NCBI GenBank assembly: GCA_903813345.2
Contig: CAIIXF020000010.1
Coordinates: forward strand, 25,010,425 to 25,074,424
Direction of reading: 5' to 3'
Length of the DNA: 64,000 nt
Origin: Owenia fusiformis
Lineage: Eukaryota > Annelida > Polychaeta > Sabellida > Oweniidae
A model generated the notes under the pieces. The model did not search any database. It saw nothing but the letters and a program-made list of their open reading frames with translations, and was not told the DNA's origin. This document shows positions 1 to 64,000 of this stretch, piece by piece (the first letter of the stretch is position 1; each line of letters starts with the position of its first letter). Both the position numbers and the translations under genes were made by a program.

Positions 1-477
1 AGTTAGGGCGTTTTGAAAGCTCAAAAATCGCTAAATTTGTGCCCCATGTTAAGTCAATGGGAAAAAAGATTTTTTTGAAGTGTAATATAAGAGATATAGA
101 CTGAGTACAGCTTAATATAGTGATAGCCCTTAAAAGAAGGGGACCTCAAAAGCCAACTAGCTTCAAAATCTGGACAGCAAAATACCTAGGTCAAAATCTA
201 GGTCAAATTCATAGTTTTTCCTTATTTTTGTGATTCTGACACTACATTTTAATGATTTGCTTCGAAATTTTGTATACAGGTAGCAAAGAGGGTGCTTATA
301 GTGTTAGCCTTTTGCCGTCAGAAAGTATTTCAACCTACTTTTGAGATATGTTGTCCGAAAAGTAGGTCAAAATAAAAGCATCTCCAAGTTTAACGTATGA
401 GTTATGAATTAAGGGTAGAATTTTCTCAGGAATCTGAATCTGCAAACCAAATTTCACTCCGACTTCCGGTCAAAAAT
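1..477. other. No recognisable gene; AT-rich flank
   Basis: I see no credible coding signal, RNA gene or clear repeat boundary here. Short direct repeats of the phrase 'aggtcaaaat' occur between about 180 and 375. The only open frame begins at 397 and runs into the minisatellite, so it is open because the repeat lacks stops, not because it is coding. Confidence 0.6.
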
Positions 478-679
478 TCCTACTTACCTACCTACCTTCC
501 TACCTACCTACTCAGCTACCTACTTAGCTACCTACTTCTCAGCTACCTACTTCTCAGCTACCTACTCAGCTACTTACTCAGCTACCTACTCAGCAACTTA
601 CTCAGCTACTTATTCAGCTACCTACTCAGCTGGTTACTCAGCTACCTACTCAGCTACTTAGTCAATTACTAATCATCTA
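478..679. repeat. CTACCTACTCAG minisatellite, left part
   Basis: Degenerate tandem array of CTACCTA and CTACCTACTCAG blocks (12 bp, sometimes 8 bp). Translation gives a low-complexity 'SYLLSYLL' string on the plus strand, which is a repeat artefact. The array is interrupted by the mobile element at 680-1654 and resumes at 1657, so the element inserted into an existing minisatellite. Confidence 0.85.
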
Positions 680-852
680 CAGGGTGGTCAAAAAAACGGC
701 AACCCTAGTTTTTCCTAATATCTCTGTCATTCTAAGGAATAACTCTCTGATATTTTACACATTTGTACATCATTCAATTTCCTACCAACCTACCATATTT
801 CATGACCATCGGACTGATAATCACAAGATTACTGTATTTTAAGCAACATGCC
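680..852 (+). repeat. Left terminal inverted repeat of the mariner-type element
   Basis: Pairs with 1481-1654. The outer segment is near-identical. The inner part shares TTGTACATCATTCAATTTC, GGACTGATA and an 'aagcaacatgcc'/'aaacaaggtgcc' end, with substitutions and small indels. Inverted repeats of about 173 bp are long for classical mariner elements but are known in some Tc1/mariner families. Confidence 0.75.
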
Positions 853-867
853 CCATAAGGCCACTTT

Positions 868-1494
868 CAGGCTGTCTGAGCTGGTCTGTTATTCAAATGA
901 ACTCCATTTCCAACTTGGTGCACTGGTAAACTCTAACAATTATGTATTCTTGGGGAGCCAAGCACTTAATAGAGTAGTGGAGATGCACCTTCACACAGAC
1001 AGATGCACAGTTTAGTGTGTTCTCAGAAAATATGGTCCTTTACCTTTAATGATGCCAATGGATATGCAATTACTGTCAACATCAAACTCTATTTTGTGAT
1101 TCCCATTGAGTTATTGGGGACTTTAGGTGAACCCAGGGAAGTTGAAAGGCAGCAACAGTTGTTCCAACAAGACAGAACCATACCCCAAACACCCAATGAT
1201 GCACAATAATGGCTTTGGGACCACTTCAATGACCACATTATCAGCAGTACAACAGACAATGAATGGGCACCCCATAGTCCAGATATGGCCCCATTTAATC
1301 TTTACCAGTGGGGATACTCCAAAGATAGAGTGTAGAGTAATAACACAAGAAAGACATTTGACCTCAAAATAAAGATCACATGTGTCGTTCAGGCCATACT
1401 TGCTGAGGAATGCAGTTATGTCATTGACAGGTTTGAAAATCGTGTGCAGGTTTGCCTACAGCACGATATTGGAAAACTGAGGCACCTTGTTTAA
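868..1494 (+). pseudogene. Tc1/mariner-like transposase remnant (catalytic half)
   Basis: A transposase would bind the terminal repeats and cut and paste the element. Here only the catalytic half survives, spread over three frames. Visible in order: a stretch read as SNELHFQLGALVNSNNYV (about 893-946), then WGA in the next frame; an ANGYAITVN block (about 1054-1080) matching the 'aVTVN..rY' region; LFQQD (about 1159-1173) with the second catalytic Asp; an in-frame TAA at 1207; and EWAPHSPDMAPFN (from 1261), the family's WPPRSPDLaPxDFFLWGY block with the third catalytic Asp, followed by QWGYSKDRV and a stop at 1333. The two aspartates are 36 codons apart in the surviving frame, counting the stop. 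A C-terminal ENRVQVC...RHLV tail lies at about 1384-1490. The third acidic residue is Asp, not Glu, and the spacing is longer than classical DD34D, but decay prevents clade assignment. The superfamily call is secure; activity is impossible. Confidence 0.82.
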
Positions 1495-1654
1495 AGTACT
1501 GTAACATTGGGACTATCAGTCCAATGTTCATGACATAATACAGTCTTGTACGAAATTGAATGATGTACAAGTGTGCCAAATATCAGGGCAAAATTTCTAA
1601 AAATGACAAAGATATGAGGAAAAATTAGGGTTGCCGTTTTTTTTTACCACCCTG
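1481..1654 (-). repeat. Right terminal inverted repeat of the mariner-type element
   Basis: Reverse-complement partner of 680-852. It contains the end of the transposase reading frame (...RHLV then TAA at about 1491-1493). The left repeat therefore carries an antisense copy of the transposase C-terminus. Confidence 0.75.
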
Positions 1655-1656
1655 TA

Positions 1657-1701
1657 CTTACTCAGCTTCCTACTCAGTTACTTACTCAGCTCTTTACTCA
1701 A
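1657..1701. repeat. CTACCTACTCAG minisatellite, right part
   Basis: Resumption of the array of 478-679 immediately after the mariner-type element (CTTACTCAGCTTCCTACTCAG). It confirms the insertion point and shows the element is younger than the repeat. Confidence 0.75.
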
Positions 1702-2599
1702 GTAAATCAATCTGGAGTTTTAAATTGAACTTGTTCAATTTACCAATCTAGTTAAATTTACTATATGGTTACAATATTCAGTTATGCAAATTAGCTAATT
1801 TGCATTAATTGTGACGTCATCAATCCATTTTTGGTTCAGAATATCCCAGTATAGCAACATATCTATTAGAACTGAGGCCGTATGACAGAATATGTGCATA
1901 GTTTTGTCCCTTATTTGACGAGTGGAAGATATAAGCAACATTAAAGAGACAACAAATCTTCAAAATTAGATCAGAATTAACCAAATTATCCAGCTTTGGA
2001 GGCAGCTACTGTGAACGTCATTGTTTGACAATTATAAAAAGAATATTAAATTGAACAAAAAAAAATTAACAACCATAGTTGTTTCAATTATATTGAGTAA
2101 AAATGTGCATGCCGAATCAGCATATAACTGAACTTATAAGTATGTGGAAAGGTTACATGTATTTTGACTATCATACACAGGGGTCAAAATGGTTATCTCG
2201 ACTCTGTATATTAATAGAGATCCAATTTTGTAATTTACCATGCACTTTCCATGATTCATATAAATAGTATACATATAGTCTGATTTTCATCATATTCTTC
2301 ATATTCTTGATTCTTAAAGCATCTGAAGTATATAGCATGATTAGAAGTGAAGATGATTCATCATATGGTTTATGTAATATTTCTAACATTTCAGATGCTA
2401 TGGTAACATCACTTGATAATGAGGTTTTTACATTTCACATTCTTAATGAGTTAAAAGGAAGTTATTCTCCCTTTGCTTTAGGGATAAATAGTCGCATGAA
2501 TTTGTTTAAAAAAATTATAACTTAATTTAACCCCCTCCTGACAGCCCCCATATTTGAAGATTTAGGTGAAACCTGGCAAAATACATTAATTATTAGGTT
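1702..2599. other. No recognisable gene; AT-rich sequence
   Basis: Short open frames on both strands (2171-2389 minus, 2307-2525 plus) overlap one another, are under 75 codons, and have no recognisable motif. I treat this stretch as non-coding. Confidence 0.5.
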
Positions 2600-2712
2600 C
2601 CAGAAGCCCCCAGAAGCTATATGATGGCCCCCAGTAGCCCCAAGAATCTATACAGGGGCCCAAAGTGGCCCCCAGAAGCTATACTGTGCTCCCCAGAAGC
2701 TATATGTTCACA
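2600..2712. repeat. CCCCAGAAGCTATA degenerate tandem repeat
   Basis: Four to five imperfect copies of a phrase based on CCCCCAGAAGCTATATG, spaced about 25-40 bp apart (near 2608, 2631, 2668, 2691). It is C-rich within AT-rich surroundings. No gene is implied. Confidence 0.65.
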
Positions 2713-2866
2713 CCTGATAGGTGCATGGGAACCTCTCGTTCCTATTATACTAATTATTGACGTAAATCAGTCTTGCTTAATATCTCAATCCAATTGGTGT
2801 TTAGATATTACAAAATTTAATTACCAGAGAGATTCGGACAGTCATATGTTAGATTTTGGCTATTTT

Positions 2867-3443
2867 CTGAGGATTTAAACAGGTGCATATGTTAAGCCAA
2901 TGCATTATATCCAAGAAAAGCACTCATATAGAGATGATAAAATAAATTCTACTTTGAGACAGGGGAGATGCAAACACATGTTTTTTCTAAATGTTGTTCT
3001 GATTTTCAAACCTTTCCACCCCTGCTTTTTCAATTTTTGTTGCATCAATACGTTGCATTTTATTACACAGTTAACCATTTAAAAGAATAAGTGATTCCTT
3101 TTTGATAAAGTAGAAAACAATATTTCTCTTGTTATTCATATATACTCGTGCGATCCATTACTTTCAGCTAATTTTGGTCACCCATAATGGATATCTTTAA
3201 AACCCCTGGAGGAATTACTTGTTCCTTTAAAGGGGTTAATTGTGTGTCAAAATGCAACATATTGATGCAACAAAAATTGAAAAAGCAGGGGTGGAAGGGG
3301 TTGAAAATCAGAACAACATTTAGGAAAAACATGTGTTTGCATCTCCCCTGTCTCAAAGTCGAAATTATTTTATCATCTCTATATGAGTGCTTTTCCTGGA
3401 GATGATGCATTGGCCTAACATATGCACCTGTTTAAATCCTCAG
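2867..3443. repeat. Foldback palindrome with 232-bp arms
   Basis: 2867-3098 is the reverse complement of 3211-3443 with scattered mismatches; the spacer is about 112 bp. Both arms begin CTGAGGATTTAAACAGGTGC on the outside and share blocks such as GGGGAGATGCAAACACATG and TTGCATCAATA. Two look-alike short peptides, one per arm and on opposite strands, are shadows of this symmetry. The structure resembles a foldback or MITE-type non-autonomous element or an inverted duplication. I cannot see a convincing target duplication. Confidence 0.85.
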
Positions 3444-4311
3444 ATTCAGCATTGTCTGTACAAGGTGAGATTGAAATCAAATATTATTTTTATTTATTTT
3501 TAGTTATGAATGTGAAGCAGTACAACCCTCCATAACTAAATCTTCTAGTAGACAGAATTGACCTTCATGGAGTTTGATATATTTCATGGATTTTGGATAA
3601 GATACATAGTATTACCAATATGGATATTCATGTAATTGAGTGCCAAAATTGATACATTTATCATGAAAATGAATACATAAATGCCAGTATGGATACATTT
3701 TATTTCAAATAAATAGACAACATGACATGCCAACTATTGATACATTACGTTATATTGCAATGTAATAACGGATTACAAATATGGATACAGTACATGATAT
3801 TTAAACAAAGATGGATTCACAAAAATATCAAAAATATGGAATATCTGAGGATATCTAAAGGACAAATATAGATACATCATATTACAATAAAAATATGAAT
3901 ATTGGCCAAAATTTTTTATGTGTGGTGTCTTATACTCTAAGAGCGAGGAGGAAAATTATTAATAAATGGAGTATAGTTGATTTGGCAGCATTTTCAGTTA
4001 GGAGGAAGTCTTTGATGAAAATTCTACCTAGGTGATAGCTTCACCGAGTGGTACATAATTCTTTTTTTCAGGGGTTAGCCCCCCCCCCAAAAAAAAAAAC
4101 ACCCCACCCCGGGAAAATATTTTTTTCATTCTCAATAACTTTAGATATCTTGATGTTTGTAAGTTACACACATAGACATTATATATATGAATCATTTGCA
4201 AAATAAATAATGCCAAACGCTCCTACAGAATTTGAATAATACTACAAAGTATGTACCCCAGGGGGCAAATTCGTGACCCATTTTCTTACTATTTAGAGCC
4301 TATTTAGAAAA
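3444..4311. other. Non-coding AT-rich stretch with scattered GATACAT motifs
   Basis: Between about 3540 and 3905, phrases like 'atggatacat' and 'tgatacatt' recur at irregular spacing, suggesting a decayed short tandem array. A C-run beside an A-run lies at 4081-4099. No credible gene. Confidence 0.5.
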
Positions 4312-4655
4312 TGGATTTATTATGATGTAATCATCAGGTCCAATTGACAAAATCGGAAAAAGCTAGCACTATTTCTACCATACATGTTGTCTTAAGAATA
4401 AAATTACGCAGTCTTACATCATCATAGTTGTTTAAGTCTTTACACCAAGTTGTAGATAATTGAATGAAGTATATTTTGAAAATTAAATTATCATAATGTA
4501 ATAATCAGCTCTAATAGACAAAATCAGAAAAAACTAGCACAAATTGTACCATACATGTTATCTTAAGAATAAAATTACGCAATCTTACACCATCGTAGTA
4601 GTTATAGTCATTATACCAAGTTGTAGATAATTGAATGAAGTATATGTGGGGAAAG
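4312..4655. repeat. 172-bp tandem duplication
   Basis: Two head-to-tail copies of about 172 bp (about 4312-4483 and 4484-4655) share AGAATAAAATTACGCA and CCAAGTTGTAGATAATTGAA at a constant 172-bp offset, with roughly 10-15 percent divergence. No coding signal. The duplication is old. Confidence 0.85.
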
Positions 4656-5594
4656 TTTGAACATCCTAGCTCTAATAATAAAAAAGTTACAAGGGGGGTG
4701 CCCTTTTGACCCCCCCCCCCCTTGGGAGTTCGTTAGAGTATTTTTACCTTAGGGCTTCTAGGGTTAAGCCCTGAGAGGTTCAAACTAATTGAATCGGTAG
4801 GAGCCGAGGAAAAAATTGTTGATTTTTTGAAAATTTTGACTTTTTTGAGAGGGGTGATTTTGTATATGACTGTAGCTGATGCCTATAGTTTCTAGATCTA
4901 TCCTTATTTGATGATAAACAGATGTTACATTAGATGTAAAACATGGGTTTTAAGGGAGTTAAAGGTTTTGAACAAGTTCAAAATTTTCGAAGAATTGTAC
5001 AATATAGAATAAATATAGCAAGTGTCATTTCAAGACCACATGGGAAAATAAGTCTCATAGTTGATGCCATGCCCCTATAAATTCAAATGATACACCCATA
5101 GCTCTAATTAAATGGGATGATCTTGGAGATATTCCTTTCTCATCCAAGCTTTTCTCCTGGGGTGATAATCAAAACACTCCAAATGAGATATCCTGATTGC
5201 CTTTTTGGTTGGATTGCTTTGCATGACATTGGATGGGTATGTAGTTCAGGGTCGGTATCAAATACACATTTACCTCAAATGTGACTCTACCCATAAGCAT
5301 ATGGTAGCTACTAATAATTTCCGTACACATTTTCCTATGATCCCTTTTTAATATACCATGTGGAATGTTAGCTCTAACCACCCTTTCATGACATGTCACA
5401 TCTAAGCACCCAAAGCAATGTCTTGCTACAACAAATACAAATCACATTATAAATCATGAATTTGATGTTATCAAGGATATTCTGTTGCTGACCATGGGCG
5501 AGGTTCATCAAATTTTCGTATGTGGGGGGTCTATCTGCTGGTCAAGAGTCGTGACACACTACACAATATGTAAGATAGTCTTATAGTAGTAACC
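4656..5594. other. No recognisable gene
   Basis: Contains a 14-base C-run near 4710 (after 'cttttga') and otherwise ordinary AT-rich sequence. A 76-codon minus-strand frame at 5169-5399 has no recognisable motif and I do not call it. Confidence 0.5.
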
Positions 5595-6118
5595 ATGTCT
5601 AACACATCTGAAAAACGTATTGTTTCATATTTTCTTACTGAATCACAAGAGAAGAGCATTAAGCTATTGTTTAGAACAAAGAAATGGAAAATTAAAAAAC
5701 CAACAAACGATGTAATCCTCAATAGTATTGCATTCAGTGAACAATCATCTGAACATATGACAATAGCAGCATCACAACCATCAGACCCTGAAGGTGATGA
5801 TGAGGATGATACAAATGAAACAAGATCCCCATATTGTCTTCAGGACCCATGCATCACTGATGAATACAATGCACAGAGTTCTTGGTGGCCTGATACTCCA
5901 CATCATCCACATGATATAAATAACAAATTTAGAAAGGTGGCCTACAAATCCTTGTGGAATAATGAAAGAATGGGCTTTAGAGGAATACCCCAACCTAAGA
6001 GAACTAATTAATTGTAGAAGGGAACTTTTGCCAAATTGTGTGGTCCATAAGGTGAGGGAGTGGTATCCCAACAGAGAAGGTGTTCCATATATGGGCCATA
6101 TGTGGGAAGAAGCATACT
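5595..6118 (+). pseudogene. Frameshifted ORF of unknown family with acidic linker and CVV/YMGH tail
   Basis: The ATG at 5595 opens 138 codons. Residues about 1-40 are basic (KIVSYF, KKWKIKK); an acidic linker DPEGDDEDDTNE lies near residues 63-74; then a cysteine pair YCLQDPC and a tryptophan-rich SSWWPDTPHHP segment; then FRKVAYKSLW near residue 115. The frame then runs out, but the +1 frame from about 5960 continues to a TAA at 6116-6118 and encodes LPNCVVHKVREWYPN followed by GVPYMGHMWEEAY. That tail looks like a conserved C-terminus, and AY...PxCVV..(V/I)R..YP recalls the cytoplasmic domain of P2X7-like proteins that is widespread in invertebrate genomes. The match is weak and I cannot name the family. 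A one-base indel near 5958-5966 would join the two frames. No intron is needed. It is probably a decayed multicopy gene or transposon passenger. Confidence 0.5.
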
Positions 6119-7095
6119 AAACAATGACAATTAACAATTATTTAATCAAATTATACATCAAACATTTTCATGTAAACCATCATAAGTATACACAATGGAA
6201 ATAGGTGACATCACAGTAATTACCTAGCAACTACATAAGGGCAAAGTGCGGATAGTTGACGAATGTGGCAGTTGAACTCGTAGTCAAAAAAAACAGTAAG
6301 GATCAGTATCATAGTCATATCAGCAGTTCATAGATTAAAAATAAAGCTACCGTTAATAGCTGTTGTTTCAAAATGATATAACATATATTCTTGTGATATA
6401 TATAACTGAAGATTTTTGTCTTTTATGCAACTTTATGCGCTTGTGTGTGGATTATGCGGGCAATGGTAAAATATGCGGAATTGTGCTGCGGGCGCGTAAT
6501 CGCCTAAAACTGAGGGGACAGTTTATGTGATATGATTACTAAATAGTTAAAGTGTAGGAATGGTTTAGTTTAAATGTTAGTAGAAATTTTAAATGTTAGT
6601 AGAAATGATAGTGTTGTATAAAGCCCTCCCTCCTACCTTACAAACAACCCACCGTGGCAGGTGAAGAACAAAGAAATTCCAGCCTTGATACAAGAGCACA
6701 AGAAAATTACAACAGTGATAAAAATTGCACCTTTTTTATCAAAAAATTCAAAATAGCTACCAATGCATTTAAGTAGCATGCCCAAATCCTAATCAGATCT
6801 TGGCATTAGTCTGTTCTTGCATCTGTAAAAATTTCAAGTTGAACAGGTAAGCAGGTTTTCCTATGGTGTCCATCCACCTACGAAAACAGCCAGAAAGATG
6901 CACACAACCACGCATGCATCAGCATTAGAGGATGACAAATACACATTTTAAAGGTTTGTGGGTAAGATTCCCGACAATGCAGAGTGGCTTTCAGTTTCAA
7001 ATAACTGTTCTTCATGATTCAATCAATACAAAAATTATATCTAACTTTAAAACATCACGTGCTATTTTAATTCCAATCTGATGCACAACTGATAC
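6119..7095. other. No recognisable gene
   Basis: AT-rich sequence with one small direct duplication of 'aaatgttagtagaaat' at about 6572-6606. I find no domain, RNA gene or repeat boundary. Confidence 0.5.
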
Positions 7096-7767
7096 CATTA
7101 TTCATAAGACACACACGACAAAACAACATTCTCGACCTTATCCTCACTACATGTCCTAACCTCGCAGACAATGTTTCAGTGAGTGATCACAAGGCAGTCA
7201 TATGTGACATTTACATTAAAATGAAAATACAAAGGAAAAACCTCGTAAAGTGCACATCTACAAGCGAGCTGACTCATTACAATCAAAATTCAGCACTTTT
7301 ACAGTGTACTACGGGATGGCAATGAAATGACAGATGCCACACAAAAAGCCAATATTCTCAATGAGTAATATAACAGTGTATTCACTGAACAACCAAGACC
7401 CAACTCTCCCAACCCTGGGACCCAGCCAAATCCCAACTATGCCAAACATTACAATCAATACCAATGGAATCAACAAATTACTCAAAGGCCTCAACCCCGC
7501 GAAGGCCTCAGGACCTGACCTCATACCCTTAAGGAATGCAGCGATATCATCTCACCATACCTGCAAATCATCTTCCAACAATCCATAGATGCAGGGACAG
7601 TCCCCTCAAACTGGAAACATGCCAATGTCTCATTTATATACAAGAAAAGACGCAGACACGAGGCAGTAAACTACAGGCCTGTGTCTCTTACATCAGTTCC
7701 ATGCAAGATAATGGAACATATCATGTTTCACCATGTTACAGACCACTTTGATCTCCACAATAAGAAC
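7096..7767 (+). pseudogene. LINE fragment: endonuclease C-terminus plus RT N-terminus
   Basis: Part of ORF2 of a non-LTR retrotransposon of the CR1/L2/Jockey type. The codons from 7122 read NNILDLILTTCPN...VSVSDHKAVICDI, the end of an apurinic-type endonuclease with its SDH motif. After a degenerate stretch, the reverse-transcriptase entry region appears in pieces: a 'SVFTEQ' block near 7378, NPAKASGPDLIPL at about 7493-7531, GTVPSNWKHANVSFIYKK at about 7597-7650, and NYRPVSLTSVPCKIMEHIMF at about 7670-7730. These match the KASGPD, W..A.V.PIfKKG and NYRPVSLTSV..K..E..i blocks of the family. Several stops and frameshifts break it and the catalytic FADD region is absent. Its 3' side is cut off exactly where SatA begins, so the array invaded or was joined to it. 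Confidence 0.85.
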
Positions 7768-9000
7768 CCTCTGTAGTCACGTGGCCATTGTAGCTAGCGT
7801 AGCCACTGAATGCATGCTCAAAGGCTTATATCCAGACCCTGTGTAGCCGCCTAGCCAGTGTAGCCACCGTATGTCTGCTCCTAAGCTTACCTCCAGAACA
7901 TCTGTAGCCGCGTAACGAGTGCATCTAGCGTAGCCACTGAATGCACGCTCCTGGGCTTATATTTAGATCCTGTGTAGCAGCGTAGTCAGTGTAGCTAGCG
8001 TAGCCTCCGAATGCCTGCTCCTGAGCTTAACCAGTGTGGCTAGCAAAAGCACCGCATTCAATGTCCTAATGTTACCTCTATACCCTCTGTAGCTGCGTAA
8101 CGAGTGTAGCTAGCGTATCCACTGAATGCATGTTCCTTAGGTTACCTTTATACCCTCTGTAGTGGCTTAGCCAGTGTAGCTAGCGGAGCCACTGAATGCA
8201 TGCTCTTAGGCTTATATCCACACCCTGTGTTGCAGCGTAGTCAGAGTAGCTAGAGTAGCCTCCGAATGCCTGGTCCTAAACTTACCTCAAGAACCTCTGT
8301 AGCCATTGTAGCTAGCGTATCTAGTGAATGCATGCTAGGCTTACATCCAGACTCTGTGTCGCAGCGTAGTCATTGTAGCTAGCGTAGCCATGAAGGCCTG
8401 CTCCTAGGCTTACATCCAGACCCTGTGCAGCAGCGTAGTCAGTGTAGCTAGCGTAGCCTCCTAATGCCTGCTCCTAGGCTTACATCCAGACCCTGTGTAG
8501 CAGCGTAGTCAGAGTAGCTAGCGTAGCCTCCGAATGCCTGCTCCTAAGCTTACCTCAAGAACCTCTGTAGACTCGTAGACAGTGTACATCCAGACTCTGT
8601 GCAGCAGCGTAGTCGTTGTAGCTAGCGTAGCCTCCTAATGCCTGCTCCTAGGCTTACATCCAGACCCTGTGTAGCAGCGTAGTCAGAGTAGCTAGCGTAG
8701 CCTCCGAATGCCTGCTCCTAAGCTTACCTCAAGAACCTCTGTAGACTCGTAGACAGTGTACATCCAGACTCTGTGTAGCAGCGTAGTCGTTGTAGCTAGC
8801 GTAGCCACTGAAGGCCTGCTCCTAGGGTTACATACAGACCCTGTGTAGCAGCGTAGCGAGTGTAGCTAGCGTAGCCACAGCATGCATGTTCCTTAGGTTT
8901 CCTCTATACACTATGTAGTAGCGTACCCAGTGTAGCTAGCGGAGCCACTGAATGCATGCTCCTAGGCTTACATCCAGACCCTGTGTAGCAGCGTAGCGAG
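7768..9000 (+). repeat. SatA array, plus orientation, left edge
   Basis: Tandem ~70-bp monomers of the type GTAGCTAGCGTAGCCACTGA, then ATGCATGCTCCTAGG, then CTTACATCCAGACCCTGTG, then TAGCAGCGTAGTCA. Monomers from 7768 to about 8400 are diverged and irregular. Those near 8820-9000 match the homogenised two-class pattern of the large block at 20674-40500. The array continues into the N-gap. Confidence 0.95.
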
Positions 9001-9500
9001 NNNNNNNNNNNNNNNNNNNNNNNNNNNNNNNNNNNNNNNNNNNNNNNNNNNNNNNNNNNNNNNNNNNNNNNNNNNNNNNNNNNNNNNNNNNNNNNNNNNN
9101 NNNNNNNNNNNNNNNNNNNNNNNNNNNNNNNNNNNNNNNNNNNNNNNNNNNNNNNNNNNNNNNNNNNNNNNNNNNNNNNNNNNNNNNNNNNNNNNNNNNN
9201 NNNNNNNNNNNNNNNNNNNNNNNNNNNNNNNNNNNNNNNNNNNNNNNNNNNNNNNNNNNNNNNNNNNNNNNNNNNNNNNNNNNNNNNNNNNNNNNNNNNN
9301 NNNNNNNNNNNNNNNNNNNNNNNNNNNNNNNNNNNNNNNNNNNNNNNNNNNNNNNNNNNNNNNNNNNNNNNNNNNNNNNNNNNNNNNNNNNNNNNNNNNN
9401 NNNNNNNNNNNNNNNNNNNNNNNNNNNNNNNNNNNNNNNNNNNNNNNNNNNNNNNNNNNNNNNNNNNNNNNNNNNNNNNNNNNNNNNNNNNNNNNNNNNN
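9001..9500. other. Assembly gap (500 N)
   Basis: Exactly 500 N, a conventional placeholder, so the real length is unknown. SatA lies to the left and SatB to the right. Confidence 1.
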
Positions 9501-10679
9501 ATCTAAATAATCAGTATAATCTAATCTAAGGTCTTTAATTATGTCACGACCATAAGGAAGTGACTTATTACCATGGTCTCGTCGGTCTAATCTAAATTTA
9601 GGAGTCTATCCAATCTAAGCAGTCAATCCAATGTGATATAATTTAAGCAGTCGGTCTTATGTAATCTTTAATTATTAATTTAATTTAATGAATCAGTTTA
9701 ATTATGTCACGATCAAAAAGAAGTGACATGTTACCATGGTCTCGTCGGTCTAATCTAAATTTAGGAGTCTATCCAATATAAGCAGTCAATCCAATGTGAT
9801 ATAATTTAATCAGTCGGTCTAATCTTATCTTAGGAGTCTATCTAATTTAATCAGTCAATATAATGTAATCTTAATCGGAGGAGAAACTATATGATGGATG
9901 TTCTCTTCACCTATGGGCGAGGTCGGGACCCTTGGGATTTAAAGATCTAATCAAAGCATTTCATCAAATCTAATTTAAGCAATTAGTCTAATCTAATCTA
10001 TGGAGTATATTTAATCTAAATAATCAGTATAATCTAATCTAAGGTCTTTAATTATGTCACGACCATAAGGAAGTGACTTATTACCATGGTCTCGTCGGTC
10101 TAATCTCAATTTAGGAGTCTATCCAATCTAAGCAGTCAATCCAATGTGATCTAATTTAAGCATTCGGTCTAATCTTATCTTAGGAGTCTATCTAATTTAA
10201 GTAGTCAATCCAATGTGATATGATTTAAGCAGTCGGTCTAATGTAATCTTTAATTATTAATTTAATTTAATGAATCCGTTTAATTATGTCACGATCAAAA
10301 AGAAGTGACATATTACCATGGTCTCGTCGGTCTAATCTAAATTTAGGAGTCTATCCAATCTAAGCAGTCAATCCAATGTGATCTAATTTAAGCAGTCGGT
10401 CTAATCTTATCTTAGGAGTCTATCTAATTTAAGCAGTCAATATAATGTAATCTTAGTCGGAGGAGAAACTATATGATGGGTGTTCTCCACGCCTTTGCGC
10501 AAGGTCAGGGCTCTTGGGAATTATAAATCTAATCTAAGCAGGCATTCAAATCCAATTTAAGCAATCGGTCTAATCCAAACTTAGAAGTATATCTTATCTA
10601 ATTATACAGTATAATCTAATCTAAGCGGTCAGTCTGGTCTAATCTAAGCAAAAGTCTTATCTAATCAATTTAATCTAAT
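9501..10679 (+). repeat. SatB array, plus orientation, block 1
   Basis: AT-rich satellite. Units carry CCATGGTCTCGTCGGTCTAA, AATTTAGGAGTCTATCCAA, TAAGCAGTCAATCCAATGTG, TTAATTATTAATTTAATTTA and TTATGTCACGATCAAAAAG. A variant unit contains CGGAGGAGAAACTATATGAT and GTTCTCCAC. Spacing between CCATGG sites is 163 bp, or about 232 bp when an extra 69-bp sub-repeat is present. Confidence 0.95.
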
Positions 10680-11430
10680 CTGTGTGTGGATGTGGAGGGC
10701 CAGTTCACAGCCAGTTGGCCACTGCTGTCCAGATAGAGACAATAGAACTCTCAGCCTGAGGACTTTCATAAGGTAACTTTCTTCAGCTTTCAAGAAAATT
10801 TTCTTTTGGTACCAGTCAACTGATTGGTTATCATAATTTCTGAAAGGGACTGTTTTTTAGCTCACATAGTGAGTTTTTGCAATCACTTTCTTGTCCGTCT
10901 GTCTGTCCGTCAACAATGTCAAATTGGATTCCCGTTTTATATCCCCTACAAATAGTGTGGGGGCCATATTATCAGCCTGGGTGCGTTTGTCCATCTGTCC
11001 ATTCTTCTGTATATACAACATATTTCTCCAAAACTGCTACAGATTTTGCTTTAAGGTTTCAGGGATGATTTGTGAGTACATACAGATTTGGTAGAAAAGA
11101 TGTTGATGTGGAGGGCCAGTTCAAAGCCAAGATTGCCCAGCTGGCCACTGCTGCCCAGAGACAATGGAACTCTTAGCCTGGGACTTTCATAAGGTTGGTA
11201 CCTTTCTTTAGGTTTTAAGAAAATGTTCTTTTGGTATTACCACCCATATTCTTGAAAGTAAGTCAACTGATGGGTCATCATAATTTCTAAAAGGAACTCA
11301 CTTGTCTGTCTGTCTGTCAGTCTGTCTCTCCGTCAACAATGTCAAATTGGATTCCCGTTTTATGTACTCTCCAAATAGTGTGGGGGCCATATTATCAGCC
11401 TAGACGGCGCGCTTATCCATTTGTCCATCA
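10680..11430 (+). repeat. Module C, copy 1 (inside SatB)
   Basis: A ~750-bp non-satellite passenger within SatB. It is itself a diverged dimer: each half has a GATGTGGAGGGCCAGTTC start, a GACTTTCATAAGG block, a TCAACTGATGGGTCATCAT or related block, a CTGTCTGTCCGTCAACAATG block and GTGTGGGGGCCATATTATCA. Related single sequences lie outside the satellite at 51031-51240 and 61846-62236, so it derives from a dispersed repeat captured by the satellite. The short open frames in it recur in every copy because the copies are homogenised. Confidence 0.9.
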
Positions 11431-14400
11431 ATCCAATGTGATATGATTTAAGCAGTCAGTCTAATCTAATTTAAGCAGTCAATCTAATGTAATCTTTAAT
11501 TATTAATTTAATTTAATGAATCGGTTTAATTATGTCGCGATCAAAAAGAAGTGACATATTACCATGGTCTCGTCGGTCTAATCTAAATTTAGGAGTCTAT
11601 CCAATCTAAGCAGTCAATCCAATGTGATCTAATTTAAGCAGTCGGTCTAATGTAATCTTTAATTATTAATTTAATTTAATGAATCCGTTTAATTATGTCA
11701 CGATCAAAAAGAAGTGACATATTACCATGGTCTCGTCGGTCTAATCTAAATTTAGGAGTCTATCCAATCTAAGCAGTGAATCCAATGTGATATAATTTAA
11801 GCAGTCGGTCTTATGTTATCTTTAATTATTAAATTAATTTAATGAATCAGTTTAATTATGTCACGATCAAAAAGAAGTGACATATTACCATGGTCTCGTC
11901 GGTCTAATCTAAATTTAGGAGTCTATCCAATCTAAGCAGTCAATCTAATGTGATCTAATTTAAGCAGTCGGTCTAATCTTATCTTAGGAGTCTACCTAAT
12001 TTAAGTAGTCAATCCAATGTGATATGATTTAAGCAGTCGGTCTAATGTAATCTTTAATTATTAATTTAATTTAATGAATCAGTTTAATTATGTCATGATC
12101 AAAAAGAAGTGGCATATTACCATGGTCTCGTCGGTCTAATCTAAATTTAGGAGTCTATCCAATCTAAGCAGTCAATCCAATGTGATATAATTTAAGCAGT
12201 CGGTCTAATGTAATCTTTAATTATTAATTTAATTTAATGAATCAGTTTAATTATGTCACGATCAAAAAGAAATGACCTATTACCATGGTCTCGTCGGTCT
12301 AATCTAAATTTAGGAGTGTATCCAATCTAAGCAGTCAATCCAATGTGATATAATTTAAGCAGTCGGTCTTATGTAATCTTTAATTATTAATTTAATTTAA
12401 TGAATCAGTTTAATTATGTCAAGATCAAAAAGAAGTGACATGTTACCATGGTCCCGTCGGTCTAATCTAAATTTAGGAGTCTATCCAATATAAGCAGTCA
12501 ATCCAATGTGATATAATTTAAGCAGTCGGTCTAATCTTATCTTAGGAGTCTATCTAATTTAATCAGTCAATATAATGTAATCTTAATCGGAGGAGAAACT
12601 ATATGATGGATGTTCTCCACACCTATGGGCGAGGTCGGGGCCCTAGGGATTTAAGAATCTAATCTAAGCATTTCATCAAATCTAATTTAAGCAATTAGTC
12701 TAATCTAATCTATGGAGTATATTTAATCTAAATAATCAGTATAATCTAATCTAAGGTCTTTAATTATGTCACGACCATATAAGGAAGTGACTTATTACCA
12801 TGGTCTCGTCGGTCTAATCTAAATTTAGGAGTCTATCCAATCTAAGCAGTCAATCCAATGTGATCTAATTTAAGCATTCGGTCTAATCTTATCTTAGGAG
12901 TCTATCTAATTTAAGTAGTCAATCCAATGTGATATGATTTAAGCAGTCGGTCTAATATAATCTTTAATTATTAATTTAATTTAATGAATCTGTTTAATTA
13001 TGTCACAAGTAAAAAGAAGTGACATATTACCATGGTCTCGTCGGTCTAATCTAAATATAGGAGTCTATCCAATCTAAGCAGTCAATCCAATGTGATATAA
13101 TTTAAGCAGTCGGTCTAATGTAATCTTTAATTATTAATTTAATTTAATGAATCCGTTTAATTATGTCACGATCAAAAAGAAGTGACATATTACCATGGTC
13201 TCGTCGGTCTAATCTAAATTTAGGAGTCTATCCAATCTAAGCAGTCAATCCAATGTGATCTAATTTAAGCAGTCGGTCTAATCTTATCTTAGGAGTCTAT
13301 CTAATTTAAGTAGTCAATCCAATGTGATATGATTTAAGCAGTCGGTCTAATGTAATCTTTAATTATTAATTTAATTTAATGAATCCCTTTAATTATGTCA
13401 CGATCAAAAAGAAGTGACATATTACCATGGTCTCGTCGGTCTAATCTAAATTTAGGAGTCTATCCAATCTAAGCAGTCAATCCAATGTGATATAATTTAA
13501 GCAGTCGGTCTAATGTAATCTTTAATTATTAATTTAATTTAATGAATCAGTTTAATTATGTCACGATCAAAAAGAAGTGACATATTACCATGGTCTCGTC
13601 GGTCTAATCTAAATTTAGGAGTGTATCCAATCTAAGCAGTCAATCCAATGTGATCTAATTTAAGCAGTCGGTCTAATCTTATCTTATGAGTCTATCTAAT
13701 TTAAGTAGTCAATCCAATGTGATATGATTTAAGCAGTCGGTCTAATGTAATCTTTAATTATTAATTTAATTTAATGAATCCGTTTAATTATGTCACGATC
13801 AAAAAGAAGTGACATATTACCATGGTATCGTCGGTCTAATCTAAATTAAGGAGTCTATCCAATCTAAGCAGTCGATCCAATGTGATATAATTTAAGCAGT
13901 AGGTCTTATGTAATCTTTAATTATTAAATTAATTTAATGAATCCGTTTACTTATGTCGCGATCAAAAAGAAGTGACATATTACCATGGTCTCGTCGGTCT
14001 AATCTAAATTTAGGAGTCTATCCAATCTAAGCAGTCAATCCAATGTGATCTAATTTAAGCAGTCGGTCTAATGTAATCTTTAATTATTAATTTAATTTAA
14101 TGAATCCGTTTAATTATGTCACGATCAAAAAGAAGTGACATATTACCATGGTCTCGTCGGTCTCATCTAAATTCAGGAGTCTATCCAATCTAAGCAGTCA
14201 ATCCAATGTGATATAATTTAAGCAGTCGGTCTAATGTAATCTTTAATTATTAATTTAATTTAATGAATCAGTTTAATTATGTCACGATCAAAAAGAAGTG
14301 ACATGTTACCATGGTCTCGTCGGTCTAATCTAAATTTAGGAGTCTATCCAATATAAGCAGTCAATCCAATGTGATATAATTTAAGCAGTCGGTCTAATCT

Positions 14401-15441
14401 TATCTTAGGAGTCTATCTAATTTAATCAGTCAATATAATGTAATCTTAATCGGAGGAGAAACTATATGATGGATGTTCTCCACACCTATGGGCGAGGTCG
14501 GGGCCCTTGGGATTTAAGAATCTAATCTAAGCATTTCATCAAATCTAATTTAAGCAATTAGACTAATCTAATCTATGGAGTATATTTAATCTAAATAATC
14601 AGTATAATCTAATCTAAGGTCTTTAATTATGTCACGACCATAAGGAAGTGACTTATTACCATGGTCTCGTCGGTCTAATCTAAATTTAGGAGTCTATCCA
14701 ATCTAAGCAGTCAATCCAATGTGATCTAATTTAAGCAGTCGGTCTAATCTTATCTTAGGAGTCTATCTAATTTAAGTAGTCAATCCAATGTGATATAATT
14801 TAAGCAGTCGGTCTAATCTTATCTTAGGAGTCTATCTAATTTAAGCAGTCAATATAATGTAATCTTAATCGGAGGAGAAACTATATGATGGATGTTCTCC
14901 ACACCTAAGGGCGAGGTCGGGGCCCTTGGGATTTAAGAATCTAATCTAAGCATTTCCTCAAATCGTATTATAGCTATTAGTCTAATCTAATCTATGGAGT
15001 ATGTTTAATCTAAATAATCAGTATAATCTAATCTAAGGTCTTTAATTATGTCACGACCATAAGGAAGTGACATATTACCATGGCCTCGTCGGTCTAATCT
15101 AAATTTAGGAGTCTATCCAATCTAAGCAGTCAATCCAATGTGATCTAATTTAAGCAGTCGGTCTAATCTTATCTTAGGAGTCTATCTAATTTAAGCAGTC
15201 AATATAATGTAATCTTAGTCGGAGGAGAAACTATATGATGGGTGTTCTCCACGCCTCTGCGCGAGGTAAGGGCTCTTGGGAATTATAAATCTAATCTAAG
15301 CAGGCATTCAAATCCAATTTAAGCAATCGGTCTAATCCAAACTTAGAAGTATATCTTATCTAAATATTCGGTATAATCTAATCTAAGCGGTCAGTCTGGT
15401 CTAATCTAAGCAAAAGTCTTATCTTATCAATTTAATCTAAT
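11431..15441 (+). repeat. SatB array, plus orientation, block 2
   Basis: About 4 kb of 163- and 232-bp units. For example, CCATGG occurs at 11725, 11888 (163 bp) and 12120 (232 bp). The CGGAGGAGAAAC variant recurs near 12590, 14450, 14870 and 15220. No coding content. Confidence 0.95.
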
Positions 15442-16188
15442 CTGTGTGTGGATGTGGAGGGCCAGTTCACAGCCAGTTGGCCACTGCTGTCCAGATAGAG
15501 ACAATAGAACTCTAAGCCTGAGTACTTTCATAAGGTAACTTTCTTCAGCTTTCAAGAAAATTTTCTTTTGGTACCAGTCAACTGATTTGTTATCATAATT
15601 TCTGAAAGGGACTGTTTTTTAGCTCACATAGTGAGTTTTTGCAATCACTTTCTTGTCCGTCTGTCTGTCCGTCAACAATGTCAAATTGGATTCCCGTTTT
15701 ATATCCCCTACAAATAGTGTGGGGGCCATATTATCAGCCTGGGTGTGTTTGTCCATCTGTCCATTCTTCTGTATATACAACATATTTCTCCAAAACTGCT
15801 ACAGATTTTGCTTTTAAGTTTCAGGGATGATTTGTGAGTACATACAGATGTGGTAGAAAAGATTTGGATGTGGAGGGCCAGTTCAAAGCCAAGATTGCCC
15901 AGCTGGCCACTGCTGCCCAGAGACAATGGAACTCTTAGCCTGGGACTTTCATAAGGTTGGTACCTTTCTTTAGGTTTTAAGAAAATGTTCTTTTGGTATT
16001 ACCACCCATATTCTTGAAAGTAAGTCAACTGATGGGTCATCATGATTACTAAAAGGAACTCACTTGTCTGTCTGTCAGTCTGTCTCTCCGTCAACAATGT
16101 CAAATTGGATTCCCGTTTTATGTACTCTCCAAATAGTGTGGGGGCCATATTATCAGCCTAGACGGCGCGTTTATCCATTTGTCCATCA
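15442..16188 (+). repeat. Module C, copy 2 (inside SatB)
   Basis: Nearly identical to copy 1, with the same dimeric structure and the same SatB flanks (GCAAAAGTCTTATCT upstream, TTGTCCATCAATCCAATG downstream). The shared junctions show the passenger was amplified together with its satellite context. Confidence 0.9.
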
Positions 16189-17241
16189 ATCCAATGTGAT
16201 ATGATTTAAGCAGTCAGTCTAATCTAATTTAAGCAGTCAATCTAATCTAATCTTTAATTATTAATTTAATTTAATGAATCGGTTTAATTATGTCGCGATC
16301 AAAAAGAAGTGACATATTACCATGGTCTCGTCGGTCTAATCTAAATTTAGGAGTCTATCCAATCTAAGCAGTCAATCCAATGTGATCTAATTTAAGCAGT
16401 CGGTCTAATCTTATCTTAGGAGTCTATCTAATTTAACTAGTCAATCCAATGTGATATGATTTAAGCAGTCGGTCTAATGTAATCTTTAATTATTAATTTA
16501 ATTTAATGAATCCCTTTAATTATGTCACGATCAAAAAGAAGTGACATATTACCATGGTCTCGTCGGTCTAATCTAAATTTAGGAGTCTATCCATTCTAAG
16601 CAGTCAATCCAATGTGATCTAATTTAAGCAGTCGGTCTAATGTAATCTTTAATTATTAATTTAATTTAATGAATCCGTTTAATTATGTCACGATCAAAAA
16701 GAAGTGACATATTACCATGGTCTCGTCGGTCTAATCTTAATTTAGGAGTCTATCCAATCTAAGCAGTCAATCCAATGTGATATAATTTAAGCAGTCGGTC
16801 TTATGTAATCTTTAATTATTAATTTAATTTAATGAATCAGTTTAATTTTGTCACGATCAAAAAGAAGTGACATATTACCATGGTCTCGTCGGTCTAATCT
16901 AAATTTAGGAGTTTATCCAATCCAAGCAGTCAATCCAATGTGATCTAATTTAAGCAGTCGGTCTTATCTTATCTTAGGAGTCTATCTAATTTAAGCAGTC
17001 AATATAATGTAATCTTAGTCGGAGGAGAAACTATATGATGGGTGTTCTCCACGCCTCTGCGCGAGGTCAGGGCTCTTGGGAATTATAAATCTAATCTAAG
17101 CAGGCATTCAAATCCAATTTAACCAATCGGTCTAATCCAAACTTAGAAGTATATCTTATCTAAATATTCAGTATAATCTAATCTAAGCGGTCAGTCTGGT
17201 CTAATCTAAGCAAAAGTCTTATCTAATCAATTTAATCTAAT
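16189..17241 (+). repeat. SatB array, plus orientation, block 3
   Basis: About 1.05 kb of SatB units between module C copies 2 and 3, ending with the CGGAGGAGAAAC variant and the CAGTCTGGTCTAATCTAAGC lead-in to module C. Copies 2 and 3 are offset by 1,800 bp, defining a local higher-order repeat. Confidence 0.93.
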
Positions 17242-17990
17242 CTGTGTGTGGATGTGGAGGGCCAGTTCACAGCCAGTTGGCCACTGCTGTCCAGATAGAG
17301 ACAATAGAACTCTCAGCCTGAGGACTTTCATAAGGTAACTTTCTTCAGCTTTCAAGAAAATTTTCTTTTGGTACCAGTCAACTGATTGGTTATCATAATT
17401 TCTGAAAGGGACTGTTTTTTAGCTCACATAGTGAGTTTTTGCAATCACTTTCTTGTCCGTCTGTCTGTCCGTCAACAATGTCAAATTGGATTCCCGTTTT
17501 ATATCCCCTACAAATAGTGTGGGGGCCATATTATCAGCCTGGGTGCGTTTGTCCATCTGTCCATTCTTCTGTATATACAACATATTTCTCCAAAACTGCT
17601 ACAGATTTTGCTTTAAGGTTCCAGGGATGATTTGTGAGTACATACAGATTTGGTAGAAAAGATGTTGATGTGGAGGGCCAGTTCAAAGCCAAGATTGCCC
17701 AGCTGGCCACTGCTGCCCAGAGACAATGGAACTTTTAGCCTGGGACTTTCATAAGGTTGGTACCTTTCTTTAGGTTTTAAGAAAATGTTCTTTTGGTATT
17801 ACCACCCATATTCTTGAAAGTAAGTCAACTGATGGGTCATCATAATTACTAAAAGGAACTCACTTGTCTGTCTGTCAGTCTGTCTCTCCGTCAACAATGT
17901 CAAATTGGATTCCCGTTTTATGTACTCTCCAAATAGTGTGGGGGCCATATTATCAGCCTAGACGGCGGCGCGTTTATCCATTTGTCCATC
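17242..17990 (+). repeat. Module C, copy 3 (inside SatB)
   Basis: Third plus-strand copy, with the same junctions. It differs from copy 2 by scattered substitutions and a GGC duplication at GACGGCGGCGCG near its end. Confidence 0.9.
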
Positions 17991-20673
17991 AATCCAATGT
18001 GATATGATTTAAGCAGTCAGACTAATCTAATTTAAGCAGTCAATCTAATGTAATCTTTAATTATTAATTTAATTTACTGAATCGGTTTAATTATGTCGCG
18101 ATCAAAAAGAAGTGACATATTACCATGGTCTCGTCGGTCTAATCTAAATTTAGGAGTCTATCCAATCTAATCAGTCGATCCAATGTGATCTAATTTAAGC
18201 AGTCGGTCTAATCTTATCTTAGGAGTCTATCTAATTTAAGTAGTCAATCCAATGTGATATGATTTAAGCAGTCGGTCTAATGTAATCTTTAATTATTAAT
18301 TTGATTTAATGAATCAGTTTAATTATGTCACGATCAAAAAGAAGTGACATATTACCATGGTCTCGTCGGTCTAATCTAAATTTAGGAGTCTATCCAATCT
18401 AAGCAGTCAATCTAATGTGATCTTATTCAAGCAGTCGGTCTAATCTTATCTTAGGAGTCTATCTAATTTAAGTAGTCAATCCAATGTGATATGATTTAAG
18501 CAGTTGGTCTAATGTAATCTTTAATTATTAATTTAATTTAATGAATCCGTTTAATTATGTCACGATCAAAAAGAAGTGACATATTACCATGGTCTCGTCG
18601 GTCTAATCTAAATTTAGGAGTCTATCCAATCTAAGCAGTCAATCCAATGTGATATAATTTAAGCAGTCAATCTAATGTAATCTTTAATTATTATTTAATT
18701 TAATGAATCAGTTTAATTATGTCACGATCAAAAAGAAGTGACATATTACCATGGTCTCGTCGGTCTAATCTTAATTTAGGAGTGTATCCAATCTAAGCAG
18801 TCAATCCAATGTGATATAATTTAAGCAGTCGGTCTTATGTAATCTTTAATTATTAATTTAATTTAATGAATCAGTTTAATTATGTCATGATCAAAAAGAA
18901 GTGACATGTTACCATGGTCTCGTCGGTCTAATCTAAATTTAGGAGTCTATCCAATATAAGCAGTCAATCCAATGTGATATAATTTAATCAGTCGGTCTAA
19001 TCTTATCTTAGGAGTCTATCTAATTTAATCAGTCAATATAATGTAATCTTAATCGGAGGAGAAACTATATGATGGATGTTCTCCACACCTATGGGCGAGG
19101 TCGGGGCCCTTGGGATTTAAAGATCTAATCTAAGCATTTCATCAAATCTAATTTAAGCAATTAGTCTAATCTAATCTATGGAGTATATTTAATCTAAATA
19201 ATCAGTATAATCTAATCTAAGGTCTTTAATTATGTCACGACCATAAGGAAGTGACTTATTACCATGGTCTCGTCGGTCTAATCTCAATTTAGGAGTCTAT
19301 CCAATCTAAGCAGTCAATCCAATGTGATCTAATTTAAGCATTCGGTCTAATCTTATCTTAGGAGTCTATCTAATTTAAGTAGTCAATCCAATGTGATATG
19401 ATTTAAGCAGTCGGTCTAATGTAATCTTTAATTATTAATTTAATTTAATGAATCCGTTTAATTATGTCACGATCAAAAAGAAGTGACATATTACCATGGT
19501 CTCGTCGGTCTAATCTAAATTTAGGAGTCTATCCAATCTAAGCAGTCAATCCAATGTGATCTAATTTAAGCAGTCGGTCTAATCTTATCTTAGGAGTCTA
19601 TCTAATTTAAGCAGTCAATATAATGTAATCTTAGTCGGAGGAGAAACTATATGATGGGTGTTCTCCACGCCTTTGCGCAAGGTCAGGGCTCTTGGGAATT
19701 ATAAATCTAATCTAAGCAGGCATTCAAATCCAATTTAAGCAATCGGTCTAATCCAAACTTAGAAGTATATCTTATCTAAATATTCAGTATAATCTAATCT
19801 AAGCAGTCAATCCAATGTGATATAATTTAAGCAGTCGGTCTTATGTAATCTTTAATTATTAATTTAATTTAATGAATCAGTTTAATTATGTCACGATCAA
19901 AAAGAAGTGACATGTTACCATGGTCCCGTCGGTCTAATCTAAATTAGGAGTCTATCCAATATAAGCAGTCAATCCAATGTGATATAATTTAAGCAGTCGG
20001 TCTAATCTTATCTTAGGAGTCTATCTAATTTAATCAGTCAATATAATGTAATCTTAATCGGAGGAGAAACTATATGATGGATGTTCTCCACACCTATGGG
20101 CGAGGTCGGGGCCCTAGGGATTTAAGAATCTAATCTAAGCATTTCATCAAATCTAATTTAAGCAATTAGTCTAATCTAATATATGGAGTATATTTAATCT
20201 AAATAATCAGTATAATCTAATCTAAGGTCTTTAATTATGTCACGACCATAAGGAAGTGACTTATTACCATGGTCTCGTCGGTCTAATCTAAATTTAGGAG
20301 TCTATCCAATCTAAGCAGTCAATCCAATGTGATCTAATTTAAGCATTCGGTCTAATCTTATCTTAGGAGTCTATCTAATTTAAGTAGTCAATCCAATGTG
20401 ATATGATTTAAGCAGTCGGTCTAATATAATCTTTAATTATTAATTTAATTTAATGAATCTGTTTAATTATGTCACGAGTAAAAAGAAGTGACATATTACC
20501 ATGGTCTCGTCGGTCTAATCTAAATATAGGAGTCTATCCAATCTAAGCAGTCAATCCAATGTGATATGATTTAAGCAGTCGGTCTAATATAATCTTTAAT
20601 TATTAATTTAATTTAATGAATCCCTTTAATTATGTCACGATCAAAAAGAAGTGACATATTACCATGGTCTCGT
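17991..20673 (+). repeat. SatB array, plus orientation, block 4, to SatA junction
   Basis: SatB units. Two long internal duplications are visible: about 18679-19790 repeats 9501-10612 (offset 9,178, shared variants TAATCTCAATTTAGG and GCCTTTGCGC), and about 19800-20550 repeats about 12330-13090 (offset 7,471, shared variant CCCTAGGGAT). The last unit breaks off within CCATGGTCTCGT at 20673, joined directly to SatA without a gap. Confidence 0.93.
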
Positions 20674-21640
20674 TAGCTTCACTGCCTATGCGGCTACACA
20701 GGGTCTGGATGTAAGCCTAGGAGCATGCATTCTGTGGCTACACTATCTACACTGGGTACGATGGTATGCGGTAGCTATGCTAGCTGCACTGGCTGGGCGG
20801 CTACACAGGGTCTAGAAGTATGCCTAGGAGCATACATTCAGTGGCTACGCTAGCTACACTGGGTATGCTTCTACAGAGTGTATAGAGGTAACCTAAGGAG
20901 TATGCATGTCGTGGCTACGCTAGCTACACTGTCTACGCGGCTACAGAAGTTCTGGATGTAAGCCTAGGAGCATGCATTCAGTGGCTCCGCTAGCTACACT
21001 TGCTACGCCACTACAGAGGGTATAGAGGTAACCTTGGGACAATGCATGCGGTGCTTTTGCTAGCCACACTAGTTATTCTTAGGAGCAGGCATTCGGAGGC
21101 TACGCTAGCAACTCTGACTACGCTGCTACACAGGGTCTAGGTATAAGCCTAGGAGCGTGCATTCAGTAGCTACGCTAGTTTCACTGTCTACGCAACTACT
21201 GGTGTATAGATGTAAGCTAAGGAGCGTGCACTCGGTGGCTACGCTAGCTACAATGACCAAGCGACTACAGAGGGTAAAGAGGTAACCTTAGGTGCATGCA
21301 TTTGGTGGCTACGCTAGCTACACTCGCTACGCAGCTACAGAGGTTCTTGAGGTAAGCTTAGGAGCAGGCATTCGGAGGCTACGCTAGCTACACTGACTAC
21401 GCTGCTACACAGGGTCTGGATGTAAGCCTAGCATGCATTCACTGGATACGCTAGCTACAATGGCTACACAGGGTCTGGATGTAAGCCTAGGAGCATGCAT
21501 TCAGTGGCTCCGCAAGCTACATTGGGTACGCTGCTACATAGTGTATAGAGGAAACCTAAGGAACATGCATGCTGTGGCTACGCTAGCTACACTCGCTACG
21601 CTGCTACACAGGGTCTGGATGTAACCCTAGGAGCAGGCCT
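20674..21640 (-). repeat. SatA array, minus orientation, diverged edge
   Basis: Irregular SatA monomers next to SatB, with many private substitutions and some monomers of abnormal length. The variant TGCGGTGCTTTTGCTAGCCA (within 21047-21074) is the reverse complement of a variant at 8029-8056 in the other SatA block. Diverged monomers at an array edge beside homogenised ones inside are normal for satellites shaped by unequal exchange. Confidence 0.93.
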
Positions 21641-24600
21641 TCAGTGGCTACGCTAGCTACAACGACTACGCTGCTACACAGAGTCTGGATGTAAGCCTAG
21701 GAGCATGCATTCAGTGGCTCCGCTAGCTACACTGGGTACGCTACTACATAGTGTATAGAGGAAACCTAAGGAACATGCATGCTGTGGCTACGCTAGCTAC
21801 ACTCGCTACGCTGCTACACAGGGTCTGGATGTAACCCTAGGAGCATGCATTCAGTGGCTCCGCTAGTTACACTGGGTACGCTACTACATAGTGTATAGAG
21901 GAAACCTAAGGAACATGCATGCTGTGGCTACGCTAGCTACACTCACTACGCTGCTACACAGGGTCTGGGCTGGATGTTACCCTAGGAGTAGGCCTTCAGT
22001 GGCTACGCTAGCTACAATGACTACACTGCTACACAGGGTCTGGATGTAAGCCTAGGAGCATGCATTCAGTGGCTCCGCTAGCTACACTGGGTACGCTACT
22101 ACATAGTGTATAGAGGAAACCTAAGGAACATGCATGCTGTGGCTACGCTAGCTACACTCGCTACGCTGCTACACAGGGTCTGGATGTAACCCTAGGAGCA
22201 GGCCTTCAGTGGCTACGCTAGCTACAATGACTACGCTGCTACACAGGGTCTGGATGTAACCCTAGGAGCATGCATTCAGTGGCTCCGCTAGCTACACTGG
22301 GTACGCTACTACATAGTGTATAGAGGAAACCTAAGGAACATGCATGCTGTGGCTACGGTAGCTACACTCGCTACGCAGCTACACAGGGTCTGGATGTAAG
22401 CCTAGGAGCATGCAGTCAGTGGCTCCGCTAGCTACACTGGGTACGCTACTACATAGTGTATAGAGGAAACCTAAGGAACATGCATGCTTTGGCTACGCTA
22501 GCTACACTCGCTACGCTGCTACACAGGGTCTGGATGTAAGCCTACGAGTTGGCATTCAGTGGCTCCGCTAGCTACACTGGGTACGCTACTACATAGTGTA
22601 TAGAGGAAACCTAAGGAACATGCATGCTTTGGCTACGCTAGCTACACTCGCTACGCTGCTACACAGGGCCTGGATGTAAGCCTACGAGTTGGCATTCAGT
22701 GGCTCCGCTAGCTACAATGACTACGCTGCTACACAGGGTCTGGATGTAACCCTAGGAGCAGGCTTTCAGTGGCTACGCTAGCTACAATGACTACGCTGCT
22801 ACACAGGGTCTGGATGTAACCCTAGGAGAAGGCCTTCAGTGGCTACGCTAGCTACAATGACTACGCTGCTACACAGGGTCTGGATGTAAGCCTAGGAGCA
22901 GGCCTTCAGTGGCTACGCTAGCTACACTCGCTACGCTGCTACACAGGGTCTGGATGTAACCCTAGGAGTAGGCCTTCAGTGGCTACGCTAGCTACAATGA
23001 CTACGCTGCTACACAGGGTCTGGATGTAAGCCTAGGAGCATGCATTCAGTGGCTCCGCTAGGTACACTGGGTACGCTACTACATAGTGTATTGAGGAAAC
23101 CTAAGGAACATGCATGCTGTGGCTACGCTAGCTACACTCGCTACGCTGCTACACAGGGTCTGGATGTAACCCTAGGAGCATGCCTTCAGTGGCTACGCTA
23201 GCTACACTGGGTACGCTACTACATAGTGTATAGAGGAAACCTCAGGAACATGCATGCTGTGGCTACGCTAGCTACACTGGGTACGCTACTACATAGTGTA
23301 TAGAGGAAACCTAAGGAACATGCATGCTGCGGCTACGCTAGCTACACTCGCTACGCTGCTACACAGGGTCTGGATGTAAGCCTAGGAGCATGCATTCAGT
23401 GGCTCCGCTAGCTACACTGGGTACGCTACTACATAGTGTATAGAGGAAACCTAAGGAACATGCATGCTGTGGCTACGCTAGCTACACTCACTACGCTGCT
23501 ACACAGGGTCTGGTCTGGATGTAACCCTAGGAGTAGGCCTTCAGTGGCTACGCTAGCTACAATGAATACGCTGCTACACAGGGTCTGGATGTAACCCTAG
23601 GAGTAGGCCTTCAGTGGCTACGCTAGCTACAATGACTACGCTGCTACACAGGGTCTGGATGTAAGCCTAGGAGCATGCATTTAGTGGCTCCGCTAGCTAC
23701 ACTGGGTACGCTGCTACACAGGGTCTGGATGTTAGCCTAGGAGCATGCATTCAGTGGCTCCGCTAGCTACACTGGGTACGCTACTACATAGTGTATAGAG
23801 GAAACCTAAGGAACATGCATGCTGCGGCTACGCTAGCTACACTCGCTACGCTGCTACACAGGGTCTGGATGTAACCCTAGGAGCATGCATTCAGTGGCTA
23901 CGCTAGCTACAATGACTACGCTGCTACACAGGGTCTGGATGTAACCCTAGGAGCAGGCTTTCAGTGGCTACGCTAGCTACAATGACTACGCTGCTACACA
24001 GGGTCTGGATGTAAGCCTAGGAGCAGGCCTTCAGTGGCTACGCTAGCTACACTCGCTACGCTGCTACACAGGGTCTGGATGTAACCCTAGGAGTAGGCCT
24101 TCAGTGGCTACGCTAGCTACAATGACTACGCTGCTACACAGGGTCTGGATGTAAGCCTAGGAGCAGGCCTTCATTGGCTACGCTAGCTACACTCGCTACG
24201 CTGCTACACAGGGTCTGGATGTAACCCTAGGAGTAGGCCTTCAGTGGCTACGCTAGCTACAATGACTACGCTGCTACACAGGGTCTGGATGTAAGCCTAG
24301 GAGCATGCATTCAGTGGCTCCGCTAGGTACACTGGGTACGCTACTACATAGTGTATAGAGGAAACCTAAGGAACATGCATGCTGTGGCTACGCTAGCTAC
24401 ACTCGCTACGCTGCTACACAGGGTCTGGATGTAACCCTAGGAGCATGCCTTCAGTGGCTACGCTAGCTACACTGGGTACGCTACTACATAGTGTATAGAG
24501 GAAACCTAAGGAACATGCATGCTGTGGCTACGCTAGCTACACTGGGTACGCTACTACATAGTGTATAGAGGAAACCTAAGGAACATGCATGCTGCGGCTA

Positions 24601-27600
24601 CGCTAGCTACACTCGCTACGCTGCTACACAGGGTCTGGATGTAACCCTAGGAGCATGCCTTCAGTGGCTACGCTAGCTACACTGGGTACGCTACTACATA
24701 GTGTATAGAGGAAACCTAAGGAACATGCATGCTGTGGCTACGCTAGCTACACTGGGTACGCTACTACATAGTGTATAGAGGAAACCTAAGGAACATGCAT
24801 GCTGCGGCTACGCTAGCTACACTCGCTACGCTGCTACACAGGGTCTGGATGTAAGCCTAGGAGCATGCATTCAGTGGCTCCGCTAGCTACACTGGGTACG
24901 CTACTACATAGTGTATAGAGGAAACCTAAGGAACATGCATGCTGTAGCTACGCTAGCTACACTCACTACGCTGCTACACAGGGTCTGGTCTGGATGTAAC
25001 CCTAGGAGTAGGCCTTCAGTGGCTACGCTAGCTACAATGACTACGCTGCTACACAGGGTCTGGATGTAAGCCTAGGAGCAGGCCTTCAGTGGCTACGCTA
25101 GCTACACTCGCTACGCTGCTACACAGGGTCTGGATGTAACCCTAGGAGTAGGCCTTCAGTGGCTACGCTAGCTACAATGACTACGCTGCTACACAGGGTC
25201 TGGATGTAAGCCTAGGAGCATGCATTCAGTGGCTCCGCTAGGTACACTGGGTACGCTACTACATAGTGTATAGAGGAAACCTAAGGAACATGCATGCTGT
25301 GGCTACGCTAGCTACACTCGCTACGCTGCTACACAGGGTCTGGTCTGGATGTAACCCTAGGAGTAGGCCTTCAGTGGCTACGCTAGCTACAATGACTACG
25401 CTGCTACACAGGGTCTGGATGTAACCCTAGGAGCAGGCCTTCAGTGGCTACGCTAGCTACACTGGGTACGCTACTACATAGTGTATAGAGGAAACCTAAG
25501 GAACATGCATGCTGTGGCTACGCTAGCTACACTCACTACGCTGCTACACAGGGTCTGGTCTGGATGTAACCCTAGGAGTAGGCCTTCAGTGGCTACGCTA
25601 GCTACAATGACTACGCTGCTACACAGGGTCTGGATGTAACCCTAGGAGTAGGCCTTCAGTGGCTACGCTAGCTACAATGACTACGCTGCTACACAGGGTC
25701 TGGATGTAAGCCTAGGAGCATGCATTTAGTGGCTCCGCTAGCTACACTGGGTACGCTGCTACACAGGGTCTGGATGTTAGCCTAGGAGCATGCATTCAGT
25801 GGCTCCGCTAGCTACACTGGGTACGCTACTACATAGTGTATAGAGGAAACCTAAGGAACATGCATGCTGTGGCTACGCTAGCTACACTCGCTACGCTGCT
25901 ACACAGGGTCTGGATGTAACCCTAGGAGCAGGCCTTCAGTGGCTACGCTAGCTACAATGACTACGCTGCTACACAGGGTCTGGATGTAACCCTAGGAGCA
26001 TGCATTCAGTGGCTCCGCTAGCTACACTGGGTACGCTACTACATAGTGTATAGAGGAAACCTAAGGAACATGCATGCTGTGGCTACGGTAGCTACACTCG
26101 CTACGCAGCTACACAGGGTCTGGATGTAAGCCTAGGAGCATGCATTCAGTGGCTCCGCTAGCTACACTGGGTACGCTACTACATAGTGTATAGAGGAAAC
26201 CTAAGGAACATGCATGCTGCGGCTACGCTAGCTACACTCGCTACGCTGCTACACAGGGTCTGGATGTAACCCTAGGAGCATGCATTCAGTGGCTCCGCTA
26301 GCTACACTGGGTACGCTACTACATAGTGTATAGAGGAAACCTAAGGAACATGCATGCTGTGGCTACGCTAGCTACACTCGCTACGCTGCTACACAGGGTC
26401 TGGATGTAACCCTAGGAGCATGCATTCAGTGGCTCCGCTAGCTACACTGGGTACGCTACTACATAGTGTATAGAGGAAACCTAAGGAACATGCATGCTTT
26501 GGCTACGCTAGCTACACTCGCTACGCTGCTACACAGGGTCTGGATGTAAGCCTACGAGTTGGCATTCAGTGGCTCCGCTAGCTACACTGGGTACGCTACT
26601 ACATAGTGTATAGAGGAAACATAAGGAACATGCATGCTGTGGCTACGCTAGCTACACTAGCTACGCTGCTACACAGGATCTGGATGTAACCCTAGGAGCA
26701 TGCATTCAGTGGCTACGCTAGCTACAATGACAACGCTGCTACACAGGGTCTGGATGTAACCCTAGGAGAAGGCCTTCAGTGGCTACGCTAGCTACAATGA
26801 CTACGCTGCTACACAGGGTCTGGATGTAAGCCTAGGAGCAGGCCTTCAGTGGCTACGCTAGCTACACTCGCTACGCTGCTACACAGGGTCTGGATGTAAC
26901 CCTAGGAGTAGGCCTTCAGTGGCTACGCTAGCTACAATGACTACGCTGCTACACAGGGTCTGGTCTGGATGTAACCCTAGGAGTAGGCCTTCAGTGGCTA
27001 CGCTAGCTACAATGACTACGCTGCTACACAGGGTCTGGATGTAACCCTAGGAGCATGCCTTCAGTGGCTACGCTAGCTACACTGGGTACGCTACTACATA
27101 GTGTATAGAGGAAACCTAAGGAACATGCATGCTGTGGCTACGCTAGCTACACTGGGTACGCTACTACATAGTGTATAGAGGAAACCTAAGGAACATGCAT
27201 GCTGCGGCTACGCTAGCTACACTCGCTACGCTGCTACACAGGGTCTGGTCTGGATGTAACCCTAGGAGTAGGCCTTCAGTGGCTACGCTAGCTACAATGA
27301 CTACGCTGCTACACAGGGTCTGGATGTAAGCCTAGGAGCATGCATTCAGTGGCTCCGCTAGCTACACTGGGTACGCTACTACATAGTGTATAGAGGAAAC
27401 CTAAGGAACATGCATGCTGTGGCTACGCTAGCTACACTGGGTACGCTACTACATAGTGTATAGAGGAAACCTAAGGAACATGCATGCTGCGGCTACGCTA
27501 GCTACACTCGCTACGCTGCTACACAGGGTCTGGATGTAACCCTAGGAGCATGCATTCAGTGGCTACGCTAGCTACAATGACTACGCTGCTACACAGGGTC

Positions 27601-30600
27601 TGGATGTAACCCTAGGAGCAGGCTTTCAGTGGCTACGCTAGCTACAATGACTACGCTGCTACACAGGGTCTGGATGTAACCCTAGGAGAAGGCCTTCAGT
27701 GGCTACGCTAGCTACAATGACTACGCTGCTACACAGGGTCTGGATGTAAGCCTAGGAGCAGGCCTTCAGTGGCTACGCTAGCTACACTCGCTACGCTGCT
27801 ACACAGGGTCTGGATGTAACCCTAGGAGTAGGCCTTCAGTGGCTACGCTAGCTACAATGACTACGCTGCTACACAGGGTCTGGTCTGGATGTAACCCTAG
27901 GAGTAGGCCTTCAGTGGCTACGCTAGCTACAATGACTACGCTGCTACACAGGGTCTGGATGTAACCCTAGGAGCAGGCCTTCAGTGGCTACGCTAGCTAC
28001 ACTGGGTACGCTACTACATAGTGTATAGAGGAAACCTAAGGAACATGCATGCTGTGGCTACGCTAGCTACACTGGGTACGCTACTACATAGTGTATAGAG
28101 GAAACCTAAGGAACATGCATGCTGCGGCTACGCTAGCTACACTCGCTACGCTGCTACACAGGGTCTGGATGTAAGCCTAGGAGCATGCATTCAGTGGCTC
28201 CGCTAGCTACACTGGGTACGCTACTACATAGTGTATAGAGGAAACCTAAGGAACATGCATGCTGTGGCTACGCTAGCTACACTCACTACGCTGCTACACA
28301 GGGTCTGGTCTGGATGTAACCCTAGGAGTAGGCCTTCAGTGGCTACGCTAGCTACAATGACTACGCTGCTACACAGGGTCTGGATGTAAGCCTAGGAGCA
28401 GGCCTTCAGTGGCTACGCTAGCTACACTCGCTACGCTGCTACACAGGGTCTGGATGTAACCCTAGGAGTAGGCCTTCAGTGGCTACGCTAGCTACAATGA
28501 CTACGCTGCTACACAGGGTCTGGATGTAAGCCTAGGAGCATGCATTCAGTGGCTCCGCTAGGTACACTGGGTACGCTACTACATAGTGTACAGAGGAAAC
28601 CTAAGGAACATGCATGCTGTGGCTACGCTAGCTACACTCGCTACGCTGCTACACAGGGTCTGGATGTAACCCTAGGAGCATGCCTTCAGTGGCTACGCTA
28701 GCTACACTGGGTACGCTACTACATAGTGTATAGAGGAAACCTAAGGAACATGCATGCTGTGGCTACGCTAGCTACACTCGCTACGCTGCTACACAGGGTC
28801 TGGATGTAACCCTAGGAGCATGCCTTCAGTGGCTACGCTAGCTACACTGGGTACGCTACTACATAGTGTATAGAGGAAACCTAAGGAACATGCATGCTGT
28901 GGCTACGCTAGCTACACTCACTACGCTGCTACACAGGGTCTGGTCTGGATGTAACCCTAGGAGTAGGCCTTCAGTGGCTACGCTAGCTACAATGACTACG
29001 CTGCTACACAGGGTCTGGATGTAACCCTAGGAGCATGCCTTCAGTGGCTACGCTAGCTACACTGGGTACGCTACTACATAGTGTATAGAGGAAACCTCAG
29101 GAACATGCATGCTGTGGCTACGCTAGCTACACTGGGTACGCTACTACATAGTGTATAGAGGAAACCTAAGGAACATGCATGCTGCGGCTACGCTAGCTAC
29201 ACTCGCTACGCTGCTACACAGGGTCTGGATGTAACCCTAGGAGCAGGCCTTAAGTGGCTACGCTAGCTACAATGACTACGCTGCTACACAGGGTCTGGAT
29301 GTAAGCCTAGGAGCATGCATTCAGTGGCTCCGCTAGCTACACTGGGTACGCTACTACATAGTGTATAGAGGAAACCTAAGGAACATGCATGCTGTGGCTA
29401 CGCTAGCTACACTCACTACGCTGCTACACAGGGTCTGGTCTGGATGTAACCCTAGGAGTAGGCCTTCAGTGGCTACGCTAGCTACAATGACTACGCTGCT
29501 ACACAGGGTCTGGATGTAAGCCTAGGAGCAGGCCTTCAGTGGCTACGCTAGCTACACTCGCTACACTGCTACACAGGGTCTGGATGTAACCCTAGGAGTA
29601 GGCCTTCAGTGGCTACGCTAGCTACAATGACAACGCTGCTACACAGGGTCTGGATGTAAGCCTAGGAGCATGCATTCAGTGGCTCCGCTAGCTACACTGG
29701 GTACGCTACTACATAGTGTATAGAGGAAACCTAAGGAACATGCATGCTGCGGCTACGCTAGCTACACTCGCTACGCTGCTACACAGGGTCTGGATGTAAG
29801 CCTAGGAGCATGCATTAAGTGGCTCCGCTAGCTACACTGGGTACGCTGCTACACAGGGTCTGGATGTAAGCCTAGGAGCATGCATTCAGTGGCTCCGCTA
29901 GCTACACTGGGTACGCTACTACATAGTGTATAGAGGAAACCTAAGGAACATGCATGCTGCGGCTACGCTAGCTACACTCGCTACGCTGCTACACAGGGTC
30001 TGGATGTAACCCTAGGAGCAGGCCTTCAGTGGCAACGCTAGCTACACTGGGTGCGCTACTACATAGTGTATAGAGGAAACCTAAGGAACATGCATGCTGT
30101 GGGTACGCTAGCTACACTGGGTACGCTACTACATAGTGTATAGAGGAAACCTAAGGAACATGCATGCTGTGGCTACGCTAGCTACACTCGCTACGCTGCT
30201 ACACAGGGTCTGGATGTAAGCCTAGGAGCATGCATTCAGTGGCTCCGCTAGCTACACTCGCTACGCTACTACATAGTGTATAGAGGAAACCTAAGGAACA
30301 TGCATGCTGTGGCTACGCTAGCTACACTCGCTACGCTGCTACACAGGGTCTGGATGTAACCCTAGGAGCATGCATTCAGTGGCTACGCTAGCTACACTGG
30401 GTCTGGATGTAAGCCTAGGAGCAGGCCTTCAGTGGCTACGCTAGCTACACTCGCTACACTGCTACACAGGGTCTGGATGTAACCCTAGGAGTAGGCCTTC
30501 AGTGGCTACGCTAGCTACAATGACAACGCTGCTACACAGGGTCTGGATGTAAGCCTAGGAGCATGCATTCAGTGGCTCCGCTAGCTACACTGGGTACGCT

Positions 30601-33600
30601 ACTACATAGTGTATAGAGGAAACCTAAGGAACATGCATGCTGCGGCTACGCTAGCTACACTCGCTACGCTGCTACACAGGGTCTGGATGTAAGCCTAGGA
30701 GCATGCATTAAGTGGCTCCGCTAGCTACACTGGGTACGCTGCTACACAGGGTCTGGATGTAAGCCTAGGAGCATGCATTCAGTGGCTCCGCTAGCTACAC
30801 TGGGTACGCTACTACATAGTGTATAGAGGAAACCTAAGGAACATGCATGCTGCGGCTACGCTAGCTACACTCGCTACGCTGCTACACAGGGTCTGGATGT
30901 AACCCTAGGAGCAGGCCTTCAGTGGCAACGCTAGCTACACTGGGTGCGCTACTACATAGTGTATAGAGGAAACCTAAGGAACATGCATGCTGTGGGTACG
31001 CTAGCTACACTGGGTACGCTACTACATAGTGTATAGAGGAAACCTAAGGAACATGCATGCTGTGGCTACGCTAGCTACACTCGCTACGCTGCTACACAGG
31101 GTCTGGATGTAAGCCTAGGAGCATGCATTCAGTGGCTCCGCTAGCTACACTCGCTACGCTACTACATAGTGTATAGAGGAAACCTAAGGAACATGCATGC
31201 TGTGGCTACGCTAGCTACACTCACTACGCTGCTACACAGGGTCTGGTCTGGATGTAACCCTAGGAGTAGGCCTTCAGTGGCTACGCTAGCTACAATGACT
31301 ACGCTGCTACACAGGGTCTGGATGTAACCCTAGGAGTAGGCCTTCAGTGGCTACGCTAGCTACAATGACTACGCTGCTACACAGGGTCTGGATGTAAGCC
31401 TAGGAGCAGGCCTTCAGTGGCTACGCTAGCTACACTCGCTACGCTGCTACACAGGGTCTGGATGTAACCCTAGGAGCATGCATTCAGTGGCTCCGCTAGC
31501 TACACTCGCTACGCTGCTACACAGAGTCTGGATGTAAGCCTAGGAGCATGCATTCAGTGGCTCCGCTAGCTACACTGGGTACGCTACTACATAGTGTATA
31601 GAGGAAACCTAAGGAACATGCATGCTGTGGCTACGCTAGCTACACTCGCTACGCTGCTACACAGGGTCTGGATGTAACCCTAGGAGCAGGCCTTCAGTGG
31701 CTACGATAGCTACAACGACTACGCTGCTACACAGAGTCTGGATGTAAGCCTAGGAGCATGCATTCAGTGGCTCCACTAGCTACACTGGGTACGCTACTAC
31801 ATAGTGTATAGAGGAAATCTAAGGAACATGCATGCTGTGGCTACGCTAGCTACACTCGCTACGCTGCTACACAGGGTCTGGATGTAAGCCTAGGAGCATG
31901 CATTCAGTGGCTCCGCTAGCTACACTGGGTACGCTACTACATAGTGTATAGAGGAAACCTAAGGAACATGCATGCTGTGGCTACGCTAGCTACACTCGCT
32001 ACGCTGCTACACAGGGTCTGGATGTAACCCTAGGAGCAGGCCTTCAGTGGCTACGATAGCTACAACGACTACGCTGCTACACAGAGTCTGGATGTAAGCC
32101 TAGGAGCATGCATTCAGTGGCTCCACTAGCTACACTGGGTACGCTACTACATAGTGTATAGAGGAAACCTAAGGAACATGCATGCTGTGGCTACGCTAGC
32201 TACACTCGCTACGCTGCTACACAGGGTCTGGATGTAAGCCTAGGAGCATGCATTCAGTGGCTCCGCTAGCTACACTGGGTACGCTACTACATAGTGTATA
32301 GAGGAAACCTAAGGAACATGCATGCTGTGGCTACGCTAGCTACACTCGCTACGCTGCTACACAGGGTCTGGATGTAAGCCTAGGAGCATGCATTCAGTGG
32401 CTCCGCTAGCTACACTGGGTACGCTACTACATAGTGTATAGAGGAAACCTAAGGAACATGCATGCTGTGGCTACGCTAGCTACACTCGCGACACTGCAAC
32501 ACAGGGTCTGGATGTAAGCCTAGGAGCATGCATTAAGTGGCTCCGCTAGCTACACTGGGTACGCTGCTACACAGGGTCTGGATGTAAGCCTAGGAGCATG
32601 CATTCAGTGGCTCCGCTAGCTACACTGGGTACGCTACTACATAGTGTATAGAGGAAACCTAAGGAACATGCATGCTGCGGCTACGCTAGCTACACTCGCT
32701 ACGCTGCTACACAGGGTCTGGATGTAACCCTAGGAGCAGGCCTTCAGTGGCTACGCTAGCTACACTCGCTACGCTGCTACACAGGGTCTGGATGTAACCC
32801 TAGGAGCAGGCCTTCAGTGGCAACGCTAGCTACACTGGGTGCGCTACTACATAGTGTATAGAGGAAACCTAAGGAACATGCATGCTGTGGCTACGCTAGC
32901 TACACTGGGTACGCTACTACATAGTGTATAGAGGAAACCTAAGGAACATGCATGCTGTGGCTACGCTAGCTACACTCACTACGCTGCTACACAGGGTCTG
33001 GATGTAAGCCTAGGAGCATGCATTCAGTGGCTCCGCTAGCTACACTGGGTACGCTACTACATAGTGTATAGAGGAAACCTAAGGAACATGCATGCTGTGG
33101 CTACGCTAGCTACACTCGCTACGCTGCTACACAGGGTCTGGATGTAACCCTAGGAGCAGGCCTTAAGTGGCTACGCTAGCTACAATGACTACGCTGCTAC
33201 ACAGGGTCTGGATGTAAGCCTAGGAGCATGCATTCAGTGGCTCCGCTAGCTACACTGGGTACGCTGCTACACAGGGTCTGGATGTTAGCCTAGGAGCATG
33301 CATTCAGTGGCTCCGCTAGCTACACTGGGTACGCTACTACATAGTGGATAGAAGAAACCTAAGGAACATGCATGCTTGGCTACGCTAGCTACACTCGCTA
33401 CGCTGCTACACAGGGTCTGGATGTAAGCCTAGGAGCAGGCCTTCATTGGCTACGCTAGCTACACTCGCTACGCTGCTACACAGGGTCTGGATGTAACCCT
33501 AGGAGTAGGCCTTCAGTGGCTACGCTAGCTACAATGACTACGCTGCTACACAGGGTCTGGATGTAAGCCTAGGAGCATGCATTCAGTGGCTCCGCTAGGT

Positions 33601-36600
33601 ACACTGGGTACGCTACTACATAGTGTATAGAGGAAACCTAAGGAACATGCATGCTGTGGCTACGCTAGCTACACTCGCTACGCTGCTACACAGGGTCTGG
33701 ATGTAACCCTAGGAGCATGCCTTCAGTGGCTACGCTAGCTACACTGGGTACGCTACTACATAGTGTATAGAGGAAACCTAAGGAACATGCATGCTGTGGC
33801 TACGCTAGCTACACTGGGTACGCTACTACATAGTGTATAGAGGAAACCTAAGGAACATGCATGCTGCGGCTACGCTAGCTACACTCGCTACGCTGCTACA
33901 CAGGGTCTGGATGTAACCCTAGGAGCATGCCTTCAGTGGCTACGCTAGCTACACTGGGTACGCTACTACATAGTGTATAGAGGAAACCTAAGGAACATGC
34001 ATGCTGTGGCTACGCTAGCTACACTGGGTACGCTACTACATAGTGTATAGAGGAAACCTAAGGAACATGCATGCTGCGGCTACGCTAGCTACACTCGCTA
34101 CGCTGCTACACAGGGTCTGGATGTAAGCCTAGGAGCATGCATTCAGTGGCTCCGCTAGCTACACTGGGTACGCTACTACATAGTGTATAGAGGAAACCTA
34201 AGGAACATGCATGCTGTAGCTACGCTAGCTACACTCACTACGCTGCTACACAGGGTCTGGTCTGGATGTAACCCTAGGAGTAGGCCTTCAGTGGCTACGC
34301 TAGCTACAATGACTACGCTGCTACACAGGGTCTGGATGTAAGCCTAGGAGCAGGCCTTCAGTGGCTACGCTAGCTACACTCGCTACGCTGCTACACAGGG
34401 TCTGGATGTAACCCTAGGAGTAGGCCTTCAGTGGCTACGCTAGCTACAATGACTACGCTGCTACACAGGGTCTGGATGTAAGCCTAGGAGCATGCATTCA
34501 GTGGCTCCGCTAGGTACACTGGGTACGCTACTACATAGTGTATAGAGGAAACCTAAGGAACATGCATGCTGTGGCTACGCTAGCTACACTCGCTACGCTG
34601 CTACACAGGGTCTGGTCTGGATGTAACCCTAGGAGTAGGCCTTCAGTGGCTACGCTAGCTACAATGACTACGCTGCTACACAGGGTCTGGATGTAACCCT
34701 AGGAGCAGGCCTTCAGTGGCTACGCTAGCTACACTGGGTACGCTACTACATAGTGTATAGAGGAAACCTAAGGAACATGCATGCTGTGGCTACGCTAGCT
34801 ACACTGGGTACGCTACTACATAGTGTATAGAGGAAACCTAAGGAACATGCATGCTGCGGCTACGCTAGCTACACTCACTACGCTGCTACACAGGGTCTGG
34901 TCTGGATGTAACCCTAGGAGTAGGCCTTCAGTGGCTACGCTAGCTACAATGACTACGCTGCTACACAGGGTCTGGATGTAACCCTAGGAGTAGGCCTTCA
35001 GTGGCTACGCTAGCTACAATGACTACGCTGCTACACAGGGTCTGGATGTAAGCCTAGGAGCATGCATTTAGTGGCTCCGCTAGCTACACTGGGTACGCTG
35101 CTACACAGGGTCTGGATGTTAGCCTAGGAGCATGCCTTCAGTGGCTCCGCTAGCTACACTGGGTACGCTACTACATAGTGTATAGAGGAAACCTAAGGAA
35201 CATGCATGCTGTGGCTACGCTAGCTACACTCGCTACGCTGCTACACAGGGTCTGGATGTAACCCTAGGAGCAGGCCTTCAGTGGCTACGCTAGCTACAAT
35301 GACTACGCTGCTACACAGGGTCTGGATGTAACCCTAGGAGCATGCATTCAGTGGCTCCGCTAGCTACACTGGGTACGCTACTACATAGTGTATAGAGGAA
35401 ACCTAAGGAACATGCATGCTGTGGCTACGGTAGCTACACTCGCTACGCAGCTACACAGGGTCTGGATGTAAGCCTAGGAGCATGCATTCAGTGGCTCCGC
35501 TAGCTACACTGGGTACGCTACTACATAGTGTATAGAGGAAACCTAAGGAACATGCATGCTGCGGCTACGCTAGCTACACTCGCTACGCTGCTACACAGGG
35601 TCTGGATGTAACCCTAGGAGCATGCATTCAGTGGCTCCGCTAGCTACACTGGGTACGCTACTACATAGTGTATAGAGGAAACCTAAGGAACATGCATGCT
35701 GTGGCTACGCTAGCTACACTCGCTACGCTGCTACACAGGGTCTGGATGTAACCCTAGGAGCATGCATTCAGTGGCTCCGCTAGCTACACTGGGTACGCTA
35801 CTACATAGTGTATAGAGGAAACCTAAGGAACATGCATGCTTTGGCTACGCTAGCTACACTCGCTACGCTGCTACACAGGGTCTGGATGTAAGCCTACGAG
35901 TTGGCATTCAGTGGCTCCGCTAGCTACACTGGGTACGCTACTACATAGTGTATAGAGGAAACCTAAGGAACATGCATGCTGTAGCTACGCTAGCTACACT
36001 CACTACGCTGCTACACAGGGTCTGGTCTGGATGTAACCCTAGGAGTAGGCCTTCAGTGGCTACGCTAGCTACAATGACTACGCTGCTACACAGGGTCTGG
36101 ATGTAAGCCTAGGAGCAGGCCTTCAGTGGCTACGCTAGCTACACTCGCTACGCTGCTACACAGGGTCTGGATGTAACCCTAGGAGTAGGCCTTCAGTGGC
36201 TACGCTAGCTACAATGACTACGCTGCTACACAGGGTCTGGATGTAAGCCTAGGAGCATGCATTCAGTGGCTCCGCTAGGTACACTGGGTACGCTACTACA
36301 TAGTGTATAGAGGAAACCTAAGGAACATGCATGCTGTGGCTACGCTAGCTACACTCGCTACGCTGCTACACAGGGTCTGGTCTGGATGTAACCCTAGGAG
36401 TAGGCCTTCAGTGGCTACGCTAGCTACAATGACTACGCTGCTACACAGGGTCTGGATGTAACCCTAGGAGCAGGCCTTCAGTGGCTACGCTAGCTACACT
36501 GGGTACGCTACTACATAGTGTATAGAGGAAACCTAAGGAACATGCATGCTGTGGCTACGCTAGCTACACTGGGTACGCTACTACATAGTGTATAGAGGAA

Positions 36601-39600
36601 ACCTAAGGAACATGCATGCTGCGGCTACGCTAGCTACACTCGCTACGCTGCTACACAGGGTCTGGATGTAAGCCTAGGAGCATGCATTCAGTGGCTCCGC
36701 TAGCTACACTGGGTACGCTACTACATAGTGTATAGAGGAAACCTAAGGAACATGCATGCTGTGGCTACGCTAGCTACACTCACTACGCTGCTACACAGGG
36801 TCTGGTCTGGATGTAACCCTAGGAGTAGGCCTTCAGTGGCTACGCTAGCTACAATGACTACGCTGCTACACAGGGTCTGGATGTAACCCTAGGAGTAGGC
36901 CTTCAGTGGCTACGCTAGCTACAATGACTACGCTGCTACACAGGGTCTGGATGTAAGCCTAGGAGCATGCATTTAGTGGCTCCGCTAGCTACACTGGGTA
37001 CGCTGCTACACAGGGTCTGGATGTTAGCCTAGGAGCATGCATTCAGTGGCTCCGCTAGCTACACTGGGTACGCTACTACATAGTGTATAGAGGAAACCTA
37101 AGGAACATGCATGCTGTGGCTACGCTAGCTACACTCGCTACGCTGCTACACAGGGTCTGGATGTAACCCTAGGAGCAGGCCTTCAGTGGCTACGCTAGCT
37201 ACAATGACTACGCTGCTACACAGGGTCTGGATGTAACCCTAGGAGCATGCATTCAGTGGCTCCGCTAGCTACACTGGGTACGCTACTACATAGTGTATAG
37301 AGGAAACCTAAGGAACATGCATGCTGTGGCTACGGTAGCTACACTCGCTACGCAGCTACACAGGGTCTGGATGTAAGCCTAGGAGCATGCATTCAGTGGC
37401 TCCGCTAGCTACACTGGGTACGCTACTACATAGTGTATAGAGGAAACCTAAGGAACATGCATGCTGCGGCTACGCTAGCTACACTCGCTACGCTGCTACA
37501 CAGGGTCTGGATGTAACCCTAGGAGCATGCATTCAGTGGCTCCGCTAGCTACACTGGGTACGCTACTACATAGTGTATAGAGGAAACCTAAGGAACATGC
37601 ATGCTGTGGCTACGCTAGCTACACTCGCTACGCTGCTACACAGGGTCTGGATGTAACCCTAGGAGCATGCATTCAGTGGCTCCGCTAGCTACACTGGGTA
37701 CGCTACTACATAGTGTATAGAGGAAACCTAAGGAACATGCATGCTTTGGCTACGCTAGCTACACTCGCTACGCTGCTACACAGGGTCTGGATGTAAGCCT
37801 ACGAGTTGGCATTCAGTGGCTCCGCTAGCTACACTGGGTACGCTACTACATAGTGTATAGAGGAAACATAAGGAACATGCATGCTGTGGCTACGCTAGCT
37901 ACACTAGCTACGCTGCTACACAGGATCTGGATGTAACCCTAGGAGCATGCATTCAGTGGCTACGCTAGCTACAATGACAACGCTGCTACACAGGGTCTGG
38001 ATGTAACCCTAGGAGAAGGCCTTCAGTGGCTACGCTAGCTACAATGACTACGCTGCTACACAGGGTCTGGATGTAAGCCTAGGAGCAGGCCTTCAGTGGC
38101 TACGCTAGCTACACTCGCTACGCTGCTACACAGGGTCTGGATGTAACCCTAGGAGTAGGCCTTCAGTGGCTACGCTAGCTACAATGACTACGCTGCTACA
38201 CAGGGTCTGGTCTGGATGTAACCCTAGGAGTAGGCCTTCAGTGGCTACGCTAGCTACAATGACTACGCTGCTACACAGGGTCTGGATGTAACCCTAGGAG
38301 CATGCCTTCAGTGGCTACGCTAGCTACACTGGGTACGCTACTACATAGTGTATAGAGGAAACCTAAGGAACATGCATGCTGTGGCTACGCTAGCTACACT
38401 GGGTACGCTACTACATAGTGTATAGAGGAAACCTAAGGAACATGCATGCTGCGGCTACGCTAGCTACACTCGCTACGCTGCTACACAGGGTCTGGTCTGG
38501 ATGTAACCCTAGGAGTAGGCCTTCAGTGGCTACGCTAGCTACAATGACTACGCTGCTACACAGGGTCTGGATGTAAGCCTAGGAGCATGCATTCAGTGGC
38601 TCCGCTAGCTACACTGGGTACGCTACTACATAGTGTATAGAGGAAACCTAAGGAACATGCATGCTGTGGCTACGCTAGCTACACTGGGTACGCTACTACA
38701 TAGTGTATAGAGGAAACCTAAGGAACATGCATGCTGCGGCTACGCTAGCTACACTCGCTACGCTGCTACACAGGGTCTGGATGTAACCCTAGGAGCATGC
38801 ATTCAGTGGCTACGCTAGCTACAATGACTACGCTGCTACACAGGGTCTGGATGTAACCCTAGGAGCAGGCTTTCAGTGGCTACGCTAGCTACAATGACTA
38901 CGCTGCTACACAGGGTCTGGATGTAACCCTAGGAGAAGGCCTTCAGTGGCTACGCTAGCTACAATGACTACGCTGCTACACAGGGTCTGGATGTAAGCCT
39001 AGGAGCAGGCCTTCAGTGGCTACGCTAGCTACACTCGCTACGCTGCTACACAGGGTCTGGATGTAACCCTAGGAGTAGGCCTTCAGTGGCTACGCTAGCT
39101 ACAATGACTACGCTGCTACACAGGGTCTGGTCTGGATGTAACCCTAGGAGTAGGCCTTCAGTGGCTACGCTAGCTACAATGACTACGCTGCTACACAGGG
39201 TCTGGATGTAACCCTAGGAGCAGGCCTTCAGTGGCTACGCTAGCTACACTGGGTACGCTACTACATAGTGTATAGAGGAAACCTAAGGAACATGCATGCT
39301 GTGGCTACGCTAGCTACACTGGGTACGCTACTACATAGTGTATAGAGGAAACCTAAGGAACATGCATGCTGCGGCTACGCTAGCTACACTCGCTACGCTG
39401 CTACACAGGGTCTGGATGTAAGCCTAGGAGCATGCATTCAGTGGCTCCGCTAGCTACACTGGGTACGCTACTACATAGTGTATAGAGGAAACCTAAGGAA
39501 CATGCATGCTGTGGCTACGCTAGCTACACTCACTACGCTGCTACACAGGGTCTGGTCTGGATGTAACCCTAGGAGTAGGCCTTCAGTGGCTACGCTAGCT

Positions 39601-40500
39601 ACAATGACTACGCTGCTACACAGGGTCTGGATGTAAGCCTAGGAGCAGGCCTTCAGTGGCTACGCTAGCTACACTCGCTACGCTGCTGCTACACAGGGTC
39701 TGGATGTAACCCTAGGAGTAGGCCTTCAGTGGCTACGCTAGCTACAATGACTACGCTGCTACACAGGGTCTGGATGTAAGCCTAGGAGCATGCATTCAGT
39801 GGCTCCGCTAGGTACACTGGGTACGCTACTACATAGTGTACAGAGGAAACCTAAGGAACATGCATGCTGTGGCTACGCTAGCTACACTCGCTACGCTGCT
39901 ACACAGGGTCTGGATGTAACCCTAGGAGCATGCCTTCAGTGGCTACGCTAGCTACACTGGGTACGCTACTACATAGTGTATAGAGGAAACCTAAGGAACA
40001 TGCATGCTGTGGCTACGCTAGCTACACTCGCTACGCTGCTACACAGGGTCTGGATGTAACCCTAGGAGCATGCCTTCAGTGGCTACGCTAGCTACACTGG
40101 GTACGCTACTACATAGTGTATAGAGGAAACCTAAGGAACATGCATGCTGTGGCTACGCTAGCTACACTCACTACGCTGCTACACAGGGTCTGGTCTGGAT
40201 GTAACCCTAGGAGTAGGCCTTCAGTGGCTACGCTAGCTACAATGACTACGCTGCTACACAGGGTCTGGATGTAACCCTAGGAGCATGCCTTCAGTGGCTA
40301 CGCTAGCTACACTGGGTACGCTACTACATAGTGTATAGAGGAAACCTCAGGAACATGCATGCTGTGGCTACGCTAGCTACACTGGGTACGCTACTACATA
40401 GTGTATAGAGGAAACCTAAGGAACATGCATGCTGCGGCTACGCTAGCTACACTCGCTACGCTGCTACACAGGGTCTGGATGTAACCCTAGGAGCAGGCCT
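21641..40500 (-). repeat. SatA array, minus orientation, homogenised core
   Basis: Almost 19 kb of head-to-tail 70-bp monomers in two main classes. Class 1 contains CGCTGCTACACAGGGTCTGG then ATGTAAGCCTAGGAGCATGC or ATGTAACCCTAGGAGCAGGC. Class 2 contains GGGTACGCTACTACATAGTG, TATAGAGGAAACCTAAGGAA and CATGCATGCTG. They often alternate as 140-bp dimers. A 75-bp class 1 variant carries GGTCTGGTCTGG. Rare variants mark long internal duplications: offset 350 (31701/32051), 893 (29521/30414), 1,765-1,905 (34213 to 37328), 9,272-9,342 (24131 to about 26620) and 11,247-11,250 (25460-29250 onto 36707-40500). No gene is present. Confidence 0.97.
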
Positions 40501-41000
40501 NNNNNNNNNNNNNNNNNNNNNNNNNNNNNNNNNNNNNNNNNNNNNNNNNNNNNNNNNNNNNNNNNNNNNNNNNNNNNNNNNNNNNNNNNNNNNNNNNNNN
40601 NNNNNNNNNNNNNNNNNNNNNNNNNNNNNNNNNNNNNNNNNNNNNNNNNNNNNNNNNNNNNNNNNNNNNNNNNNNNNNNNNNNNNNNNNNNNNNNNNNNN
40701 NNNNNNNNNNNNNNNNNNNNNNNNNNNNNNNNNNNNNNNNNNNNNNNNNNNNNNNNNNNNNNNNNNNNNNNNNNNNNNNNNNNNNNNNNNNNNNNNNNNN
40801 NNNNNNNNNNNNNNNNNNNNNNNNNNNNNNNNNNNNNNNNNNNNNNNNNNNNNNNNNNNNNNNNNNNNNNNNNNNNNNNNNNNNNNNNNNNNNNNNNNNN
40901 NNNNNNNNNNNNNNNNNNNNNNNNNNNNNNNNNNNNNNNNNNNNNNNNNNNNNNNNNNNNNNNNNNNNNNNNNNNNNNNNNNNNNNNNNNNNNNNNNNNN
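40501..41000. other. Assembly gap (500 N)
   Basis: Second 500-N placeholder. SatA is on the left and a broken module C on the right. The piece between the two gaps is exactly 31,000 bp, suggesting it was cut at bin boundaries by scaffolding software. Confidence 1.
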
Positions 41001-41082
41001 ACTCAGGCTTAGAGTTCTATTGTCTCTATCTGGACAGCAGTGGCCAACTGGCTGTGAACTGGCCCTCCACATCCACACACAG
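41001..41082 (-). repeat. Module C, partial copy at gap edge
   Basis: Only the outer end of module C is present (CTGTCTCTATCTGGACAGCA... to ATCCACACACAG). The rest lies in or beyond the gap. Confidence 0.85.
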
Positions 41083-42718
41083 ATTAGATTAAATTGATAA
41101 GATAAGACTTTTGCTTAGATTAGACCAGACTGACCGCTTAGATTAGATTATACTGAATATTTAGATAAGATATACTTCTAAGTTTGGATTAGACCGATTG
41201 CTTAAATTGGATTTGAATGCCTGCTTAGATTAGATTTATAATTCCCAAGAGCCCTTACCTCGCGCAGAGGCGTGGAGAACACCCATCATATAGTTTCTCC
41301 TCCGACTAAGATTACATTATATTGACTGCTTCAATTAGATAGACTCCTAAGATAAGATTAGACCGACTGCTTAAATTAGATCACATTGGATTGACTGCTT
41401 AGATTGGATAGACTCCTAAATTTAGATTAGACCGACGAGACCATGGTAATATGTCACTTCCTTATGGTCGTGACATAATTAAAGACCTTAGATTAGTTAT
41501 ACTGATTACTTAGATTAAACATACTCCATAGATTAGATTAGAATAATTGCTTAAATTCGATTTGAGGAAATGCTTAGATTAGATTCTTAAATCCCAAGGG
41601 CCCCGACCTCGCCCATAGGTGTGGAGAACATCCATCATATAGTTTCTCCTCCGATTAAGATTACATTATATTGACTGCTTAAATTAGATAGACTCCTAAG
41701 ATAAGATTAGACCGACTGCTTAAATTATATCACATTGGATTGACTACTTAAATTAGATAGACTCCTAAGATAAGATTAGACCGACTGCTTAAATTAGATC
41801 ACATTGGATTGACTGCTTATATTGGATAGACTCCTAAATTTAGATTAGACCGACGAGACCATGGTAACATGTCACTTCTTTTTGATCGTGACATAATTAA
41901 ACTGATTCATTAAATTAAATTAATAATTAAAGATTACATAAGACCGACTGCTTAAATTATATCACATTGGATTGACTGCTTAGATTGGATAGACTCCTAA
42001 ATTTAGATTAGATCGACGAGACCATGGTAATATGTCACTTCTTTTTGATCGCGACATAATTAAACTGATTCATTAAATTAAATTAATAATTAAAGATTAC
42101 ATTAGACCGACTGCTTAAATTATATCACATTGGATTGACTGCTTAGATTGGATAGACTCCTAAATTTAGATTAGACCGACGAGACCATGGTAATATGCCA
42201 CTTCTTTTTGATCGTGACATAATTAAACTGATTCATTAAATTAAATTAATAATTAAAGATTACATTAGACCGACTGCTTAAATTAGATCACATTGGATTG
42301 ACTGCTTAGATTGGATAGACTCCTAAATTTAGATTAGACCGACGAGACCATGGTAATATGTCACTTCTTTTTGATCGTGACATAATTAAACGGATTCATT
42401 AAATTAAATTAATAATTAAAGATTCCATTAGACCGACTGCTTAAATCATATCACATTGGATTGACTACTTAAATTAGATAGACTCCTAAGATAAGATTAG
42501 ACCGACTGCTTAAATTAGATCACATTAGATTGACTGCTTAGATTGGATAGACTCCTAAATTTAGATTAGACCGACGAGACCATGGTAATATGTCACTTCT
42601 TTTTGATCGCGACATAATTAAACTGATTCATTAAAGTAAATTAATAATTAAAGATTACATTAGATTGACTGCTTAAATTAGACTAGACTGACTGCTTAAA
42701 TCATATCACATTGGATTG
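41083..42718 (-). repeat. SatB array, minus orientation, block 1
   Basis: Reverse-complement SatB units (TAGACTCCTAAATTTAGATT, AGACCGACGAGACCATGG, ATGTCACTTCTTTTTGATCG), including two CGGAGGAGAAAC-type variants near 41291 and 41645. Same family and same unit lengths as the plus-strand blocks. Confidence 0.95.
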
Positions 42719-43461
42719 ATGGACAAATGGATAAACGCGCCGTCTAGGCTGATAATATGGCCCCCACACTATTTGGAGAGTACATAAAACGGGAATCCAA
42801 TTTGACATTGTTGACGGAGAGACAGACTGACAGACAGACAAGTGAGTTCCTTTTAGTAATTATGATGACCCATCAGTTGACTTACTTTCAAGAATATGGG
42901 TGGTAATATCAAAAGAACATTTTCTTAAAACCTAAAGAAAGGTACCAACCTTATGAAAGTCCCAGGCTAAGAGTTCCATTGTCTCTGGGCAGCAGTGGCC
43001 AGCTGGGCAATCTTGGCTTTGAACTGGCCCTCCACATCCACATCTTTTCTTCCATATCTGTATGTACTCACAAATCATCCCTGAAACTTAAAAGAAAAAT
43101 CTGTAGCAGTTTTGGAGAAATATGTTGTATATACAGAAGAATGGACAGATGGACAAACGCACCCAGGCTGATAATATGGCCCCCACACTATTTGTAGGGG
43201 ATATAAAACGGGAATCCAATTTGACATTGTTGACAGACAGACAGACGGACAAGAAAGTGATTGCAAAAACTCACTATGTGAGCTAAAAAACAGTCCCTTT
43301 CAGAAATTATGATAACCAATCAGTTGACTGGTACCAAAAGAAAATTTTCTTGAAAGCTGAAGAAAGTTACCTTATGAAAGTCCTCAGGCTGAGAGTTCTA
43401 TTGTCTCTATCTGGACAGCAGTGGCCAACTGGCTGTGAACTGGCCCTCCACATCCACACAC
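42719..43461 (-). repeat. Module C, copy 4 (inside SatB, minus)
   Basis: Full-length reverse copy with the same junctions as copies 1-3 (GATGGACAAATGGATAAACG at one end, CTCCACATCCACACACAG at the other). It carries a few private changes, such as CTTTTCTTCCATATCTG. Confidence 0.9.
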
Positions 43462-46338
43462 AGATTAGATTAAATTGATTAGATAAGACTTTTGCTTAGA
43501 TTAGACCAGACTGACCGCTTAGATTAGATTATACTGAATATTTAGATAAGATATACTTCTAAGTTTGGATTAGACCGATTGCTTAAATTGGATTTGAATG
43601 CCTGCTTAGATTAGATTTATAATTCCCAAGAGCCCTGACCTCGCGCAGAGGCGTGGAGAACACCCATCATATAGTTTCTCCTCCGACTAAGATTACATTA
43701 TATTGACTGCTTAAATTAGATAGACTCCTAAGATAAGATTAGACCGACTGCTTAAATTAGATCACATTGGATTGACTGCTTAGATTGGATAGACTCCTAA
43801 ATTTAGATTAGACCGACGAGACCATGGTAATAAGTCACTTCCTTATGGCCGTGACATAATTAAAGACCTTAGATTAGATTATACTGATTATTTAGATTAA
43901 ATATACTCCATAGATTAGATTAGACTAATTGCTTAAATTAGATTTGAGGAAATGCTTAGATTAGATTCTTAAATCCCAAGGGCCCCGACCTCGCCCATAG
44001 GTGTGGAGAACATCCATCATATAGTTTCTCCTCCGATTAAGATTACATTATATTGACTGCTTAAATTAGATAGACTCCTAAGATAAGATTAGACCGACTG
44101 CTTAAATTATATCACATTGGATTGACTGCTTAGATTGGATAGACTCCTAAATTTAGATTAGACCGACGAGACCATGGTAATATGTCACTTCTTTTTGATC
44201 GTGACATAATTAAACCGATTCATTAAATTAAATTAATAATTAAAGATTACATTAGATTGACTGCTTAAATTATATCACATTGGATTGACTGCTTAGATTG
44301 GATAGACTCCTAAATTTAGATTAGACCGACGAGACCATGGTAATATGTCACTTCTTTTTGATCGCGACATAATTAAACCGATTCATTAAATTAAATTAAT
44401 AATTAAAGATTACATTAGATTGACTGCTTAAATTATATCACATTTGATTGACTGCTTAGATTGGATAGACTCCTAAATTTAGATTAGACCGACGAGACCA
44501 TGGTAATATGTCACTTCTTTTTGATCGTGACATAATTAAACGGACTCATTAAATTAAATTAATAATTAAAGATTACATTAGACCGACTGCTTAAATCATA
44601 TCACATTGGATTGACTACTTAAATTAGATAGACTCCTAAGATAAGATTAGACCGAATGCTTAAATTAGATCACATTGGATTGACTGCTTAGATTGGATAG
44701 ACTCCTAAATTGAGATTAGACCGACGAGACCATGGTAATAAGTCACTTCCTTATGGTCGTGACATAATTAAAGACCTTAGATTAGATTATACTGATTATT
44801 TAGATTAAATATACTCCATAGATTAGATTAGACTAATTGCTTAAATTAGATTTGATGAAATGCTTAGATTAGATCTTTAAATCCCAAGGGCCCCGACCTC
44901 GCCCATAGGTGTGGAGAACATCCATCATATAGTTTCTCCTCCGATTAAGATTACATTATATTGACTGATTAAATTAGATAGACTCCTAAGATAAGATTAG
45001 ACCGACTGATTAAATTATATCACGTTGGATTGACTGCTTATATTGGATAGACTCCTAAATTTAGATTAGACCGACGAGACCATAGTAACATGTCACTTCT
45101 TTTTGATCGTGACATAATTAAACTGATTCATTAAATTAAATTAATAATTAAAGATTACATAAGACCGACTGCTTAAATTATATCACATTGGATTGACTGC
45201 TTAGATTGGATACACTCCTAAATTAAGATTAGACCGACGAGACCATGGTAATATGTAACTTCTTTTTGATCGTGACATAATTTAACTGATTCATTAAATT
45301 AAATTAATAATTAAAGATTACATAAGACCGACTGCTTAAATTATATCACATTGGATTGACTGCTTAGATTGGATAGACTCCTAAATTTAGATTAGACCGA
45401 CGAGACCATGGTAATATGTCACTTCTTTTTGATCGTGACATAATTAAACTGATTCATTAAATTAAATTAATAATTAAAGATTACATTAGACCGACTGCTT
45501 AAATCATATCACATTGGATTGACTACTTAAATTAGATAGACTCCTAAGATAAGATTAGACCGACTGCTTGAATTAGATCACATTAGATTGACTGCTTAGA
45601 TTGGATAGACTCCTAAATTTAGATTAGACCGACGAGACCATGGTAATATGTCACTTCTTTTTGATCGTGACATAATTAAACTGATTCATTAAATTAAATT
45701 AATAATTAAAGATAACATTCGACCGACTGCTTAAATTATATCACATTGGATTGACTGCTTAGATTGGATAGACTCCTAAATTAAGATTAGACCGATGAGA
45801 CTATGGTAATATGTCACTTCTTTTTGATCATTACATAATTAAACGGATTCATTAAATTAAATTAATAATTAAAGATTACATTAGACCGACTGCTTAAATT
45901 AGATCACATTGGATTGACTGCTTAGATTGGATAGACTCCTAAATTTAGATTAGACCGACGAGACCATGGTAATATGTCACTTCTTTTTTATCGTGTCATA
46001 ATTAAACGGATTCATTAAATTAAATTAATAATTAAAGATTACATTAGACCGACTGCTTAAATTATATCACATTGGATTGACTGCTTAGATTGGATAGACT
46101 CCTAAATTTAGATTAGACCGATGAGACCATGGTAATATGTCACTTCTTTTTGATCGTGACATAATTAAACGGATTCATTAAATCAAATTAATAATTAAAG
46201 ATTACATTAGACCGACTGCTTAAATCATATCACATTGGATTGACTACTTAAATTAGATAGACTCCTAAGATAAGATTAGACCGACTGCTTAAATTAGATC
46301 ACATTGGATTGACTGCTTAGATTGGATAGACTCCTAAA
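43462..46338 (-). repeat. SatB array, minus orientation, block 2
   Basis: About 2.9 kb of 163/232-bp SatB units. The last base triplet before the insertion is AAA (46336-46338) within GACTCCTAAA, which is the intact SatB phrase up to that point. Confidence 0.95.
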
Positions 46339-47267
46339 GGATGAGTCTGGGAATGAGTCTGGGTATCGACTTAGAAAATATTGAAAATTGTAATGTCTGA
46401 AAAACCAGCTCAATCACACATATTATTAAACTTCAATATCTTATCCTTCTTCTGAGATTACTAAAATATCAATTTGTATCACAATTGATGAAGAATATTG
46501 GCATCAAAGACAGTGCATATCACTTTGTCAGAATCAATGGCAAATATTAAATGAATTATTTATACAAAAGGTTTGAAACATATCCTCCAAAACATTGCTT
46601 ATTTTCTTTGTATAGACATTGAATGGTATTTCTGGATAAGTGAATTTGTATTTATCTGGGTAATCAAGGGATTATAGTCACTCAAAGTTACTGAGCATCC
46701 AGTTTTGAGACTTCAATTGTGTTGGTGAAGTTACACATATTTCAGTCAAATTCATGCTGAGCACAACATTTTGGTTTCAATTTTATAATCCCTATATATG
46801 ACCCTGGTGATGAAGAGTCAGATTCAGTCAAAAAACCCAAACTGGAAAACTGTGCTCATTGTGAAAACTAAAAGTGAAGCAACTTTTTTTCTGATATTTC
46901 TTACATCGAATGGCAGCCATTTTGTTTTTCCCCCTTCAAATTAAACTGGCGGGAAATTCAAAAATTTGAAAAAAATTTTAATTCTTAAATATATTTCAAA
47001 AATATGATTTTCTTTTTAATTCTTCATGGGTCTTAAGTTATTTCTTCTTTGTATGTCATACATGTTGCCATTGGTGTTTTTTTCTATGATAATGACTATT
47101 TCTTGTTTGTTGGGCTACTTATTCTGACTCTCAGCAGGGGGCTAATTATGCATCAAAACTCATGAAAAAGTAAATATACTTATCAAATATGACTAGGACA
47201 GTAATAAAAACCATATTTCATATACATTTGACTGAGGGACCAAAAGGGCATATACCCAGACACATCC
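46339..47267. mobile_element. Spy-like non-autonomous DNA transposon inserted in SatB
   Basis: A 929-bp non-satellite sequence splits a SatB unit. The left flank ends CTCCTAAA and the right flank begins TTTAGATTAG. Joined, they give CTCCTAAATTTAGATTAG, the intact SatB phrase seen in dozens of neighbouring units, so nothing was duplicated or lost. The termini are imperfect inverted repeats: GGATGAGTCTGGGAAT at the left and, reverse complemented, GGATGTGTCTGGGTAT at the right. The left end has a second direct copy, ATGAGTCTGGGTAT. The interior is AT-rich with no long open frame, hence non-autonomous. Insertion between AAA and TTT without target duplication is the hallmark described for Spy transposons, which are distantly related to IS5, ISL2EU and PIF/Harbinger. 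A Helitron would need 5'-TC and CTRR-3' ends, which are absent. The family assignment is inference; the boundaries are direct. Confidence 0.8.
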
Positions 47268-47425
47268 TTTAGATTAGACCGACGAGCCCATGGTAATATG
47301 TCACTTCTTTTTGATCGCGACATAATTAAACCGATTCATTAAATTAAATTAATAATTAAAGATTACATTAGATTGACTGCTTAAATTAGATTAGACTGAC
47401 TGCTTAAATCATATCACATTGGATT
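47268..47425 (-). repeat. SatB array, minus orientation, block 3
   Basis: Remainder of the SatB unit split by the Spy-like insertion, resuming at TTTAGATTAGACCGACGAG and leading into module C. Confidence 0.93.
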
Positions 47426-48170
47426 GATGGACAAATGGATAAACGCGCCGTCTAGGCTGATAATATGGCCCCCACACTATTTGGAGAGTACATAAAACGG
47501 GAATCCAATTTGACATTGTTGACGGAGAGACAGACTGACAGACAGACAAGTGAGTTCCTTTAGTAATTATGATGACCCATCAGTTGACTTACTTTCAAGA
47601 ATATGGGTGGTAATACCAAAAGAACATTTTCTTAAAACCTAAAGAAAGGTACCAACCTTATGAAAGTCCCAGGCTAAGAGTTCCATTGTCTCTGGGCAGC
47701 AGTGGCCAGCTGGGCAATTTTGGCTTTGAACTGGCCCTCCACATCCACATCTTTTCTACCACATCTGTATGTACTCACAAATCATCCCTGAAACTTAAAA
47801 GCAAAATCTGTAGCAGTTTTGGAGAAATATGTTGTATATACAGAAGAATGGACAGATGGACAAACGCACCCAGGCTGATAATATGGCCCCCACACTATTT
47901 GTAGGGGATATAAAACGGGAATCCAATTTGACATTGTTGACGGACAGACAGATGGACAAGAAAGTGATTGCAAAAACTCACTATGTGAGCTAAAAAACAG
48001 TCCCTTTCAGAAATTATGATAACAAATCAGTTGACTTGTACCAAAAGAAAATTTTCTTGAAAGCTGAAGAAAGTTACCTTATGAAAGTACTCAGGCTTAG
48101 AGTTCTATTGTCTCTATCTGGACAGCAGTGGCCAACTGGCTGTGAACTGGCCCTCCACATCCACGCACAG
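47426..48170 (-). repeat. Module C, copy 5 (inside SatB, minus)
   Basis: Full-length reverse copy, same junctions as copies 1-4. The flanking SatB context (CAGACTGACAGACAGACAAG inside, CGCACAGATTAGATTAAATT outside) matches copy 2 closely. Confidence 0.9.
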
Positions 48171-50735
48171 ATTAGATTAAATTGATAAGATAAGACTTTT
48201 GCTTAGATTAGACCAGACTGACCGCTTAGATTAGATTATACTGAATATTTAGATAAGATATACTTCTAAGTTTGGATTAGACCGATTGCTTAAATTGGAT
48301 TTGAATGCCTGCTTAGATTAGATTTATAATTCCCAAGAGCCCTTACCTCGCGCAGAGGCGTGGAGAACACCCATCATATAGTTTCTCCTCTGACTAAGAT
48401 TACATTATATTGACTGCTTAAATTAGATAGACTCCTAAGATAAGATTAGACCGACTGCTTAAATTAGATCACATTGGATTGACTGCTTAGATTGGATAGA
48501 CTCCTAAATTTAGATTAGACCGACGAGACCATGGTAATATGTCACTTCCTTATGGTCGTGACATAATTAAAGACCTTAGATTAGTTATACTGATTATCTA
48601 GATTAAACATACTCCATAGATTAGATTAGACTAATTGCTTAAATTCGATTTGAGGAAATGCTTAGATTAGATTCTTAAATCCCAAGGGCCCCGACCTCGC
48701 TCATAGGTGTGGAGAACATCCATCATATAGTTTCTCCTCCGATTAAGATTACATTATATTGACTGCTTAAATTAGATAGACTCCTAAGATAAGATTAGAC
48801 CGACTGCTTAAATTATATCACATTTGATTGACTACTTAATATAGATAGACTCCTAAGATAAGATTAGACCGACTGCTTAAATTAGATCACATTGGATTGA
48901 CTGCTTAGATTGGATAGACTCCTAAATTTAGATTAGACCGACGAGACCATGGTAATAAGTCACTTCCTTATGGTCGTGACATAATTAAAGACCTTAGATT
49001 AGATTATACTGATTATTTAGATTAAATATACTCCATAGATTAGATTAGACTAATTGCTTAAATTAGATTTGATGAAATGCTTAGATTAGATTCTTAAATC
49101 CCAAGGGCCCCGACCTCGCCCATAGGTGTGGAGAACATCCATCATATAGTTTCTCCTCCGATTAAGATTACATTATATTGACTGATTAAATTAGATAGAC
49201 TCCTAAGATAAGATTAGACCGACTGCTTAAATTATATCACATTGGATTGACTGCTTATATTGGATAGACTCCTAAATTTAGATTAGACCGACGAGACCAT
49301 GGTAACATGTCACTTCTTTTTGATCGTGACATAATTAAACTGATTCATTAAATTAAATTAATAATTAAAGATTACATAAGACCGACTGCTTAAATTATAT
49401 CACATTGGATTGACTGCTTATATTGGATAGACTCCTAAATTTAGATTAGACAGACATGGTAATAAGTCACTTCCTTATGGTCGTGACATAATTAAAGACC
49501 TTAGATTAGATTATACTGATTATTTGGATTAAATATACTCCATAGATTAGATTAGACTAATTGCTTAAATTAGATTTGATGAAATGCTTAGATTAGATTC
49601 TTAAATCCCAAGGGCCCCGACCTCGCCCATAGGTGTGGAGAACACCCATCATATAGTTTCTCCTCCGACTAAGATTACATTAGATTAACTGCTTACATTA
49701 GATAGACTCCTAAGATAAGATTAGACCGACTGCTTAAATTATATCACATTGGATTGACTGCTTAGATTGGATAAACTCCTAAATTTAGATTAGACCGACG
49801 AGACCATGGTAATATGTCACTTCTTTTTGATCGTGACATAATTAAACTGATTCATTAAATTAAATTAATAATTAAAGATTACATTAGACCGACTGCTTAA
49901 ATTATATCACATTGGATTGACTGCTTAGATTGGATAGACTCCTAAATTTAGATTAGACCGACGAGACCATGGTAATAAGCCACTTCTTTTTGATCGTGAC
50001 ATAATTAAACTGATTCATTAAATTAAATTAATAATTAAAGATTACATTAGATTGACTGCTTAAATTAGATAGACTCCTAAGATAAGATTAGACCGACTGC
50101 TTAAATTAGATTTGAATGACTGCTTAGATTAGATACTCTTAAATTTAGATTAGACCGACGAGACCATGGTAATATGTCACTTCTTTTTGATCGTGACATG
50201 ATTAAACTGATTCATTAAATTAAATTAATAATTAAAGATTACATTAGATTGACTGCTTAAATTAGATAGACTCCTAAGATAAGATTAGACCGACTGCTTA
50301 AATTATATCACATTGGATTGACTGCTTAGATGTGAAAGACTCCTAAATTTAGATTAGACCGACGAGACCATGGTAATATGTCACTTCTTTTTGATCGTGA
50401 CATGATTAAACTGATTCATTAAATTAAATTAATAATTAAAGATTATATTAGATTGACTGCTTAAATTAGATAGACTCCTAAGATAAGATAAGACCGACTG
50501 CTTAAATCATATCACATTGGATTGACTACTTAAATTAGATAGACTCCTATGATAAGATTAGACCGACTGCTTAAATTATATCACATTGGATTGACTGTTT
50601 AGATTGGATAGACTCCTAAATTTAGATTAGACCGACAAGACCATGGTTAATATGTCACCACTTTTTGGTCGTGACATAATTATATTGACTCCTTAGATTA
50701 GATAATAAGGATTATTTAGATTAGATATACTTTGA
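48171..50735 (-). repeat. SatB array, minus orientation, block 4 (outer edge)
   Basis: SatB units that become irregular towards the right end: a deletion in AGATTAGACAGACATGG near 49445, and changed units near 50327-50340 and 50560-50735. The satellite fades out at about 50735 ('tagatatacttt') into unique sequence, a normal diverged edge. Confidence 0.92.
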
Positions 50736-51030
50736 GTATGAAGATTCAGTATGCTAAATAATTAAAAAAAATTGCTAAACAATATGGAAACCTCACAAAA
50801 TCCTGAAATGGAATTTCTTTAAATAGATTAAATATTAATCTGCGTTTGAAATGCGTAGATTAACATAATATCTGCTTATATGTACAAAGTCGGAGTAAAC
50901 GTGACTTTCATTTTGTATGCCTATGTGTATTTAGTGTAAAAGGTGCTATGCCTGTCGAAATATATAAACATTTAACACTTTTTATGTAAAATATCAATAA
51001 AGTGTAAATTTTGTTTCCTCAACAAATTTC
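50736..51030. other. No recognisable gene; transition to unique DNA
   Basis: AT-rich, non-satellite sequence with no coding signal. Confidence 0.5.
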
Positions 51031-51240
51031 CTACCACATCTGTACATACTCATAAATCATCCCTGAAAATTTAAAGGTGATAATGGTTATAGCGGTTTTG
51101 AAGAAAACTGTCGGACATACAGTTGGATGGACAGATATGCCTGGGCCGACAATATGGTAGCACAATATGTGGGGGACATAAAAACGGGAATCTTATTTGA
51201 CATTGTTGATGGATAGACAGACGAGAAAGAGTCGAAGGCA
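51031..51240 (-). repeat. Dispersed relative of module C
   Basis: Shares with module C, in the same order on the minus strand, CATCTGTACATACTCATAAA, TCATCCCTGAAA, GGATGGACAGAT, GGGACATAAAAACGGGAATC and TTTGACATTGTTGA. It lies outside SatB and is more diverged. It is the kind of dispersed repeat from which the satellite passenger arose. Confidence 0.75.
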
Positions 51241-52124
51241 TGCTGGTCAAATCCAGGAAACCAGAGTTTGGTAGATCAGGCTTCACTGATTCTTTCTGTT
51301 AACCCCTGTGTGAAACTACATTCTTAATTCATACTACAGGGAGTAGGTTTAACAGTCAAACACGGATGCATTTTGGCCTTTTTAAATGTTCGTTTGGTGG
51401 ACCAAGGTTCACCAGGGATTAAGGGCATTTTAAACGAAATACGTGTTTAATGAGGCCAAGAAGTAGAAAACATTTGTTAAATTACAATATTTTATGTGGT
51501 ATTTCGTTTACACGAAGACGTTAAACACATAAAAATCAGCTATTCTGATCAGTGGCCTAAATTTTTCAAAGTCAAAACACCCCTTGCACTCACTAACTTA
51601 TTCTTGTTGTGTCATATCACACTACCCCACCACATGACCACGTTTAAAAGGGAAACAGGGTACAGCTAAGTTGCAAATGGAGGACGTGGGTTTAATTCCA
51701 TATTTCTGAACGTAAAATACACTTTACATGGTATTTCTTGTGTTCTACCAGACATAGAATTGATTCATTGAGCTGCTTGTAGAATATTGTTGGCAAAAAA
51801 CCACTATAGGCAAAGAAAGATAATAGTGGGCGCAGTGAAGCAAACTCGAATGCAATACACGATACATTTCAGTAAATCTATCATGATATGTAACAAAAAA
51901 AACAGTTAACTATTATTTAAACTGCGTGTCATCGTGTTATATGTGGATACGTTTTCTAGTATGTTATTCAACTGTATTTTTGTGAATTAATTGTTTTTCT
52001 AAAAGCTACCATCCAAAAAAATCTGACATTCAACAAGTCATATAAGACTACATTGATCTGGTATTAGTTTTGAGAGTTAAAAGTATGGGTTAAGCATAAT
52101 TATACTATTATGAATCCACATCCT
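51241..52124. other. No recognisable gene
   Basis: Unique AT-rich sequence. I see no domain, RNA gene or repeat border in either strand. Confidence 0.5.
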
Positions 52125-53244
52125 AACCAGAACAACGGCAACGCCAAAGCGTAGCGAATCCCATCGAACAGAAATGGCTGGCATTTTACAAACAAAATAT
52201 ATAGCAAATATCATAAAATAACACCCATAAGAAAGGCCACCATTTTTAAAATGGCTGCTCACTAGCCAAGTTGTCATCAGAAGAAGTAATATGCTTTTAA
52301 GTAGCCACATATAAAATTTAAAAAAATTTATAAAATTTTAAAATCGCCCATGCATACATGTAAATGCTGGCCATTTTTTAAAATGGCCACCTACTACCCA
52401 AAATGTCATAAGACAGTATGCAATCCTTAAGAGTATTCACATATCAAATATGAACAAAATCGCTCTATTACTTTTTGAATTATAGTAAAAAATGTAAAAA
52501 TGACAGCCATTATTTAAAATGGCCACCAACTACGTGAAGTGTCATGAGACAGTGTGCAAGGCTCATAAGTATTCACATATCAAATATGAACAAAATCACT
52601 CCACTACTTTTCAAGTTATAGTAAAAAACGTAAAAATGGTGGCCATTTTTCAAAATGTCCGCCTACCACCCAAAGTGTCATTAGACAGTATGCCATGCTT
52701 ATAGTATTCACATATAAAATATGAAGAAAATCGCTCTACTACTTTTTGAGTTATAGTAAAAAATGTAAAATGACACATGTAAAAATGGCGGCCATTTTTC
52801 AATATAGCCGCCTACCACCCAAAATGTCATTAGACATTGGGCCATGCTTAAAGTATTCACATACCAAATATGAACAAAATCGCTCCACTACTTTTCAAGT
52901 TACAGCAAAAATCGTAAAAAGACGTGCAAAGGCAGCCATTTTTCAAGATGGCTGCTATATCTTTCTTTTTTTCTAAGCAGTCTTTCTTCTGTATTTACAT
53001 TTCTCGCTTAATCAATGTCCTATATAACTTTTTTACATTTAAAACATATTGCTATTACAGTTTTGTATGCAGTACCTAAATTGCTGTAAAATCGGCACTA
53101 AAATGGCCGCCATTTTTAAATGAGCGGCCATTTTGAAAATCGGTTTTCGAGCAGAACTTTTATCCCCATTGGGTATATGTGTACAAAATATGAACAAAAT
53201 CAGGCCAACGGTATTTGAGTTATTGCCCGGACGGACGGACGGAC
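52125..53244 (+). mobile_element. Element D, copy 1 (GGCGGCCATTTT-array repeat element)
   Basis: Begins AACCAGAACAACGGCAACGC, as does copy 2 at 57285. The body is a tandem array of about 134-150 bp with AAAATGGCGGCCATTTTTCA, GTGTCATTAGACAGT, ATGCTTATAGTATTCACATA and CAAATATGAACAAAATCGCT (near 52445, 52581, 52714, 52865). The end carries TTTCGAGCAGAACTT, AACGGTATTTGAGTTATTGC and a CGGA microsatellite, and stops at 53244 within the CGGA run. Short open frames inside are repeat artefacts. No transposase is visible, so it would be non-autonomous. Confidence 0.8.
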
Positions 53245-53319
53245 TATGTACAGCACTATGTCTAGTCAACATTCAAAATGGCAGAGGTAACGGTTATGCA
53301 ATGAACACGATACAAAGAT

Positions 53320-53620
53320 ACTGCCCTGTCAACCCTCACGCATTAGGAGTGATTGTCACACATTTGCTGGAAAAATAGAAATCACGCATCAATTTAGCGT
53401 GTATGATCAAATATCACGCAAATCACACATTTTGTTGATATTTTTAAAAATCGTTTTTTAAGAAATGCCGATACGGTAAAAAAGCGAATGGCGAAAAAAA
53501 GCGAACGCATTCCGTTCGGTCTTTGCACACAATTGCTGTTTATGTCAAGCATTTGGTACAAAATATGTGTTTATATCACGCATTTGTTTCGAAAATATTT
53601 ACATCTACCCCCCACTATAC
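53320..53620 (+). repeat. Repeat E, copy 1 (diverged)
   Basis: Shares with 61577-61835 and 62336-62625, in order: CCTGTCAAC, ATTTGCTGGAAAA, ATCACGCAAAT, GCCGATAC..., GAACGCATTCCGTTCGG and TTTCGAAAATATTT. It is a dispersed repeat family with CACGCA motifs. This copy is the most diverged of the three. Confidence 0.6.
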
Positions 53621-54656
53621 CTTGAATTGGGTGTTCATGAGCAACCCTTTTGGCTTATTAGTAATGATTGTGTTATTTGTTTTTATTTGTCTGTTCCTTA
53701 TTAATAGTTTATTGGATGACGTTAGGTGATAATCAGGTACTTTCAAAAATATACTAAACAACACAATTGGACAAACAGAGTATCTTATGCATTTCTAGGG
53801 GTTAGGTAGAGTGATGTCATATTCCGCATATCAAGTTATTTTGCAGTTTTAGGCAAACATTTCCATATATAAAGCATTTGAAATATTTTAATGATGCCCC
53901 TTGTATGCATTCGAAGTGCATCAATGTCACCGGTAGTATCCAAAGCCCCGCTATGATTTCAAAGTCGCGAGCAAGTTCCCGCTGAAATCACGAGGAATAA
54001 ATAAAAAAGTGATGGGTTGTCTTTTGTTTACTTGAATTGTATGATGTACAAAACGTTTTCTTTTTAATTTTCCGCAATGATTACATGGTATTGAGACTAA
54101 AAAGGCAACTGATGGAAAAAAGTATCACGAGCGGTCGTTCTGTGGTTCTTTATTTGACAATTGAAGAGAGAAAAGTATCATCTTGAATCTTTATCTATAT
54201 ATTTCTATACGTTATAGGTGAAGAACGACGTTGTCCTGTGGTTGAAATAATGGTAGTGTCTCTCAAAAATGGAATGAATCCTGATTATACCGTGAAAATC
54301 TCCCACTATCTATTACCCAGTTTCATGAATACTGTACATTATTTGTTGATACAATTCTCAAAAACAGCAAATACTGTATTGATATAGTACATATTATGAT
54401 ACGTTGTCATGGAAAAATGTGATGAGAATTAGATCGGATGAAATGTTAAAAGTTTAACCTCATTTTCATAATTACGATGTGAACATAAATGTTGTTGATT
54501 TTACGCATCAAATCTAATCAATTCAACTGTTTGAAAAGTATTCCATCATTAATGAGTACAAGTCGATATTTAGTAAGATTCATGCTTAAGCTAAAACGAT
54601 TAAGTCAGAAAAATGTTCAGTTATACTATTTTTGTCTCAATCTCCTGTTGCCAGCT
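53621..54656. other. No recognisable gene
   Basis: Unique AT-rich sequence without coding or repeat signal that I can support. Confidence 0.5.
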
Positions 54657-54706
54657 TAGATACTCACTCACTCACTCACTCAACCACCCACTAACTCACT
54701 CACTTT
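54657..54706. repeat. (ACTC)n microsatellite
   Basis: Tetranucleotide run of ACTC with minor interruptions (ACCACCCACTAACTC), ending in CTCACTTTTTCCC. It directly precedes the larger 4-bp-phased array. Confidence 0.9.
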
Positions 54707-54721
54707 TTCCCTCCCTTTTCA

Positions 54722-55484
54722 GAAATGAACGAACGCACGAACGAATGCAAAAAGTATTTACCAACAAATAACTAACGAACCCTCGCACGGACGTACGCAC
54801 GAACGAAGGCATGCACGAATAAATGCACACATGAATGAACGGTCAGACGAACGTACAAACGCACACACGAACGGTCATTTGAACGCACAAACTGACGGCT
54901 AGACAAACACACGCAAAACGCAGGAACGGACGGTCGAAAGAACGCAGGCACGGATGAAAGGACGTTCAGATAGACGCACTCATGAATGAATGGACAGTTG
55001 GACGAAAACAAGCACGAACGGACGATCAAATGAACGCATGCACGCACAAACGAATGGTAGAACAAACGCACAAATGAACGGACGGCCGGACGAACATACA
55101 CTCGAACGAATGGATGGTCGGATGAACGCACGCACGCGCTAACGATCGGACAGACAAACGCCCGAACAGAGGGTGGGACAAACAAACGCACGAATGAACG
55201 ATTGGATGGTCGGACGGGCGCTGGCACGAACGGATGGTTTGACGATCGCACGAATGGACGATTTGACTATCGCACGAATGCACGAACGAACGAACAAACG
55301 GTCAGACGAACGCATGCCTAAGCGAACTAATTTCAAACAAACGCACCAACAAACGAACGTACGGTCGAACGAACGTACGGTCGAATAAACGCACACACGA
55401 ACGTACGGTCTGACGAACGCATGCACGAACAAACGAACGGTCGGACGAATGCACGCAAAAATGGACGGTCAGAAGAACAAACAA
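54722..55484. repeat. GAAC/CACG minisatellite with 4-bp phase
   Basis: About 760 bp of NACG/NAAC tetramers (GAACGAACGCACGAACGAAT...) with a recurring longer phrase based on ACGAACGGTCGGACGAACGC at roughly 28-36-bp spacing. The minus strand is open in several frames at once and reads as low-complexity 'RSFVRACVRPSDR' strings, because the tetramer set contains no stop codon. It is not a gene. Confidence 0.9.
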
Positions 55485-55769
55485 GCCAATGAAATATATG
55501 TGTCCTCAGAAATTCCTTGGAACATCGAATTATATAGAATTTACATTTAACTGTACAAATGTACAAAGATTGTTTACACATTTAAGAATTTTATTTTATG
55601 ACGAGGCTGACAGATGGATCAAACTGCCTGAAGTTGCAGAAGAAATAGTTGCGATGTTGCCATTGATATGTTATAATGGTATTAATACGTTATTAGCACG
55701 TTCTTGTACGTTCATATAAAGAAACTCAATATCTTCATGGAATAATAATGAAGCTTTCCTCGCGATCGA
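55485..55769. other. No recognisable gene
   Basis: A 76-codon plus-strand frame at 55489-55719 has no recognisable motif and starts at the edge of the minisatellite. I do not call it. Confidence 0.5.
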
Positions 55770-55842
55770 AGCGGGACCTCATGTTTTCAGCGGGATCTCC
55801 TCATGTTTTCAGGGGGATCTCCTCATGTTTTCAGCGGGGCCA
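55770..55842. repeat. 22-bp tandem repeat, about 3 copies
   Basis: Copies of GCGGGATCTCCTCATGTTTT plus CA, the first shortened to GCGGGACCTCATGTTTTCA. A small local array with no coding implication. Confidence 0.9.
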
Positions 55843-57284
55843 CTGAAACACCTTTAATGAAGTATTTTGACCCCCATGGCAGACGTAATTGTACAGTTAC
55901 TTATCAATACAGACCATATTGATCCAATATATATTGTGACAAAGTTGCAATTGGGCTTATTTTATAATTAGTACTAACTATGATCTAATATATTTGTGTT
56001 CAGCTTTGAAAAGCGAGGTTACATTAACTTTGGATTGAATTGATTTATGGTTGTTGATTCTGGCACCATTTGGGTTGTTATTATGTCAGGTGTGTTTCAA
56101 TCAACATTTTCCGATTAACATAGCGATTTGTAAGCATTAAATCATTTCTAAAATCAACATGACACGAAAACTAAATACAAGAGCTGATGGTGCTTCTGGA
56201 TACTTCTTTAGTGTAACCAATAGTAATGAGAAAAGCTTTGGGGGTTGGGCCTAGCGACTTTTGACATGGGATGAATTATGACCTAAATGTGAAGAATTGT
56301 AATCTTTGATTAATGAGGTGGTGATATGTTTTCATATTTTCCGGATGCAACATTACATTTTGACAGAACAAAATCAACAAAGAAATATGAACTATTGATG
56401 GTGTGTTTCAGTGCTAATTACCCAATTATCAATATTTAGAAGACATATATTCTATATCCTTATACATATATAATCTTTATATAATTGTTAAAACTATTCT
56501 GTAATTCCTAGCATGTGAATGATTATAAAAAGTGTATTTTATGGACTTAATTACTTAATAGCTTAAATGAGAGCGGTGAATAGTTCACTTGCATGACGTC
56601 ATACAGACTCTGGTCCATGTAAACACTAAATTCTTGCAATCACGAATTATCAACAAAAATGGGATTTATGGGAAACCTTTGACCTTTTTCTAAACAATGT
56701 AGGCAGAAATCTATAACATTTATATTTATATCTAGAGAATTATTTCACACATATTTTCGGCCAATTTTTATATATGGTTATTTTTGAGATTTGATTGGAC
56801 AAGACCTCTTATTTTGGCTCTGCCTACCTCAAAATTTGGGAATAAAAGAGGCAATTTTACATTAAATCTTTGGAACCTCGTTACATGGACTGGAGTCAGA
56901 CAAAAACTGTAAGAAGCATATTTTCAGAACTTTGGATTTTGACAAATAAATAGAATTTCACACAAACTTGGTTTCATGTTTTTGCGATGAGATAGGATAC
57001 ATTCAAATTCGTCACAATATTATGGAGTATGTAAATCGTATTTATTGCCTTTATTTTAATGATAAAAGTAATATATGAACAGTAAATTATGCAAACGTGC
57101 ATGTTGACGCCCCTCTTTTCAATGCCAGTGAAGAAGAATAATTTTTATGTCATTGTTTGTCAAATGTATCTGTTTTTAAAGTATTGCTCAATGTACCACT
57201 GGGGTTATGATATCAAGCGCATTAGAAATAATGATTGGCACATGTACGTTGTTATTATACTCATCTGAAAATAAAGATTAGATC
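55843..57284. other. No recognisable gene
   Basis: Roughly 1.4 kb of unique AT-rich sequence. No domain, splice-supported exon or RNA gene could be supported by eye. Confidence 0.5.
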
Positions 57285-58557
57285 AACCAGAACAACGGCA
57301 ACGCCAAAGCGTAGCGAATCCCATCGAACAGAAATGGCTGGCATTTTTACAAACAAATAGCAAATATCATAAAACAACACACCAGAAAGGCCACCATTTT
57401 CAAAATGGTTGCTCACTAGCCAAGTTGTCATCAGAAGAAATAATATGCTTTTAAGTAGCCACCTCTAAAATTTTTGAAAAATCGCACACATACTTGTAAA
57501 ATTACACACATAAAAATGGTGGCCATTTTTCAAAATGGCCGACTACTCCCCAAAGTTTTATTAGACAATGTGCCATGCTTAAAGTATTCACATATCAAAT
57601 ATGAACAAAATCGCTCCACTACTTTTCGAGTTATAGTAAAATACGTTAAAATGGCCACCGTCTACCAAAGTGTCATTAGAAATAGACAGTGTGCCATGCT
57701 TATAGTATTCACATACCAAATATGAACAAAATCACTCCACTACTTTTCGAGTTATAGTAAAATTATTAAAATCGGCGGCCATTTTGAAAAAAATTTTCTA
57801 CCAAAAGTGTCATAGGACAGTGTGCCATGATTATAGTATTCACATACCAAATATAAACAAAATCGCTCCACTACTTTTCGAGTTATAGTAAAATACGTTA
57901 AAATGGCGGCCATTTTTCAATTTTTTTTTTCAAAATGGCCGCCTTCTACCAAAAGTGTCATAGGACAGTGTGCCATGCTTATAGTATTCACATACCAAAT
58001 ATAAACAAAATCGCTCCACTACTTTTCGAGTTATAGTAAAATACGTTAAAATGGCGGCCATTTTGAAAAATGGCCGCCTTCTACCAAAAGTGTTTTTAGA
58101 CAGTGTGCAATGCTTATAGTATTCACATACCAAATATGAACAAAATCGCTCTACTATTTTTTGAGTTATAGCAAAAATCGTAAAATGACGAGTAAAGGCC
58201 GCCATTTTTCAAGATGGCTGCCATGTGCTTCTTTAATATCTACATTTGTAGCATTATTAATGTCCTTTATAATTTTTTTACATTTAAAACATATTGCTAT
58301 TACAGTTTTACATATAACACCTAAATTACTGTAAAATCGGCACTAAAATGGCCGCCATTTTGAAATGAGTGGCCATTTTGAAAATTGGCTTTCGAGCAGA
58401 ACTTCTACCCCCATAGGGTATATGTGTACAAAATATGAACAAAATCGGGCCAACGGTATTTGAGTTATTGCCCGGACGGACGGACGGACGTACGTACGGA
58501 CGGACGGACGGAGGCGTTCCCTATATCCCTCCGAACTTCGTTCGATGGGATAATAAC
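57285..58557 (+). mobile_element. Element D, copy 2 (more complete)
   Basis: Same start as copy 1 (AACCAGAACAACGGCAACGC), then the internal array with CAAATATGAACAAAATCGCT-type phrases at about 57596, 57717, 57848, 57996 and 58131. It then has TTTCGAGCAGAACTTCTACC, AACGGTATTTGAGTTATTGC, a CGGA/CGTA run and the end CGAACTTCGTTCGATGGGAT. The terminal TTCGATGGGAT (58541-58551) is the reverse complement of ATCCCATCGAA at 57318-57328, a possible subterminal inverted repeat. It ends just before the LINE at about 58670. Confidence 0.8.
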
Positions 58558-58700
58558 ATTTAGTGATTCAGAAATATACTATCGCACTATTGTACAAAAC
58601 ATGAGTCTAGTATATTACTGACTATGTCAGGATTGGTTTTTGTGTAAAACAAGCGAATCGTTCTGTATATAATCAGTTTACTTTCTCGCTCCCTGTACTA

Positions 58701-60245
58701 TTGAACAATTTACAACTAGTTGCCATTGAACACCTCATACAAACTAATCTTGATAAAGGTAGTGGTGTTAAAGCCCTATTTTTAGATATTGCATCAGCTT
58801 TTGACTGCGTCCCACATAGACTGTTACTTCTAAAAGCAAAATCATATGGTTTACATGGCCAAGTTCTAAAAATGCTGAATTCTTACCTTATTGAATGCAA
58901 AGTCAGAGTCACAATTGCAGGTACTTCCTCTAATTTATCCGAGTCAAATGCTATAAAAAGTGGGGTTCCACAGGGGTCAATATTAGGCCCCTTGCTCTTT
59001 CTAATATTCATTAATGATCTCCCAGATCACCTTGAAACAGACTGTTTTATCTATGCTGATGACACATCCATTTATTTCCCATTTAGCACTCAAAACCCAA
59101 CAGAAATTGACGAAAAAGTAAACAAATCTATAAGAAAAATCATATCCTGGTCAGAAAAATGGAAACTTAACTTTAAACCAGAAAAAACAAAAGAAATTAT
59201 ATTCCACGAGTCAAAAATTCAACTGAATCATATCAGTGACACAGTCATGAATGACATTCCCATTAACCGTGTAACTTCACACAAGCATTTAGGATATATA
59301 TTTGATGAGCACCTTACAAATGAAGCACACATCTTGTCAATTAGAGATAAAGTTAATCAAATGCTCAACCCACTTAGGACTCTCCAACGGAAACTGTCAT
59401 CAAAAACATTGGAAACTATTTTTGTATCCTTTATTAGGCCTCACTTTGAATACGGGGCCATACTTTATAACTCTTCCAATAAATATTTGCTCAATATCCT
59501 GAATAAATGCCTCTATCAAGCAGCACTTATCTGTAGCGGCTGTATTCATGGAAGCAGCACAGAAAAAGTCATTGAAACACTTGCTTGGACCCCTCTTGAA
59601 ACTAGGAGGAATATGCAAATCTTGAGATTTATGTATCGTGTCAAGCACAATTTATGTCCAAATTATATAACTGAAATATTTGAACCCCTAAAAAGTCATA
59701 ATCAAAGATCATTAAGATATAATTTAGACTTCAAACTACCCTTAAAATGTTCAGCTAAACTGAAAAACTCACCTGTTTTCAATGGTGCATCAATGTGGAA
59801 CAAAGCCCCTCAGTATCTTAAAGATAGCCAAAGCCTCTCCAGCTTCAAAAATTGTCAAAAGAAACTGATTCAAAAATTAAAACCTAATTTTGACACTATC
59901 ACTAGCTTAAAGCTAAATAGAAACTTAGAAATTTTAATGAACAGATTCAGAGTAGATTTGATTTTTAAAGCACAACTATATGCACACAATTTTACAACAT
60001 TAAATACTCCAAACTGTACATGTGGATTACCTGAGACCCCAAAACATGTTTTTTTCAGATGCCCTCAAAATACTGCAATCAGAACAATGCTTTTTAATAA
60101 GTTATCAAGATATAAACCGCAAACTATCAAAAACGAAAACCAAATAATGCATTTCTTGAAATACGGAAGTAACGACCTCTCACCCTTACAAAAGAAGGAA
60201 CACTTTATAAACGTGGCAAGCTTTATTCAAGACCATATAAAATAA
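58701..60245 (+). CDS. LINE reverse transcriptase with CCHC-type C-terminus (partial ORF2)
   Basis: Reverse transcriptase that would copy its own RNA at a nicked target. The 514-codon frame has no internal stop. The first codon is TTG, not ATG; the frame is a 5'-truncated ORF2, so no true start exists here. Numbering from it: motif A FLDIASAFD at 27-35 with both aspartates, motif B SGVPQGSILGP at 87-97, and the catalytic FIYADDT at 116-122. These are followed by a KWKLNFKPEKTKEI block and a HKHLGYIFD block. The thumb/connection region includes NSPVFNGASMWNKAP. A knuckle C439-x-C441-x7-H449-x4-C454 near the end matches the 'CxCG..ET..H....CP' domain of several CR1/L2/Jockey/Rex-like clades. 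All catalytic residues are intact, implying a young insertion. The clade is not resolvable by eye. The fragment at 7096-7767 covers the preceding domain of a related element. Confidence 0.92.
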   Translation: MNNLQLVAIEHLIQTNLDKGSGVKALFLDIASAFDCVPHRLLLLKAKSYGLHGQVLKMLNSYLIECKVRVTIAGTSSNLSESNAIKSGVPQGSILGPLLFLIFINDLPDHLETDCFIYADDTSIYFPFSTQNPTEIDEKVNKSIRKIISWSEKWKLNFKPEKTKEIIFHESKIQLNHISDTVMNDIPINRVTSHKHLGYIFDEHLTNEAHILSIRDKVNQMLNPLRTLQRKLSSKTLETIFVSFIRPHFEYGAILYNSSNKYLLNILNKCLYQAALICSGCIHGSSTEKVIETLAWTPLETRRNMQILRFMYRVKHNLCPNYITEIFEPLKSHNQRSLRYNLDFKLPLKCSAKLKNSPVFNGASMWNKAPQYLKDSQSLSSFKNCQKKLIQKLKPNFDTITSLKLNRNLEILMNRFRVDLIFKAQLYAHNFTTLNTPNCTCGLPETPKHVFFRCPQNTAIRTMLFNKLSRYKPQTIKNENQIMHFLKYGSNDLSPLQKKEHFINVASFIQDHIK

Positions 60246-60527
60246 GATCCCTTCCATAGTTTTCACTGCTATGCCCCTCCTTTCTGCGCTCGTTGAACCA
60301 ATGACTTGACACCTCTTCACTCTTCTTTCTTATTCTTAGCCAGAATCCCCCAGATAGCCACATTGTACTTAATGTTGTTCATAATTAGCTCATGCTAGAT
60401 ATATTGTTATTTTTAAGCTTGGCCTATAATGCCTTTTTGGCGATTGGCAAGCCATCTGATATAAAATAAGATTTATGAAATAAATAGATTACCATATAAA
60501 AAAAATAAAAAAAACAAAACAAAACAA
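60246..60527 (+). other. LINE 3' untranslated region and A-rich tail
   Basis: Follows the TAA at 60243-60245. It carries the hairpin at 60417-60452, an AATAAA-like signal (GAAATAAATAG near 60477) and an A-rich tail with C interruptions (AAAAAAACAAAACAAAACAA). Confidence 0.75.
60417..60452 (+). other. Stem-loop in LINE 3' UTR
   Basis: GCTTG at 60417-60421 pairs with CAAGC at 60448-60452. Further in, CC pairs with GG, AAT with ATT, and GCC with GGC around a TTTTT loop: about 13 base pairs with small bulges. Conserved 3' hairpins serve as reverse-transcriptase recognition sites in several LINE clades, so this is a candidate recognition element. Confidence 0.6.
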
Positions 60528-61066
60528 TTTACATTCCTTGTACCCTGTATTGATCAACTTTTGCAACTGTGTACCGTGTACTATGACCTATCAAATATTT
60601 TAAAATTTAAAACGATATTAATTACATTCTTTCTTCAAGCATTATATAACTTGGAACATGGACTTCACTATTGCACCACTGAAGTTCAGCGAATAGCAAT
60701 ATTGACTCACTCTGAGCACCAAACGTATTAACCTTTTGACTAAGCAGTCGATATACTCAAAAGCGACCTGGTTGAAAGCCAAAAAATTCGCGCATGCGCG
60801 ATCGAGGTAGGGTAGTGTGCATATAGGGCTTCTGATCAACTCAGGTTTTGCTAGTAGCCCATGCATCAGAGAATATATACTATTACATACTATACTATAA
60901 CAAAATGTTAACAATGGCAATAAATAAATCTTTATAAAATAAGTTATATAAAATCTAAAAACTTTGCTGTTAGCCAATGGTTCTAGAATTCAAAATATTA
61001 TGAATAGTATAAAATATAAGGTATGTCCGATTCTTACCTCCCATAGAGGCCTCCCCTTTAGGCCTT
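60528..61066. other. No recognisable gene
   Basis: AT-rich unique sequence. A 111-codon minus-strand frame at 60642-60977 has a hydrophobic, tyrosine-rich composition but no motif I recognise. It is not called. Confidence 0.5.
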
Positions 61067-61576
61067 TAGGGGCGGATCCAGGATTTTGTGTTGGGGCGGG
61101 GGGTGTTTGATATAATAGAGAGGTTTGGGGTCTTCTCCCCCCAGAAAAATTTGAACATCATCTCGTAAAAAGTCTGTGGCAGTGCTAGTCAACATATCTA
61201 TCATTTCAAAATATCAGAAATAAAAAAGAATTGTAAGTATAAAATAAATATAAAATAAAAAAATATCCATCATAGGTGTAGCCATTGCCCCCCCCCCCCA
61301 GATAACCAATAACAATAGAACCATGAGATAAAAGAAAAGAAAAATGTTTTCAAATCTTTTAAACAATCATTTTGGCTTGCTTATGCCTTTTGCTGACACC
61401 CCCCCTTCCCCCGACTGAAAACCGAAACAAAATTGGCGATCACACCCCCAGACTGAAAGCTGGCTAGACCCTGTCCATTCCGGGACATCGCCATGGGAGT
61501 TAAAAGTTAATTAAGAGGAACACTTCTAATAAAAGCTTACAAAATTCTGGTTTGAAAACTATTGAAAATAACACTA
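61067..61576. other. Degenerate repeat-derived region with GC homopolymers
   Basis: Opens with AGGGGCGGATCCAGGATTTT, a phrase that looks like the end of a dispersed repeat, and includes G-runs near 61095-61107 and C-runs at about 61289-61302 and 61398-61411. No coding content and no clear opposite terminus. Confidence 0.4.
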
Positions 61577-61835
61577 TAGGCCGTTCAACTGTCCCGCAAT
61601 TTGCGTATTTGTCACGTATTTGCTGGAAAATTTGAAGTCACGCCAGTTATTTTTGTGTGACAGAATATGTCACGCAAATACGCATTTTACCTGATTATTG
61701 TCAAGCAAAAATATTCCTGTAGAAAAACTTCAAAAAGTGATCGCCGATACAGCACAAAACCGAATGCCAAAAAAAACTAACGCGGATACCGTACGTATAT
61801 AACACACATTTTTCTCGAAATATTTTGTATTTTTT
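61577..61835 (+). repeat. Repeat E, copy 2
   Basis: Shares CAACTGTCCCGCAATTTGCG, TATTTGTCACG, CAGTTATTTTTG, GTCACGCAAATACGCATTTT and TTGTCAAGCAAAAAT with copy 3 at 62336-62625. GCGTATTTG and CAAATACGC inside it are inverted repeats. Confidence 0.85.
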
Positions 61836-61845
61836 CCAAAGGCGG

Positions 61846-62236
61846 ATTTAGATAAGTGAGTGATTGAAAAAATCACCATGTCAGCTAAAAAAGAGTTCCT
61901 TTCAGAAATTATGACAACACATCAGTTGACTGACTTTCAAAAACTATCTATGAAAATATATGTGATATTTGCATAGGTTCTGGAGAAAAATATAGGACAT
62001 ACAGACAGACGGATGGACAGACGGGCCCTTCTATGTGGTGGGGACATAAAAATGGGAATCCTATGGACAGATGTTTTAAAACATTCCATTGTTGTTGACG
62101 GACAGGCAGACAGAGAGACAAACACAGAGACAGACAGGCAGACAGAGAGACGGACAGTCAGGTGGATGGACGGAGGTTGGACATACAGACAGACGGACAA
62201 GTGAGTGATTGCAAAAGCTCACCACATGAGTTAAAT
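61846..62236 (-). repeat. Dispersed relative of module C with GACA microsatellite
   Basis: Contains GAGTTCCTTTCAGAAATTAT, ACATCAGTTGACTGACTTTC, GGGACATAAAAATGGGAATC, a (GACA/GAGA)n run at about 62095-62160, and GTGAGTGATTGCAAAAGCTC. These match module C segments in the same order. Low-complexity cysteine/serine frames on the minus strand are artefacts of the microsatellite. Confidence 0.8.
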
Positions 62237-62335
62237 GAAAGGACCCACGGTCCTGTGCTCACACAGTTTGGAACCTTCAGAGGAATGTATATCCTGACTT
62301 TCAAACCAAAATATTGATTTGGATTTGTAGTCTCC

Positions 62336-62625
62336 AGGCCTGTCAACTGTCCCGCAATTTGCGTATTTGTCACGCATTTGCTGAAGAATTTGAAGTCCGC
62401 CAGTTATTTTTGCGTGACAGAAAATGTCACGCAAATACGCATTTTACCTGGTAATTGTCAAGCAAAAATGTTTCTGTAGAAAAATTTCTAAAAAAGATCG
62501 TCTACACAGCAAAAATACGAACGCCGGAAAAAAATGTACGCATTTCGTTCGGACTTTTCACGCGAATTCCGTGTCACGCATTCCGTTCGAGATTTTTCGT
62601 ACCTTTGACCTTGAAAATTTTACTA
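62336..62625 (+). repeat. Repeat E, copy 3
   Basis: Closest partner of copy 2 (61577-61835), retaining CCTGTCAACTGTCCCGCAAT and the full tail CGCATTTCGTTCGGACTTTT, GTGTCACGCATTCCGTTCGA. The two copies flank the module C relative in direct orientation. A 77-codon frame spanning it is not credible. Confidence 0.85.
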
Positions 62626-62639
62626 AGTCAGAGCTCAGT

Positions 62640-63306
62640 ATGGTCTTTTGTGATTAAGCGGACCAAAATTTACATCCAAAAATCAATTTGAAAAATCAAC
62701 TTTTTTGACCTTTCAAAGGTCACTGAAGGTCAAGTAAAGGTGAAATCCTTAAACTTATGTCAGATTAGAACTCCTGGCAACTTGTAGATGATTTTCAAAA
62801 AAAATTTGGTCAAATTGAAGCAAGTTGAAAAATAACTTATTTTTACTGTTTTTTTATGTCAAATATCTCAGTAATGGTAAAAAGAACAGGTCCATTTAAC
62901 AGACTATTGGTCCACTTAGACTTTTTCTGAAAAACTCATTCTTCCATTTACTTTTAAAACCGATTGCAAGTTGTAGATATACCTTTCTTCTTGAGATGTG
63001 CAATTTTAAAAAGTGGCATAAGTTCTCCGTTTCTTTGAAAAATTGGCAGTAAGAACCCCTATCACAAGGCTGTCTGAATATGGGTACACATTATGTTTAC
63101 CATCAAAATAATATCAAAACTTATCATTATATAGAATTTAATATATGGAACATATGGCATACAAGTATTCGAAGAAGAAAATTGACAAAATCAAACGATG
63201 TATGTAGTTTACCTATGGAAATCTAGAAAACATTGTCATTTTTCGTTCACTTTGTTATCAAGTTTTAGCATGGTGCTCATTCCCTTTCATTGAAAAATTA
63301 ACCGTC
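62640..63306. other. No recognisable gene
   Basis: AT-rich, with short direct repeats of 'aggtca' (about 62715-62740). No coding or RNA signal supported. Confidence 0.5.
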
Positions 63307-63401
63307 AGCCCACACTCCCACAAAAAATATATTGAAACTGTATAATGCAGAGACTGTAAAGTAACTTCTCTGCAAATATCATTTTTGTGGGAGTTTAGGC
63401 T
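63307..63401. repeat. 95-nt imperfect hairpin
   Basis: The outer stem pairs AGCC (63307) with GGCT, then ACTCCCACAAAAA (63314-63326) with TTTTTGTGGGAGT (63382-63394). A second stem pairs TGCAGAGA with TCTCTGCA around a 13-nt loop. An asymmetric bulge separates the two stems. It could be a tiny MITE remnant or a small structured RNA precursor; the sequence alone does not decide. Confidence 0.65.
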
Positions 63402-64000
63402 CACCACTAAAACTTAACTTTTGTGATGAAAATAAGCCTGACTGGTTTATGTTTTCAATATGGCTGCTAACCTGGGCATACATGTACACTACATAACTGC
63501 ATGTACAGATTAGGCCATCCAAAATTAATTATATGTTGGCATTCTGATGAAGAGCCTTAAATTAAAAACTACAAAACCTTCATTTATCTAAAGGGTTTTA
63601 TATATAATTTAAGAATGAAAATGCAATAACACATTGTGCCAAAGCAAGTAACACACCTCTTGAGTTCAGATGACCTTGTTAATGAAGTTTATATACATGT
63701 AGTTTTTAATCAATCTTGGAACTCATTTCGCTACAATATAATCCAAGATTACAATTCCCCTTGTCATTTATATACATTACAAGTAGAGAGTACATGAGAG
63801 TACATGGGGACATTTTGTTTTTTCTGAAAACATAGAATTTAGTGACATCATTATAAGAAAATCATTTGAACGGCCTAAGTGTTTTTCTAAATAGGGAATA
63901 TAAGTAGAAATTATTTTAGGCAATCCTTTGAGTGTCATGCCATTCATACATGATGCTGCCTCATATTTTATGATATATATTGAGAGAGGATTTCTCTGAA
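63402..64000. other. No recognisable gene
   Basis: AT-rich unique sequence with a short direct repeat (GAGAGTACATG twice near 63785-63807). Nothing else supportable. Confidence 0.5.

What the first reader, a model, noticed from the sequence alone, without database searches (positions are those of the whole stretch)
46339..47267. Spy-like transposon caught in a satellite with a perfect empty site (AAA|TTT, no duplication)
The 929-bp insertion splits the SatB phrase CCTAAATTTAGATTAG exactly between AAA and TTT, with no duplicated or lost base. Dozens of uninterrupted SatB units nearby serve as pre-insertion controls. The ends are imperfect inverted repeats GGATG(A/T)GTCTGGG(A/T)AT. Precise AAA/TTT insertion without target duplication is the defining property described for Spy transposons, and this copy has no coding capacity, so it would be a non-autonomous member. 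A clean natural empty/filled pair like this is rare.
Basis: partly seen in the sequence, partly recalled or inferred. Interest (0 to 1): 0.85.

Follow-up and report, generated by a model that had tools for sequence, protein, structure and literature searches.

The report
Non-autonomous Spy transposon inside a satellite
A short DNA transposon sits exactly between AAA and TTT of a satellite repeat without duplicating any base, has many sister copies at other AAA|TTT sites, and has a gene-carrying relative in the same genome, so it is a new but fairly ordinary member of the known Spy group.

Summary
The 929-bp insert at 46339-47267 splits AAATTT of a satellite unit with no base gained or lost; the joined flanks match an intact stretch at 119 of 120 bases without gaps. 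All 39 copies read (of the 40 listed, window copy included) are flanked AAA|TTT. Genome-wide, 425 of 448 exact ends are preceded by AAA. Two other copies (L009, L010) have gap-free empty sites elsewhere, one identical over 90 of 90 bases. No target duplication appears in any register printed. The genome holds a coding relative (L044, L045) with nearly the same ends, AAA/TTT flanks, and a two-exon gene for a predicted 666-aa DDE_Tnp_4 transposase with a C-terminal SWIM-like motif. The short element is collinear with its two ends and 5' leader. Five Spy-like transposases form one clade apart from the other 17 DDE rows of this genome. No published Spy protein could be placed in that tree. The host looks like an annelid, perhaps Owenia; the Spy paper read lists only arthropods, cnidarians and molluscs. 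A new member of a known kind.

The parts
46339..47267 (+). Non-autonomous Spy-type element, 929 bp; strand chosen so that the left end with the 12-bp repeat comes first
46336..46338 (+). AAA half of the split target AAATTT
   Evidence: AAA in 39 of 39 copies read
47268..47270 (+). TTT half of the split target AAATTT
   Evidence: TTT in 39 of 39 copies read
46339..46354 (+). Left terminal inverted repeat GGATGAGTCTGGGAAT
46351..46366 (+). Inner copy of the terminal motif, shifted by 12 bp (GAATGAGTCTGGGTAT); the coding relatives L044 and L045 have a like arrangement
47252..47267 (-). Right terminal inverted repeat (reads GGATGTGTCTGGGTAT on the minus strand)
46339..46455 (+). Left end, 75-76% identical to bases 1-117 of the coding relatives L045 and L044
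46749..46879 (+). Stretch 71% identical to bases 419-549 of the coding relatives (before the first ATG of the predicted transposase gene), collinear
47122..47267 (+). Right end, 81% identical to the last 146 bases of the coding relatives
46279..46338 (+). Left satellite (SatB) flank used in the empty-site test
47268..47327 (+). Right satellite (SatB) flank used in the empty-site test
11528..11647 (-). Uninterrupted satellite stretch, 119 of 120 identical to the joined flanks: the pre-insertion control
344..433 (-). Unoccupied relative of the host repeat of a sister copy (L010), 90 bases, no gap, 91% identical; it reads AAACTT at the junction, one base off AAATTT

Best explanation
This is an internally deleted, non-coding member of a Spy-type DNA transposon family, moved in trans. 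Shown: it was inserted exactly between AAA and TTT of AAATTT with zero net change, like the sisters tested, and an element with nearly the same ends (identical 13 bases on the left, 12 of 13 on the right, a like 12-bp repeat inside the left end) and the same flanks encodes a DDE transposase. Inferred: a transposase of this type (predicted 666 aa, catalytic DDE domain, C-terminal SWIM-like zinc finger) binds both ends, cuts the element out at its outermost base pair, and joins the two 3' ends to directly opposed phosphodiester bonds at the centre of AAATTT. With no stagger there is no gap to fill, so no target duplication arises. Also inferred: the short element arose when a relative of L044/L045 lost its gene but kept its two ends and its 5' leader.
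For: AAA|TTT flanks in 39 of 39 copies, with no comparable constancy at the neighbouring positions 4 to 12. 425 of 448 exact termini genome-wide are preceded by AAA, and the reversed control pattern occurs 0 times. Gap-free empty sites at three independent loci: SatB, 119/120; L009, 8 of 8 fetched copies of its host repeat gap-free and one identical 90/90; L010, 6 of 6 gap-free at 98-99%. A fourth, L026, is gap-free over 51 bases at 90%. No direct repeat above the shuffled level in the rows printed. Coding relatives L044 (3718 bp) and L045 (3505 bp) with shared ends and AAA/TTT flanks. DDE_Tnp_4 over the curated cut-off. GT...AG phase-0 intron model giving 107 + 559 aa in L044. Collinear homology of the short element with these relatives. 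A second Spy-like family, L041/L042, also has AAA|GG...CC|TTT boundaries.
Against: No published Spy transposase was available, so the clade carries the Spy label by insertion behaviour and not by comparison with named members. L044/L045 are only 71-81% identical to the short element where they align, so they are relatives and not its demonstrated source. The intron model departs from the single open reading frame described for Spy and has no transcript evidence. Zero-stagger chemistry is inferred from products only. Of the 100 ends listed, eight lack AAA by comparison; three of these are inner repeat units, and the other five were not followed up.
Confidence: 0.95

Rival explanations
1. AAA and TTT are the outermost bases of the element itself, which inserts anywhere without duplication or with a duplication further out.
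For: AAA and TTT are invariant in all 39 copies read, which by itself cannot separate element from target.
Against: Empty sites already hold AAATTT: SatB, and all 14 fetched places for L009 and L010. No direct repeat lies outside AAA/TTT above chance (offset 3: 2-bp repeats in 2 of 39 copies against a shuffled mean of 2.40). Two weaker local relatives read AAACTT (L010 against window 344-433) and AAATCT (L026 against L006), one base off.
Confidence: 0.02
2. The element belongs to a neighbouring PHIS group (ISL2EU with AT duplications, or PIF/Harbinger with TWA duplications) and the clean site is a coincidence.
For: The transposase domain is the same Pfam family, and elements with THAP-bearing transposases beside YqaJ genes, which I take for ISL2EU-like (recalled trait), are present in this genome.
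Against: No 2- or 3-bp duplication above chance; three clean empty sites; the transposase of the matching coding relative lies in a five-row clade, 100/100, that excludes the ISL2EU-like rows.
Confidence: 0.03
3. A Helitron-like rolling-circle element, which also inserts without duplication at A|T (recalled).
For: There is no target duplication and the insertion point lies between A and T.
Against: Terminal inverted repeats at both ends, an invariant six-base target, and a DDE transposase in the relative with nearly the same ends.
Confidence: 0.005

Closest known systems
Spy transposons (PHIS superfamily; PMC4482050 and PMC11304231, passages seen)
   Same: Insertion between AAA and TTT without duplication; DDE transposase near 700 aa (here a predicted 666 aa, and a 687-aa frame in L041/L042); terminal inverted repeats; probable invertebrate host.
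   Different: The element in the window is non-coding. The coding relative has a predicted intron, whereas the passages describe one open reading frame. The probable host phylum, Annelida, is not among the three listed (Arthropoda, Cnidaria, Mollusca).
ISL2EU (sister of Spy in PMC11304231, passage seen)
   Same: DDE_Tnp_4 catalytic domain; elements that look ISL2EU-like by coding content occur in the same genome (L046, L047).
   Different: By PMC4482050 it makes AT duplications. In L046 and L047 the transposases carry THAP and HTH_Tnp_4 domains beside a separate YqaJ gene; the Spy-like ones scanned show neither THAP nor HTH_Tnp_4 in Pfam and have a C-terminal SWIM-like motif.
PIF/Harbinger
   Same: Same broad DDE family.
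   Different: By PMC4482050 it makes TWA duplications. None is seen here.

Membership tests
Spy | Insertion between AAA and TTT | tested here: met
   39 of 39 copies read; 425 of 448 exact ends preceded by AAA
Spy | No target site duplication, shown by empty sites | tested here: met
   SatB, L009 and L010 empty sites gap-free; no direct repeat above chance in the registers printed
Spy | Terminal inverted repeats | tested here: met
   14 of 16 positions match in the window copy
Spy | Autonomous member with an IS5/PIF-type DDE transposase of about 700 aa | tested here: met
   L044 and L045: DDE_Tnp_4, E 3.8e-14 for L044; 107 + 559 aa model for L044. Activity itself was not testable.
Spy | Single uninterrupted open reading frame | tested here: not met
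   L044 needs a 650-bp intron, and L045 also has the frame in two pieces. L041/L042, of another family, have an uninterrupted 687-aa frame. The passage seen states this of intact Spy elements in general; I do not treat it as defining, because AAATTT insertion and lack of duplication are what PMC4482050 names as distinctive.
Spy | Transposase in the Spy clade, sister to ISL2EU | tested here: inconclusive
   Five Spy-like rows form one clade, 100/100, apart from 17 other DDE rows of this genome; no published Spy sequence was in the tree
ISL2EU | AT target duplication | tested here: not met
PIF/Harbinger | TWA target duplication | tested here: not met

The most novel reading that the evidence does not exclude
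Spy-type transposases are a DDE core fused to a C-terminal SWIM zinc finger (WYC.C..G.R..GCCAH), a part that in the ISL2EU-like elements L046 and L047 of this genome sits in the separate YqaJ protein. This fused finger helps hold the target so that both strands are joined at directly opposed bonds, giving zero stagger, and Spy extends into annelids.
Probability: 0.1. Interest if true: 0.6.

Novelty: new member of a known kind. Interest (0 to 1): 0.35.

Why it matters
Few transposons insert without leaving a duplication. This genome supplies a short family with hundreds of termini, several gap-free before/after site pairs, and two closely similar coding relatives, so the zero-stagger rule can be counted in nature at one-base resolution. 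If the host is an annelid, it adds a phylum to the range given in PMC11304231. The SWIM-like motif at the end of the Spy-like transposases is a testable lead on how Spy differs from its sister groups; a sequence search found no solved structure related to the transposase.

Tried and rejected
A large ends-only pair (L001, 5.45 kb) looked like an autonomous candidate. It has no frame of 80 aa or more and proved to be a short element split at its base 458/459 by another insertion.

L002 looked like a 4-kb element with two like ends. It is two short elements in opposite orientation with an RT-like frame (my reading of the letters) between them.

AAA/TTT as part of the element, duplications outside it, ISL2EU or Harbinger membership and a Helitron were considered and rejected (see rivals).

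A search for relatives of the transposase in viral contigs gave none, and in solved structures none. Boundaries of the pairs L047/L050, L048/L051 and L052/L053 were too unclear to serve as a duplication-positive control; no such control is claimed. Local matches of joined flanks that contained gaps (L003, L006 in two of three, L018, L021, one of three for L026) were not counted as clean empty sites, and neither was the third L006 match, which is gap-free but reads AAA|AAT. I first took the 1-105 matches as a sign that L009 and L010 lie in one repeat; the letters show two different host repeats.

Full report
The observation. The uninterrupted phrase CCTAAATTTAGATTAG is found 49 times in the window and in none of 100 shuffles. 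When the 60 bases on each side are joined and compared with the rest of the window, 102 of 104 alignments span the junction, 96 of the 102 without a gap; the best is 119 of 120 identical. A 32-base word centred on the junction occurs 41 times elsewhere in the window. The zero-change insertion is therefore real and is not a matter of where the boundary is drawn.

The family. A search of the window's own genome (498 Mb, 525 contigs) scored 40 of 758 candidates and listed 40 places at 94-100% identity. I read 39 of these 40, the window copy included, and left out the last-listed one (C8:2714022). All 39 have AAA before and TTT after; the positions next to them are mixed. In L034 a look-alike upstream confused the first script; its boundary at the place given is AAA|TTT like the rest. 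The 39 copies differ from their majority sequence by 1.5-2.8%, mean 2.1%; this is biased downward, because the best matches to the window were chosen. The exact end motif GGATGNGTCTGGGNAT occurs 448 times, its reversed control 0 times, and 425 of the 448 are preceded by AAA. Of the 100 places listed, compared by eye, eight lack AAA, and three of these are the inner repeat unit of a longer end; the other five were not examined.

Empty sites beyond the satellite. The joined flanks of L010 match the window at 344-433 over 90 bases without a gap, at 91%, though that relative reads AAACTT at the junction. A genome search with the joined flanks of five copies (L009-L013) returned 42 matches from 40 scored of 1852 candidates, in substance to the L009 or the L010 part, so the other three copies remain untested there. 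Fourteen of those 42 places were fetched: 8 of 8 for L009 are gap-free across the junction, one identical at 90 of 90 bases, and 6 of 6 for L010 are gap-free at 98-99%; all 14 hold AAATTT at the junction. The host repeats of L009 and L010 are different sequences. L026 has a gap-free local match over 51 bases at 90% that reads AAATTT, and a weaker one at 86% with AAATCT. Matches with gaps or a non-fitting junction were not counted. Direct repeats of 2 to 10 bases at offsets 0 to 4 from the boundary were compared with 500 shuffles; in the rows printed (2, 3, 4, 5 and 8 bases) the observed counts stay at the shuffled level, for example 2 of 39 against a mean of 2.40 for 2-bp repeats outside AAA/TTT.

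The coding relative. The DDE_Tnp_4 search scored 150 of 269 candidates. I fetched nine stretches first, chosen mainly for long frames. Two of them (L044 on C4, L045 on C7) have the end motif on both sides of the transposase: AAA|GGATGAGTCTGGGGATGAGTCAGGG... on one side...CCCAGACTCATCC|TTT on the other, 3718 and 3505 bp long (boundaries also from the pairwise comparison). A third, L049, holds a short element beside a transposase fragment. None of the 20 further stretches shows the motif with up to two mismatches, but 16 of these are only about 1.5 kb long. Compared with the short element, the outermost 13 bases are identical on the left and 12 of 13 on the right, and a like 12-bp repeat stands inside the left end. 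The gene reads as exon 1 of 107 aa, a GT...AG intron of 650 bp in L044 that holds a tandem repeat, and exon 2 of 559 aa; this is a model without transcript evidence. L044 and L045 are 97.9% identical over 2.5 kb that includes exon 2. The catalytic domain scores 53 bits against a cut-off of 24.8. The short element aligns collinearly with these relatives at its first 117 bases (75-76%), at 411-541 (71%) and at its last 146 bases (81%). It therefore looks like an internal-deletion form of a relative, and its direct parent was not found. A genome search with the exon-2 frame gives two near-identical matches, then proteins at 48% and 41% identity. The 41% family, L041 and L042, is 99.9% identical over 3531 bp between its two copies, including AAA|GG...CC|TTT at the boundaries and different flanks beyond, which suggests very recent movement.

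Relationship. In a tree of 22 DDE rows of this genome, the five Spy-like rows (L041, L043, L044, L049, L067) are one side of a branch with 100/100 support and in all of 200 bootstrap trees; L046, L047 and L048, whose transposases carry THAP domains (L046 and L047 beside a YqaJ gene), lie on the other side. The tree warns of long branches elsewhere, and its root is for drawing only. The C.C...GCCAH motif was seen in L041, L043, L044 and L049 (in L049 the stretch ends just after it), and in separate pieces of L066 and L067 in one further frame each. Of the frames over 250 aa in ten control loci, the ten other DDE-bearing frames lack it, and the YqaJ frames of L046 and L047 have one; seven of the ten control stretches reach only 500 bases beyond the DDE match. 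Pfam's SWIM model reports it only for L041 and below the cut-off, so SWIM is my reading of the motif.

Literature. PMC4482050 (passages) describes Spy by preference for AAATTT and lack of duplications, ISL2EU by AT and PIF/Harbinger by TWA duplications, and says that some non-autonomous PHIS elements might have been missed. PMC11304231 (passages) describes insertion between AAA and TTT without duplication, one reading frame, transposases of about 700 aa in the five elements tested, activity of two of them in human cells, and a range of Arthropoda, Cnidaria and Mollusca; the words annelid, SWIM and intron were not found in its main text. The founding Spy paper (Han et al. 2014, recalled) is not held. 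Searches for PHIS/Spy with annelid, Spy with SWIM and Owenia with transposon and MITE listed no title that reports this family; these are listings, and they cover only the held library. PMC10294476 (passages) mentions Spy once, as a group without duplications.

Host. Twelve contigs, C1 to C12, sum to about 477 of 498 Mb (contig lengths). PMC9977687 (passages) gives 505.8 Mb and 12 chromosome-scale scaffolds for the annelid Owenia fusiformis. The genome has three matches to the erythrocruorin linker domain, 0 in the 14 control genomes, which are not animals I could name, and two of the three places match hemoglobin linker chains in solved structures at E 0.0004 and 0.0025. An annelid is likely; the species is a guess.

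Verdict. Spy transposons are known, and one has been put forward as a gene-transfer tool (PMC11304231), so this is a well-documented new family of a known kind. What lifts it above routine is the quality of the site pairs, the coding relative and the probable new phylum.

Noticed in passing
window 9534-20673, 21080-40495, 41334-50630: A 70-bp satellite array of about 276 copies lies between two stretches of the SatB satellite that run in opposite orientations, a large palindrome-like layout.
   Followed up: no
L001 551-5084: A 4.5-kb insertion inside a short Spy element, with inverted ends (GCGCAGTCAGATGTCC) and apparently a TA duplication, like a Tc1/mariner element (my reading).
   Followed up: partly
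L002 51-954 and 3146-4086: Two short Spy elements in opposite orientation, about 2.2 kb apart, flank a frame of about 200 aa that looks RT-like by eye.
   Followed up: partly
L049 1-1941: A short Spy element sits at AAA|TTT directly at the edge of the frame of another Spy-like transposase.
   Followed up: no
L044 and L045, transposase intron: The predicted intron consists largely of a tandem repeat with a period of about 139 bp whose extent differs between the two otherwise similar copies.
   Followed up: partly
L041 2457-5987 and L042 2524-6054: A second Spy-like family with a 687-aa frame; the two copies differ at 3 of 3531 bases, hence very young.
   Followed up: partly
G000 C3:6711783-6711825: Two AAA-preceded end motifs lie 24 bases apart in the same orientation, perhaps one insertion next to the end of another.
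   Followed up: no
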